NCBI GenBank assembly: GCA_963971425.1
Contig: OZ020523.1
Span: 19,635,105 to 19,699,104 of the forward strand
DNA: 64,000 nt
Reading direction: 5' to 3'
DNA from: Bryoerythrophyllum caledonicum
Lineage: Eukaryota; Streptophyta; Bryopsida; Pottiales; Pottiaceae
Shown: positions 1 through 64,000 of the stretch, one piece after another
How positions within the stretch are numbered: position 1 is the first letter of the stretch
How the letters are laid out: each line of letters starts with the position of its first letter
The notes under the pieces: generated by a model
Seen by the model: only the letters and a program-made list of their open reading frames with translations
Database searches by the model: none
Told to the model about the DNA's origin: nothing
Translations under genes and position numbers: made by a program

Positions 1-960
1 CTCACTCATTACATGTACACTCTCCAACAATCTTATCATGATTTGGATTTATAGAACTCTTGGAAAAGCTAGGAATACAACACACAATACATCAAATACA
101 CTAAAATACAGTGAATACCATGACATATACTATGTTGTATTTCTCACACATGCACATTGATTTTGGTCTTACATTTTTATAGAACTTTGTCTTTAAGACA
201 TTCTTCATTGTTTTGTGATTGTTGATCTCTCTCTTCACATACAAAACTTATGTTTTGATTCGTTTCAGGTTGGAATGTTTTTCTATACAATCAAGGTGAA
301 AGAAGAAAAAAAAAATCACCAATAATTTTGTATAAAAAAAAATTTCACATGTGATATGTCAATGCCAAGCTATCAACCTAGTGCACATGTGAACCGCTCT
401 AATTCAAAGTAAAAAAAATCTTGCAAGAATCTATTGATGGTTAAAGTAGTACACCCTCTTTTCACTACCAATATACGGTAACTTTAAACACTATAATATA
501 TTCCATCAACCCTTGAATGTTGTGCAAAATTTCCCCAACGTTCAGGTCATGGGTTAAGTCCAATTTTGTAAGGTTATATATTAATATTAGGCATTGTATT
601 TCCATCAAATTCGTTTCAAAGAAAAAATCAGTAGAAACCTTGGTTTTCCAGAAACATAGCTCGGCGGTAAAGGGTTAAAAGAGAAGTCCGTGTGAGAGTC
701 GCACTGAGCACGAGCAATGGAAAAGTTGTGAGAGCTGTGCTTTCAAGTCATGCAATGGTTGTTCATGTTGGGTGACAAGACTCACAACAATGTCGTGATC
801 CTTGTGAAAGATCGCCCTTGTTGGTATTTTTCTTTAATTGCATAAAGAAGGAAGTATACATTTGCCTTGTTAATCGGGTTGAACTAAGTGTCTTTTTGGA
901 GGTGGGGCTACTACCAAGGGCACATTGTTTATAGAATAGTAGAAGACTGACACGTATATA
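1..960. other. Non-genic AT-rich stretch
   Basis: No open frame with recognisable protein similarity, no RNA gene and no clear repeat was seen. Homopolymer A/T runs are frequent. A perfect 8-bp inverted repeat (ACTGACAC / GTGTCAGT, loop of 7 nt) at about 946-968 abuts the SINE that follows. Confidence 0.5.
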
Positions 961-961
961 G

Positions 962-1236
962 TGTCAGTTCATTCTCTTCACTAAGTCTATGGCCATGGGA
1001 TATAGGGTAGTGTAATAAAATCACTTCCCTCTTTCCAAGGTAAACACTTTTCTACACTAAGTGCTTCCCTACATTGTTCTAAGTGACTTCAAGACAACCA
1101 ACATGTCATCCCTTCAAGAGCCTTGTGGGGTACTCATACAACGAGGTCTTCAGACCCCCACCATAGTTGGGTGGACTATGGTGGCAGGCCCCACGCTCGT
1201 ATTGGGACTTGAACTTACAACCACGCACAATGTTTA
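962..1236 (-). mobile_element. tRNA-derived SINE, truncated at both ends
   Basis: Read on the minus strand this matches the SINE at 5241-5591 over most of its length: B-box-like region near 1205-1215, the body with the conserved CCCACCATAGT core, the CATGGCCAT segment and the start of the shared tail. It lacks the A-box end and the terminal hairpin plus TTC repeat. The similarity was seen by eye from many matching words in the same order. It has no coding capacity. Confidence 0.6.
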
Positions 1237-1379
1237 CATACAAAGAGAGAAAAAAAAAACATTATATTTTTTTTAAATCTTAATTTTATGTTTTGGAAAA
1301 ACAAAGAAATCAAATAAAAGAGGAGAGAGAAAAAAAAAAGTTCAGATACAAAGGAAAAGAAAAAGTTGTTCTCATGCAA

Positions 1380-1460
1380 AGAGAAAGAAAAGACGTTCAA
1401 ATGGAAAGAGATGAAAAGACGTTCAAATGGAAAGAGAAAGAAAAGACGTTCACATACAAA
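1380..1460. repeat. Short minisatellite, about 26-bp period, 3 copies
   Basis: The word GACGTTCA recurs at about 1392, 1418 and 1445 within a GAAAAG/GGAAAGAG purine-rich unit. The plus-strand frame across it is open (Lys/Glu-rich) only because the unit lacks stops; it is not a convincing gene. Confidence 0.6.
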
Positions 1461-1946
1461 GAAGAGACCTCGGTGATTAGAAAAGGTATGGATATAATTA
1501 TATATACAAATATGGATAAAAGTTGGGCAAAATTCATCCAAACATACAACCCATCATTACCGTACATTATACCTCACCCCTACTAACCACAAGCCCCAAT
1601 TTGTCCTTAGTCGAGGAAACTTTCCAACATCATGATGGAAGCTATGCAGACATGAACGCAACCTATTTCGGGCACCACATCGAAAGTAGGGGCAAGGACG
1701 ATGGGATATTCAAAGCTTTGCGGCCAGCATGAGATGAGTAGGATCTGCCACAAGCCAATGGGAACTGGCTCTCAATGTTTATCATGCTGTGCTTTTACTT
1801 TGACAAGCCCGGCGCACATGGGGAAGCATCGCAAGCCTCACAATGTCAGCACAATTACCTCTCAAGTGTTTGATTTTTTTATGCAAATGAGTGGTTAATG
1901 TGTCTGCAGCAGGCGCCCCATTTTCCAATAGGAACTTCATATTTAC

Positions 1947-2060
1947 GGTGCCTTTGTGGGTGAAAAAATATGGGGGTGCCTTTGTGGGTGTAAAATATTG
2001 AGGTGCATTTGTGGGTGTAAAATATGGAGGTGTCTTTGTGGGTGTAAAATATTGAGGTGA
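1947..2060. repeat. Minisatellite, 27-28 bp period, 4 copies
   Basis: Four units starting near 1947, 1975, 2002 and 2029 each contain the words TTTGTGGGTG and AAAATAT. On the minus strand the unit reads as a Tyr-Phe-Thr-Pro-Thr repeat inside a 177-codon open frame; nothing else in that frame looks like a protein, so I treat it as a repeat only. Confidence 0.75.
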
Positions 2061-2061
2061 A

Positions 2062-2620
2062 TTGCTCGAGGTGTGGGATTCACAAATTCTCAAAGTTTTT
2101 GAGTGTCTTCTTGTAGCTAACTTGAAGATATTATGGTTGAAAATAGTAAAAAAAAATCTCTTGCAACATCTCATCTTTGCCCCTAAAGGCCCAAGGTATT
2201 TTAGAGAAATCTCTACTCCATTGATGAACTTTTTGAGGATACAACCGTAGGCTCCTCTTCTATACTTACATGAGACGATGTGGTAAGGTTTTTGAGTGCA
2301 TAGATTTAAAAGCATTTCCTCTCAAAGTGAAAAAAATTTGCCCCTTGGAGAGACACTTGGTCATGTACGAGTCACAGAGGCACTTTTGAGGTGGTTTTGG
2401 TGAAACATCATCTCAATACACTTGGTCATGTGCGAGTCACAGAGGCTTTTTCGGGGTGGTTTAGGTGAAACATAATCTGAGTACACAAAAGATGGTCATC
2501 AATGTTAACCACACTAATTTTTTTTAAATGCTATAAGTTTTTACTCCTTATGAATATTTTCAGGGGTTAGAGAGGCACTTTTGGGGTGGTTTTGGTGAAA
2601 CATAGTCGCAATAGGTGTTA
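2062..2620. repeat. Decayed dispersed repeat (GGTGGTTTTGGTGAAACAT family)
   Basis: Words such as GTCTTCTTGTAG, TAACTTGAAGAT and GGTGGTTTTGGTGAAACAT occur here and again in the same order at 16520-16680 and 18448-18605. At 2340-2620 the last motif recurs three times, each following 'AGAGGCACTTTTG'-like words. No coding capacity; probably the remains of an old transposon or satellite family. Confidence 0.5.
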
Positions 2621-5240
2621 AATCCCCCCACCCCCCGAAAAAACCCCATAGGGATTAGATAATGTTGTAAATGTTCGTTGTCCAATATGGGCTAAGATTC
2701 ACGTAGGCTGAGGGCCATTCAAATGTTACTGTACACATGCAGCTACGTGTAAAAACACACTCCAAAAAGGGGAAAACACAACAGTTTGGATTTTTCTCTG
2801 CCTTGACAGAATCCTCGGAACTAGAAACCATGACTTAAATCGATATAATAATCGATACACGATAGAATGGGAGCATAAGTTAACACTCTGCGGTCACATT
2901 CCTTGTCGGGTGGACACATTCCACCTACAGAATGCGAATTTGATGATGGAAGTTTTAGCGTTTAATATCGATGTGTGTGTTGTGTGCAGGCTTTTTTACC
3001 TGTTCCTCCGCTTTAGTACAATCAATTGCGGGGCTAGATTCGCAAAGCAATGGAGGGCAGTGCTCCAGCACTGCTTTGGGAACTGTATCCACAGAGGGAT
3101 ACTCATTTGGGAAGGCGATTATAATAATTTAAATAGCCCGTAATAGCATCCACCCGTAGGCTGGTCCCTGATCAAGTTGCACCACAGAACACAAAAGTGC
3201 ACTGCTCATTAATTAATCGCTTGATGGGTGTGTTGATGATGGCATCACAGTTTTGTGTGCCTTGTGATAATATGTTGTTTTTAATGTGCTCTTCTTATTC
3301 CGGCATGGGACGTACTGTTAGGTGTCACCAACATTTCACATTATTTTCCCTGAGAATTTAAGTTTTTTTTTAAAAGGTTTGATAAAACATAGTCATTCCT
3401 CCCACAATATATAGCCTAACAAGGTGTCGGTGGATGGAGGCACTAAGAACTTAGTTGAGGTCAAAAGTTAGTTGAGGATTTGGTAATTTGAGCTTGTTCG
3501 CAATTAGAGGCGCAATTGTCATACTACTTTAGACTTGAGGGGAGCTTGGAGAGGAAGCCGGAGGTTGATATGTAGTTTGGAACACTCGTGCGGCTGTTCG
3601 CTGGATTTGCCTATTGACCCCGGTCAAGCGTTGAGTTGAGCCACAGGCTCGGCACGGCTTGGGAGGGGTGGGACAAAACCTGCCCCTATTTTTGTGTTGG
3701 AGTGGGGCCCTACTTGATCCATGGAGGGATTCCACCAGGTAATTTAGGGCCGCACGCCCCAATTTCGGCCAAAAAAAATTTCAAAAAAAACTCTCTAGGA
3801 TCCTAAAACGGGCAGGGCCAGAAAAATGGACCCACCCGAGGGTGCGGTTTTGTGCAATGCTCAATAAGGAGATCCCCGTCGGCTGTGGTTGTAAGTTAGT
3901 TATGGTAACAATTAGTTGAAGTTATAACTTAACAACATTATAAGTTATTAAAGGTGTAACTTTTGATTATTGAATCCGTTGTTAGAAGGTTTAAAGTTTA
4001 CTTAGCAACTTAGCATGAGATGAATGTTGGCCAAGCCTACAAAGACACATGAGCACCAAGACGATACAGAATTGATCTCCTCGCTCTCTGGAGCTCCCAC
4101 ATACAAGGGAGGGCTGCCTTTGGATTTGTAGCCTCACAAGTATTTTCATGAGTGAAGACAAACTTGGGCATGATTCATCCCGGTGGATCTTGTGGATGGG
4201 TGTGATGGGCGGGATCCATTCACCTTTGAGTTCCGTGGACGGTTACAAACGCTCGCACAACTAATCATGCCCCCACCGGAGAACTTCGCCTTTGCGTTCC
4301 ATGGACGGTTTTAAGCTTGCGCAAATAACCATGCCCCGGGAACGGAGAAAGTGGTGAAAGTCTTAACCATCATTGGTTTACGGATATATTCAATGAACGG
4401 ACACTATATTGTGGGTGATTTTATGGATATACATTGCTAAGAAGCTTGTGGTAAATAAGAAGCACAAATTATCCTCAGTGGTTTAACTGCTCACTCAAGG
4501 CTAAATTTTGATTTGCACAAAGAAATAATCTTTACGAGGATTGAATGTTAATGATGTAAACCTACCCGCGTCATTAATTGGAAACACACATATATATTAG
4601 GTAAAAATGTTCATAATGCATAAGAAAAATATTGGTACATCTTGGATTAAACAAGAGTAATATTTGTAGGAAATATACTTTGGTGAAAGACCGTGTGAAA
4701 ATTGAATGATTTTTTTGTAAGTTTCCCTTTCTAGAGACAACACGGTTTCCCATTCGATTCACCCCAAATTCAATCTGCTTGCGAGAGCATTAGATAGGAT
4801 ATGATATCAATGATTATGGTGAGACTACTACTACGATTCTCAACATACAAACAGCTTCTTTCCTGATGAGATTGATGTTGTTCATAATCGTCAAGGTAAA
4901 TGGCAAGCACAGCTACGAGTCTTCACGACTCCATCATGCTTTGTGTCATGAATTGGTCTCGTGAACAATTCAATCAAGTTGCCTTGGCTTTCCAAAAAGC
5001 ATTAGTCTCAACAAGAAGAAGAAATATTCATGTCAAAAGCATGAAAAGTACAAGATTTCTTGAATGATAGTTTGAAGGGAGCACCAGCCTTTGTTTCATT
5101 CAAGTGATACTTAAAGGCATCTCTATATAATGATTTCCGTCCAACATCCCTAACAGTTTTGTGTGGATGACAATAGTCGGATGAAATCTCAAACCACGTT
5201 ACGACCGGGACAAGGTATCGCGTCGCGAGTGCCCTTTCTT
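2621..5240. other. Non-genic stretch with a small tandem duplication
   Basis: No gene recognised. At about 4218-4345 a roughly 70-bp segment containing TCC(A/G)TGGACGGTT and AACCATGCCCC-like words is present twice in tandem with many differences. A GC-rich island around 3600-3860 (CpG-containing) has an open minus frame of 77 codons without recognisable features. Confidence 0.4.
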
Positions 5241-5591
5241 AGAAGAAGAATTGTAGTCTCGGAAGGAGACCGGCGTGAATATTGTGTTTGTTCATTCTCT
5301 TCACTAAGCATATGGCCATGGGACATAGGCTAGTGTAATAGAACTACTCCCCCCTCTCGAGGGTAAACACTTTTCTACACTAAGTGCTTCCCTATACTAA
5401 TTGCCTTAGAAACAACCGACAGGTCATCTCCCCCGAGGGCTTTGTGGGTCCCCATACAACGAGGCCTTGGGACCCCCCACCATAATTGGGTGGACTATGG
5501 TGGTACGCACCACACCGGCAATAGGACTTGAAATCACAACCACCTCACCGGTGTGCCATGACTCAAACCATTACACCAAGGCTGTGGTGCC
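5241..5591 (-). mobile_element. tRNA-derived SINE, full length, with LINE-type 3' tail
   Basis: On the minus strand the element starts near 5591 with a tRNA-like head: an A-box-like TGGTGTAATGG at 5568-5578 and a B-box-like TTTCAAGTCC at about 5524-5533, spaced as in an internal RNA polymerase III promoter. A body with an inverted CCACCATAGTCC/AATTATGGTGG core follows. The last ~140 bp (TGTTTACCCTCGAGAG..., CCATGGCCATATGC, a degenerate GCCGG hairpin, TTCTTCTTCT end at 5241) match the 3' ends of the LINE copies at 33259-33402 and 61770-61912. Non-coding; it would depend on the LINE's enzymes for movement (inference from shared tails). Confidence 0.75.
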
Positions 5592-7421
5592 TTCTGCCCT
5601 TTCTACACTTGTGTTATATTGTAAGTGAACCTCTAGTTCGGCACCTCCATGTTGGATATTTAATTAATGTAAGAAAAAGCCGTTTGGCATCCATAATGAC
5701 AATCAAGTAATTCCCAACAAGAAATCACATATATTTAGCACAAATGACGACCGTGGGGGTTGAACCCAAGACCTTGCATGCAAGAAGGCTTTTCCAAGCC
5801 CCACTCCCCTTTGATGTCTCTTCTTGTGAGAGAATCTGTTTAAATGTATAGTTTCTCCAATTTTGGCATCTCCATTAAATAATTTCCCACTTAAATTGGC
5901 ATGCATTTCTCTAATTAATAAACGCCAAACCAGAAGTTCACCTGTGATATTTTACAAACCCAATTTTGTTCTTGCTAAACAACTGCCACGGATTTTTTTA
6001 GCATTGAAATAATGTTAAAAGTTTTGAGTACTTGTCTCCCACAAATACGGTTTGGTGTTTGATTTTGTGTAAATTATCCATGTTTGCAACGTCAGCATAC
6101 ATGCAGACTACATCATCAACATTGGAGGACTTCGATAAATTAGTAACCGAAGTGGCTCCTTGGAAAAGGTGAGAACATTATTGATTAATGAAGTCCTTGT
6201 TTTTGGTGATAAAATTGATTCTTTTATTAGTATAAATAAATATCAATCACTGTATGCTATCATAAATTATCACTGGAGCTGAGATTCTCTAACATTTTCC
6301 AATCTTGTTTTACATGAGCTTTTCATCAAAAGTCGCCCATTATGAAAGGGTTTTATCACGATGATAGTATCAACTATGTGTGGTGCAGTTACAAAGGATG
6401 CTAGAACATGATTGGCGATTCTTTTCCATTACAAATATCAAATTCATGTAATTTTAAAGAAACTCAATAAAAGTTGTTATACGTCTGTAGATGAACAACG
6501 CCTTTTAGTTTACCCTTTTATTATACACAAATTGCAAATGAACAAACATAGATCAAGAGCGTGTCCCAAGGATAAACAATCTCTATCCACTGAGAGATAG
6601 TTACATTACGATAAAGAATTACAAAAAAAAATCCAACAATAAGTACTATGTTGTGTTATTGAATTGGAATTAACTCACAACAATCATTTTTCTCAATGAT
6701 TGCTTATGGATGTCCATTATGGTTTAAGGGGGAATAGGCACCATCGCTCCCGTTGACGGGGCAACATCACTCATTCGTTGGCTCAAGACTTAAATGAAAA
6801 ACCATCGCCATGTGCAAGCAAAGACTCGGCTTGGTCTCATGACGAGGGCACACATCAGTGCGGAGCTGGACACCATCATGCTGACATGGCATGTGTGGAT
6901 GCTGACCTGGTGTGGCGGCCACCAACCATAAAAATCTAAACCTTTTGATGTGGCAAAATTTGCGTAATTTATATGATTCTTAGAGCCCCTAATATTACAA
7001 CTTTTTGCACCCATCAATAGCGTCCAATTGAAGAAAGCACGCATTCACACATGCAAGTACATACAAACTAGCAACTCAAACAAAATGATTTTTTTTTTGC
7101 ACAAACTAATCAAAGCACCATAGTTTCATGTTTGTTGCTAAGAGAGAGACCAATAATATTTGCATGGAGAATAACGAGTTGGGAACACCACACAAAATGT
7201 GAGTGGTGCAAATCCTTTTTGTTTTGTGAGATTGCATGTGTGAGCGAGCATTGGCTTAATTGTCAAGGCAAAAGGTGGAGCCATGATTGGTGGATATATT
7301 ATTGCAGGTGGTCACAAAAATGTATGTTGTATCGTGCAAACATGGAAGTTTTTGTAAAACACTCTTCCTCTCATGCACAACGGAATTAAGGGGGTCAAAT
7401 ATTACAAGTCTCCAAACAAAT
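5592..7421. other. Non-genic stretch
   Basis: AT-rich spacer with short frames only; none shows a recognisable domain, splice signals or codon bias. I see no RNA gene. Confidence 0.4.
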
Positions 7422-7711
7422 GGAATCGAATATCACAATTCTCCAAAGAAAAGGATTCGAATACCACAATTCTCCAAAGAAAAGGATTCGAATACCACAA
7501 TTCTCCAAAGAAAAGGATTCGAATACCACAATTCTCCAAAGAAAAGGATTCGAATACCACAATTCTCCAAAGAAAAGGATTCGGATACCACAATTCTCCA
7601 AAGAAAAGGATTCGGATACCACAATTCTCCAAAGAAAAGGATTCGAATACCACAATTCTCCAAAGAAAAGGATTCGAATACTACAATTCTCCAAAGAAAA
7701 GGAATCGCATG
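7422..7711. repeat. 31-bp minisatellite, 9 near-identical units
   Basis: Units start at 7422, 7453, 7484 and so on every 31 bp to 7701. Each carries GGATTCG, ATACCACAATTC and TCCAAAGAAAA; only a few substitutions (GAATCG, CGGATAC, TACTAC) separate the units. Because 31 is not a multiple of three and the unit lacks stop codons in every frame, all six frames are open across the array. These frames should not be annotated as proteins. Confidence 0.95.
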
Positions 7712-10700
7712 GAGTATCTAGTGTTGAACCGTTAAATGGTACAATTTGCACCTTTGGTTTTGATGGCCTACCATTACGATGTGAAGTGTGTGCTTGGGCC
7801 GGTTTGGGAATCATTAGAATTCTGAGATATTCGGCGGTATTGAGTACTGGAGTATGAAAACAAGTGCAGGATTATGTTCTGGAGGATTCGCACAAAATAA
7901 CAAAAAAAGATTCTCACATTACAATTCATGTTGTATAACACCATAAGAACGTTTCGCATGATTCTTTGTGCCAGGAAATTAATTTGTTACAACAAAAAGT
8001 AATTGGTTTTAATTGTACATGGGCTCTCTTTGATCAGGCCATGGAATTCATAGATCAATGGTGTTTGAAATGCACTGCAGTAGTAGTTTCTGATAATGTG
8101 CTGGTCTTGATGTGTGCAAATGAGCCATCCTTTATTTGAGTAGTTTACATAAAGATCCTATGTCTCAAATAGGAAATGAAAGGTTTTATTCCTCCGCGCG
8201 CACTCGTAAAACAACAATTTTGAGGCGTTATGGAGTGAAATAGTCGAGGAACTTTAAGGATTAATCTCAAATATGAGTCGGACACCGTGAATACATGCGC
8301 CTGTGTTACTCTGTAGAATAAAAAAATGTATTGAAGTATAGCAAGACACACAAAGATTCTTTAACTAACATCTTGCATTTGGAGGCCATTTTCAATCAAT
8401 CTAAACCTTATCATGTTCAAATACAACACCATACATGTAGAATATTGAGGCCACGAGTGGGTCATTGTGACGTTGAAGGGTTAAGAGACCTAATTGTTGT
8501 TGTTTTGTGGGACTAGGCACAATTGGTAACTAATGTTACAGAAGATGGGTCACCCATGATTTTACCACCATCGTAAAGGTGAAGGTTTATCAAGCGAATG
8601 AATGTCATGCAACCAACTCGCATTTACCTAAGGTTGCTGACCTATTTATAGCGTTTGTATACGTGGTAAGACATTTGTTGGGAATTCAAAATAGGATTTC
8701 ATGAATATTGCAATTGTCGTGACCATTTATTTCTTCATATTGAAATTGCTACAAATTTTCAAAGTGGATAGTAAGCCGTGACCCATTCCTCGACATACAC
8801 AACTCTCTATTTCCACACTAAGTTGTACTAAAAACCACTTCTGCATTGACTAAAAACCGGCAGCTTTGAACCAATCATGAACTGACACCCAATCATATAT
8901 GACTTCCTAAAATTTCGGAAATGGGGTGGGTCTTTGGTGGTTTTGGTACACTTTTGCTTGTCCGTCATGGGGTTCGTGGTGGTTATGGGTCATCCAACCT
9001 TAAATATGTGTGCTTATGCGAACATGCCATCGCCGAGCCAACAAAGAAGAAGAGTAACTTGCTGTACAAATAAAGAGTTTGTCGAGGGTAGCACTACATC
9101 ATCACGAGGCAAAAGAGAGGAGGTGAGCCTGAGATGCCACAGCACTACACTTTTTCCTCCCATCAAATAAATTGAAGTCAAGTGTCACGGGATGCGTTGT
9201 ATCATACCACATACATATCTTTATACGGTATACACATATACCTTCCACTTAGAGCAAATGAAGAAACTCCAAGTTTGGAGGGAACCAAGATTTGCCCAGG
9301 AACCAACAAGGAACTCGTTCAGGACTTTCCATTCTCTCTCTTTTTTAATTACGTGGACGGAAAAGTTCACACCAACGAGCTCATGAGGATAAAAGTGCCC
9401 ATTACGGTAAGTTATCATGTGACCGGCAAAATAGTGTGCATATAGGAGGGGACGCAAAAATAATAAAATCATTTATAAAGTGATAGTCAAATGTACAAGG
9501 ATAAATTGTAAATTCTCAAAGTGGTCTGCTCTGTTTAGCCCATTTTAGGTGATTTATGATGAGGAAGAATACTTCTTATACCAAGTGTCTATTCGGGGGA
9601 CAAAATTTTTCACTTTGAGTGCAATTATCTTCAATCCACATGGTCACAATTCTCAAAAAAATTACCACATCATCTCATATAACCTTACAAGAAGATACTT
9701 CGGTTACATTCTTGAAAGTATTGTAGTTTTTCTCGACAGTTTTTAATCTTGAAGTAGAATACCTTGGTCCTTTACGGGTTGATGTCATTAAAAATTGGAA
9801 CAGTGGGGATACTACAAATCCTCCCTTGAAAGAATCTAAGCTTTTTTTTCCTTTTTTTCTTCTAGTATCCACACATTCCTCGAGATGGTTCACTGGCTGG
9901 TCACATTGCCAACAAACCTGCGTTATAACCACGTAGCAAGTGTTTGAAATTTCATAGACCACCATTGGCTTCGTGTCAGCTCCCACTGGCTTGTGGCATG
10001 GAGCTCATGGATCTTGTGCGTGGGATCCTTGCTGCATGACATACAGATCATAACCGGAAATGTGAGTATGTTATTGTTGCCGAATTTCCATCGTTGCCTC
10101 CGTTGCTAGAAAGGGTGTGAAAACGTGAAGGCAACGTCACACATGATCTATAACTACATGGTGGATAGCGTTTTGTACCACCGAAAAGGGATACGAGATT
10201 CACCATACATTTGTTTGTCATTCCCTTTGGACCACATGGTATTGTGTCATTTTCTTAAACATGTACAACACTAGCCAATGTCTTGGCTTAATGGAAGGAA
10301 CGTACAGCCGATCTACTTTTAGAGATCATCTTCCTTTCTTCTTTAATCGTCATTAAAAAAAAACACTAAAAAACTCATATGTATCATACCGATCCACGAC
10401 TAACCCGTAAATTTCCAAGAGCCTCCCCGGGGAACTCCCATAGCCTTCCTGGGGACTTTGAAAACTAAGGGGCTAAGCAAGGTTCCCTAAAATCAACTCA
10501 TGAAACATAAAGAAACAAATCATTAAAAAAAAAAAAAAACGAAACAAATTGTTTACAAATTGCTAGAGATTAAGACTACCAATGTTTTGCGAATGGAAAA
10601 ACCCAATGCAAAGAAAAGAAAACAAAGAAGTTCAAAAAGCCCTTACTTCCTAATCGTTACATTCCACGGCGAAACCGTCGGACGAGAATCATCCACTCCG

Positions 10701-10912
10701 TTCATCCACCCGTAAGTAGTAACTCCCGGGGGACACTAGTAACTTCGGGCCCGACAGAAGATGAACGTAGAGGATGAATTTCATCCACAACCCCCAAAAG
10801 CCGAAAAAGCAAAAGGATCGCCCCAAGTTACCACATGCGCTAAAAGGTTTCACCCCAGAGAGAGCGCCATCTCCCCCTAGTAATTTTTTTTTAACTCCCT
10901 CCCCTCAAGCAG
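7712..10912. other. Non-genic stretch with dispersed repeat
   Basis: No gene recognised. The segment 9590-9790 is related to 15490-15720: both contain TCAATCC(A/G)..GGTCA, a run ending ACCACA..TCTCATA, then ACAAGA and C(T/A)TCGGTT-like words in the same order and spacing. The last 250 bp before 10912 are richer in CpG and lead into the asparaginase promoter. Confidence 0.4.
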
Positions 10913-10919
10913 TATAAAG
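10913..10919 (+). promoter_or_regulatory. TATA box of the asparaginase gene
   Basis: TATAAAG lies in a locally GC-richer region, followed about 30 bp later by a CT-rich stretch typical of plant transcription starts and then a leader of about 490 nt before the ATG at 11440. The leader holds CTCCTCCTC repeats at about 11005-11025. No other TATA-like motif closer to the ATG looks better. Confidence 0.6.
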
Positions 10920-11439
10920 AACCACCCCTCGCTTCTCCTCCTCCATCTCCAAGTTCCTGTCTGCGCCTCTTTAGAGGTCCACACGGAATCTCTCTCGTTT
11001 ATTCCTCCTCCTCCTCCTTCGCAGTGACGCTCCGAAGCTCGTCACTGACGAAAAAACAGTTCTCGCGGAAGCTCGGAGAGCCTGCACTTTTGCTGCGTCT
11101 GGAGGTCTGAGATTGGAGGTTTAAACGAAAAAAAAATACGAGAGTCGCAAGTTTGTTTGCGGGAGACGGCGGACGAGTTTGTTTTCTTGGAGTGTTTGAG
11201 AGGCGAGAGCTTGGAGTGTTGGAGTTGGCGAGGAGGTGGAGGTTTCGTTTGAGAATTAGAGAGGACTGTGTGTGGAGGCGTGTTGAGAGCTCTGGTGAGG
11301 ACTTGGTGAGCGCTCATCAAGCTGTTGTTTGCAGCTGTGAGCGTAGTTGCGTGTGAGGCCGGGTTGTAGCGCCGTGGAGGTGTTCTGTTATTTTTTTTTT
11401 GGAGTTTCTGTGTGAGTTAGTCTTTTTCAGAGCAGCAGC

Positions 11440-13317
11440 ATGGGCGCCTGGGCGATTGCGCTTCACGGCGGCGCTGGAATGATCGCCAAGGACAAGATGG
11501 CGGCTGACTGGCAGACACGCACCGAGGCGGCGCTCAACGAGATCTTGGACATCGGCATTGCTGCACTTGAGAACAATCTTACTGCTGTGGAAGCCGTGGA
11601 GCTTGTGGTGAGTAACCTGTTCGAAATCCGTCCGAAGTTTTGTGTGCGTTCCAGGACGCATCAGCTGAGAAGTCCTACAGTGTTGTTAGGGAGACTAGTT
11701 TCTCGTCATTTGTCTTGGCCTTTGCAGCAATTTGCCTTCGCAGTTTTTTAGCGGTTGTTGGATTGACCTGAAATGCTCGCGCTTCCCGTCGCCAAAGCTG
11801 TGATTTCTACAGCGGAGTGAGTAGGCTGTGGTTTGGAGGGGGCGAGTCTGCGAAAGCTTCGACCTGTTTGTTGAAGAAATGTAGATAGAATCACTTTCCA
11901 GAGCTTAACTTTGCAATGTGCGTACGCGACTGTAGGTGAGGGCACTGGAGGATAATACTCTGTTCAATGCTGGGAGAGGATCTGTGCTGACAAACAAGGG
12001 AACCGTGGAGATGGAGGCATCTATCATGGACGGGCGAACGAAAGACTGCGGTGCTGTCTCGGGTCTTTCCACGGTAGTGCACCCCGTGTCGCTGGCTCGC
12101 TTGGTTATGGACAGTTCTCCTCACGTTTACATCGGCTTCGACGGAGCAGAAGAGTTTGCCAGACTGCAGGTCAGAAAAGCACTGCAATCCGCACTTAACT
12201 TTCGTGTAATCTCTGTTTCGAAACTGCTTGTGTATCTAGGTGTTTACTAACACACGGCACATAGATTGCTTTTTTTAAAAAGAATTCCAGTCAATTAGGA
12301 CACTCGTCATGGCACCCTGCCACAATCCGCCTCATCAACTGAGGAGAGGAAATCTCGGCTACGCCTCTGGACGGGCTCTGAAGAATTTTTCTACTTCTCT
12401 TAACAATATCAAGTATTGTATTACAGGGAGTCGAGACCATGAATACAAATAATTTCATCACCGAAGATAATCGCGAAAAGTTGGAGAACGCGAAGAAGAC
12501 AAATACTGTTGAGGTGAGCCGCTTCACCTCAAATCCCTCATTTCTGTGTCAATGCACAATTTCTTTTCATGCATATCGAAACCATGCGGCCAATTTCTGA
12601 AGTTAATGGTCGCTTGCTTCTATATCTTTGTAGTTGGACTTTTCCGAGTACGCTCCGGAAGGAATCAATACTAGCGACGACGAGTACACATACAGTGACG
12701 GGAATGACATCGTCCACGCCGAACACCATCCTGTTGCTCACAGGGAAAGCGGATATGCGAACGGCCATTCTGACAGCTATGTAGTCAAGAAGAAGGGCGC
12801 TCTTCATCAGGTGTTCAAGGCCGAGTTCGAAACCGTAGGCTGCACAGCGGTTGACGTCTCCGGCAACTGTGCGGCAGCCACTTCCACTGGCGGCCTTGTC
12901 AACAAATTGTCCGGACGCATTGGTAAGCCCTACAGTACTACACCTTCGTTCTCACAATCCCAGTTAGACGAAGAACAATTCTCAATAAATAACGATTTCT
13001 CATCTTGTTTCACAGGGGACACGCCCATCATTGGCGCTGGAACATACGCAAACCATCTCTGTGGCATATCAGGAACAGGCCGCGGTGAAGAGTTCATCAA
13101 ACACACAGTTGCTAAAGAAGTCGCAGCCATAATGGAATACAAGGAGCTCCCCCTCGGCAAAGCTGTGTACAAAGTTGTCCATGAGAAGCTTCCTGAGAAC
13201 ATGGGAGGTTTGGTTGCAGTCTCAGCCTCTGGCGAAGTGGCTATGGCATTCAACACCCCCAGCATGTTCCGTGCAAGCGCACAGGAAGGAGGAGAACGCA
13301 TGATTGGCATCTGGTAA
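11440..13317 (+). CDS. Plant-type isoaspartyl peptidase / L-asparaginase (Ntn hydrolase)
   Basis: Five exons joined by GT-AG introns give 359 residues: 11440-11607, 11936-12169, 12427-12513, 12634-12922 and 13016-13317 (stop TAA 13315-13317). The family hydrolyses asparagine and isoaspartyl dipeptides in the cytosol after self-cleavage into alpha and beta subunits. Visible family marks are HGGAG at residues 9-13, NAGRGS at 67-72, EMEASIMDG at 81-89, the new N-terminal nucleophile Thr230 in ETVGC, TSTGG at 246-250, and GRIGD..IGAGTYA in the beta part. The beta subunit (130 residues) is of usual size. The linker between exon 3 and Thr230 (about 66 residues, rich in Asp, Glu, His and Ser) is longer and less conserved than I expect. 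The start is supported by family alignment: [12 protein letters not shown] begins directly at this ATG. Potassium dependence cannot be judged. Confidence 0.93.
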
Positions 13318-13900
13318 ACCACAATCTAATTCCCTTTGGCGTGAAGACCGTCTCACCTCGGCGGCTGGAGGCATACCAGCTATGTACATACATGTCTGCC
13401 GGCTGTGCAACCAAGCATCATCCTACCCAAGTTTAATTTTGTCAGGCAAGAAGCTCACCACCCCTCCTTAAACAAATTTTGTTGAGAATTGTACATATAT
13501 TTATATGCATGGCCATCCCCAGCTGTCCCAGTTGGTCAGTGCAGCAATCCCATCACTAATAAGGCGGCAAGGATTAGAGAAACACCAAAAGTGATCTCCA
13601 AGGATAGCGCCCGTGTGGCTCCCTCTCAGAAGGGTGCCACACAATTCTTTGTGCAAATTCTGGCTTGCATACAGTGTCATCATCTCATGACGTGTATGCA
13701 AGTCCCCATACCCTTTATGGTCCCTACATATTTATTTATCTGTTCCTATTTATTTATTTATTTATCTATTTATTTATTTATTTATCTCTTTCATTCCTGC
13801 TTCTCCTCTTTTTGGCATTGTTGTTCGCTTGTCGCCTGGATATGCTCTTGACCTTCAGTGTTGTGGAATGGTCTCTTCACATGTGCATGTAATGCGAATA
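13318..13900 (+). other. Asparaginase 3' UTR region with TTTA repeats
   Basis: Sequence downstream of the stop codon contains a pyrimidine-rich stretch and, at 13729-13792, a TTTA/TTTATC microsatellite. The end of the transcript is not evident. Open frames here (for example the Leu/Ile/Tyr-rich one across the TTTA repeat) follow from the repeat composition. Confidence 0.5.
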
Positions 13901-16900
13901 CTGTATGGGCTGTATGTAAGATGTTACTATAATTGACCGAACATCTTCTGTTGAAAAGTGGCATGTCGTCTGAAAGGGCATTGCAGATAGTGAACTGTCT
14001 GCACGAGAATAGTGAAGTGAGCTGGAATTATGTATATTAGGTCATGCTTTCTGCTGGCCCATGCTCATTGTTGATTTGGTGTTTTATCTGCAAATAGATA
14101 CAGAGCTGGCCTGTTTGCAATTTACCATTTTTTGTTTTACCATTTTATGTCTTACCATTTTTTGTTTTAGCAAAAAATAATGAATCTATAAATCATGACA
14201 TTGAAATATAATACGTGAAATAAGATATCCAAAAACAATACCATATCTTCACTTAGCCTCACCATAGCTAACAACATCTTAATAATTTGTACGAGGTTGC
14301 TAATTGATGTTATTCTTTTATTCTTGTTTAGGTGTTTAATTGATTAGGTTTAATTGGGTGGCACTTTCTTTTTTTTTTCCCTCCAAATTGTTTTTGTGAA
14401 GATGACATGGAATAGATATTTGATTGCATTTGTGTGTATACTGTAACTTTCTGTGTTTTTTTCTGTGGTGTTTTTTACGAGTTTTGAAATGTGGGTATTC
14501 ATAAAGTTTTGTTTTTGTTTTCCCATGAAATGCGCTTCTTGCATTTACAATATTTATTTATTTAAGACGTATTGTGCTCCATCTTCGATTTTGTATTTCT
14601 TCAGGTACCAGTGTATACGTGACAATTTGTAAATTCTACAAATTGTTTGAATAATTTTAGGTGTAGTTGGGTTTGTGGTTGGCTGTCATGGTATGAAATG
14701 CTGCATGATATGTGACATTGTATTTATACGATTGATTGTCTTTTAGTGTGTTTGATGTATTTGATAATGCATTTGCAAGTTTTTGTATAAAAGAATTCTA
14801 TAACTCCAACTCATAATTAAATTCTAGCAAAGTGTAAGTGTAATGTATGTACAAAAATGACCTTGGAGTTCACAATCAAGTTCCTTTTGACCCCTAAAGG
14901 ACCAAAGTCCCCTTGGGGGATATTTTGAGTTTGGGTAAGGTACCACATTCTTAATTCTAGGCAATAATTTCTAAATTTTTTTACTGAATGGACAACATTT
15001 GATTAGCCTTGCGTAGTCACAATTTTGTAGAATTCCAACTTACTGTTCAAACTTAAAGTTACAATTTCTTTTCACTTACATATACAAGTAGTGCAGCAGT
15101 GTAGTGTGACATGTAACAAATATTGTCACTAAACTTCAATAACTTCTAAATTCAATAGAAATTCGATTTTTTGTCCATTTTAAAAGAAAGAAAATTTCCT
15201 CTTGGAAAGGAAATTGAGATCTTTGCATTTACCGTACAGATTTGTGAATTTCAAAAATTTGAGAAGGATATGAAATATGCAAAATCTAAAGTGTATTGTT
15301 GTTTCTCAACACATACTTGCATTGCATGATTTTTTAGGACATCTTCTACACCTCTTCCACTTCTAAAATTTGGTGCACATGTGCCTAACATGATCTTTTT
15401 TGAAGTTAACATAAATAATTCATAGCCCGTAGTGCAAAAAGTTGCCATAGAAGGTGGTCGAAGTTTGTTGAAGGTGTTTAGTATGACCTCAAAAAGAGAT
15501 TATGTCTCACTTCAAAGGTTAATATCTTTCAATCCGTGCGGTCAAACTTATCAAAATATTCACCACACACTCTCATACAACTTTAGTACAAGATCCTACG
15601 GTTCAATTTTCAGAAAAAACATTTTGTATCATTTTGTGTTGAATGCGCTGAAAATGGGAGTTTTGGAGTGATTTTGAGGGGAAAATGTCTTGATCCTTTA
15701 GGGGTTAAAAAAATATGCAAACTCAGATTTAGTGCCTATAGCCACTAAAATGTGATGGCCTTGGCACCAAAGAAATAACTTATGAAGGACACTTTGTACC
15801 TTGGAGGACATTTGTGAGTGAAGATAAGATCCTAAAAATGAACATTTGGAAACAAAATTTTGAATTCTTTTTTTATTGAGAATAGGCACTTTATAAAGCT
15901 TTGCAAGATCTATTTTTACTAAGTTTCTTGAATGTACAGTACAGGGAAAATGTTTAAGTGTTTCAAACATCAAAAGCTGATTTTTGGAGCAGATGGTTAG
16001 AATACTGTAGAGCTGAATAGCACAATTTTCTTAGGCAAGCAATAGAGAAAGGAAACTCTAGAGAAAATTGTTGACTTAGGCAATGTTTTTATTGAAATAC
16101 ATAGAAATTTAGAAATTACGTAACACTTTAAAATGATATGATTTTTCAAAAATAGTTTCCCCCTATTAGAAGAGAGCTTGATGATTTATCCAGATTCTGG
16201 ATTTTAGATTTAAATTTTAGCTATTTGATACAAAAATTAAAAACTGCTACGCTAAGAAAATGGTTGTGTCTGATATCCTTAAACATTGCATGAATTTTTC
16301 CTTATTCTAAACTCCTCCATTACTTGTGATTTTTGGCGTGCAATGACCAAACAAAAGGTAGAACATAGTTCCAAAATATTTATGCAAAACACTGTAAAAC
16401 ATTATGCCATCATTTTGAGTCAGAGTACAATGACCTTGCCCATGTAGGGGAGAAAATAACTATACAACACCCTTTCAATGCATGTATTTTACAATATGTT
16501 AGATCAAAATTCACAAAAAATTGAAATGTCTTCTTGTGACACTAAACTTCAAGATTCTATGATTGAAAACTATATAATTTTTTTGTAATTTAGCCTCATA
16601 CGATCTCCTCTTAAAGATGTAATTTTGGAGTGGTTTTGGTGAAATATAGGTAGAGTCCTTTAGGGTTTAATACCTCATGTCTGAATCTTTCTTATTTGTC
16701 TCTTTTCATTTTTGACATGAAATCTTTTCATTTCAATCACAAGAGGGACAAAAGATGTAATAGAAAGAATTATTGAGAATTTATTGGTGTTTGGCTAGTT
16801 AGCAATATCCTCTACATAAGAACAATTCTTTTGATGAAATTCAAAGGGATTGATAATGTTTATCAGAAATTTATAAGAAATTTCATTGTATTTAAATTTG

Positions 16901-18738
16901 AGAATAAATTTTTTATATCATATAACATGATGACATTAAATATTTTTATTATGATATAATGAAAAATTGAATATTATCTATTGAAAATCTACTTAAGCCT
17001 TAAAATGTTTTAGATAATTTCATATTTTAATCTACGAAATGTTCATGTTCTTGATGTTTTGACATCTCAAAGTATGAATGTTAACTGTAGTTAGAATTCT
17101 ATTGTAAGTGAATAAAACAAATTGTGTTTAATCTTATTTGTGCAATTTTTTTAATAGAACATAAAAATTTGGCCATTAAATTGGTTCAAACCATGGATCA
17201 AGTTTCTGGCTCAAAACAAATCCACAAGAATGTTTGCACAGACTCCACAAAGAAAACATCATTGGAAATGTTTCACACGCCTAGGAATTACTGAAAATAT
17301 GCTGTGATATTGGTACGTAGTTAAACCAAATTGCATATGGACAATGGCATTGAGTAAACAATGTACGTAATTCAAGCTTCCGAGATGATGGAAATTAGGG
17401 CTTCTAGGTGACCATGTTGCGATGGTGGCAACAACACATTTCATCATGGGATGGCTTCGGGTGGCTTCTCATGCACGCAAAAAGGAATGAGTCGAAGAAA
17501 GACAATAATCACCACAAATCCAATAAAGAAAGTGTAAGATTTGACCATGGAATTGTATCCTTTATTTAATGAATTATCTCAAAGTAAAATGGAAACATAA
17601 TATATTTGTAATACAGTGATAGATCTGATTTTAAAGTCATCCAAAGTTTTAATAGGATACCCCCCTCTCATATTTATATGATTACCCTTTGTTCATTCTT
17701 AATAACTATTAAGATAATGAAAAGAGTTTGTGGTGGATCCCTCAATTAATCATGTGGGGTCTAAACTCAAATCAGTACATCAAACACTAAATATAATGTG
17801 GATCATAATTGATGTGGATCACCCACACTATTTTGCATCAAGCACATGCATGTCAAAATTTGATTGGCTGGTCGTTTTCAAGCAAGTGTGTGCCAGTTGC
17901 CAATTGGATGTAAATTTCCAATTAATGTAGAAACTTGAACTACTGTGGTCCACACTTTATGCAATGTTTAGTGTAGTTTTTATTGCCTTTGAGAATGAAG
18001 AAAGAGAAGTTATGACTCTTAGTTAATTTTTTTCTACTTTTATCGATATAGAATTTGAGAGCTATTTAAAACCACTTTGAATACCTAAAGGATCAAATGT
18101 CCCAAAATGAGCATTTTGAAGGTTTGGTGAGGTTCTTGTGGTGTCAATAGAAGAAGGCATAATATTTCTATCCACCTTTCGGATTTTAGGTCCAACAATT
18201 ATTTTTAAAAGATGAATTACCTTCATTACTTGTGATATTTGGCATGCAATGACCTAACACAAGATAAAGCATAGATTATGCAATGATTCCATGAAGTTTA
18301 TGCATGGACTTACAATTTATGCAATGTGTAGTGGAAAAATATGCCATTATCTTGAGTCAAAGTACGTTGACCTTGACCTCATAGGAAAGAAAAAAACCAT
18401 ACTACACTCTTCAAACGCATGTACCTTACAATCCATGTTGTCAAAGTATACAAAATTATTTGAGTGTCTTCTTGTAGTAGTTAACTTGAAGATCATCAGT
18501 CAAAAATAGCAAAAAGCTATTTTAATTACTCTTGCAAGCTCTCATCTTAGAGATGAAGAACTGGGTTATTTTGGTGAAACATAGTCTCAATCCTTTAGGG
18601 ACTAATAATTGAAAATGAGAAAAGATGTCAAAACTCGCTTTACAAATAAGGCTAAAATAGATTATGAAATTCTTCGTCTCCATCACTGCAAAATAAAACC
18701 TCTATAATTTTCATTGCTTATTTCTCGGGATCTTGCAG
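13901..18738. other. AT-rich spacer / probable upstream part of glutaredoxin gene
   Basis: No exon could be supported. The glutaredoxin must have at least one exon upstream of 18739, because the first exon found starts inside the protein, but I could not identify it. Decayed dispersed repeats are present at 15490-15720 (related to 9590-9790) and 16520-16680 and 18448-18605 (related to 2062-2620), each close to a 'CCTTTAGGG'-like word. Confidence 0.4.
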
Positions 18739-21700
18739 GGTTGTGGTGATGACCCATCTCATGGAGAAGACATTGTTCACCGCATCATCAAGAGACATGC
18801 CATTGTTGTGTTCTCAAAGTCTTACTGCCCGTAAGTCTCGTGACACTAACCTTAATTCCTTTAACTCCACGGGATTCCTGGGACAATGCTACAGAGGCAC
18901 TTTTTGACCCTCTCCAGCATTATAGGGTTAAAGGACAAGCAACCATGTACAAAAGTGAAATGTATCCGCTCCATTGCTGATGTTCTGCATACACTCATAG
19001 ATTCTTCCAACAAATCAAAGTTAAGCATGGATTGTACCTTATCTTGGAAGATGTTTGAGATTTGATTTAATTTTTTTGAAAATACACCTTAATAAGAATT
19101 TTGCTCCTAAAATGCTCACAGGCAGAGGGGAGCAGCAAATTATTTTTAAAAATAAAAATAGAAATAGAAAAGAAAGTACAAAACATTTTGAAGGCAAGTA
19201 TGTAAACAATGCATCTTTGATTAGAAAGAGTTCTGATACAACTTAATGATGATATGATCTTTCTTTTGACGGAAAAACATGCAGCTACTGCAAAAAGACC
19301 AAGGCCATTTTTCATGACAATGCTATAAGGCCACGATACATAAAGCCACGATACATAGAACTCGACCATAGAGGTACAAGTTTCCCTTGCATTTTCACCA
19401 AAGGTCATAAGGTACGTGAGTACGCTGAACCCATATACTCAAGTACGTGAGTTTGGCATACTTACGTACCCTATGACCCTAGGTAGTTCCTCGATAGCAG
19501 CCCTTAATTTTTCGATTTAGTGGGATAGCCATAGTGGCTACAGAGGCGAGGGAGCTCTGGCGCTTCTGGCTCTCTCCTCAAACCAGTCAAAACCAAATTT
19601 TCTCCATAAATATTTATTTTCGAGAATTCATCTCCATAAACATAGAATTGTACATTAGTGGCAAGATGGCAATATAACAACTGCCATCAATGAAGTTTTG
19701 GCGACATGAGATCATATGTATTTTCACCTTTTTTTTGGAATTTTTTTTGCAATTTAGCTCCAGATCAAAAAAGAAAAGAAAAGGGGGGTTGCTCAATAGT
19801 CATTTGGCTTTGTACTCCGGCCAATGCATAGTAGTAGAGTACATGTTGAGTATGCATATTCCATTATGAGTATGGAGTACACGAGTATGTACATACTCAA
19901 CACGCACTCTATGACTATGATTTTCATTCCAAAGCCACTTCACATTCTCTCTTTTACTCGAATTATGTTGAACACAAATGAGTTTTTTTTTAATCTTCCG
20001 GTGTCAGATTCATCTATGTATGTGGCAATGACATGAAAATGCAGGTGATGGAGAGTCCATTCAAGATGCATTGATGAAACTAACAGGGCGGCGGACAGTT
20101 CCACAAGTCTTCGTTTATGGTGTCTTTATTGGCGGATGCAGTGGTATGTACGTCTCCTCCAAATATCATCACAAACATCCATTTTCATTCAACATGAGAA
20201 GTAACTTGAACAAGATGCCCCTCTTTTCTTTTCAATTGAAATAACCAAAATTGATTCTAAATAGTACTCAAAGGAGAGAAGGGTCTCATATAATAAAGCT
20301 AACACTATTTAGAGTGAACTTCTCTCTCTCTCTCTCTCGCTCTCTCTCTCTCCTGCTCAAAATGCAAAGGGGTCGGGAATTTTTTGAAACGCTATTACTG
20401 CCATCGTCTACATGCAATTGCACTCTACACACACTGATGCATTCTAACGCATACTTACAGCAAGACTGGCATGCCGTTCGAGGGTTTTCATTCATGAGCA
20501 TATGCTTTAAAATACCAGACAGGTATCTACATTGGCATGGTTCGTGTACGTGCTTTGATACCTGCTTATAGATGGGTATAGCTTTTGAGGTTATATCTTT
20601 CAAGGGTATAGGCTCTAAATTACCGGCCAAGTATCAACATTGGCACGGTTCCGGTACATAACCAGTATAGGACCAAGCTTCTGGAAACTTCTCTGGCGGC
20701 GTGATCTGACCCTACGTTCTCCACGATATCGACGTGGTCACTACAGTGACAACATATCACCAACTCATACCACCAGAACTGGTGTTCTGAACACATACAT
20801 CTTGTCAATCATGACTTGGATGCTTTTCTCATCATTTTCAGCGTACTCCAAGGAGCTCAGTTCACACTTAAGGGCATGCTCAGTACCTGCTTACGCACAC
20901 CAGTCATCCAGTACACTCTTCAACATGTCGACAGGGAGAGGCACTCTGGACTAAGTGCTTCGGTCACAACTGTATTGTGTGGGAGGGTCTTTGGTTCGTG
21001 GGGACACGGTTTTTCAAGCTGCCGTCTATGTAGCGCATGCTGGCGGACGTCGTTGGTGACTGCCGAATATGGCGGAACACACACAAGTGGCGTGACCGCC
21101 TGCTGGCGAGGGCTGCAGTTTCTTAATTGGGTTTGGTGTCATGCTCGCGGTGTTGCATTCATGTTATGCTTACATGAAAAGTTCTAACGTTTGCGTTTGG
21201 TTTTTGCGCTCAAATGTGTGACATCGATAACAAGATGGAGTTGGCTGAAGACACCTTGCATACGGATCACAACTAACTTTGTGTTCGTTGTTTTCCATGG
21301 GTGCAGGTGAGGCCACTCCTTCACGTTTGGTGCAAACCACCGCAATTCGACTTACTGCACACAGGGTGCAGAGTGACTAGTTGCCATGTTCAGTTTACAA
21401 GCAGGCTGCTTAGTATTATTTTCGGCTTTTCTTTGAATGAATTGTTTCACGTCAGTTGTGGTACAGTAGTAGGATTGTTGAAACCCTTCCTCGCTATTCC
21501 ACCCACATATACAGTACACTAATGCACTTGCATGGATAATCTGGTAGAACTTAGATCTTCCGCAAAACATGAAAGCTTGCTATTGATGATAAACGAGTTA
21601 GCTTGTTCCCACCCACCCACCCTGTTCTGGTCATGTACCGAACTGGTCTTTCCATTTCTGTCGTATAGTTCTATGATCTTTAGCGTTTTTGGTTCATATG

Positions 21701-24700
21701 CGTCTGATAATGTTATGTCCTTACAAGAACTTGATAGAAAGTGTTTTGAAAAGATCTGTATGGATCTACTCTCTCTGAATTATATTCAGACAGAAGTGGT
21801 GAGCTTCTGTCGCTTTCTAACTTGTTTTTGTGTATGACTATCATTTTTCAGCATGCAAGGGGTGCTAGCGCCCGCGCATGGCATAATGACCTTCTTAGTT
21901 TGGGCTACTCGGATCCACTGCCTGCTCCATCTCCAGCAGTTCAAGCTACTATTGGGGCTATACCGGCTCCAGAAATTCATGAGTTTATCCAAACGCAGGA
22001 TAAACTGGCGTTAGCTGACATGGACGAAGAAGGTGAGCATGCTCCACTACTTCTCACCACGCTGGATCTTTCCCAATGGACTCGTATTCTTTCAATTGGC
22101 GAAATCGCCATTGCGCTTGAGAAACTCAAAGCGGCGCATGAAGTTCTGGCCAATATCCTGGAGGAAGAAAACGAGGAGCTGGAAGCAGCCTTGCAACAGG
22201 CTTCCCTCGTGGACAAGGCACTCAAGCTGGCGAATCCACAAGAGTCATCCACCTCTACTTACCCTATCACTACAGACCTGTCTCATCCGCTGCTAAGCGC
22301 GATGAATATAGCACCGGCCCATTTTGCAGCTCTAGAAGATCTGTCGACGACCATTCAGATAACGCAGGACGAACGAGCAAACGCACAACTCCTTGCGTCG
22401 GGGAAAGGACCTTCGGTGCCATTTCTACCTCCACGTACTGTGGAGGAAACTTTGGGCCACAAGGACCATAGATGTTGGTCCATTCCCAACATTAATCTGC
22501 TGGCTCCAATCACCATCCCGATGTGGCAGGCGTGGGTTAATATGCCTACAGATAAGGTTAACGAGCTCAAAATGAGTGTCGTGTTCCATACTGGAGTGCT
22601 CAAGGAATCCGTAGAGATTCCAAATGCATTTCCTTTATCATCCCTCGACCACAAGAAGTGCCCCTCGCTGGATCTGAGGCTCTTCACTAAGCAGGAACTC
22701 AAGACAGACTATGGTCGTAGCAACAAGCATTCTTCTGCGCTCTGGAATGTACAACGTCCATATTTGAGATGTGCATGTCCTAAGGAGGCGACAATCGGAT
22801 GTAAAGGCGACATAATGTGGTTTGACCACTACGTCTGGTACCTGCTCAACCACCTTGAGGCATTTTTTGGTGAGGAGCATCCCACCCTGGCAGCCAAACT
22901 GGCAGCGTTCATAGTCTGGTTAGGCAAAGCTGCTTTCCCGGCGGTACGACACCAAATTGCGTTCAACTACCTGCGGTCACTCGTAACTGAAGCAGCCTCG
23001 GATTTCGCCAAAGACCCTGAGGCCCCACTGCTTACTGCACATCCTGATGCCTTGGGCATTCGGAAGATTGTGAGGATGATCAAACCAGTAGGTTTTGTCT
23101 TTCCACCTTCTACGCCGAGTCTTGGTCCTAACAAACGGCAAAAGGTAAACCTCAACGTTTCACCTGAAACCTTGACAAGTCACACACAGTCGGGTAGTTC
23201 ACATGGACGGAGCCATCTTAAGCGTGGAGGATTCAGTGGTGGTCGTGGTGCTTACAATCGCAACTTTCGACCCAAGCCTTCAGCTGCGAGCTTTAATGAG
23301 CCTTCTGTTTATTCGACGGGGGCTCGCTGTGGTGCTCACTATGCCAATCCAAGCCAGCGTAGGAATTACACTGCACAGTCCAGCCGGAACTTGAATCCTC
23401 AGTTGACGGAGCATGGTCAGAGCGGCTCTCCTTCTCTCAATCGGGAAGCACACAAGGTAACTTCACCAAGTCGAAACCGTTTGCCGGCTTCAGCAGGTCG
23501 CTCCAGCGGCACCAGCACTGAGCCAACTGAACAACGCAGCACCAAGACTTCACTCAAGGGCCGAGTGTTGGATTGGAACTTGGACTGATCTCCTTTCACG
23601 GGCATGTGTGCGCAGACTGCCCTGACAGGATCATTACGACAGACAATTACGAGCGGCGGAAGATATCTCGCTCCAAAGATACAGAACGACTTCGATATAT
23701 CGGACTTAAATACTGCAGCAGAGCTCTCGAATGGATTAACGTTCGCCATTCAATTTATGAGGTTTTGTGTCATTTTGCTCTGGACAATGTAGTATCTTTA
23801 GATACTCTGGCTTTTTCTTGGTCTTATGACCGTAGTTTAGCCACTAAGTTCTACAGACCTTCTGTTGTTTTCAAAAACTTTTTGTTTCTGCATCTTCTTA
23901 ATGAAAACGCTAAATGTGCTTGCACTTCAGCTAAACGATTGAGTCCGTTTCTTGACGTCCTTACCGCATCTGAATCATCTGATTTTTCTAAGTCGTGCAC
24001 ACATGTTAGATCCATGGATCTGAACATTGTACAACATCCTTTACTTCGTCGTGCTCTGTCTCTTGGACTTAATCACATCCCTTTAAAACCTACCGCCTTT
24101 GCTCCTGCAATTGAGGTTACGGTTGATGCATTCAGTCAAATCTCACAGATTCTGGGATTATCTGCTTTAGGATTGGACCTGGAGAATGCCAAGGCCTTTC
24201 TCGTACAACTCTGCTTGAACAAACTTCGTTTGGCTGCAAAAGCAAACAAGTTTGGCTTCAAAGTTACAGGACAATTTCTGTTGGATATCCCTGCAGTCAG
24301 GAATGAACTAGAATGGTTAACTGATAACCTGTACATTTCTGGACTGGACAAAGCAGGCAATAACGCATGCTTTATGTGTATTCGTCACATTAGACTGCAA
24401 GCATTGCAACGTCTGATGGGAACGGATTTTGTGCCATGCAAAACTGGCCCAGTATGGCGTCTACAGACTTCCATCTTCGATCAGCTGGTTCAGGAACTGG
24501 GCATCATTCTTCCAGAAATCCCTGTATCACATAATGCACTGCCGTTCTTGATGGCCACCTATAAGATTCACAAATCCAAATATAGATGGCTGACTAATGC
24601 ATATGAGACAGTTTTCACTAATATTGCATCGTTACTTACACGCTCTACCATCGCGGTGTTGGACTCTTTCAAGCTTTGGGCTAAAAATACCTTGGTTGGC

Positions 24701-27575
24701 TACAAGAACTTTTTGCAAGTAGACACTTCAATCTTTTGGATTGTTGAGTCCAGCCTACAAGTTGCACTCAATCTACCACTACATCTCCATGACATTTATG
24801 TTGCGGATATTACTAGATGCTATGAAACCATTCCTTTGGAAGGGGAGGATAACCTTTTAGATGCACTTAAATTTGTTATCACTATTGGATTCAAGCAAGC
24901 GGCTCTGTTACACCCAAAGACCACTACATTTCTTTGGGCGAAAATCGGGCAAGATGGCTCCACTGAAGTCGCTAAATGGGAATCTCGAATGCCCAAGTCT
25001 GGAAAGTGGATCAATGTGTCTCAGGACCGACTGATTCTTTTGCAAAATTGGCTCATACATAACTGTTATGTTATGCTAGGTGACAGAGTATGGAGACAAC
25101 GAACTAGAATCCCTATGGGATTTAGTTGCTCTCCAATCTGGTGTAATATCTACCTCTTATCATATGAAGTTCGCTTCATCCAACGTTTAGCTTTGTTGGG
25201 AAGAACTGATATCATGGCAAAGTTCCTGCATGCCTTCAGATACATAGACGATATTTGCTGGATCAACGTGGGGAACCCACTCGATTTTCTTTCCCCTTCG
25301 GAACCAAGGGTCGCCTCTAATCCATACTGGATCTATCCCCTGAATGTTCTGGAAATCAAATCTGAAGTTTCGGCTCACGATCCTAACAATCCTTACAGAG
25401 GAACGTTGGCGCATTTCATGAATATTGAGATGCAGCTTAATCTGGTTTCACCTTCTACTTTTTCAATGAGAAAGTATGATAAAAGGCGTTCTTTACCCTT
25501 TGCATACACTCAGTTCATTAAGTTCCAGTCAAATCGACCTGTGAAACAATCTTATAATACTATCCTCTCGCAAGTACTACCGATTCTGTATATCTCAAAC
25601 TGCACGGAGAATGCAGTTAATGAAATCAACCGGCTTATATATACCATGGTGGATAATGGTTTTCAAGATGCCAAACTACGTCAAATCATTCTGTCTTGGC
25701 TCCAAACAGGCTCCTTCCCAGACATTAGATTTGATATCAATCTTACTATTTGTCGTCTGTATGGATGACTTTTTTACCTTCGGGTAAGCCTGCTTAATGT
25801 ACTCTGATGGAACAGACTATTCTGTTCTTATTTTCTGCAATTAACTTACGATGTACCAGAGATGACTTCTTGACTCTCCCAGAGTCAAAGCGAGTGGTTC
25901 TACTTTGACGCCGAATAGTCGATGGCACGCAAAGTAGTATTACATAGTGAGAGACTGGTGTGCACTGCTTGTTACAAGAGTGATTACACACCAGTTCTCA
26001 CACTATTTGTAAGTAAACCTGTACGATTGCACACCAGGGGTCTTGGTGGCGGGTCTCTCTTTCTCGCTCTCTCTCTCTCTCCTGCTCAAAATGCAAAGGG
26101 GTCGGGAATTTTTTGAAACGCTATTACTGCCATCGTCTACATGCAATTGCACTCTACACACACTGATGCATTCTAACGCATACTTACAGCAAGACTGGCA
26201 TGCCGTTCGAGGGTTTTCATTCATGAGCATATGCTTTAAAATACCAGACAGGTATCTACATTGGCATGGTTCGTGTACGTGCTTTGATACCTGCTTATAG
26301 ATGGGTATAGCTTTTGAGGTTATATCTTTCAAGGGTATAGGCTCTAAATTACCGGCCAAGTATCAACATTGGCACGGTTCCGGTACATAACCAGTATAGG
26401 ACCAAGCTTCTGGAAACTTCTCTGGCGGCGTGATCTGACCCTACGTTCTCCACGATATCGACGTGGTCACTACAGTGACAACATATCACCAACTCATACC
26501 ACCAGAACTGGTGTTCTGAACACATACATCTTGTCAATCATGACTTGGATGCTTTTCTCATCATTTTCAGCGTACTCCAAGGAGCTCAGTTCACACTTAA
26601 GGGCATGCTCAGTACCTGCTTACGCACACCAGTCATCCAGTACACTCTTCAACATGTCGACAGGGAGAGGCACTCTGGACTAAGTGCTTCGGTCACAACT
26701 GTATTGTGTGGGAGGGTCTTTGGTTCGTGGGGACACGGTTTTTCAAGCTGCCGTCTATGTAGCGCATGCTGGCGGACGTCGTTGGTGACTGCCGAATATG
26801 GCGGAACACACACAAGTGGCGTGACCGCCTGCTGGCGAGGGCTGCAGTTTCTTAATTGGGTTTGGTGTCATGCTCGCGGTGTTGCATTCATGTTATGCTT
26901 ACATGAAAAGTTCTAACGTTTGCGTTTGGTTTTTGCGCTCAAATGTGTGACATCGATAACAAGATGGAGTTGGCTGAAGACACCTTGCATACGGATCACA
27001 ACTAACTTTGTGTTCGTTGTTTTCCATGGGTGCAGGTGAGGCCACTCCTTCACGTTTGGTGCAAACCACCGCAATTCGACTTACTGCACACAGGGTGCAG
27101 AGTGACTAGTTGCCATGTTCAGTTTACAAGCAGGCTGCTTAGTATTATTTTCGGCTTTTCTTTGAATGAATTGTTTCACGTCAGTTGTGGTACAGTAGTA
27201 GGATTGTTGAAACCCTTCCTCGCTATTCCACCCACATATACAGTACACTAATGCACTTGCATGGATAATCTGGTAGAACTTAGATCTTCCGCAAAACATG
27301 AAAGCTTGCTATTGATGATAAACGAGTTAGCTTGTTCCCACCCACCCACCCTGTTCTGGTCATGTACCGAACTGGTCTTTCCATTTCTGTCGTATAGTTC
27401 TATGATCTTTAGCGTTTTTGGTTCATATGCGTCTGATAATGTTATGTCCTTACAAGAACTTGATAGAAAGTGTTCTGAAAAGATCTGTATGGATCTACTC
27501 TCTCTCATCGCAGACCTGGAAGCCTTGAAAAAGAGCGGCAAACTTCACGAGATCCTCAAGCACATCCCACCATAA
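18739..27575 (+). CDS. CPYC-type (class I) glutaredoxin, 5' exon(s) not found
   Basis: Four exons with consistent phases encode the last 113 residues: 18739-18830, 19285-19373, 20045-20143 and 27514-27575 (TAA 27573-27575). Glutaredoxins reduce disulfides and glutathione-mixed disulfides using glutathione. The active site SKSYCPYCKKTKAIF spans the first splice junction; TVPQVFV (cis-Pro loop) and FIGGCSDLEAL (glutathione-binding GG) follow. The leading GCGDDPSHGEDIV resembles plant GRX forms with an N-terminal signal or membrane segment, but that exon was not located. Exon 2 has a 15-bp in-frame tandem duplication (19330-19344 / 19345-19359) adding KPRYI just before the conserved ELD. Intron 3 is 7.37 kb because a Penelope-like element sits in it, ending 8 nt before the last exon. 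The gene is convergent with the plastid protein gene, stop codons 77 bp apart. Whether splicing still works is unknown. Confidence 0.88.
19330..19359 (+). repeat. 15-bp in-frame tandem duplication inside glutaredoxin exon
   Basis: GCCACGATACATAAA is followed directly by GCCACGATACATAGA. It falls where the family has a single (V/Y)(V/I)ELD strand, so it adds five residues without breaking the frame. Confidence 0.85.
19883..19898. repeat. Perfect 16-bp palindrome in glutaredoxin intron 2
   Basis: GAGTATGTACATACTC is its own reverse complement and lies among several other GAGTA(T/C) words (19840-19900). Function unknown; probably chance within a low-complexity stretch. Confidence 0.6.
20333..21776 (+). 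repeat. Left pseudo-LTR of the Penelope-like element
   Basis: It begins in a (CT)n tract with an internal CGC, and ends ...GGATCTACTCTCTCT at 21776. The offset to the right copy is a constant 5729 bp from the ATG at 20362 to the end. It carries the presumed promoter and the first coding exon of ORF1 (ATG 21532). Short frames inside it are identical in the two copies but look incidental. Confidence 0.88.
21532..23588 (+). CDS. Penelope-like element ORF1 (coiled coil, basic RGG-like tail), spliced
   Basis: Exon 1 (21532-21798, in the left repeat) joins exon 2 (21852-23588) across a 53-bp intron with GT-AG ends and a CTAAC branch-like motif, keeping the frame and giving 667 residues. The ATG at 21822 that would open the downstream frame lies inside this intron, so I prefer the spliced form. 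Visible features: a Glu/Leu-rich coiled-coil stretch (EKLKAAHEVL...EEENEELEAAL), a middle region with WYLLNHLEAFFGEEHP, and a basic Gly/Arg/Asn/Ser-rich tail (GGFSGGRGAYNRNFRPKP) that could bind RNA. I do not recognise the fold. By position it should be a Gag-like RNA-binding protein; that is inference. Confidence 0.7.
23531..25768 (+). CDS. Penelope-like reverse transcriptase (ORF2)
   Basis: The frame is open from 23531 and overlaps ORF1 by 58 nt in the -1 frame. Its first ATG is at 24014, so expression by frameshift or reinitiation is likely. Counting from the TTG at 23573 (731 residues): MATYKIHKSKYRWL at about 327-340 (the PK-H-K..R block of Penelope RTs), motif A DITRCYETIP at 412-421, motif B IPMGFSCSPIW at 513-523, catalytic YIDD at 557-560, then the primer-grip-like region. 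Only about 170 residues follow YIDD, so no C-terminal GIY-YIG endonuclease is present, and I see none at the N-terminus. It looks intact and would copy the element's RNA. Telomerase-like or other RT origin is a weaker alternative. Confidence 0.75.
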   Translation, partial: TTQHQDFTQGPSVGLELGLISFHGHVCADCPDRIITTDNYERRKISRSKDTERLRYIGLKYCSRALEWINVRHSIYEVLCHFALDNVVSLDTLAFSWSYDRSLATKFYRPSVVFKNFLFLHLLNENAKCACTSAKRLSPFLDVLTASESSDFSKSCTHVRSMDLNIVQHPLLRRALSLGLNHIPLKPTAFAPAIEVTVDAFSQISQILGLSALGLDLENAKAFLVQLCLNKLRLAAKANKFGFKVTGQFLLDIPAVRNELEWLTDNLYISGLDKAGNNACFMCIRHIRLQALQRLMGTDFVPCKTGPVWRLQTSIFDQLVQELGIILPEIPVSHNALPFLMATYKIHKSKYRWLTNAYETVFTNIASLLTRSTIAVLDSFKLWAKNTLVGYKNFLQVDTSIFWIVESSLQVALNLPLHLHDIYVADITRCYETIPLEGEDNLLDALKFVITIGFKQAALLHPKTTTFLWAKIGQDGSTEVAKWESRMPKSGKWINVSQDRLILLQNWLIHNCYVMLGDRVWRQRTRIPMGFSCSPIWCNIYLLSYEVRFIQRLALLGRTDIMAKFLHAFRYIDDICWINVGNPLDFLSPSEPRVASNPYWIYPLNVLEIKSEVSAHDPNNPYRGTLAHFMNIEMQLNLVSPSTFSMRKYDKRRSLPFAYTQFIKFQSNRPVKQSYNTILSQVLPILYISNCTENAVNEINRLIYTMVDNGFQDAKLRQIILSWLQTGSFPDIRFDINLTICRLYG
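25769..26062 (+). other. Element 3' spacer with two stem-loops
   Basis: Between ORF2 and the right repeat lie a perfect hairpin TTGACTCT-CCC-AGAGTCAA (25870-25888) and a longer imperfect one whose arms are about 25944-25962 and 25987-26006 (ACTGGTGTG / CACACCAGT core). They could be RNA structures used for template recognition or 3'-end formation (inference). No hammerhead ribozyme core was found here. Confidence 0.6.
26063..27505 (+). repeat. Right pseudo-LTR of the Penelope-like element
   Basis: Near-identical copy of 20333-21776. Its ORF1 exon frame (ATG 27261) runs without a stop through the element boundary at 27505, across the 3' splice site and in frame into the glutaredoxin's last exon, giving a 104-codon open frame ending at the glutaredoxin stop. 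The tract ACTCTCTCT at its end now serves as the polypyrimidine tract of the glutaredoxin's last intron. Confidence 0.88.
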
Positions 27576-27652
27576 AACACACCAGAAAGGAGAGCAGACA
27601 ATGCAGGAAGGTTGTATATTCATGGACTAGATAGATACAAGTACAAAAAAAA
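27576..27652. other. Convergent intergenic region
   Basis: Only 77 bp separate the stop codons of the glutaredoxin (+) and plastid protein (-) genes, so the 3' UTRs almost certainly overlap. Confidence 0.8.
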
Positions 27653-29298
27653 TCAGGTGGTTCTTTGTTTTACCGGTTGCCGCTTTCTCCAGTCATTGAC
27701 GAGCTTGATGACTTGCCATAATCCACCATTTGCGAAGTGAGGGACACTGACCCGGCCCCAAATGGGAAGGTATGGGCCGATGAACTTCAAGGCGGCGAAG
27801 AACAAACCTAGTGCAACCAGGTGCCAAGCTACCTTCCCTTTAGTCTGCACACGACAAAGCAACATGATATTAGAAAAAATAACACGAAGACAAAGAGAGA
27901 TCTTCAAAAAAACACTGGAAAAAGAAAGGATTTACTTCGTTAATGTCCCATATGCAGAGTGATATTCGATGCATTTGGTACCAAAGAGAAAGGTCGTTAG
28001 AACCACAGATTCTCTTCTGACTTTACTCATGGATTTAAGCCCCAGCTTCTCTTTCTGTAACTCAGCTCATGAGAAATGATGTCATGGAAATAAAAGAAGG
28101 GATTGCTTCCTAAAGCTCCCAAGGGATTGTATGTACAGAGACATTGATCTCTGGTCTTTGGTACCAAAGAACTCAAATCATACTCATATCACACTCCCAT
28201 TGATCTAATCAGAAACCAATAACTCATATCATATGACCAAACAACTCATATCATACTCCCATTGATCTGATACCTCTTAACCCTAAACCCTAGCACTTCC
28301 TAGATCTGATACCCTAAACCCTAAATGACAGCCACTTCAGATGTTGATTCACTCCAAATACAAGACATGGTCGAGAGGGAGATGAAGAGAGAGATATCAG
28401 AGAATAATGCAAGTTTGATACAAGAAGGAAAAACTGTGCATGCTCGAGAGGTAGAAGAAGAAGAGAAAATGCAAGTTGTTGACCTCGAATTCCGAGCAGA
28501 GTTCCATGGCGGGATCCTTCATCATGCCCGCGAACGCAGCGCCGCCCACCAGCCCCGCCACGATGATGAACACCTTCTCCTGCAGCAACGTGTACGAGAT
28601 CTCGCTCAGCATCGACACCGCCAGCACCGGCACCGCCAGCCACTTGCCCACCGTCCAGAAGTTGTACACCACCCTCTGCACGAACAGGTTCCACGCCGTG
28701 CCCCAGGGGAACGCCCGGATGGGCTCCGGCGCATGGGCCATCACGTTGGCCAAGGTTGCATTCTTCTTGTGCTCTCCGGTGGTTTGCTCCGCGTTGTTGC
28801 CGAAAGTGGAGGACACGCATCGCACCGGGGAGCGTGGTCGTCTCGAGGAGAGGGAGCGGTAAGGCAGTTGTCGCAGAACAAAAGAACACTGCAACAAAGT
28901 GTTGGATTAGCAAGATTAACAGAAACTCCGAAAACCCTCGACAGGTTCAGCCTCTGAAAATCAAATTCTGAGAGGAAAAACCCTAAATTGAACCAATTCG
29001 GTAAAAAAATATTTAAAAAAACAGGGCTGAGGAACGAGACGTACCTGATCAAACCCTAAATTGAACCGATACGATAAAACCCAGAAAAAACTCGGGTTGA
29101 GGAAACAGACGAGATGGATGAAGTACCTGATTAAACCCTAAATTGAACAGATATGGTAAAACCCAGAAAAAACTCGGGTTGAGGAAACAGAAGAGATGGA
29201 TGAAGTACCTGATTAAGCCTGGAATTGCAGCTCCTGGAGGACGAGGGGGTGAGCGAGGTGGAATGTAGCAGCGCGAGGCGGTGGCATTGCGTCGCCAT
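27653..29298 (-). CDS. Plastid-targeted three-helix membrane protein, function unknown
   Basis: Three exons on the minus strand: 29298-29209, 28888-28484 and 27844-27653 (stop TGA), all phase 0 with GT-AG introns, giving 228 residues. The first 50 or so residues are rich in Ser, Thr, Arg and Cys with no acidic residue, like a chloroplast transit peptide. A soluble stretch follows, then FPWGTAWNLFVQRVV, hydrophobic segments at about 111-131, 136-153 and 172-188, and a conserved-looking C-terminus (PYLPIWGRVSVPHFANGGLW). I recognise the type (conserved plastid membrane protein of plants) but cannot assign a name with confidence. The 5' splice site of intron 1 sits in an 82-bp tandem repeat. A run of telo-box motifs lies upstream at 29482-29503. 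Start choice rests on this being the ATG that gives the transit peptide and matching phase; TTG-started frames downstream are exon 2 itself. Confidence 0.85.
28260..28324. repeat. Telomere-like CCCTAAA words in intron 2 of the plastid protein gene
   Basis: AACCCTAAACCCTA and ACCCTAAACCCTAAA occur about 30 bp apart, inside the intron 27845-28483. Plant-type telomere heptamers or telo-boxes; no function can be shown. Confidence 0.6.
28960..29209 (-). repeat. 82-bp tandem repeat spanning a 5' splice site
   Basis: The word CCTGAT(C/T)AA starts at 29044, 29126 and 29208, exactly 82 bp apart, followed in each full unit by AACCCTAAATTGAAC and ACCCAGAAAAAACTCGGGTT; a more diverged unit precedes at about 28970. 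On the minus strand each junction reads (A/G)ATCAGGTAC, that is, the exon 1 donor site CAG/GTAC is copied into the intron. Confidence 0.85.
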
Positions 29299-29481
29299 TG
29301 CTGGCGGTCCTTCGGAGCACTGCCCTGGGAGACGGAAAGCGAGCGGGATTGAGAGTTTTAGAGGTCGGTGCGGTGGTGCGGAGGTCCAGAACCCGGTGGC
29401 GAGGGATTGAAGACGCGGAGGAATCGAAGGCGCCGGGGACGCGACGGCAATCTCTCGCGAGAGTAGAGCGTGGAAGGTTGC

Positions 29482-29503
29482 AAAACCCTAAACCCTAAAC
29501 CCT
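29482..29503 (-). promoter_or_regulatory. Telo-box cluster upstream of the plastid protein gene
   Basis: Three tandem AAACCCTA units about 185 bp upstream of the ATG at 29298. Telo-boxes are known in promoters and leaders of plant genes for translation and plastid biogenesis; activity here is inference. Confidence 0.5.
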
Positions 29504-32500
29504 GGCGCAGGGCTTTACAAGCTCTGCAGGGATCATGTTCCGCTTCTGGATATGGTCACTGAAGACGTTGGTAGGATGGATGGATGGATGAATTGATGGA
29601 TGGATTCTTTTCATCCGTGTTAGTCGATAGGTTGAGATTTCTTGAGAGATTATACATTCATTGAGATTTCTTTGAGAAGAGGGATTTCATAGTGTTTTTA
29701 GGGATGAATTAACCCTGTAATTGTACCATGTTTGTTTTCGGGGTCGATATTGGTGTATTTGTGGTGAGATTTCCTCCTGTGTAAGTTGGATGCACTTTTT
29801 TTTGGTTGAAATGTGTCTGGCAGTAGTGAATATTCTTCAAATGGAACTATTCAATGATTTTGTGAGGTGTGGTCAACGTGAAATGTACTCTTGTATTGGT
29901 GTTGGTGTGCATTATCTACTAGCTGTTGTGCATGATCAATTGCACTTGTGGGTTCTTTTGAGCCTTGTGGATACCTCCGGTATGAAAGGATTAATCATTG
30001 GGGCTTAACAAGGTGAACTTGCAAAAATTATGTAGCGCCACTATTTCGACTGATTTTTAGAGGCATTGGATAAGTGAAGCATATATTTTTTAAATTAGCA
30101 ATGAATAGAGGTTTAGAAATCACTAACGCTCATTTTAATCTCTTAGTAACTTGATTCATTCTTGTATAGATTGAAAGTTCAGATGGTCAGAATAAAGGTT
30201 CATGCTTCTTGAAGTAGAAATAACAAAATGAGAGAAAAAACAATGATCCCTTGTGTGTTTATAAAGATGAAAGTTGTTTTCTTCACCTTCGCTAAAAAAG
30301 CTTAGAAAACTTTGACTCATCCTGGAGGGAAAGGTTTACACTATGGAAGGTCTCATTTTCTTGACGATATTAGATTGAATAATGTTACTTACTTGTATTA
30401 AAAATCTCATATTCAATAGAGGGTTGTTACATTGGATTTGCGTTGAAATTTGTAGCCTTGTGAAACATGGTATTGATGGTATATACTCAATGGCTTTTAG
30501 CTTTGTATAATAGAGGTTTCTATGAAGTTTGAATTGTATAATCAGAACATTACATTGAAGGATAGAAAATACTTGTATGCAAAAAAATTTAAATGTAATT
30601 TCAATATTTTGAACATTCCCTTCATTTAAAGACTAGCTAAAACAAAGAATGGCTATAGCTTGATATCACTTCTCTCCAAACGTGATGAAAAGGATCACCA
30701 ACACGATATAAAATCAAGTATTGCACAAATATTTTGATTTTAAGGTGGTGGCCTAACAAGGAATTTAGTTCATAAACTGACAAGCCAAGAAAGTAATTTT
30801 GTGAAAAACTTAAACATGTTAAATACTTGAACATTGATGTCCAGATTGGTAGAGTGCAACAGGCGAACAAGCGATGAGGTGGAGGTGGATGAATGGATAG
30901 GTTTACTGAAGAAGATGAGAAAAAAGGGTTTCTTAGGGTAAAATACTCTCCATGCAAAGTGTTGGGATGCTAACCCTACAACTTCTAGAGGCAAGCACGT
31001 TTGCACTTGACGGTACAAATGTAGGTATGGAGGAGGCCGATTGGAGTGCGATATGTGGCCATTAAGGCTCATGTGCGCAAGCCTAATGTCCACATCATTC
31101 TCCGCATTGTCCTCTCAAAATGAAGTTTGGACAGTCATCAACCACTTCCTCCACGCTTCTATGCCCAAGATCACTCTACTAGATATAGATGGGCATCCTA
31201 TGGTTGTGCGGTGGTGCCACCTCACAATTGAGGAGCAACGAGGGGAATTCATTTTTGTTCCTAAGTTGAGAGTTGTGGTTCTATTGGTTTTCAAGGGAGA
31301 ATTTTAGCATGGAATGGTAAGGCTCTGAGGGTTACGTGAGCCTTGGAGAAGGACTCAAATGCGGAGATTTAAGGTATCATGAAGAATGAATGAGGTGCGT
31401 GAGGTGATGGGGCTTGCCTATGTGTTTGCTTTGTTGTTTTATCTCTCTTTTTGTTTTATCTACTACCTAGTTTTTGTACGTTGATGTTCCTCGGTTGAGT
31501 GGTCATGAGTTTTTGCTGATTGGGGCTAGAAATGCAGAGGGAGTTTGTCTCAATTGCAGCTTGAGTCGTTGGAGAGCACAATGAAGAAGGTGTTCTTTAA
31601 TGGAGTTTTTACTCTTAGTAAGGTGCAATTAGAGCTTCTATTTTGTTTTCAAAATTTGCGATGTACAATATTGTAGTGGAGTGAGATATATTTTGGGAGC
31701 ACGTCCGACTTTGTGAAGGAGGGGGTGATTTTTTTATTTTTTTTACTCTGTGAAGCTTTTGAAAACCTAGATCAGGAATTTTTTCTTGGTTTTTTCATTT
31801 GTGCTTTTGGAATGTTGGTGTTTGTGTTGATTGCCATGCATCGTGGTGCTCACCTGTGGTGGCAATAGAAAAGATTGCAAGTAGAGAAGAGAATTGTTGG
31901 AAATGCCCGGGCTTGCGCCATTGCTTTTGAGTGTGCATGTGTTGCAAGATCGATTGCTACTCAAAATGTGAGCTCAAAAACACATTCCAAAACTTTCAAG
32001 TAGTGGCAGATCTTGCAAATTGTATATGACCATCCCCACCATGTTCCCACGTTCCTTGTCCCTCAAAGTATCGAGTTGAGATTGTCCTTGCCCCCTTTGG
32101 GACAATTGATCAATATACTAGTAATAAGAAAAGCAATAACAAATTGAGGAGATAGGGAGTGTGTAGGAAAAGTGGCGTTGAAAAACACTGGAAGGAGCCT
32201 CTTAAATGACTCTAGTTTATCTCTATGCACATTGCATGGTTATGAGAGGCGGGCATGGATCGTGGGCGGTAGATGTAGATTGGTTAGAGGGGATGGTAAG
32301 CACGAGGCAACGGATTACTTGATCTTTGGCATCGATGGGCTGCCCACGGGGTGGCAGTAGGAACAACAACAAGTTGACCCTAAACCCTGCTCTATATGCG
32401 CCAATCTCAACCTCCTTACTATGACCAGGCTCCAAAGATGGGTGTGGTTGTTTTAAGGCTCTATCACCACCAACATTGAGCTCACAACCATGGATCAAAG

Positions 32501-33258
32501 GTTTGCAAAACATTATCCACGTGGTTTAAGGACTTCCTAGTTTTTTATCAGATTTTCTACTACGTTGTAATTGAATTGTAGGTTGATTTTCATATTTCTT
32601 TCCACTTAAACAAAGAAGAAAAGAGGGAGAAAGAGACAAAGAAGATTTCTTTTAAAAGATAGATAGTAATTTTAACATTTGCACATACATTATGAAGGTT
32701 AAGGATAGGGATGAATAAAGACTTGAAGCAACAATTAAACTTAGATATGAAAAAATAAAATAATAAAGATTGAATGGAAGGATTTTTTTGGAGAATCAAG
32801 TCAAAAGTACAAAGGATATTGATGAGGTCATTTGTCAATTTCCAAGTCAATGGAAGACTTCCGGTACTTTCAAATATTAAAATTTGCTATTGGTCCTATC
32901 CTTGTTGCTATGGAGCATAAATACATAAGACCGTATGTTTGGCTTAGTTTCGGCATCTGATTGCTGAAAAAAAAAAATATAATCCTTCCGCATGCATTTG
33001 GACATGATAGGTATCACCCATGTATTACAAAGATAACATCTAGATATTACACGGATATTGCCTAGACAAATCTTCTGAACTTTTTGAAACACTAAACATT
33101 TTCCATTTTGAATTAATTATGTATGAAATTGACCCAAATGTAGGGTAAATGCTATCACATTTCAAATGTTAAATTTAGCTAAAGGTGACCTACACTTTGT
33201 CGAAATGACAAGAATGGAAAGAAATAATTCTTCATATTAGTTCTAGAATATCCAATCT
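29504..33258. other. Non-genic stretch
   Basis: A GGAT microsatellite at 29574-29606 lies in the divergent upstream region. Beyond it I see no gene: frames are short, without recognisable motifs or splice support. AT content is high throughout. Confidence 0.45.
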
Positions 33259-33402
33259 AAGAAGAAGAAGAACGCCGGTCTCCGAAGGAGTCGGCGAGAA
33301 TAAAGTGTCTGTTCGTTCCACCACTAAGACCATGCCCACTGGACCAGGAATTAGTGGTATGGAACTACTTCCCCCTCTCGAGGGTAGACACTATGTAACC
33401 AG
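33259..33402 (-). repeat. LINE 3' tail (hairpin plus TTC repeat)
   Basis: On the minus strand: GTGTCTACCCTCGAGAGG, the CCAGTGGGCATGGTCTTAGT segment, a CGCC(G/A)..GGCG hairpin with a TTC-type loop, then TTCTTCTTCTT. Shared with three other loci in this window and the SINEs. Confidence 0.85.
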
Positions 33403-33516
33403 TAGCAAGAACACATAAGTAACGAGTAGCAAGAACATAAAAGTAACCTACCGGCAGTTGAAAGTGTCGTTCAAATTTTGAGAGAGAGAGATGTTTGAAG
33501 GTGTGTGAGAGCAGTT

Positions 33517-35085
33517 CTATGGAGGGTCGTGTGTGTTGGGGAGAGGTTGGTTGTTTTCAATTTTGCGTTTATGTAGCAAAATGGACATGGCATATTGAGT
33601 AGCGATGGTGTTGATGTTTTTAAAGGTGGTTTTAATTGTTTCGATGGGTATTTTGAAGGTTTCTTCAAGAGTATTCATAGATGGAATAAACGTGGTGGCA
33701 CGAGCGCCAGATGTGATTACTACAAGGGGATCCACATTCCATCCAAGGGCTATGATGTCTTCTATGAGGGGTTGGTATTTATCTATTTTGTTTTGGATTG
33801 TTTCCGGGGAAAATCTATCATTGCAATATGTGAATTCAATGAATTGAATGGTGTAGTCTTGGTTTATGTGATCGGTTGGTGGATCATTATATGGTAAACC
33901 TCTGACACATAGTATGTCCGGTTTGAGCCTAGCATTACAATGACAGCTTTGAGTCTCGCATGAATATGGGAGTAGCCAAGGGGGAACCGTATTTTCTTGT
34001 AGATTGTTGTTGAAGGTGCCGGCAATCATTAGGATAAAGCATCTCGATTTGATGTGGGAGGTGATTAGTTTTCGAATTTCCCATACCGCTTTATTATGTC
34101 TTTTAACAATTAAGGAGTGTGTGTGGTGGTTTTGGCATTTGAGTAGGACATGAAGCGATGTGTCGGGATCCGTTAAGGGGCATATGGGGCATGATATGGA
34201 TGGGAATCTTTCTATTCCAAAGAAAAGTTGTTTACGAGCGTTTCCCATATATTGGCCGGTACGGAATTTGATGAGGCATGTTATTTGTGAGTAGGAAATG
34301 GTGGGGTTTTTCCAAAAATTTGTAGAGAGTTCAATGTCTATGTTATTGTTGTTGGTCAATTTTTCAATGTTAGGGATATTTTTTGTTATTGTGTCAAGAT
34401 TATTGAAGTGGTCTTGTTTTTGGAGATATTTGCCCAGAAATCTAATTGGTCCTTTATCGGGAGTATCTTCTTTGGAAGGCCAATCTTCTCTTTGGAAGTA
34501 GTATGGAGTAGCATGGGCATGTTTGTGTGGGTCTTTGGCATTTTTGTGTGTTTTTTCTCGGCCTTCTTTTGCTAATTTATCTGCTTGTTCATTGCCATCA
34601 ATATTGGCATGGGCTCTTACTTTGTGGAGGGTTGTGGTGTGTGTTCAGTTTTGTAACATTTGGATCATTGACATTAGTATGGTTTGGACGGGGTGGCTAT
34701 TGTGAAGGGTAGGGTGTGTTATTTGAATGTTTAGTAAGTAAAGTGCATTTATGCAATCAGTGAATATATGAGCGGGTTCATTGTTGTATTTTGTTGTAAT
34801 GATTTGTAAAGTTTTGTGAATGGCCATAAGTTCTGCTCTAAGGATATTTTGTAATCCATGGAGTCTTTTGGCTAATTTAATTTCTTTGGTCGAATTGTAT
34901 ATGCCATATCCAGCTTTTTCTCTGTGCCAATTTCCCGGGCTAATTTGTTCTGGTGGTTTAAAGGATCCATCGGTATAATAACTATGTGCGGGGTTAAATT
35001 TTGGTGTGGTATGAGTAGGATGGTTTAGAGGGGGGGTGTGAAAAGGCAGTTTGATGTATTGTTGATGTAGTTTAGTTTTGACCAT
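33517..35085 (-). pseudogene. LINE ORF2 3' part: RNase H, CCHC finger, RLE-like domain (minus copy)
   Basis: Two open pieces in one frame (35085-34645 and 34359-33517). RNase H marks: YYTDGSF, RAELMAIHK, FTDCINALYLL. Then FRTGQYMGN, a CPICPLTDPDTSLHVLLKC finger, and ARLKPDILC...IQFIEFTYCND...KIDKYQPL, which fits the PD-(D/E)-K-x-x-K-Y layout of restriction-like endonucleases. Its frame is -1 relative to the upstream linker (TGG at 35082-35084), as in the plus copy. Nonfunctional because the rest of the element is broken. Confidence 0.75.
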
Positions 35086-35258
35086 TTTTTACTTCGGTTA
35101 ACAGGGGTTTGTATAGGTGTAGGTGGGATCAGTCGTGTGTATAATCATTGTATGTTTAAGTTGTGTGTTATGGAGGTGAGTTCTTCTAGTTGTTCTATGG
35201 TGCCAATGGTTTGATTTTGATAATGGACACATATTATTTGTAATGTGGATGGTTCAAT

Positions 35259-36538
35259 TCAAGGTTTTTTTAACTTGGGTGGAATAGTAGGTTCTTTGTA
35301 TGGTATTGAATCTGCTTCAAATAATGCAAGAATATGAGAATTTGGGAATGGGTTTAAGTGTTGGTTGTTGTTTTGGTACGAGTTGTGGTTTGGTGCGATG
35401 ATGATTGTATTTGTGTAGTTTGGGTTATGTTTGGCGGCAAGTCGAGCCCAATGTACTGCTTGTTCCATTTCCTTCTCATTGTGGGGGTGGGCTATACCAT
35501 TATCTATCCATTTGTAGTCAAAGGCTTTTCCCAATGATCCGAATATTTTGTCTCTTTCAAAAGGTGAGTAGAATTTTTTTAGTTTGGTAGAGCATGTGAC
35601 CGGTGAAGAAAAGTATGATTGTTCAATGTTAAAGGATGATATAGTGAGTCTAAAATGGGTGTGGGTATCTTGTATTGCACATTTTTGAGAGGGTCATTTT
35701 TTGGGATTCGGTATTTATATCTTTGGTATAGCCAAATTAGTTCGGTTTCAAAGGGTTGGGTCTCTGATTCTATGTTTGTAGGAGTTTGTAATTTTGTATT
35801 GTATTGATTCCATAACCATTGGAGTCGAGTGGTGGGAATAGTGTGCAAATGTCGGCCATTTTCTTCATGTAGATGTGCTTGATCGTTACCTAATTTAATT
35901 GTGTTTGAGACTGTAAGGATATCATTTTCTGGATTACATTATGTTGTAGAAATATTTAAGAGTGGGATAACTATGGGTGGTGTTACGGATCTTGGGTTTG
36001 AGAATTGTTCTTGAGGGTGGTGGGCTAGGATGATTTCCGAGTAAATTTTGTTTTGAATTTTTTGGTAGTATTGTTTTAATTTTTCGATGGTATGTGTGGA
36101 GGTATTGGTGTCGTGACGTAGAAAGAGGTCTCTTTGGGAAAGCCATTTATTGTATGTACTATTATTGTGTTGCCATTGGCATAAATATTTTGTGTGGGTA
36201 TTTTGTATATTATTTGTGTCTGTGTGTTGGATATGTTTGTGGTGTGTGATGTTGTTAATGGGATATGTGGTAGGGTTTTTGGGGATGTGTGTTGGGGGGC
36301 GGGGATGGTGTGGATGTGGAGGGTTAGCGGGATTGATTGGTGTGAGAATATTTCTTGGGGTAATGTAATTGTTGATGGTAATGAATGAATCTTGAAGTAT
36401 ATAGGAGTATGAGTGTATGTTACAAGGGGTATGACATGTAATGGGGCATGTGGGGTGGCAAAATAGTTGTTTAGCAACATTTAGAGCACTTTTTAATAAT
36501 TTGGATGGGGGTGAAGTGGTAGTTTTTGAAGTCCACAT
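35259..36538 (-). pseudogene. LINE ORF2 linker region between RT and RNase H (minus copy)
   Basis: Three open pieces (36538-35939, 35848-35579, 35534-35259) correspond to the roughly 700-residue linker of the plus copy (matching PTCPITCHTPCNIHSYS, YLCQWQHN, RLQWLWNQYNTKLQTPTNIE, GKAFDYKWIDNGIAHPH). Stops and frameshifts separate them. I do not recognise a domain in the linker. Confidence 0.7.
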
Positions 36539-36847
36539 TGTTCATAATGTGTGTGCCGTTAGGTAAAGTGATTTGTTTTAGTTCAAAAATATTTTTTGAT
36601 AGGAGTTTTTGTAGAAGCTTTTGAGAGAGTTGGGCATTGAGTGTGTCATGGTTTAGTGTTTCTTGGCGCCATATTATTTCTAGTGGTGTAGGGTCAATGA
36701 GGAAATTTGGGAACGTGCTTTTAAGGTGGGCTTTAGCTATGTGTTTTAATAGGAAGAATGTTCGTGTGATTGGTGATCTTATACAATCACTTTTTTTGAT
36801 TCTAGGTATGTTTTCGGCACCACCGTATTGGGCAAGGACATAATGAG

Positions 36848-37862
36848 TTAATCCATTATATATTTTTCATTTAGAGCATTTTGTAATTGTTCACCTATAC
36901 ATCGGAGATATGCGTTTTTAAGAGAGAAGGCTTCAAGCCCAAATAGATTATGTGGGAGTTGGGTTATCGCATTTGGCATACATTTTGGTAGTCCACATAT
37001 AGTTTTTTGTATGGCTATTATCTTCTGGTCAAGTTTTTTGATAGCTCGCATAGAGTATGGTACACTGTAGAAGCTGTATGCTATGCCTGGGCGTATTAGG
37101 ATATCAACCATTTTTATTTTTTGTTTCATGGTGGCCGGGCATGTTGTCAATTCTTTGCATTGTATGATGAGTTTTGTGGTTGTAGTGTGAATTTGAATTT
37201 TCCATTTTAGTGAATGGACAAGATTTGTACCTAGGTATATGTATGGTTCATTTTGATGTAGTATAGGGATTGGTTGATTGTGGTAATTGATGTTAGAAGC
37301 TTGCATTAGGGCTTTGAAAGTGGTGGGGTTTAATTTGGATTTGTTTGGGCATCCGGTAGCGGCACATTTGGGACACCTACGTCCATACCGGTCCATTTGC
37401 AATATCTATTAATTTTATTGAGTTGTATTTGTATAGATTTAATTTCGCTAGTTATGACCGCGAGGTCATCATCGTATGCTGCAAAGTTTATGATGGTTTG
37501 TGATGTGCCAAAGGTGTATCCATTGTTTCCCCGTTCAAGCCATCTAAGTAGTGGTTCTAAGAATATAATAAATAGGTATGAGCTAAGGGTATCTCCTTGT
37601 ATAGTTCCTCTTTGAATGGGTATAGGTTTTGTTTTTCCGAAGTGTTCTCCAATATAGTGAGTGGATGATTGGGAGTAGATGTTTCCAACAAGTGTAGTTG
37701 CATCTTTTGGGAAGCCGAGATCCGTCATTATTGCTAATAGTCTAGCGTGGTCTATCGAGCCAAAGGCATTTTTGAAGTCAACGTATAATATGTATATATC
37801 TTGGTTTGTAAACCGTGCATCTTCTAGTGCGGCTATTTGTATTTGTCGAGCGGCACTTCTTT
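36848..37862 (-). pseudogene. LINE reverse transcriptase, damaged (minus copy)
   Basis: Frames 37728-37330 and 37402-36848 carry RT motif B (QRGTIQGDTLSSYLFIIF) and motif C AAYDDDLAVI, where the usual YADD has become YDDD. Motif A VDFKNAFGSIDH is still readable just upstream, across a frame change. Compared with the plus copy about 190 bp of the RT N-terminal part are missing at about 37920-37935. Confidence 0.8.
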
Positions 37863-39905
37863 CTACTCTAAAGCCTTCTTGGCTATCATGTAGGATTTTA
37901 AATTTTTCGCCATATGAGGATAGGATGGAAGCATGTTTTTGGGTATTGAATTTGGTATGCGATCTGGGCCTGGGGCTTTGTTGTTACTTAGGTTTCGAAG
38001 ACATGTGTCGTATGTGGCTCTGTTGTAGTATGTATGTAGTGGACTTTCTGGTTTGCCTCGTTTGTCTAAGGTAAATCCATCAAGGTCATGCCATGGGTAT
38101 TGGCGTACAGCACATGTACATTCAATTGAATGTTGTGGTTGGTAATTACATGTTGGTACTGTGGGTCTATTGTTTTTTGTTTGTTGATTGAATATTTCAT
38201 TCGCAATGTCTTCGGGGCTAGTTAAAATATTATTATATTGATCTGTGATACAATCTAGTGGTGGGGATTCTAGATTCTTAAAGACTTTTCTGTTAATTTT
38301 CTTAGGGCTAATTTCATATAATTGTCTATATTTTGAGATGGCTTTTTTAATGTTATCTTTGGTGTATTTTGAGGTTATTTTTCTGGCTTGTATGTTGACA
38401 TTTTTTGCAATTAGCGCGATATCTTTTATCCATGTATCATGGGGTATATCCGGGGGCGGTGGAGTGGGAATTTGGGTATGGTGTAGAGTTAGTAGTTCAT
38501 TGTATATGGGGTGGTTACGCCATTGAGAATTATTTTTTACAAGTCTTACAGTTTTTTGTATAACATGGTATGTAGTAAGATGTTGTTTCCAAATTTTAGA
38601 GAGTTTGCGGGATAGATAACCTCCTTGTTGAGATGTTCTGTTTGTCATTTGGGGTATTGGGTGGGCTCTACAAGTTTGTTCTAGTGTGTTGGAGATTTTT
38701 TTGATGAGTATATCTAGGGTTTGACATGCTTCTTGCCATTGTACTTGTGATAGTTGATTATTATTTTCAAGTGTATTTATGAGGGAGTCTATTTGCATGG
38801 ATTTTTCTTCAAAGAATTTTGTGTTGAATTTTTCTAAGTTTTCTTTTGGGATGGGGATGAGTATGCGTATTGTGTTATTGTTTAGAATTGTGGGAGTTCT
38901 ATTAATTAAGGTGTTATTTGGGATGTGTAAATGTATAGGTGAATGGTCCGAGTTGAGAATAACATCCTTGTTTGTTGTAGAGGTGTATTGTGTATTGTTG
39001 TTGGCATTTATATAAAAGCCATCTATTAGACTCCAATCGCTATAATTGTATCCTCCTTGTCTAGAGAATTGTGTATCGGTTTTTATGTAAGTGAAGTTTA
39101 AGTTTTCGGTGAAGTGGCGCCATTGGTGGTCTATGGTTTGAGGAGGGGTGTTATGATTTCCATTTTGGCGTCCAATTAATGCTATGTCTCTATTGAAGTC
39201 TCCGCATAGCATATATGTGTGATTGGGGTTATTATTTATTTGAGATGTGATAGTGTTTTGTATGTCATTGATAAATCTAGTATCTTCGGGGTGAGATGGC
39301 ATTTACATGTGAAGAACTAACCATGGTTGTAGTGGGCAATTAGTGATTTTGATTATTTGAAGGTAAGGAGATATGTGCATTGGGGTGGGGATTTTTTTTA
39401 TGTTGCCCGGGAAAGCATATTTTTTATATATTAGTGTAAGGAGGCTGCCGCAACCGGGTGTGTATGGTCTCCGTTGTTGAATACATCTTGTAAGTGCATG
39501 CGTATTGTTGAAAATGAGTTTATAGTCTTGAAATAAATTTTGTATATATTTTGTAGATTTTGTGGTGGATAATTTTGTTTCTTGTATAACTATAATGGCT
39601 GGCGGTGTGTTTGTATGTGTGGCCAAAGTTTGTAAGCTAGGAAGGGCAGTGTTTAGAGAGGAGGCATTCCATGTGATTATATATGTATTTTCTTGATTTG
39701 AGTTGTTGTTTTGGTTTTGTGGGAGAAGGTAAGGAGGTGGAGGGGGTGGGTGGGTATATTTTGGTATTTGATCGAGACATTTTAGTGATTCAATAATTAG
39801 ATTGTTGGGAAGGTATGGAAATTTTTGTTTTATACTCTCTTGTGATTGTGGTATATGATGATTGTGTATAAAATCATATAGTTCTTTATGTATTGATGTT
39901 TAATG
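37863..39905 (-). pseudogene. LINE APE-type endonuclease and APE-RT linker (minus copy)
   Basis: The frame covers 39905 to 37863 with one in-frame TAA at 39303-39305 (TAC in the other copy). Endonuclease signatures: TWNASSLN, VIQETKLS, LLCGDFNRD, and SDHSPIHLHIP. The APE-RT linker continues to DRIPNSIPKNM, where the RT deletion begins. In this copy the QFSRQGGYNYSDW segment is intact, which shows that the TAG at 55784 in the plus copy replaces Gln. Confidence 0.82.
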
Positions 39906-40308
39906 TTTTATAATATTTTGGTTATTTTCAATGAATGATATATAAGGGTGTGGAGTGTTAATGTGTCTTTCGGGAGGGTTTTGTAGGTTAGCAAGGGAGT
40001 TTAGTAGTGTATTAGTCCATTGAGTTATGTTTGGGCTTTGTGTGTTTAATAGGTGGTTACATTCGTCTATGTGTGGGTGGATTGTAGTTACTATGGCGTA
40101 TAGGATATGTGGTGGGGGGTGTTCATTTTGTTGTTGTATATATTGGATAATGTGTGGATGTGTGTTGGTGTATAATAGGTGTAGTGTATGAGTGGATTTT
40201 AGTATAGGTGCAAATGTTTGGGCAATATGTCTGTATTCCGGTTGTAATTTTATTGTGTTTAGTATGAAGTATATTTTGGCGTTCTTTTTGTGTTGTGTTG
40301 GGTGTATT

Positions 40309-41038
<730 letters not shown>

Positions 41039-41155
41039 TTTATTTGTTTGGTAGTATATAGATATACTATATATTTTTTTTGGGGAAGATAGTATTTATT
41101 TTAGTATAAATATATACTATGATATTTATTTTAATTGTAGCGTTGTTTGACGCTA

Positions 41156-42738
41156 TTAGTTTGACATATCCATCTTGTTTTCAATGGCTCGATGTTCTCG
41201 TTCTGATGCTTGTGTTTCCGCCGCCATGATGGTTGCAATGAGTTGGGATCGAAGAGTTGACATTTCCCCCCTAAGGAATTTTACCGTGTTTGTTTGCACC
41301 ATGTTTGCGTATTGTTTAGCTTCCTTGACAATTTCTCCTCTCATGGTCTTCATTTCTTTTCGGAGTTGTTGAAGGATGATGCCATTGCCTTTGTTTGGGC
41401 CATTTTCCATGGCTATTACCGCGTTGGCTACTGCTGAGTTGAATCCGTGAACCCAAGCCGTGTTAGTTCCTCCATGCTGGGTTTGTTGCTGCCATCTAGA
41501 CTCTTGGGGTGAGGGGTAAACATTATATATTTGCCGTGAAGTTTTTTGCTTTGTCTAACATATTTTTTTATATACGGCTGCATTTAGACATTCAATATTG
41601 CAAGTCCCTACGTGGCGCCTATGTTCAAGTTTGAAGAATGTGTCCACCACATACTCCTCCCCAAGTATGGATTTTATTCCTTCCTCTAGTTCTTTTCGTT
41701 TTTAGTTTTGTTAAGGTTTTTCGCAATTAAAATTAGACAGCTCTTCTTTGCAATCTCATCCTCATCCATCTTCCGGGTTGTAAAAATGGGTACAAAAATC
41801 TCATTATCAAATGATATTTTGTAGTCCTTTATATTGGCTGCTTGTTTTGGGGAGGGAGTTTTAACCCATGCAAACTTTGAAGAACATTTCTTTTCAACTC
41901 CTGTAACTTCGAAGTCATAGCTTCTAGCGAAACTATCTTTCACAATCTCCTCGTACAAGTTGTATGCCTCTATGTTGGCAAGGTTGGGGCCGGTTATTTT
42001 TATTGATAGGAGGTGTGAAAAAGCCAAGGAATCGTATGACTTGCATACTTTCCCTTGGTGTGGTATCCCTTCGTTTAGGATAAGGATGAAGGCCCTTAGG
42101 CCTTGTAGCATCCCTTTGGCATCAATCTCTGGGTTCTTAAGGTGTATTTTAGCCACACCAGTCCAATTGTCTGATTGGTGGTGGCAAAATATGGCAATTG
42201 GCTCTCCAATACATGTCCCTAAGGCAATGTCCATCTCTTTCAATCTTGTTTTAACCATGTCTAACACCACATGTTGTTTGGACCAGATTTGACTTCCTTA
42301 TTCAAAGTGAATGGAGATTTGGTAGTCCAAGGCAAAGCCATTTGTGTCCACCTCAACTTCACTTGGAAGTTGGGTGAGGTTGAAATGGTTTCCCTCTTTC
42401 CCATCAGCCCGTTTACAGGGCCATTCCTCTTGGGGGATAAATGGGAATGAGGGCATTGCCTCGCAACTTTCGGCTGCCTCCTTTTTGTCCATCCCATTCT
42501 CAATCATATCTTCAATGGTAATACTAGACACCTTTTGACCTCCATTTTTCTTTGCAATGGTATCCATTGTTTGGAAGCCTAGCCAGTATTTAGTTGAAGG
42601 CAAACTTGTTGCCTTCACCTTTTTCTGGATGGTGCTTGTGATCATTAAGAACTTTTGGGCTACATTCATAGGACGAGGGTTTTCTTCAACTACGTCAACG
42701 AAAAGGCGCTTGGAGGGCGTGGCGGTTGTCTGAGGCAT
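41156..42738 (-). pseudogene. LINE ORF1 (minus copy), broken
   Basis: From ATG 42738 the frame reads through STKYWLGFQTMDTIAKK, a HFNLTQLPS block and ALDYQISIHFE, then a TAA at about 42296-42298, and resumes in the same frame (VLDMVKTRLKEMDIALG...) to 41686; a frameshifted remainder ends in a coiled coil (LQQLRKEMKTMRGEIVKEAKQ) at 41410-41156. It parallels the plus-copy ORF1 block by block at low identity. No CCHC zinc knuckles are seen. Confidence 0.75.
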
Positions 42739-42739
42739 G

Positions 42740-45700
42740 CTGTAGAAATAAAATATAAGAGTGTTACTAGCTGAGTTGTACCATGTTACTATCGTTTTTC
42801 TCCTTATCGTCTTGATCTTAACATCTCCCTTCAACATGCGTTGAGGGCTTGTTGACCTTGAGATTCTCAAGAAGGAGTAAGATATGGCAAAATTAACATT
42901 GTACAAGGAATAGGACTGATAGTACATAACAAATGGTTGTGGAGGATGACTATCGCAATGACCTTTAACTACTCTTGCACAAACACACACACGAGAGGTG
43001 CCACAGTAAGGGTCACCTCCCCAAGTAACATGTTTTAATATTGATATTTGAATACATGCCCATTGGTTTACAAAATAAACCAGGTGATAGCAATGGTCAT
43101 AAAACTTTAAGAGAAATAGGAGGTTGTAACATGAGTATGTGGCTTCAAGTTGTGGTGACCTTGTGGTGTAGTGATTCGTAACCCTCTGGTTCCTTTGCAT
43201 CCTTGGAGCAGGTCGACCCACAGTGGGACTCCACCAGGTGTGGCCGATCCAACGTTCACTGACGCCCTTGTTTCTTGGCTGCTCTATGCTGGCGCCTAAT
43301 GATATGTGGCTGTTGGCGTTCTTCTACCCTCCCCCGTTCTCTCGCGTACAGGAGGTTACTCCATAGGTGGCTCTCCAGTTGCTCTTGCTCTCCACCCGCG
43401 AATTACCCTTGTCTTCGTTGTTGAGAGCTTTATCTCTTGTACTTGGCCTTTCCGGTCGGCTCCTCCACGGCTGCAGGCAGCGTTTCTTCTGGAGTTTGGG
43501 CGACGTCGATCGACTCCTCATTGACTCCAGGCGGTGCTCCTACGTTGCGATGACTTGTGTCTAGCTCCCCCTCAGCTGTTGGTATTCCAGGTGTGTTGAT
43601 TGCGATGCTCCACGCTTGTTTGGTGGTGCCGTCCGTTTGCGTGTTGTTGCAGCCCAGTTGTTTACGATCGTCGTTTCTGGGTCGGCTGAGTTGTGAGTTT
43701 CTTCAGGTCTTCGAGCTATGTTTTTTGGACTTTTGCTCGCTCGGGCTGATGAGGGTTGTGGCGGACGTGTCGATGTGAGTCGGCGGGAGGCAGTTTGAAT
43801 GAACCAGGCTACACCGGGATGCTGCGCTACCCTTCCTTTTTTCTTTTTTGTTGTTGACTGCGTGTGGACCTGGCGACTTCGAATGATCTGTGCGTGACTT
43901 GCTCGATTCACTTGGATCTGACGGTACGCTACTTCTGCCACCTTGCTACATTTGTTGTGGTTGTCTTTATGTCTGTCTCTTCTCTTCTTATGTTGCGGCT
44001 GTGTGGGAGGGGAGGAGTTAGTACATACTAAGTGGGTTCTACATGTGATTGTGAGGTGCCAAACTAGTGTGTGCGAGGGTTCATAAGTACTAATACAACA
44101 TAACAATAGATGATGCAGAGATAGAGTTAGGTATACTTCACTACTGAAAAATTTAAGTTGAGGGTCAAGCGGGGTCGACGAGCGTTGCCAGGGATCTGGT
44201 TTCCGCGCGCGCGGCTGCCGTAGCTTCTCCTCCTGTCGTTGTCTTTGGTCTGTCCCCCTTGTGTAGTCACTGTTGCCCTCCAAAAGTCCTTGCTCCCAGG
44301 TGTTGTTGAGAGTGGCCGCTAGGAAGGCGTGTAGAGAGTAGTCGAAAGAGTGATAAAAAGAGGGTTTCCCTATTGAATGAGTCACATGTTTTATACCTTG
44401 GTGGGTCTTCATGTGAAGTGTTGTCGTTTTTCGTTGCTGTTGTGTACATTCGTTTCTTGGGTTGGAGGCGGCTAGGATTTCGTGGTGCTGCCGACCGCGC
44501 GATTAGATCTTGAGGGTTGAGATGTCTGGATCTTGGATCTAGGGTTGCAAGTTTCTTGGCTTGGTCTTTTTTGGGTACCGTCGTTAGGTTTTTGTCGTAG
44601 GTCATTCGTCTTGGCGCTTTCCTTGTTGTGTCCGTTGGTAGCTTTGGCACGTAAACATTGAAGCTTATTATTGGTCCTGGTAACGGTCTTACTTTTGAAT
44701 TTGAAGGTAGTTGTCGTTAATTTCTGATGGTACCTGTTGCTGATTAGAGAAGGAAAACACACTATAAACAATGAGATTTGGGTGAGAGGACTTACCTGTG
44801 AGTTGACGTACCTCGATGTCGTGTTTGGTCTTGGGCTGTGGCGGCTGTGGAGATCCCATATTTGTTGACTCCTCATTGTTGTTGTTGGCCGCGGTTGGGT
44901 TAGCTTTGTCCTATTCCTGATTTTGTTGCATGTATCGCAGGTGGTTGAGTCGCTGGTAATCTTCCCCTGCTGGTTCGGTGTCGGTGCTGGCTGAAGCTGC
45001 TGGCAGTGGTTTGTTCCTGGCGCAAAACCTTCACTCTTCGTGGTTGGACCTACGCAATTTCGGAGTTGGATCTTCACGCTTTGGAGCTTGGCCTTCTCGC
45101 TTTGGAGCTGGGACATCGTTTTCTTGGAGCTTGGCCTATGTACTTTGGAGCAAGTCCTTTGTACTCCAGGAGCTGGTCCCCCACATTTTGGGGTTGGGTC
45201 TACGTTCTTGTAGAGCTCGGCTTGCGCGCTATGAAGCTGGGCCTTCGTCTCTTTGTAACTTGGCCTTCGTGCTTTGAGGCTGTCCCTTCGATCTCTTGGA
45301 GCTGGATCTATGTAGTTTGAAGCTGATCCTACATACTTCTGGAAGTGGGCCTTCACTTTTTGGAGTTGGGCCTTCATAATTTCGGAGTTTGGCCTGCGCG
45401 CTTTGGATCTGCTTCTTCGTAACTTTGGAACTGGGTACTCATACTTTTAGGGTAGAATCTTCGCATCTTGGAGCTGAACCTTTGTGCATTTGGAGTGTTG
45501 TTGTTGGTCTTGTTTATTGATGCCGGTGTAGGTCCTGTATCTTTGTTGTAGTCTCATGTGTTGCTTGGAGTCGGTGGTGGACTTGTTGCTACGATGTGCT
45601 CGTTCCTTCTGTAGCATCGATGTTGGGCCTGTTATTCTGATATAAATTTGATCCTTCTATAACGTTGAGCTATCGTGTGTCCGTCTCTTCTTTGGTGCTG

Positions 45701-46620
45701 AACTCGCGCTGTCTCGGAGTGATCTTGGTGTGTTGAGTGAGCTTGGTGTGCCAAACTATGTCCTGCTCGTCTCTGTCTGTTGTTCCATTCATGCGACTTC
45801 AGTGCTTCTCTATGTCAAGAGGTTAGTCAGTAGTATTGTTTTTACCACTCTTGTTGATTTGTGTGTTCCTAATATGCACTTTCTGGAACAAAATTTTATA
45901 AGATGTATTTTGCAAACAGAATCTAACTCATAATTTCTAAGGTGAAACGTTGTAAGCTATGTTATGTAAGGAGAATCTAAATTATGGTCTCTAAGGTAAA
46001 ACATTGTAAACTGTATTATGCAAGAAGAGTCTAGCATGCATTTTCTATCATAAAACATTGTAATATGTGACTTGCAAAAAGAAAGCTTTGTTGATTCTCC
46101 AGAGTTTCGTCCTTGGTACAGTTGTCTTGTGTCTTGGCAGCTAACTCGAGTCATGTGTAGGTAGTAGTTTGTCTTCATGATAATGCTAGAGTCCTAGTTG
46201 AGGAGGGGTTTGGTGTGGGGATATTCTGTGGTGCCGTGGTATCCTAGATCTAGATCTAATTGATTGAGAAATGATATGGGGGCTGCAACCTCTAGATCTA
46301 GATCTGAGCCAACACAGAGCCCCGCCATAGATCTACTCTTTCAAACTAGTACTTAGATTGTTGTGCCCTCATACATACTTTGTATCAATAGATCTAAGAT
46401 TTGCAATCCCTCCCAACACTCTCCACACCATCAATATACCTTTCAGCAACAAAGTAGTGCACACAGGGATTAACAATGAGCCCAACAACTCTCATTGTTG
46501 CGTGCATCTCATTTGCGCCTAACACCCAGAAACCCCTCCTCACTAGGTTTTGCCGAGCTACTCTTCTCTCATCTCACTCTCTTCAGATCTAGAGCTCCTC
46601 AAAACGGAAAATTGAAAATA
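42740..46620 (-). other. 5' region of the minus LINE copy, with degenerate repeats
   Basis: At 45036-45490 a degenerate minisatellite of roughly 30 bp (plus-strand words TTTGGAGCT(T/G)GGCCTTC) gives a Lys-Ala-Gln-Leu-Gln type repeat on the minus strand, inside a 301-codon frame. The 5' limit near 46620 is inferred from CAGATCTAGATCT-type and GTGAGGAGG words shared with the start of the plus copy; it could be wrong by hundreds of bases. Minus frames at 43561-44412 and 44267-44650 continue this low-complexity coding-like region. Confidence 0.4.
43150..43260 (+). mobile_element. Possible second tRNA-derived SINE head
   Basis: An A-box-like TGGTGTAGTGATTC at 43164 and a B-box-like AGGTCGACCCA at about 43210 resemble an internal RNA polymerase III promoter in plus orientation, inside the 5' region of the minus LINE copy. 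The element's ends are not clear. Confidence 0.3.
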
Positions 46621-46776
46621 ACCAACCTCTCCCCAAACTAAATGATACCCGCTAAAATCTTCCAAAACACACATTTAACCCACCACATTTCATCTCATCA
46701 AAAATTTGCCTTGTGGCTCTAACTTGATCCTTGGTCCGTGGAAACTGGTTACCAATTATTGATTTAATATTTTTGC

Positions 46777-46925
46777 TTACATAGTGTCTACCCTCGAGAG
46801 GAGGGAGTAGTTCCATACTACTTAATCGTTGTCTAGTGGACATTGGTTTAAGTGGTGGAACAAACAAACACTTTATTCACTCCGGCCCCCTTTAGCGAGG
46901 ACCGGAGTTCTTCTTTTTCTTCTGC
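46777..46925 (+). mobile_element. Tail-only LINE/SINE fragment
   Basis: GTGTCTACCCTCGAGAGG, AGTAGTTCC, GTGGAACAAACAAACACTTTATTC, a CTCCGG..CCGGAG hairpin and TTCTTCTTTTTCTTCT in plus orientation match the shared LINE/SINE tail. Nothing upstream matches a LINE ORF or the SINE body, so it is a 5'-truncated insertion. Confidence 0.7.
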
Positions 46926-48949
46926 TATCCTTGAAAGAATAAGGTAAAGGATAGTATATTGGTTAGTTCAATCCTTAAACGTCAAAAGGTGCTATTGGTG
47001 ACGACAACATTTTATACGTATAATGTCATATTCAAACATAATAAGGTTGAGATACTGAAATGACCTCCAAATGAAAGATATTAGTTGAAGAATTTTCAAT
47101 ATAAAGGTGTAAGTCTTATTAGGCTTTAGTATATTTTTGGTATTCTATAGAGTAAAATATGTCCCTGTTTATATGGTTCCCAACTGACGTTTAAGGGTCA
47201 AGGCATGCAACACACTTGAAATAGTGATCCACAAAAACAAAACAAAAAGCATTTACACTTATAATTTTGGATGAGAAGCTGAAATTCCAATTAGTTCATT
47301 AGAAATATGGGATTTTCTTAATGAACTATAAAAGTAAATCTTTGAAGACCTGTTTATGTTAGTAAAATACTCCACTTTTGTGCTCATTCATCCACCAATC
47401 TCTTGCCACCATTTTGGTGGGGATTGCTATTTTGCGTGCCCAACTTTGCGAGCCGCGAGCCGCGAGCCTAGGATTGCGAGTTTAGAAATAGAAAATTTTG
47501 TATTATTGAGAAAAGTGAAAGTGAAAATGAAGTTAAAAGTAAAAGTTCAAGAGAAGGGGCCCTATAGCCGTGGAAATTGATGAACCGTTGGCGTTTATAT
47601 TAATGTAGTCATTTTGTATTAGGGCTTTGAGCTTCGGGCTTTGGCGGTGATCTTGACTACTAAAATGGTTTAGGCATCCTATAACCGTGGGTGTCTGAAC
47701 CTTGATTCAAAATAAATTGGTAAATATTTGGATATACCATAGGTTTATAATCATTATATCAAACTCCACATAAACTATTATAAGAGTAATTTAACATAAA
47801 GATTTCCCCACACACATAATATAGATAGCCTTCAGTAGATTTTTCCCCACACGTTTGTCATAGATAGACTTGGGCAATAGGATGGACTCTTAAGTAGAAT
47901 GGTGGGCATCATTATTCAAAGCTACCTTGTATTGAACTCTGTAGAGCAATTCTTGAGAGGCTTGACAGTTCAAGTTATGTTCTGATTTAGGGTCATATTG
48001 TTGGACTTAGAAATTGTAGCCTTCAAATTGATGCAACTGGAAGTAATGAGTTTATAAGGGTGGAGAGGGCAGTAGGTATTCATGACATTTATTTTGGAAG
48101 TTCTTAGAGTTAGGCAAGTAGTTCACAGAGTCTTAGAAATTTTGTTTAATTGATATGGGTGTGCTTGAGTGATAGAATCATTTTGATTTGCTAGAAATTA
48201 AGTAGAGGTGACGAAGATGGAGCAAAAAAGTCTGAATGTAGACATCATAAAGCTTATTTGTTTGAAAAATGGTGAAAACTCAAAGCTACATTTTTTACTA
48301 CACTATGACTTTGAATGCAACTGGAAGTGGGTGATAACATTGACATCACCTTCAATGCGGTTGGTAATTTTGTGAAGGCATATAATTGTGTCATTTTGAT
48401 GAACTCTCAAGTATTGGAAATAATATGAGGGAAACAATCTCTTCAGAGGTTGATGTGCTGAACATTACAATTAAAGAACTGAAGTGGTTCATTGTGATCT
48501 TGTATATTCTTGGACGGATTTACTTTGATGGACCCGTTGAGTTGTTGATTACGCCGCCAGATTTTTGGAAAGCGGTTGATATGCTATTTGATGAGCTATT
48601 TGTTGCATGTATAAAGTATGAAGCACGGGCACAGGAGGCCACAGTCATTGCCGGAATGAATGACCATTTGACGCATGCAACTGCAATGTGTATTGGTGCC
48701 AAAGTACGATGATGACCATGAACTCAAATAGAATGCGGATTTCCAAGAGCTACATGAAGCATTAAATTCAGCACCACTTGTCAAGGTCGACAAAGAGAAT
48801 GGATACTGGTAGTGGTTTTACACCCACGTTTGTAAACAAAGTCCGTGAGGATATGGGTTTTGTTTAAAAACACGGGCAATTGATATCATATGCAATTGCA
48901 ACATTTCAAATGAGATATGAAATCTCATTGGCTATTCGATAGAATTGAG
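46926..48949. other. Spacer with a decayed coding-like relic
   Basis: Segment 48360-48830 has an open frame (48386-48712, including ILGRIYFDGPVELL and FDELFVACIKYEARAQEATVI) that is homologous, base by base in places, to 62870-63290. Neither copy is a long intact frame and I do not recognise the family, so I regard both as relics of one duplicated gene or transposon. The rest shows nothing. Confidence 0.45.
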
Positions 48950-49949
48950 GAAAATGAAGGCTGAGTGAGCTCCGTAATCTCTGGTGAGGAGGAGTGTGGG
49001 ACTTAGTCTCAAATCCGACGTCTTAGGCCACAAGGAGTGCTGGACCTTGTTGGGAGCCCCTATTTTGATTTTGATTTGATGCACGGGTTAGGCCTAGGAA
49101 GCAGACTGTGTTGGAAAGGCTCACATACTCCAGATCTGAGGTTTAGTGAGGGAATCGTGGTGTTTTGAAGTCAGATCTGTGGAAAGTTTAGATCTGAAAG
49201 CTTGGGGACTTGTGTTGGACATAGAACTCTTCGTACACCATCATTCCAAACTGCCTCACTCTTAGAGTATTTTCAGATCTGCAAGCCGCCCACAAGTCCT
49301 ACACCCTCCGATCCAGCGCCACAACATACAACATTGGAGAAAGGACGAGCATACTCGCGTTCAGGATCTCTTGCGCAATACAGTAGGCTATCTCTTACCC
49401 ACACAACATTTTCTCATTTTTTCTAAACCTAGTATTTGTATGTTTTATTTACACTTCTGTATTACATCTCAAACTCACACTAACACCACCCGAATGTTAT
49501 CTAGTGCACACTTCTAGTCACAATAGACACATCACTCTCACATACACTGAACACGTCGGTACTCACAACATAAGTGCACAAGTAGGGAAACATCAGCTGG
49601 CCACAGACAAGTCAAGGGTACAAATCGCATATAGGAGGTGTAGAGCAGATCTGGCATTCAACGATACCAGTACATACTCTAGGATCCTAACAAGAGATTC
49701 AAAGTCTCCGAACGGTGAGGTTCTGTGCAGAACTGATACCAAGACCCGCTCAAAGCATGACGACATAGATACACCAAGACACATCAAGAACAGCACACTG
49801 TACAAGAATCCCAGCACTCCCAACTCGAGGACCGATTCATTGAAGGCAAAGTCTAAGGGTGACCTGCAGCAGATGTCCAATCCCCAAAAGGCCGAGCCCA
49901 AGGACAAGAACAAAGAACGGCGCATAGATCCAAGAGACCCCGCCTCGAA

Positions 49950-52044
49950 AGTCGAAGAGAAGCACTAGAGCATCACGTTGAAAGCCAAGCTTGTAGCTGA
50001 GTACAGTGCCAGGCGGGACGATTCCCGCGACCCAGACCTCGAGGACGACGTGAACATCTACGAAGACAACCCTGCGCCCAACCCAGAGCACACACACGCC
50101 GCGACCGTAAGGCAAGGTAAGTTCTCTAACATCTTAAGCTATTGTTTACCATGTTTGCATAATAAAAAGATACAACAAATACAACATAACCACAAGATAT
50201 ACAAAACTGTAGCATCAATAAAACCCATAGTAATATCCCAAAAAACCATAAACATAGAAAGCGGCTACTTCACTAGTAAAGAACATATAAACCCTAACAA
50301 AACCCTAGCAAAACAAAACAAAAAACAAAAACTTCCAGTAAGTAAATTATGGCAGTACACACTAGTGCATAGGAAAGACCTTGTTTGGATCCAAAGTTGC
50401 AGACAAAATCAAGAAAGCAGGTGCAACCAACCTCAACTTTGCAAGCGCAGAAGACCAGAGATAAACGAAGACCACCATCAACGCACTCAAGACGAACACA
50501 CCACGTCCAACCCTGCAAGTACAAGTTCAACGATCAAAAGCCAAAGAAGGAGCAGCCGACCTGTGAGGCACCCCCGAATTAAACCACAATATTCACCTCT
50601 ACTCAACGGCCGCCACCAATCCTGCAGACACCGAAGCGCGCCCTCGAGAGATGAGCGCTACCGCCACCAAAAAGAGGAGCAGCTGCCCACCCTAGAAGAA
50701 CCCCGAGTCTCGCCACCAAACCAACGACGCCTCCAGTACTGCAGGTTGAAGTTACAAGAACTAATACAAGTGCAACGCCAAGGCGCGCCCTCGTGTGTAG
50801 TGCGCCACCCGCATAGTAGCCGGACACAGCCGGTAGTGAGCCAGGACGAACTCCAGTCATCACCCCAGCACAGCAAGAGTGAGCAGGGCCCAAATCGAGA
50901 CACCCCCCACAGAGTGCCCTTGCGCGAACCACGCCACTCTCATCAAGAACGTGGACAACCAGGCCCAAAACGTGATACGCCTCAGGACGTGCGTAACGGA
51001 CGCCTACAGGAATACAGACTTGCACTGTACCAAGATCAACGAACCCGAATCCAAGAGCAACAGAGACTAGTCCGGCGCGGAGTAGCGAACCAGGGCGCAC
51101 AGCCAGCAGGAAGCCAGGACGAACCTTAGTCAACACTCCAGAGGAACAGGAGGAAGCAGGGTCCAAATCGGGACATCCCCCGCAGAGCGAACTTGTGCGC
51201 ACCATACCACCCTCATCAAAAACTGGGACAACCAGGCCCAAAATTGGTCAAGTGCGGAATAACAAACCAGGGCGCGCAGCTAACAGTGAGTCAGGACGAA
51301 CCTCAATCAACGGCCCAGAACAGCAAGAGTGAGCAGGGCCCAAATCGGGACAACCCCCACAGAGCGCCCTTGCGAGAACCGCGCCGCCCTCATCAAGAAC
51401 GTGAACAGCCAGGCCCAGAATGTACTGCGCCTCAGAACGTGTGTAACGAACACCTGTAGGAATATAGACTTGCATCGTACCAAGACCAACGACCCCGAAT
51501 CCAAGAGTAGTGGAGATTGGTCAGGCGCGGACTAACGCAACAGAGCGCGCAGTCAGAAGCGAGCCAGGACGAACCCCAGCTAGTGCCCAAGAACAGCAAG
51601 AGTAAGCAAGGCCCAAATCGGGACAACATCCACAAAGCACCCTTGCCCGAACCACGTCACCCTCATCGAGATCGTGGACAACCAGGCCCAAGACTGGTCA
51701 GGCGCGGACCAACGAATCAGAGTGCACATCACCAAACCAGGACTCGCCCCCAGCGAGAACGTGGTCAGTCAGGCCCAAGGCAGATCAAGCGCGGACTAAC
51801 GAACCAGGATGAACATCACCAAATCACGACTCAAAAACATCGGACCAGGAGCGAAGCACAAAGCAGTTGCCTGCAAATAGCAGCACTCACTAAGGTACGT
51901 ACCTTTCCCCCCTGCAGTCGTTCATGGTTTTCAAACACTAAAAACCAAAATAATAAACTCAATAGAGAAGCCCCTCTCCCCCCTTGCATTGTCCCACTAA
52001 AAATCAGCTCTAATAAGTATACTAATTACCTTAGCTCTAATAAC
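49950..52044 (+). repeat. 5' region tandem monomers of the plus LINE
   Basis: The word CAGGACGAAC recurs at about 50840, 51114, 51294 and 51568, spaced 274, 180 and 274 bp; each is followed by AGCAAGAGTGAGCAGGGCCC-like and CCAGGCCCA words. A fifth, shorter unit ends near 51830. The frames 49978-51129 and 51517-52044 are open across it (Gln/Arg/Pro-rich). Such arrays in LINE 5' UTRs act as promoters in other families; here that is inference. Confidence 0.65.
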
Positions 52045-53676
52045 ATGTCTAATAGCAAAAGGAACCTTCGCTTTGAGGAAACGATGGATATAGATGAAGG
52101 AACCTCACATAAAACACTAGCCTCTAAAGAAAAAATAGGTAGGAAAAACATGGAAGAAATTGGCAGCAGCAAGAAGAGCAGAGGCACCGGCGACGAGGAA
52201 GGTATGTCCCCCCTCCTTGACCCCATAACCATGTCGTTCAAATTTTGGCTAGGATACAAAGCCATGGAATGTCTTGCAATCAAAGAAGGACTTGAGGAAC
52301 TCCCACGTGATGAGAAAGTGGAGGATATGATGACACGGGGATTCCAAGAACACGAAGCGAAGGAGTTCAAAACCTCAAGGATGGCATTCCCAAGGATCCC
52401 ACAACTCTACTATCCAATTTCAAGACCGGGGAGTGACGAACAACATTACAATATCACTCAACTTCCCAAAGGCACCAAGATCACCGATGCCACAGGTTTG
52501 GCCCTTGACTTCCATGTTGCTATTCACTTTGAGCCACCCTCTTCTACCTTATTGCATGATGATGTCCACAAGATGATAAAACAAAGACTAGAGGTCATGA
52601 AAATCAAACTAGGGTCAAAAGTCATGGATTCCATCTACATTCAATGCCATAGTGTCAAAAGAGGGGGACAAAAAGGAGTGTGGACCGGCATGTTTAAGCT
52701 CCATTTACTCAACCCCGAAACGGATGCACTTATGTTGTTAAAGGGAATAAGGCCTTTTATTCTCACCTTTGACAACCACGACACCATTGGCAAGGTATGT
52801 AAATCCTTCCCTCTCATTGCTAACTCTTCTAACCTATCCGTGCAAGTGAGAAGTGACTCATTGATAGGTACATCATCCCATCAACTCTTCAAGGACATCC
52901 TTTACAATAGCTTCAAGAGAGGCCAAGATTACGAGATCACGGGAGTGACCAAGGGAGAAGGTGATTCACTAGCCTTCATTGCCGCGACCACCCCCTCCCA
53001 AGCTTCAAAGATTCAACTACAACATATCACCACCCACCACGAGATCATAAAAGCAAGGAAGACCTACATTGGAGGAAGAGTGACACCCGAAACCAAGGCC
53101 AAGAAGGATGCCATCTCTCTCACCCTCTCCCCCTTACCCCTCCTAATGAGTGTGCATGATACTACTAATGCTATTCACAAGATTATAGGAGAGAACAACA
53201 TTAACTCCATTTGGTTCCACAAGGAAATAGAGGGTAGTCATAATGGCAAGGCTAATGTTGAATGTACTAACCCCATTGTGTATAAGCAATTTGTCAAGAA
53301 ACAATTTGGCATAGGCGACAACTTCGTGGACTTTGCTCCACATTGGAAGAGCTTAGAAGGAAAACAACCTCCTACCGAAGAACAAATCAAGACCTTTGGT
53401 TTCAACGACATCAACACCGCAATGATCAACACCGTTGCAACCTTTAAGATCCAAGATGCCCCCGCCAACATCACCGAGAAAGAATTGAAGGAAGCTTTAG
53501 AAGAAAACAACAAGAAGATGTTAGAAGAAAGCAAGAGATACACCGACGCATTGCATGGTGAGTTGGTAGAGCAAATGGACAAAGTGGAGAATGCTATGAA
53601 TGCCACATTGCTTGCACTCCAAGCCATGAAGGGAAGAATGCCACAAAGACTCGAAGACAAGCCGCCAAACATGTGA
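52045..53676 (+). CDS. LINE ORF1, 543 residues, unknown fold with C-terminal coiled coil
   Basis: Starts at ATG 52045 (MSNSKRNLRFEE), chosen because upstream the same frame runs into the tandem monomers and because homology to the other copy begins a little downstream. Conserved blocks shared with the minus copy: KFWLGYKAMECLAIKEG, EDMMTRG, YNITQLPKG, GLALDFHVAIHFE, then KVCKSF and YEITGV. The last 80 residues form a coiled coil (EKELKEALEENNKKMLEESKRY...). There are no CCHC knuckles or RRM motif that I can see. It is intact and overlaps ORF2's frame, which lies at -1. Probable role: RNA-binding particle protein, by position only. Confidence 0.72.
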   Translation: MSNSKRNLRFEETMDIDEGTSHKTLASKEKIGRKNMEEIGSSKKSRGTGDEEGMSPLLDPITMSFKFWLGYKAMECLAIKEGLEELPRDEKVEDMMTRGFQEHEAKEFKTSRMAFPRIPQLYYPISRPGSDEQHYNITQLPKGTKITDATGLALDFHVAIHFEPPSSTLLHDDVHKMIKQRLEVMKIKLGSKVMDSIYIQCHSVKRGGQKGVWTGMFKLHLLNPETDALMLLKGIRPFILTFDNHDTIGKVCKSFPLIANSSNLSVQVRSDSLIGTSSHQLFKDILYNSFKRGQDYEITGVTKGEGDSLAFIAATTPSQASKIQLQHITTHHEIIKARKTYIGGRVTPETKAKKDAISLTLSPLPLLMSVHDTTNAIHKIIGENNINSIWFHKEIEGSHNGKANVECTNPIVYKQFVKKQFGIGDNFVDFAPHWKSLEGKQPPTEEQIKTFGFNDINTAMINTVATFKIQDAPANITEKELKEALEENNKKMLEESKRYTDALHGELVEQMDKVENAMNATLLALQAMKGRMPQRLEDKPPNM

Positions 53677-55025
53677 AGACCAATGACCACACGGTTATCC
53701 ATACTTACCACCCAACTAGTTCTACACAACATATACGGTACTCTATACAATACATATACTATCAGTATACTAATACTATACACATAATAGTAGACATGTA
53801 CTTGGGCAGTACATACATACAATGTACTACCCCCCATTCATATACCAATACAATTTCTATACATGACATGTATACATACATGAACATCCAATGTATCATC
53901 CATCAAATGGAATACCCCATACAATACACAAAAAACTATACCAAAAACTATGCCAAGTACAAATACCAAATACCAAAGAAAATAACACACACATATACAT
54001 ATAAAAATAAACACATTATAATGTACAATATACATAACAATACACCAACAAACACACAAAGATACATACACACAAACATACCAACATGCACACACACGAA
54101 AAACATACAAAATAATACACAAAACAACACATTAAAAAGTCCAAAAAAAACACAAACAAATTGGCACAAAATAGCACCAAATACTACAAAACCACACACA
54201 CCATACACAAAAAAAAAGAGAACTACTAACATACAAATCAATACACACAAACTCACCCCAAATACAAAACAAATAACAAACATACGTGTAAAAACCTCTA
54301 GAAATACAACAAAAGAAAAAACAACAACATATCCAAATAAAAAACTATATCCATTACATACCGAGTACAACTACAATAAAATAAAAACAAAAAAACTTCT
54401 CCAAAAAAAACTTCTTTTCTTTCCGCGTAAAACCATAAGAACAAAAAAAATTCTAAAACAAGACATCAAACCAAAACATTTAAAACTCACAATACTATTA
54501 GGTGGAGACATCGAAATTAACCCAGGCCCAATGCCCAATTTACTAAAAAGACACCCCCCATCACATAAAAAAAGGGGGAAATTATACTTCATACCTAATA
54601 CAATAAAATTACAACCGGAATATAGACACATTGCAAAATCCTTTGCACCCTTCCTAAAAAACACACACACACTACACCACACACAAAACAATACACATCC
54701 ATACATAGCCCAATACGTACAACAAAAGAATACACATCCATCACCCCACATCTTATATGCCCTAGTAATCACTACCCATCCACAAATAGACGAATGTAAC
54801 CACCTCCTAAACCCACAAAATTTATCCACAATCACATGGACCAACACACTCCTACAAAATATACTAAACTTACCAAACCCGCCAGAAAGACACATCCATA
54901 CTCCACACCCATATATAAAATTTCTTGAAGACAACCAAAATATTATAATTTCAGAAAACTCAATACATAAAAAACTATATGACTTCTTACATAGACAAGC
55001 CACACCCCCTCAAATGAAACAATAA
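53673..55025 (+). pseudogene. LINE ORF2 leader with 2A-like motif
   Basis: Open frame of 450 codons starting in -1 overlap with the end of ORF1 (no ATG at the start). The first 270 residues are low-complexity, rich in Thr, Asn, Lys and Tyr. Then LKLTILLGGDIEINPGP, a textbook 2A-like motif, followed by about 165 residues leading to the endonuclease. A frame change near 55015-55022 separates it from the APE frame in this copy, whereas the corresponding part of the minus copy is continuous, so the break is copy-specific. Confidence 0.75.
54507..54530 (+). other. 2A-like ribosome-skipping motif (DIEINPGP)
   Basis: The codons read Asp-Ile-Glu-Ile-Asn-Pro-Gly-Pro, matching D(V/I)ExNPGP, preceded by the hydrophobic LKLTILLGG. 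2A-like sequences are known in some non-LTR retrotransposons. The predicted break is between Gly 54525-54527 and Pro 54528-54530 and would free the leader from the APE-RT polyprotein. Confidence 0.8.
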
Positions 55026-56530
55026 AATTAAAGTTCCCTTACCTCCCTGACAACCTCATTAATGAAACACTAAGATGTTTCGACCCCATACCAGAATATA
55101 CACGCCCACCCCCACCTCCCTGTTACATCCCTCCACAAAATCTAAACATTAGAACAAATCAAGAAGATACACATATAATTACATGGAATGCCTCCTCACT
55201 AAACACTGCCCTTCCTAGCCTACAAAATCTGGTTACAAACAGAGAAACACCACCGGCCCTCATAGTGATACAAGAAACAAAACTATCTGCCACAAAATCC
55301 ATAAAATATATACAAAATATATTCCCAAATTATAAACTCATCTTTAACAATACACATGCACTTACGAGATGTATCCAACAACGTAGACCATATACACCGG
55401 GCCGAGGGGGCCTCCTTACAATAATACACAAAAAATACGCCTTCCCGGACAACATCAACAAAATTCCTACCCCAATGCATATATCACCCTACATTCAAAT
55501 AATCAAAATCACTAATCACCCACTACAACCGTGGCTAATCTTTCACATGTATATGCCATCCCATCCGGAAGATACCAGATATATCACAGACATACAAAAC
55601 ACTATTACATCCCAAATTAATAACAATCCCAATCATACATACTTATTATGTGGAGACTTCAACAGAGACATAGCGCTAATTGGCCACCAAAATGGAAACC
55701 AACACACCCCCCCTCAAAACAAAGACTACCAATGGCGGCGCTTCACAGAAAACTTAAACTTTACCTACGTAAAAACCGATACATAGTTCTCTAGACAAGG
55801 TGGCTATAACTATAATGATTGGAGTCTAATAGATGGATTCTACATAAATACAAACAACAATGCACAATACACCTCCACAACAAATATAGATATTACTCTC
55901 AACTCGGACCACTCACCCGTACAATTGCACATCCCAAACAACACACTAATTAGTAGAACCCCTACAACTCCAAACAAAGACACAATACGCATACTCAATC
56001 CCATCCCAAAAACCAACATAGAAAAATTCAACACAAAATTCTTCGAAGAAAACTCCGTACAAATAGAATCCCTCATAAACACTCTTGAAAATAATAGTCA
56101 ATTAACACAAGCACAATGGCAAGAAGCATGTCACACCTTAGACAAACTCGTCAATAAAATCTCTGATACACTAGAACAAACTTGTAGAGCACACCCAATA
56201 CCTCACATGACAAACAAAACCTCTCAACAAGGCGGGTACCTACCCCGCAAACTTTCAAAGACCTGGAAACAACACTTAACCACATATCACACCATACGCA
56301 AAACCATTAGAATTGTAAAAAACAACCCTCAATGGCGTAACCACCCCATATACAGTGAACTACTAACTCTACAACACATCCAAATCCCTACCCCGCCGCC
56401 TCCGGACCTTCCCCACGATACATGGATAAATGATATCGCGCTAATTGCAAAAAATGCCAACATACAAGCACGGAAAGTAATCATAAAATACACCAAAGAA
56501 AACATTAAAAAAAGCCATCTCAAAATATAG
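55022..56530 (+). pseudogene. LINE APE-type endonuclease and APE-RT linker, plus copy
   Basis: Reading frame from ATAAAATTAAAG at 55022. Endonuclease marks: TWNASSLN near 55181, VIQETKLS near 55268, LLCGDFNRD near 55645, SDHSPVQLHIP near 55905. This domain nicks target DNA in APE-type LINEs. TAG at 55784-55786 replaces a CAG (Gln) kept in the minus copy, and an extra A in the A-run near 56508-56514 shifts the frame just before the RT part. The two lesions together make it nonfunctional. Confidence 0.83.
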
Positions 56531-59500
56531 ACAACTACATGAAAACAGCCCAAAAAAAATTAACAAAAAAATCTTTAAAAACCTTGAATCTCCACCAATG
56601 GATTGCATCACGGATCAATATAATAATATTCTAACTAGCCCCGAAGACATTGCGAATGAAATATTTAACCAAAAAACAAAAACCAATAGACCAACAGTAC
56701 CAACATGTAATTACCAGCCACGGCATACAATAGATTGTACATGTGCAGTACGCCAATACCCATGGCATGACCTGGACGGATATACCCTTGAGAAACGAGG
56801 CGAACCAGAAATTCCACTACATAAATACCTCAATAGAGCCATATACGACACATGCCTTCAAAATCTTGGAAACAATAAAGCCCCAGGCCTAGACCGCATA
56901 CCAAACTCAATACTCAAAAACATGCCTCCAAGATTTCATAAACTACTATTTCTATTCTTCTCCCACTGCTACAAACAAAAGCAAATACCAAACTCATGGA
57001 AATTAAGTACAACAATTTTACTATACAAGAAAGGTGACCCGTCCATGCTACCCAACCATAGGCCAATTGCACTAGCTAACACAATATATAAACTCTTCAC
57101 TAGTACACTCACTGCCATACTATCCTCATATGGCGAAAAATTCAAAATCCTACATGATAGTCAAGAAGGATTTAGAGCAGAGAGAAGTACCGCAAGACAA
57201 ATACAAACCATAATAGCCGCACTAGAAGACGCAAAATTTACTAACCAAAATATATACATACTATGCGTAGACTTCAAAAATGCCTTTGGCTCAATTGACC
57301 ATGCCCGACTTCTAGCAATAATGATGGATCTTGGTTACCCAAAAGAGGCAACTACACTTGTTGGAAACATCTATTCTCAATCATCTACCTGCTACACCGG
57401 TGAACACTTTGGGAGAACAAAATCTATACCCATCCAAAGAGGAACTATACAAGGGGACACCCTTAGCCCATACCTATTCATTATATTTCTAGAACCACTA
57501 CTCAGATGCCTGGAAAGAGGAAATTACGGATACACTTTTGGCACATCACAGGTCATAATAAACTCCGCCGCATATGCAAATGACTTAGCCACCATAACTA
57601 ATAAAATCAAATCAATCCAAATACAACTAAATAAAATCGATAGATATTGTAAATGGGCCGGTATGGACGTCGGGGTTCCAAAATGCGCCGCTACTGGGTG
57701 CCCAAACAAATCCAAACTAAACCCTACCACTTTCAAAGCCCTAATGCAAACCTCTAACATCAATTACCGCAATCAACCGATCCCCATACTACACCAAAAT
57801 GAACCATACATATACTTAGGTACAAATCTAGTTCCCTCACTAAAATGGAAAATACAAATCCACACTACGACGACAAAACTCATTAAACAATGCAAAGAAC
57901 TAACATCATGCCCAGCAACCATGAAACAAAAAATAAAAATGGTTGATGTCGTATTACGCCCAGGTGTGGCATATAGTTTCTACGGTGTACCATACTCTAT
58001 GCCAGCTATCAAAAATCTTGATAAAAAAATAATAGCCATACAAAAAACCATCAGTGGATTACCAAAATGCATGTCAAATATATCAACCCAACTTCCAGAT
58101 AACCTATTCGGACTTGAAGCTTTCTCCCTCAAAAACGCATATTTCCGATGTATAGGCGAACAATTGCAAAATGCTTTAAACGACAAAGGAAGGCTTGGGA
58201 GAATATATAATGGATTAACTCATTATATCCTTGCCCAATACGGTGGCGCCGAAAACATACCCAGAATTAAAAAAAGCGACTGCATAAGATCACCAATAAC
58301 GAGAACACTCTTCTTACTAAAACATATAGCTAAAGCCCACCTTAAAAGTACACTCCCAAACTTCCTCATTAACCCTACACCACTTGAAATACTATGGCGA
58401 CAAGAAACACTAAATCACAACACACTCAATGCCCAACTCTCCCAAAAAATTCTACAAAAACTCCTCTCAAAAAATATTTTTGAACTAACCCAAATCACTC
58501 TACCTAATGGTACACACATCATGAACTATGAAGACTTCAAAATCTACCACTTCACCCCAACTAAGCTATTAAAAAGTGCCCTAAATGTTGCTAAACAACT
58601 ATTTTTCCACCCAACATGCCCCACCACATGTCATACCTCTTGTAACATACACCCATACTCGCACACACTTAAGGATTCACTCATCACCCTCAAGAATAAC
58701 ATCATCCCAAGAAATATTCATACACCAAGCAATCCCCCCTACCCCCAACATACATATCATCCCCGCCCCCCAACATACATCTCCAAAAACCCTACAACAT
58801 ATCCCATCAATAACATCATAAGCCATAAACATATCCAACACATAGACACAAATAACATACAAAACACCTACACAAAATATTTATGCCAATGGCAACACAA
58901 TGATAACACATACACTAAATGGCTCCACCAAAGAGACCTATTTCCAAGACATGACAACAATACCTCTACACATAACACCGAAAAATTAAAACAATACTAC
59001 CAAGAAATCCAAAACAAAATATACTCAGATATCATCCAAACCCACCACCAACAAGAACAACTTTTAGACTCAAGGTCTGTAACGCCACCCATAACTATTC
59101 CACTTTTAAACATTTATACAACAGAATGCAACCCCGAAAAAGATATCCTCACATCTTCAAACACAATTCTAATAGATAACGATCAAGCACACCTATATGA
59201 AGAAAATGGACGACACTTACACACCATCCCCATTACTCGTCTCCAATGGCTATGGAATCGATACAATACGAAATTACAAACTCCCACAAACATCGAACCA
59301 ACGACCCAACCCTTTGAAACCGAACTAATCTGGTTATACCAAAGGTACAAATACCGAATACCAAAAACTGACCCCCTCAAAAATGCACAATATACCTTAC
59401 CCACTCCCATTTTAGACTCACTAATCTCATCCTTTAACATTGAACAATCATATTTCTCTTCCCCGGTCACATGTTCTACCAAACTAAAAAAATTCTACTC

Positions 59501-60197
59501 ACCTTATGAAAGACACAAAATATTCGGTTCCTTAGGAAAGGCCTTTGATTATAAATGGATCGGCAATGGTATAGCTCATCCCCACAAGGAGAAGGATATG
59601 GAACAAGCGATACATTGGGCTCGACTTGCCGCCAAACAAGATCCAAATAACACAAATACAATCATCATCACACCGAACAATAATTGGTACCAAAACAACA
59701 ACCTACACTCCAACCCATTTCCCGATTCCCATATCATTACATTATTTGAAGCAGACACAATACCATACGAGGAACCTACTATCCCACCCGAACTAAAAAA
59801 ACCCCGAATCGAGCCATCTATAGTACAAATACTATGCGTCCATCATCAAAATAAAACCCTTGGCTCTCCTGAACAAATCGCGGAACTCACCTCCATAACT
59901 AACAATCTAGACATACACCGATTATACACAAAACTGGCCCCACCAACACCCATACAAACCCCCATAAACAAAAGTAAAATCTGGTCAAAACTGAATTATG
60001 TAAACAACACAATAAACTATTCCATCACACCCCCCCTCTTCCAGAATACCAAACTCATACCACACCAAAATTTAACCCCGCACACAGCTATTACACTGAT
60101 GGCTCCTTTAAACCACCCGAACAAATTAGCCCAGGCTCTTGGCGCAAAGAAAAAGCTGGCTATGGCATTTATAATTCTACCAAGGAAATTAAATTAG
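56515..60197 (+). pseudogene. LINE reverse transcriptase and long linker, plus copy
   Basis: A frame of 1199 codons from ATG 56598 (homology starts slightly upstream). RT motifs in order: NKAPGLDRIPNSILK, LYKKGDPSMLPNHRPIAL, SQEGFRAERST, motif A CVDFKNAFGSIDH (Asp at 57270), motif B QRGTIQGDTLSPYLF, motif C AAYANDLATI. In motif C the first catalytic Asp is Asn (AAT 57579-57581), so polymerase activity should be lost. After the thumb, a linker of roughly 700 residues (LFFHPTCPTTCHTSCNIH, WLWNRYNTKLQTPTNIE, GKAFDYKWIGNGIAHPH) precedes the RNase H, which is in the -1 frame. The last 40 or so codons before 60197 overlap the RNase H frame and are not homologous to anything in the minus copy. Confidence 0.85.
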
Positions 60198-61552
60198 CCA
60201 AAAGACTCCATGGACTACAAAATATCCTCAGAGCAGAACTCATGGCCATTTACAAAACACTACAAATCGTCACAACGAAATACAAAAATGAACCCGCACA
60301 TATATTCACCGATTGTATAAATGCACTTTACCTACTTAACACTCAAATAACACACCCTACCCTTCATAACAGTCACCCCGACCAAACTATATTAACATCA
60401 ATGGTCCAAATGTTACAAAATCGTACACAAATCACAACCCTCCATAAAGTGAGAGCCCATGCCAACATTGATGGCAACGAACAAGCAGACAAATTAGCAA
60501 AAGAAGGCCGAGAGAAAACATACAAAAATGCCAAAGACCCACACGAACATGCCCATGCTACCCCATACTACTTTCAGAAAGAAGATTGGCCTTCCAAAGA
60601 AGATACCCCCGACAAAGGCCCAATTAGATTCTTGGGCAAATATCTCAAAAAACAAGACCTCTACAACAACCTTGATACAATCTCAAAGAATATTCCTAAC
60701 ATAGAAAAATGGACCAACAATAAAGACATTGACAATGAATTGTCTACAAATTTCTGGAAAAATCCAATTATTTCAGACTCACAAATAACATGCCTCATTA
60801 AATTTCGTACCGGTCAATACATGGGAAACGCCCGCAAACAACTCTTCTTTGGAATTGAAAGATTCCCATCCATAACATGCCCCATATGCCCCTCAACAGA
60901 CCCTGACACATGGCTCCACGTTTTACTTAAATGCCAAAACCACCACATACACTCTTTAATCGTCAAAAGACATAATAAAGCGGTATGGGAAGTTCGTAAA
61001 CTAATCACCTCCTGTAACAAATCGAGATGTTTTATACTAATGAACGCCGGCACTTATAACAACAATCCACAAGAAAATACGGTCCCTCATTGGCTGCTCC
61101 CATGCTCATGCTCGACTCAAAGGTGTCATTGTAATGCTAGGCTCAAACCGGACATCCATTGTGTTAAAGGCTTACCATATAATGACCCACCACCCAATAA
61201 CATCAACCAAGGCTACACCATCCAATTCATTGAATTCACATATTGCAACGACAGATTTTCCCCAAAAACAATCCAAAATAAAATAGATAAATACCAACCC
61301 CTTACTGAGGACATCATTTCCCTCGGATGGAATGTGGACCCCCTAATTGTTATCACATCACGCGCTCGTGCCACCACCTTTATTCCATCTATGAAAACCC
61401 TAGAAGATACCTTCAAAATACCCAATGAATCAATCAAAAACACCTTTAAAAACATTAACACCATCGCCACTCAATATGCCATGTCCATTTTACTACATAA
61501 ACGCAAAATTGAAAACAACCAAGTCCTTCTCGATATACAAGACCCCCCTTGA
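59978..61552 (+). pseudogene. LINE RNase H, CCHC finger and restriction-like endonuclease domain, plus copy
   Basis: Frame -1 relative to the RT-linker, open from about 59978. RNase H: YYTDGSF at 60089, ILRAELMAIYK, FTDCINALYLL, VRAHANIDGNEQADKLA at about 60450-60500. Then FRTGQYMGN and the finger CPICPSTDPDTWLHVLLKC (CX2C-X9-H-X4-C) at about 60879-60935. The C-terminal part ARLKPDI (61140), IQFIEFTYCND (about 61220-61255), KIDKYQPL (about 61283-61306) and GWNVDPL has the PD...E...K-x-x-K-Y layout and CCHC neighbour of the restriction-like endonuclease of R2-type elements. This part is itself intact. The RLE call is motif-based and needs a structure-level test. Confidence 0.75.
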
Positions 61553-61769
61553 TTTCACCCCCCGTTTTGATTTATTTTGATTGGTTAGTCTATAGTTCTA
61601 GGCTGCTTGCTTTATTGCTTTGGGGTTCTCTTGGCTGCTTGCTTGGTTGGTTGGAGGTTTCGTTTGTTGAGGTTATGATTTGCGAGTTTCTAGCTATTCG
61701 TTGCAATGGTTGCCTTGTTTGTGATTGGTTGGTTGATTGGTTGGTTGGTCTCTGGTTCTTTGGCTACTT
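61553..61769 (+). other. LINE 3' UTR, GGTT-rich
   Basis: Between the ORF2 stop and the shared tail, with many TTGGTTGGTT words. No coding signal. The strand composition switches here from A/C-rich to G/T-rich. Confidence 0.6.
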
Positions 61770-61912
61770 GTTACATAATGTCTACCCTCGAGAGAGGGAA
61801 GTAGTTCCAGCTTACTAATTCCTTGTCCAGTGGGCATGGTCTTAGTAGTGGAACGAACAGACACTTTATTCACGCCGGCTTCCTTCGGAGGCCGGCGTTC
61901 TTCTTCTTCTTT
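61770..61912 (+). repeat. LINE 3' tail with hairpin and TTC repeat
   Basis: ACATAATGTCTACCCTCGAG, then GGGCATGGTCTTAGTAGTGG, AACAGACACTTTATTC, and a hairpin (CGCCGGCTTCC / GGAGGCCGGCG, TTC loop) immediately followed by TTCTTCTTCTTC. Same layout as 33259-33402, 46777-46925 and the SINE at 5241-5591. Confidence 0.88.
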
Positions 61913-63440
61913 GCAACATTCCACGGTGCTATGGCAAAGTCTCAATCGGGAGAGATATGCTCCGTCATTAGCCCGATGAAGTCATACAAATTTTTGTCAA
62001 ATAAAGAAACAAAGAATGATGTTTGAGGAAGTAATAAGAACTCCAACTAACTTAATCAATCCAGTTTTCTTCGAAACTTTGCGGATTATTCGATCATGAA
62101 GAAGATGCCAGGTAGACCATAAATATAAAATAATCAACAAAATACATAAACATGACAAAATACATAAACATGAAAGAATCAACAAGTGGAGCGATTGTTC
62201 AATCTTAAAGAAGACGTCAAAGAAGATGTCAAATCTAAATGAAACAAAGCCTCTCAAGGGCATCCATCAAACAAAACAAATGCGGAAAATCAATAATTAT
62301 TAATGATCAATTCAAAAAGCACCTCAATAGAGCTGGTGATAAGGGCATTCCAATTGATGAGCTTTGTGAATTGAAAATGTTAGGTTGATCTACTTAATAT
62401 TGAGAAATAAATACTAAAATGAATTGTAAACGCAGTTGTCCTATTCTTATAGAGTTGGACGGCTTTAATAAAAAAAAGGAGAGTTGAGAGAGACTAGATC
62501 ATACGGTTAGTCTTAGGTTTCTTAGTCTCTTTCAATAGATCTTTGTTTTTTTGAATTTTAGAGTCTTAAGATTGACTATGGATCAATGCCAAAGATGAGA
62601 GTATTGAGGAGGCTCTGAGAGTTGTGGTTTCAATATCTAATAGCTACTGTAATTATTGGCACTTGAGATTTGAATATAGTCATACGATAGAATTGAAGAT
62701 GAAGGAGACATGATAGAAAATTCCGCGCTAAATTTGGACATCTTAGAGCAAATTAACATGGGGAGGGAAAATATTTGAAAGCTTCCATTTTAGTGAAATT
62801 ACAAGGTCCTCATGTAATTGGAGGTTGAAGATACTATAAGTGTATCATTTCATAATATTGTAGAATCAGTGAAGGCACAAGAGTAAGTTCTCTCAATGAA
62901 TTTGCCGGTATATAGAGCAATGGTGAAGCATAAGATGGGGAAAATAATTGCTTTCATGGACGGTCTAAAGTTGTTCAATGTGCTGTTGTATGTTCTTGAT
63001 GGAATATACTTTGATTGGACTAGGCGAGTTGCAAAAAACACCAATAGAGTTTTTAGAAAGATATTGATGACTATTTTGATGAACTCTTTAATACATGCAT
63101 TAAGTATGGAGTGAGGTCGCTGAAGCCTACGATAATCTCCGTCATTAAAGATCATTCGAAATTAGAGAATTGCCATATGAATTGTTGTTGATCAATGACC
63201 ATGACCTTCAATATTAGTGGAAAAGATGACTACAAGCAATTTTTTGTCAATCACAAGCACTTGCACCTTTGATTTTGGACAAAGGAAATAGAGACAAGCA
63301 AGGCATTTGCGAGCGCATATTTGAATCAAATTTGAATTGATAAGAACTTGAATTTAAATAAATCGCATAATTCATGATACTTGTAAAATCGCATAATTTT
63401 ACAAGTATGATGATGATTTAAATAAATCGCATAATTTTTT
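61913..63440. other. Spacer with second copy of a decayed coding-like relic
   Basis: Segment 62640-63290 is related to 48230-48830: shared words around TTGTATGTTCTTGATGG, TACTTTGATTGGA and GATGAACTCTTTAATACATG, in the same order. Frames are short and interrupted (for example 62896-63114). The remainder shows nothing recognisable. Confidence 0.45.
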
Positions 63441-63465
63441 AGAGCATGAATGTAAATTCTAGGGG

Positions 63466-63850
63466 GCACTAACATCGGCACTTTACAAGAAGGCCTATCC
63501 AATCTTCTAAAATGGAACTACTAAAAAGGAGTGCCGATATCGGAACCCTCTAAAATATACATTCACGCTCTAAGATTGTTTGAGAGAACTCCAAAATGGT
63601 ATCACACTTCATTATCCAACAATCTAAGAATAAGTTATCAAGGGATGAAGTAGTAAATTCCAAGACTTCATCCGTTGATAACTTACTGTTAGAGTGTTGG
63701 ATGATAATGTGTGATACCATTCTAGAATTCTCTCAAAATTTTCTAGAATGTGAATGTAAATTTCAGAGGGTGCCGATGTCGGCACTTCTTTTTGGAAGTT
63801 CCATTTTCAAAGATTGGAAAGGCCTTCTTGTAGAGTGCCGATGTCGGCAC
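63466..63850. repeat. Foldback element, 185-bp imperfect inverted repeat
   Basis: Left arm 63466-63650 and right arm 63666-63850 are equal in length, separated by a 15-nt loop, and base-pair along their whole length at roughly 85% by eye (GTTATCAA(G/C)GGATGAAG near the loop; AAGAAGGCCT(A/T)TCCAATCTT near the outer ends). Each arm carries two copies, 65 bp apart, of the palindrome GTGCCGATGTCGGCAC or a variant (63466, 63531, 63770, 63835). No transposase frame; it could be a MITE-like element or a hairpin RNA source. Confidence 0.85.
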
Positions 63851-63985
63851 TCCCTTTAGAGGTTATCATTGTAAACAAAGGAAGACTGCCTGTGGAGTGC
63901 CGATGTTGGCACCACCTTTAGAGGTTCTCTTTTTAACAATAGAAAAGGCCTTTTTGAGGGATGATAATGTCTAAAATTCTTTTTG
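63770..63985. repeat. Tandem units carrying the GTGCCGATGTCGGCAC palindrome
   Basis: The palindrome is at 63770, 63835 and (with one change) 63897, each followed by words like CCTTTAGAGGTT and AAAGGCCTT. The right arm of the foldback therefore continues as a decaying tandem array to the window's end. Confidence 0.7.
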
Positions 63986-64000
63986 GAGGTTCTTTTAATA

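Follow-up and report, generated by a model that had tools for sequence, protein, structure and literature searches.

Dualen/RandI elements are non-LTR retrotransposons that Kojima and Fujiwara are said to have described in 2005. R2 elements, which target 28S rDNA, carry a finger followed by the motifs PD...E...K..KY, and they are not known to have an APE endonuclease or RNase H. Sites of the 2A (StopGo) type were reportedly found by Odon et al. in 2013 in APE-type non-LTR retrotransposons. According to excerpts from two papers, Dualen/RandI elements combine an APE with an RLE-type endonuclease in one element, together with RNase H (PMC3636483, PMC4640811).

Two dead retrotransposon copies lie in the window analysed here, the whole 64,000-nucleotide stretch of DNA; they probably belong to a young family of very large non-LTR elements of this dual-endonuclease (Dualen/RandI) type (Table 1). 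The original prediction had taken positions 55022–61552 as the element; this interval does lie inside copy 1, which runs from about 48954 to 61910, but it is only part of the element. ORF2 of copy 1 is broken by frameshifts near 55.0, 56.5 and 60.0–60.2 kb and by a stop codon at 55784–55786, inside the APE domain, and its reverse transcriptase (RT) reads YAND in place of the catalytic YADD. In copy 2, the APE, RT, PCIF1-like, RNase H, finger and RLE motifs are spread over separate open pieces, a (TTG)n array lies internally at 40310–41037, and searches for a target-site duplication (TSD) and for the 2A motif found neither. The two copies are 85.4% and 82.3% identical over two long aligned pieces. 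Both contain, as had been predicted, the APE signatures TWNASS, QETKL, GDFNRD and SDHSP upstream of the RT and, after RNase H, the finger CPICPxTDPDTxLHVLLKC (CX2C-X9-H-X4-C) followed by LKPDI...IEFTYCND...KIDKYQPL.

Table 1 Features located in the window, with the evidence on which each was placed.
Feature	Position	Strand	Basis or remark
tRNA-like SINE, 3′ tail common to LINE	5242..5591	-	likely TSD AGAAAGGGCA
LINE copy 2, inactive	33264..46572	-	5′ end near 46572
Isolated LINE 3′-tail fragment	46767..46916	+	
Likely 5′ target-site duplication of copy 1, TTGCAACATT	48896..48905	+	partner at 61911–61920
Non-element sequence of copy 1, 48 nt, TSD to element start	48906..48953	+	
LINE copy 1, full length, inactive	48954..61910	+	conserved 5′ start, ORFs, 3′ tail, (TTC)n
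ORF1 of copy 1, stop to stop	51511..53676	+	without Pfam family
2A-like ribosome-skipping site GDIEINPGP	54504..54530	+	motif match, copy 1
APE endonuclease domain, stop-interrupted	55178..55918	+	Pfam PF03372 1.2e-6 (first part), motifs
Reverse transcriptase	57036..57821	+	Pfam PF00078 (RVT_1) 7.6e-25
Chromodomain-like stretch	58803..58988	+	Pfam Chromo in rows of relatives, below cut-off
PCIF1-family (PF12237) domain	59277..59705	+	44.1 bits, cut-off 31.1
RNase H	60086..60511	+	Pfam PF00075 2.3e-13, copy 1
CX2C-X9-H-X4-C finger	60878..60934	+	motif, conserved in host copies
RLE-like motifs KPD...E...K..KY	61142..61303	+	motif, conserved in host copies
Structured conserved 3′ tail of copy 1, UUCG hairpin then (TTC)n	61761..61906	+	

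The host genome comprises 437 Mb and has TTTAGGG telomeres, which weakly support the earlier description of the host as land-plant-like. It contains at least 96 close matches to the family, at 93–100% identity, of which 95 are stop-free over the queried stretch. The full ORF2 frame is present in all ten host copies that we fetched, which were picked for long frames. Stop to stop, this frame spans 3371–3764 codons rather than the roughly 2600 first proposed, with 2341–2345 of them after the 2A site, and the elements are 12–16 kb long. Full ORF2s of host copies encode, in order, a variable leader with 2A, APE, RT, a chromodomain-like stretch, a PCIF1-family domain, RNase H, the finger and the RLE-type motifs. 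Pfam gave no family above cut-off for the five ORF1s that were fetched, nor for a further ORF that precedes one element (L015). The predicted Dualen/RandI-like organization is well supported by motifs, domain order and selection, but the RLE fold drew no profile match and gave no usable model. The element is best read as a new variant within the known Dualen/RandI kind: it has the same combination of APE, RLE-type endonuclease and RNase H and, relative to published descriptions of Dualen/RandI, may add a length of 12–16 kb, a 2A site and, between RT and RNase H, the chromodomain-like stretch and the PCIF1-family domain.

All ten fetched copies with full ORF2 carry GDIETNPGP, in agreement with the 2A core (D/G/C/N)(V/I)ExNPGP as defined in an excerpt of PMC12846837, and in all ten a degenerate NPRP module lies some 170 residues ahead of it. 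The part after 2A (2341–2345 residues) is under strong purifying selection, and the part before it is long, variable and weakly constrained; constraint is stronger after 2A than before in each of the eight pairs with a defined ratio. Predicted recoding at 2A would release the enzyme from the leader, which would then be free to vary. The 2A/StopGo sites of APE-type non-LTR retrotransposons likewise place GDIExNPGP ahead of the enzyme part, and the present family differs from those elements in its dual endonucleases and in the degenerate NPRP module upstream.

The enzyme part begins with the APE, whose Pfam match is above cut-off in copy 1 and below it in copy 2. Every one of the ten fetched host copies has the RT motif AAYADDLA. 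Among solved structures, R2-type RTs come closest to this RT, at 104.8 bits, and human L1 scores 74.4; these bit scores depend on the query, as L1 was listed with an RT-only query and unlisted at E ≤ 1 with a longer one. The family resembles R2 in this RT and in the order of finger and PD...E...K..KY. Unlike R2, it has an APE and RNase H, and no fixed target was seen across the host insertions.

At the C terminus, the finger, PD, E and K..KY are retained in 10 of 10 full-ORF2 host copies. Across 18 aligned rows from three subfamilies, P179, D180, E207, K226 and Y227 are invariant, and the K..KY pattern as defined occurs in 16; this invariance is modest evidence, because 141 of the 314 columns in the finger/RLE alignment are invariant in any case. 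The combined finger-plus-RLE pattern, which was defined post hoc, did not appear once when the same residues were shuffled 200,000 times, and dN/dS of finger plus RLE is 0.05–0.15 in the four of six pairs that were unsaturated. An AlphaFold2 model of this region (pLDDT 44.7) was too poor for use, and a Foldseek search with it returned nothing at E ≤ 0.001. Among the 50 rows listed, 13 (E 0.7–1.8) were arenavirus or bunyavirus cap-snatching nucleases or L polymerases. These viral proteins contain PD-(D/E)XK folds; with so poor a model, the rows are no evidence. The RLE profile had no PDB match at E ≤ 10, the region had no match in PHROGs, and Pfam gave weak rows only (DUF3501 in 7 of 18, best E 0.035). 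Taken with the poor model, the PDB and Pfam results would also suit a gag-like or nucleic-acid-binding zinc domain that is no nuclease, leaving cutting to the APE alone, and a CCHC after RNase H in ORF2 is mentioned for L1 elements in an excerpt of PMC5348765. We consider this unlikely in view of the invariant P, D, E, K and Y, the K..KY pattern, the shuffling result, the low dN/dS and an RT closest to that of RLE-bearing R2.

The linker of about 700 residues noted in the original prediction holds the chromodomain-like stretch and the PCIF1-family domain, neither of which was visible to that prediction; both lie between RT and RNase H. Of 15 rows from relatives, 9 match Pfam Chromo, at best with 6.1e-4 and 20.1 bits, below the cut-off of 25.1, and a profile of the stretch searched against PDB at E ≤ 10 gave five matches, all of them chromodomains (E 0.2–1.4). 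Chromoviruses, Ty3/Gypsy elements with a chromodomain, offer a parallel for such a module in a retroelement polyprotein, whereas here the element is non-LTR, the module lies between RT and RNase H and the match is sub-threshold.

The PF12237 match exceeds its cut-off in the two copies of the window and at every genome place that was scored (150 of 150), and it is found at E ≤ 0.1 in 19 of 19 aligned rows (best 7.7e-15). Other searches were weaker: a profile of the PCIF1-like domain matched solved PCIF1 at E 0.14 and 0.73, and an AlphaFold2 model of the region (pLDDT 37.8) was too poor for use. Weak models and PDB matches are what a chance or composition effect of A/C-rich DNA and N/T/P-rich protein could produce, but such an effect is highly improbable given these counts, the absence of matches in 14 control genomes and an alignment to the solved PCIF1 6irv (E 0.73) that spans the ANPPF/AHPH position. 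We treat the domain as a PCIF1 relative. Like PCIF1/CAPAM, the cap-adenosine N6-methyltransferase, it matches the PF12237 profile, with a weak alignment to the solved protein; it differs in lacking NPPF and in being embedded in a retrotransposon, and Pfam scans reported no WW domain.

NPPF is absent from all ten full ORF2s, and in each of the 19 rows the aligned position reads HPH (the usual form), HPN or YPH; L045, which is outside the alignment, has HSH, and copy 1 has HPHK, within NGIAHPHK from 59565. The Asn of NPPF is essential for N6-adenine chemistry. At the same time, dN/dS of the domain is 0.19–0.21 in three pairs, G[IL]AHPH is retained in 17 of 19 rows, and the RNase H part is under purifying selection, as are the PCIF1-like and RLE parts. 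Conservation of this kind could reflect a working methyltransferase with HPH in place of NPPF, acting on the element's own cap or on another base, but we find this very doubtful with the Asn missing at the aligned position in every row. Since NPPF is lost yet the domain is conserved, RNA binding is more likely than methylation, and on sequence grounds the domain is probably an RNA- or cap-binding pseudo-methyltransferase. Fly PCIF1, described in an excerpt of PMC9916840 as catalytically dead while still binding phosphorylated CTD, provides a precedent within the family for a retained dead domain.

Target duplications of 12–13 bp flank nine of the ten fetched copies. For copy 1, a 10-mer match alone would be weak, and a second, unrelated 10-mer match is also present, but the partner of TTGCAACATT directly follows (TTC)n and the 5′ copy lies upstream of the conserved element start. 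Between the TSD and the conserved 5′ start, 5–59 nt of unrelated sequence are found in all nine full-length copies in which both can be placed. Two of these nine extras, searched genome-wide at up to 3 mismatches, each occur only at their own site, and those longer than 12 nt matched elsewhere in the fetched loci only in pieces of 11–13 nt. The elements of the family end in a conserved, structured 3′ tail with a UUCG hairpin followed by (TTC)n, and this tail shows covariation.

In the mechanism that we propose, one of the two nucleases would make the first cut, the RT would recognize the 3′ tail, a step implied by the SINE that has this tail in common, and begin reverse transcription at the nick, and the second cut would set the near-constant 12–13 bp stagger. 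Tethering of the complex to chromatin may fall to the chromodomain-like part, and the PCIF1-derived domain, judged from its motifs, most likely binds RNA, perhaps the capped 5′ end, without methylating it. A more elaborate version, which we regard as a long shot, has a PCIF1-derived cap binder working with the chromodomain-like tether and with a nuclease of the PD-(D/E)XK type, the three jointly selecting capped element RNA and adding short foreign leaders as insertion is completed; this would account for the 5′ extras in all nine copies.

Dual-endonuclease LINEs inform the origin of APE LINEs from RLE LINEs and the retention of both nucleases, and the dual-nuclease question becomes testable in this young family, whose ORF2 frames are open and whose APE and RLE-type motifs are conserved. 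With its covarying 3′ tail, the LINE/SINE pair supplies the RT with a defined RNA substrate, and the contrast in constraint across 2A offers a natural case of 2A parting an enzyme from a fast-changing leader. If confirmed, a cap-enzyme relative within a LINE polyprotein would represent a new route by which retroelements recognize their own RNA.

The LINE is a real, young and very large element with a dual-endonuclease organisation, its restriction-like endonuclease (RLE) being assigned by motifs and the placement of its reverse transcriptase (RT) being provisional. Every motif listed in the original prediction was found in both window copies with all frames read. The copies are 85.4% and 82.3% identical over two long aligned pieces. 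Copy 1 is full length, with the other endonuclease (APE), RT and RNase H all above Pfam cut-offs; copy 2 matches in separate pieces, with RT and PCIF1 above cut-off and APE and RNase H below. Copy 1 carries frameshifts near 55.0, 56.5 and 60.0–60.2 kb, a stop, and the RT motif YAND versus YADD in host copies. Both copies are relics.

Features of the window and their coordinates
Feature	Position	Strand	Remark
SINE, degraded piece	956–1224	-	Second piece of the same SINE
SINE	5242–5591	-	LINE-type tail; 10 bp duplication
Host asparaginase gene, part	12634–13317		Pfam Asparaginase_2, 4.8e-41
LTR retrotransposon	20325–27505		Direct repeats 20325–21776 and 26054–27505
LINE copy 2	33264–46572	-	
(TTG)n array inside copy 2	40310–41037		About 243 units, 100% matches
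Extra sequence at 5′ junction of copy 1	48906–48953		
LINE copy 1	about 48954–61910	+	Full length
2A core of copy 1	54504		
Stop in copy 1	55784–55786		

Across the host genome (437,360,962 bases, 894 contigs), the end of the copy 1 ORF2 has at least 96 scored places at 93–100% identity, a lower bound because the first look gave 10,201 candidates; 95 of these 96 are stop-free over the matched stretch. Ten host copies, selected for long open frames, all have a single open ORF2 frame of 3371–3764 codons with APE, RT, RNase H, finger and RLE motifs, except that QETKL is present in nine. An ORF1 frame of 447–1817 codons ends next to ORF2 in eight of the ten, and none of at least 250 codons was found at that place in loci L009 or L015. 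L015 (joined with L016) has a full ORF2 frame and just ~0.6 kb from the 5′ start to the ORF2 opening, and therefore no long ORF1. At the start of host contig 1 lie TTTAGGG repeats, which fit green plants and other groups too.

The C-terminal region of ORF2 reads as a putative RLE-type nuclease. All 18 alignment rows, drawn from three subfamilies and as little as 66% identical to the window row, contain the finger, PD and E patterns, and 16 contain the K..KY pattern as written; P179, D180, E207, K226 and Y227 are among 141 invariant columns out of 314. A combined finger and RLE pattern, composed after the fact, appeared in 0 of 200,000 shuffles. For this region dN/dS is 0.05–0.15 in four pairs, two further pairs being saturated. 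No profile search detects a PD-(D/E)XK fold here and the AlphaFold2 model was too poor for use, Foldseek comparison included, so the RLE reading rests on motif, position and conservation. In comparisons of the RT with solved structures, R2 proteins score highest (104.8, 94.0 and 93.6 bits), followed by human L1 ORF2p (74.4 bits) and then the R2-type protein 8gh6 (54.0 bits), which we take to be silkworm R2. These bit scores, as distinct from a tree, would fit a position between the RLE and APE clades, like that of Dualen. PMC4640811 places the Dualen RT there, and PMC3636483 and PMC4640811 describe APE plus a PD-(D/E)XK-type nuclease in one Dualen/RandI element, a dual-endonuclease organisation that our LINE resembles, with its RLE taken from motifs.

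What had been described as a 700-residue linker between RT and RNase H is not a linker; it contains a match to PF12237 (PCIF1) and a chromodomain-like stretch. PF12237 exceeds its curated threshold in both copies of the window and at all 150 host-genome places that were scored out of 2,614 first-look candidates; none of 14 control genomes was positive. DNA was inspected at 17 of the 150 places, and all 17 are the same LINE. At E<=0.1 the profile is matched by 19/19 alignment rows (best 7.7e-15). In the profile alignment with 6irv, a solved PCIF1, the LINE's AHPH falls under ANPPF (E 0.73); the alignment with 6irx (E 0.14) ends before the ANPPF place. Of the 19 rows, 17 have G[IL]AHPH and the remaining two AYPH and AHPN; L045, a further copy, has AHSH, and NPPF was found in none of ten full ORF2s. 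With dN/dS of 0.19–0.21 in three pairs (the other three of six planned were not separable by motifs) and NPPF absent, the domain has therefore been kept despite loss of the known motif. According to a review (PMC9916840), m7G recognition by PCIF1 is located between its helical and methyltransferase parts, and fly PCIF1 is catalytically dead and still binds phosphorylated CTD. The chromodomain-like stretch, YLCQW...KWLPQRDLF, lies upstream of the PCIF1-like domain. Pfam Chromo matches nine of 15 rows, the best at 20.1 bits, below the 25.1 cut-off; a profile built from the stretch itself has five PDB matches at E<=10, every one a chromodomain (E 0.2–1.4).

The canonical core of a predicted ribosome-skipping (2A) site, GGDIETNPGP, is found in all ten selected host copies, each with a degenerate 2A-like site (NPRP) ~170 residues upstream; two of the ten have an extra canonical-like core, and no 2A core was found in copy 2. 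When ORF2 was split at 2A and only well-aligned codons were counted in nine pairs of copies, pN/pS was 0.16–0.43 after 2A (2344–2346 codons), versus 0.54–0.85 before it in eight pairs (531–1218 codons); the ninth had zero synonymous changes there. The part after 2A has 2341–2345 residues. We read the leader as translated, little constrained and probably cut from the enzyme by the predicted 2A. Long simple triplet arrays mark the start of this leader in L023 and L027. In 7/8 copies ORF2 occupies the -1 frame with respect to ORF1, with overlaps of 16–175 nt, and CAAAC or CAAACATG directly precedes the ORF1 stop in 7/8 host copies (L013, L017, L019, L021, L023, L025 and L027) and in both window ORF1s, a possible coupling or frameshift signal.

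The element spans about 12–16 kb, from a conserved 5′ start in which GAGCTCC and TGGTGAGGAGG recur to a short 3′ tail. Target-site duplications (TSDs) of 12–13 bp directly follow (TTC)n in nine of ten host copies; in L009 the sole duplication match does not adjoin the tail. No fixed target is seen, because TSD sequences vary among copies. Between TSD and element start, all nine resolved full-length copies (TSD and start both placeable; L009 and window copy 2 left out) carry 5–59 nt of unrelated sequence, which may stem from transcription start sites in the parent's flank, from RT jumps onto another RNA, or from repair filler. The extras of the sister copies L023 and L027 (99.6% identical) are unrelated to each other, two that were searched in the host genome each occur only at their own site, and the 5′-truncated L021 has none.

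The conserved last ~146 nt of the LINE form a multi-branched fold with a terminal UUCG hairpin. An alignment of 26 tails, three of them from SINEs, one from a fragment and the rest from the LINE, has pairing in 96.0% of its cells, versus 38–47% when slid; 11 of 38 pairs changed on both sides versus 4.9 in shuffles, and the count of further pair types was not above shuffles (319/500). In L025 (8761–8803) the terminal-hairpin loop is inverted, with CCCGAAGGG instead of CCCTTCGGG. A SINE in the window, L020 and L026 has a tail 71–73% identical to that of the LINE, and this borrowing implies that the LINE's RT recognises the tail. By eye, the SINE head has tRNA promoter-like boxes; ARAGORN run with the normal threshold found nothing, and relaxing the threshold gave three weak candidates, of which one lies on the head. 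The window's LTR retrotransposon is a recent insertion; its two 1452-base repeats are 99.7% identical and flank ORFs with a weak RT match.

Non-LTR polyproteins with accessory domains such as RNA helicases are known (PMC6338049). In the open-licence literature, mostly titles and abstracts, we found no report of a PCIF1 domain or a chromodomain in a LINE, whether in work on PCIF1 and retrotransposons (including parts of PMC8868631 and PMC7824862), on methyltransferase domains in non-LTR elements or, among the matches listed, on chromodomains in such elements. Within that literature, where no report of them was found for dual-endonuclease LINEs, what appears new here is the PCIF1-family and chromodomain-like parts.
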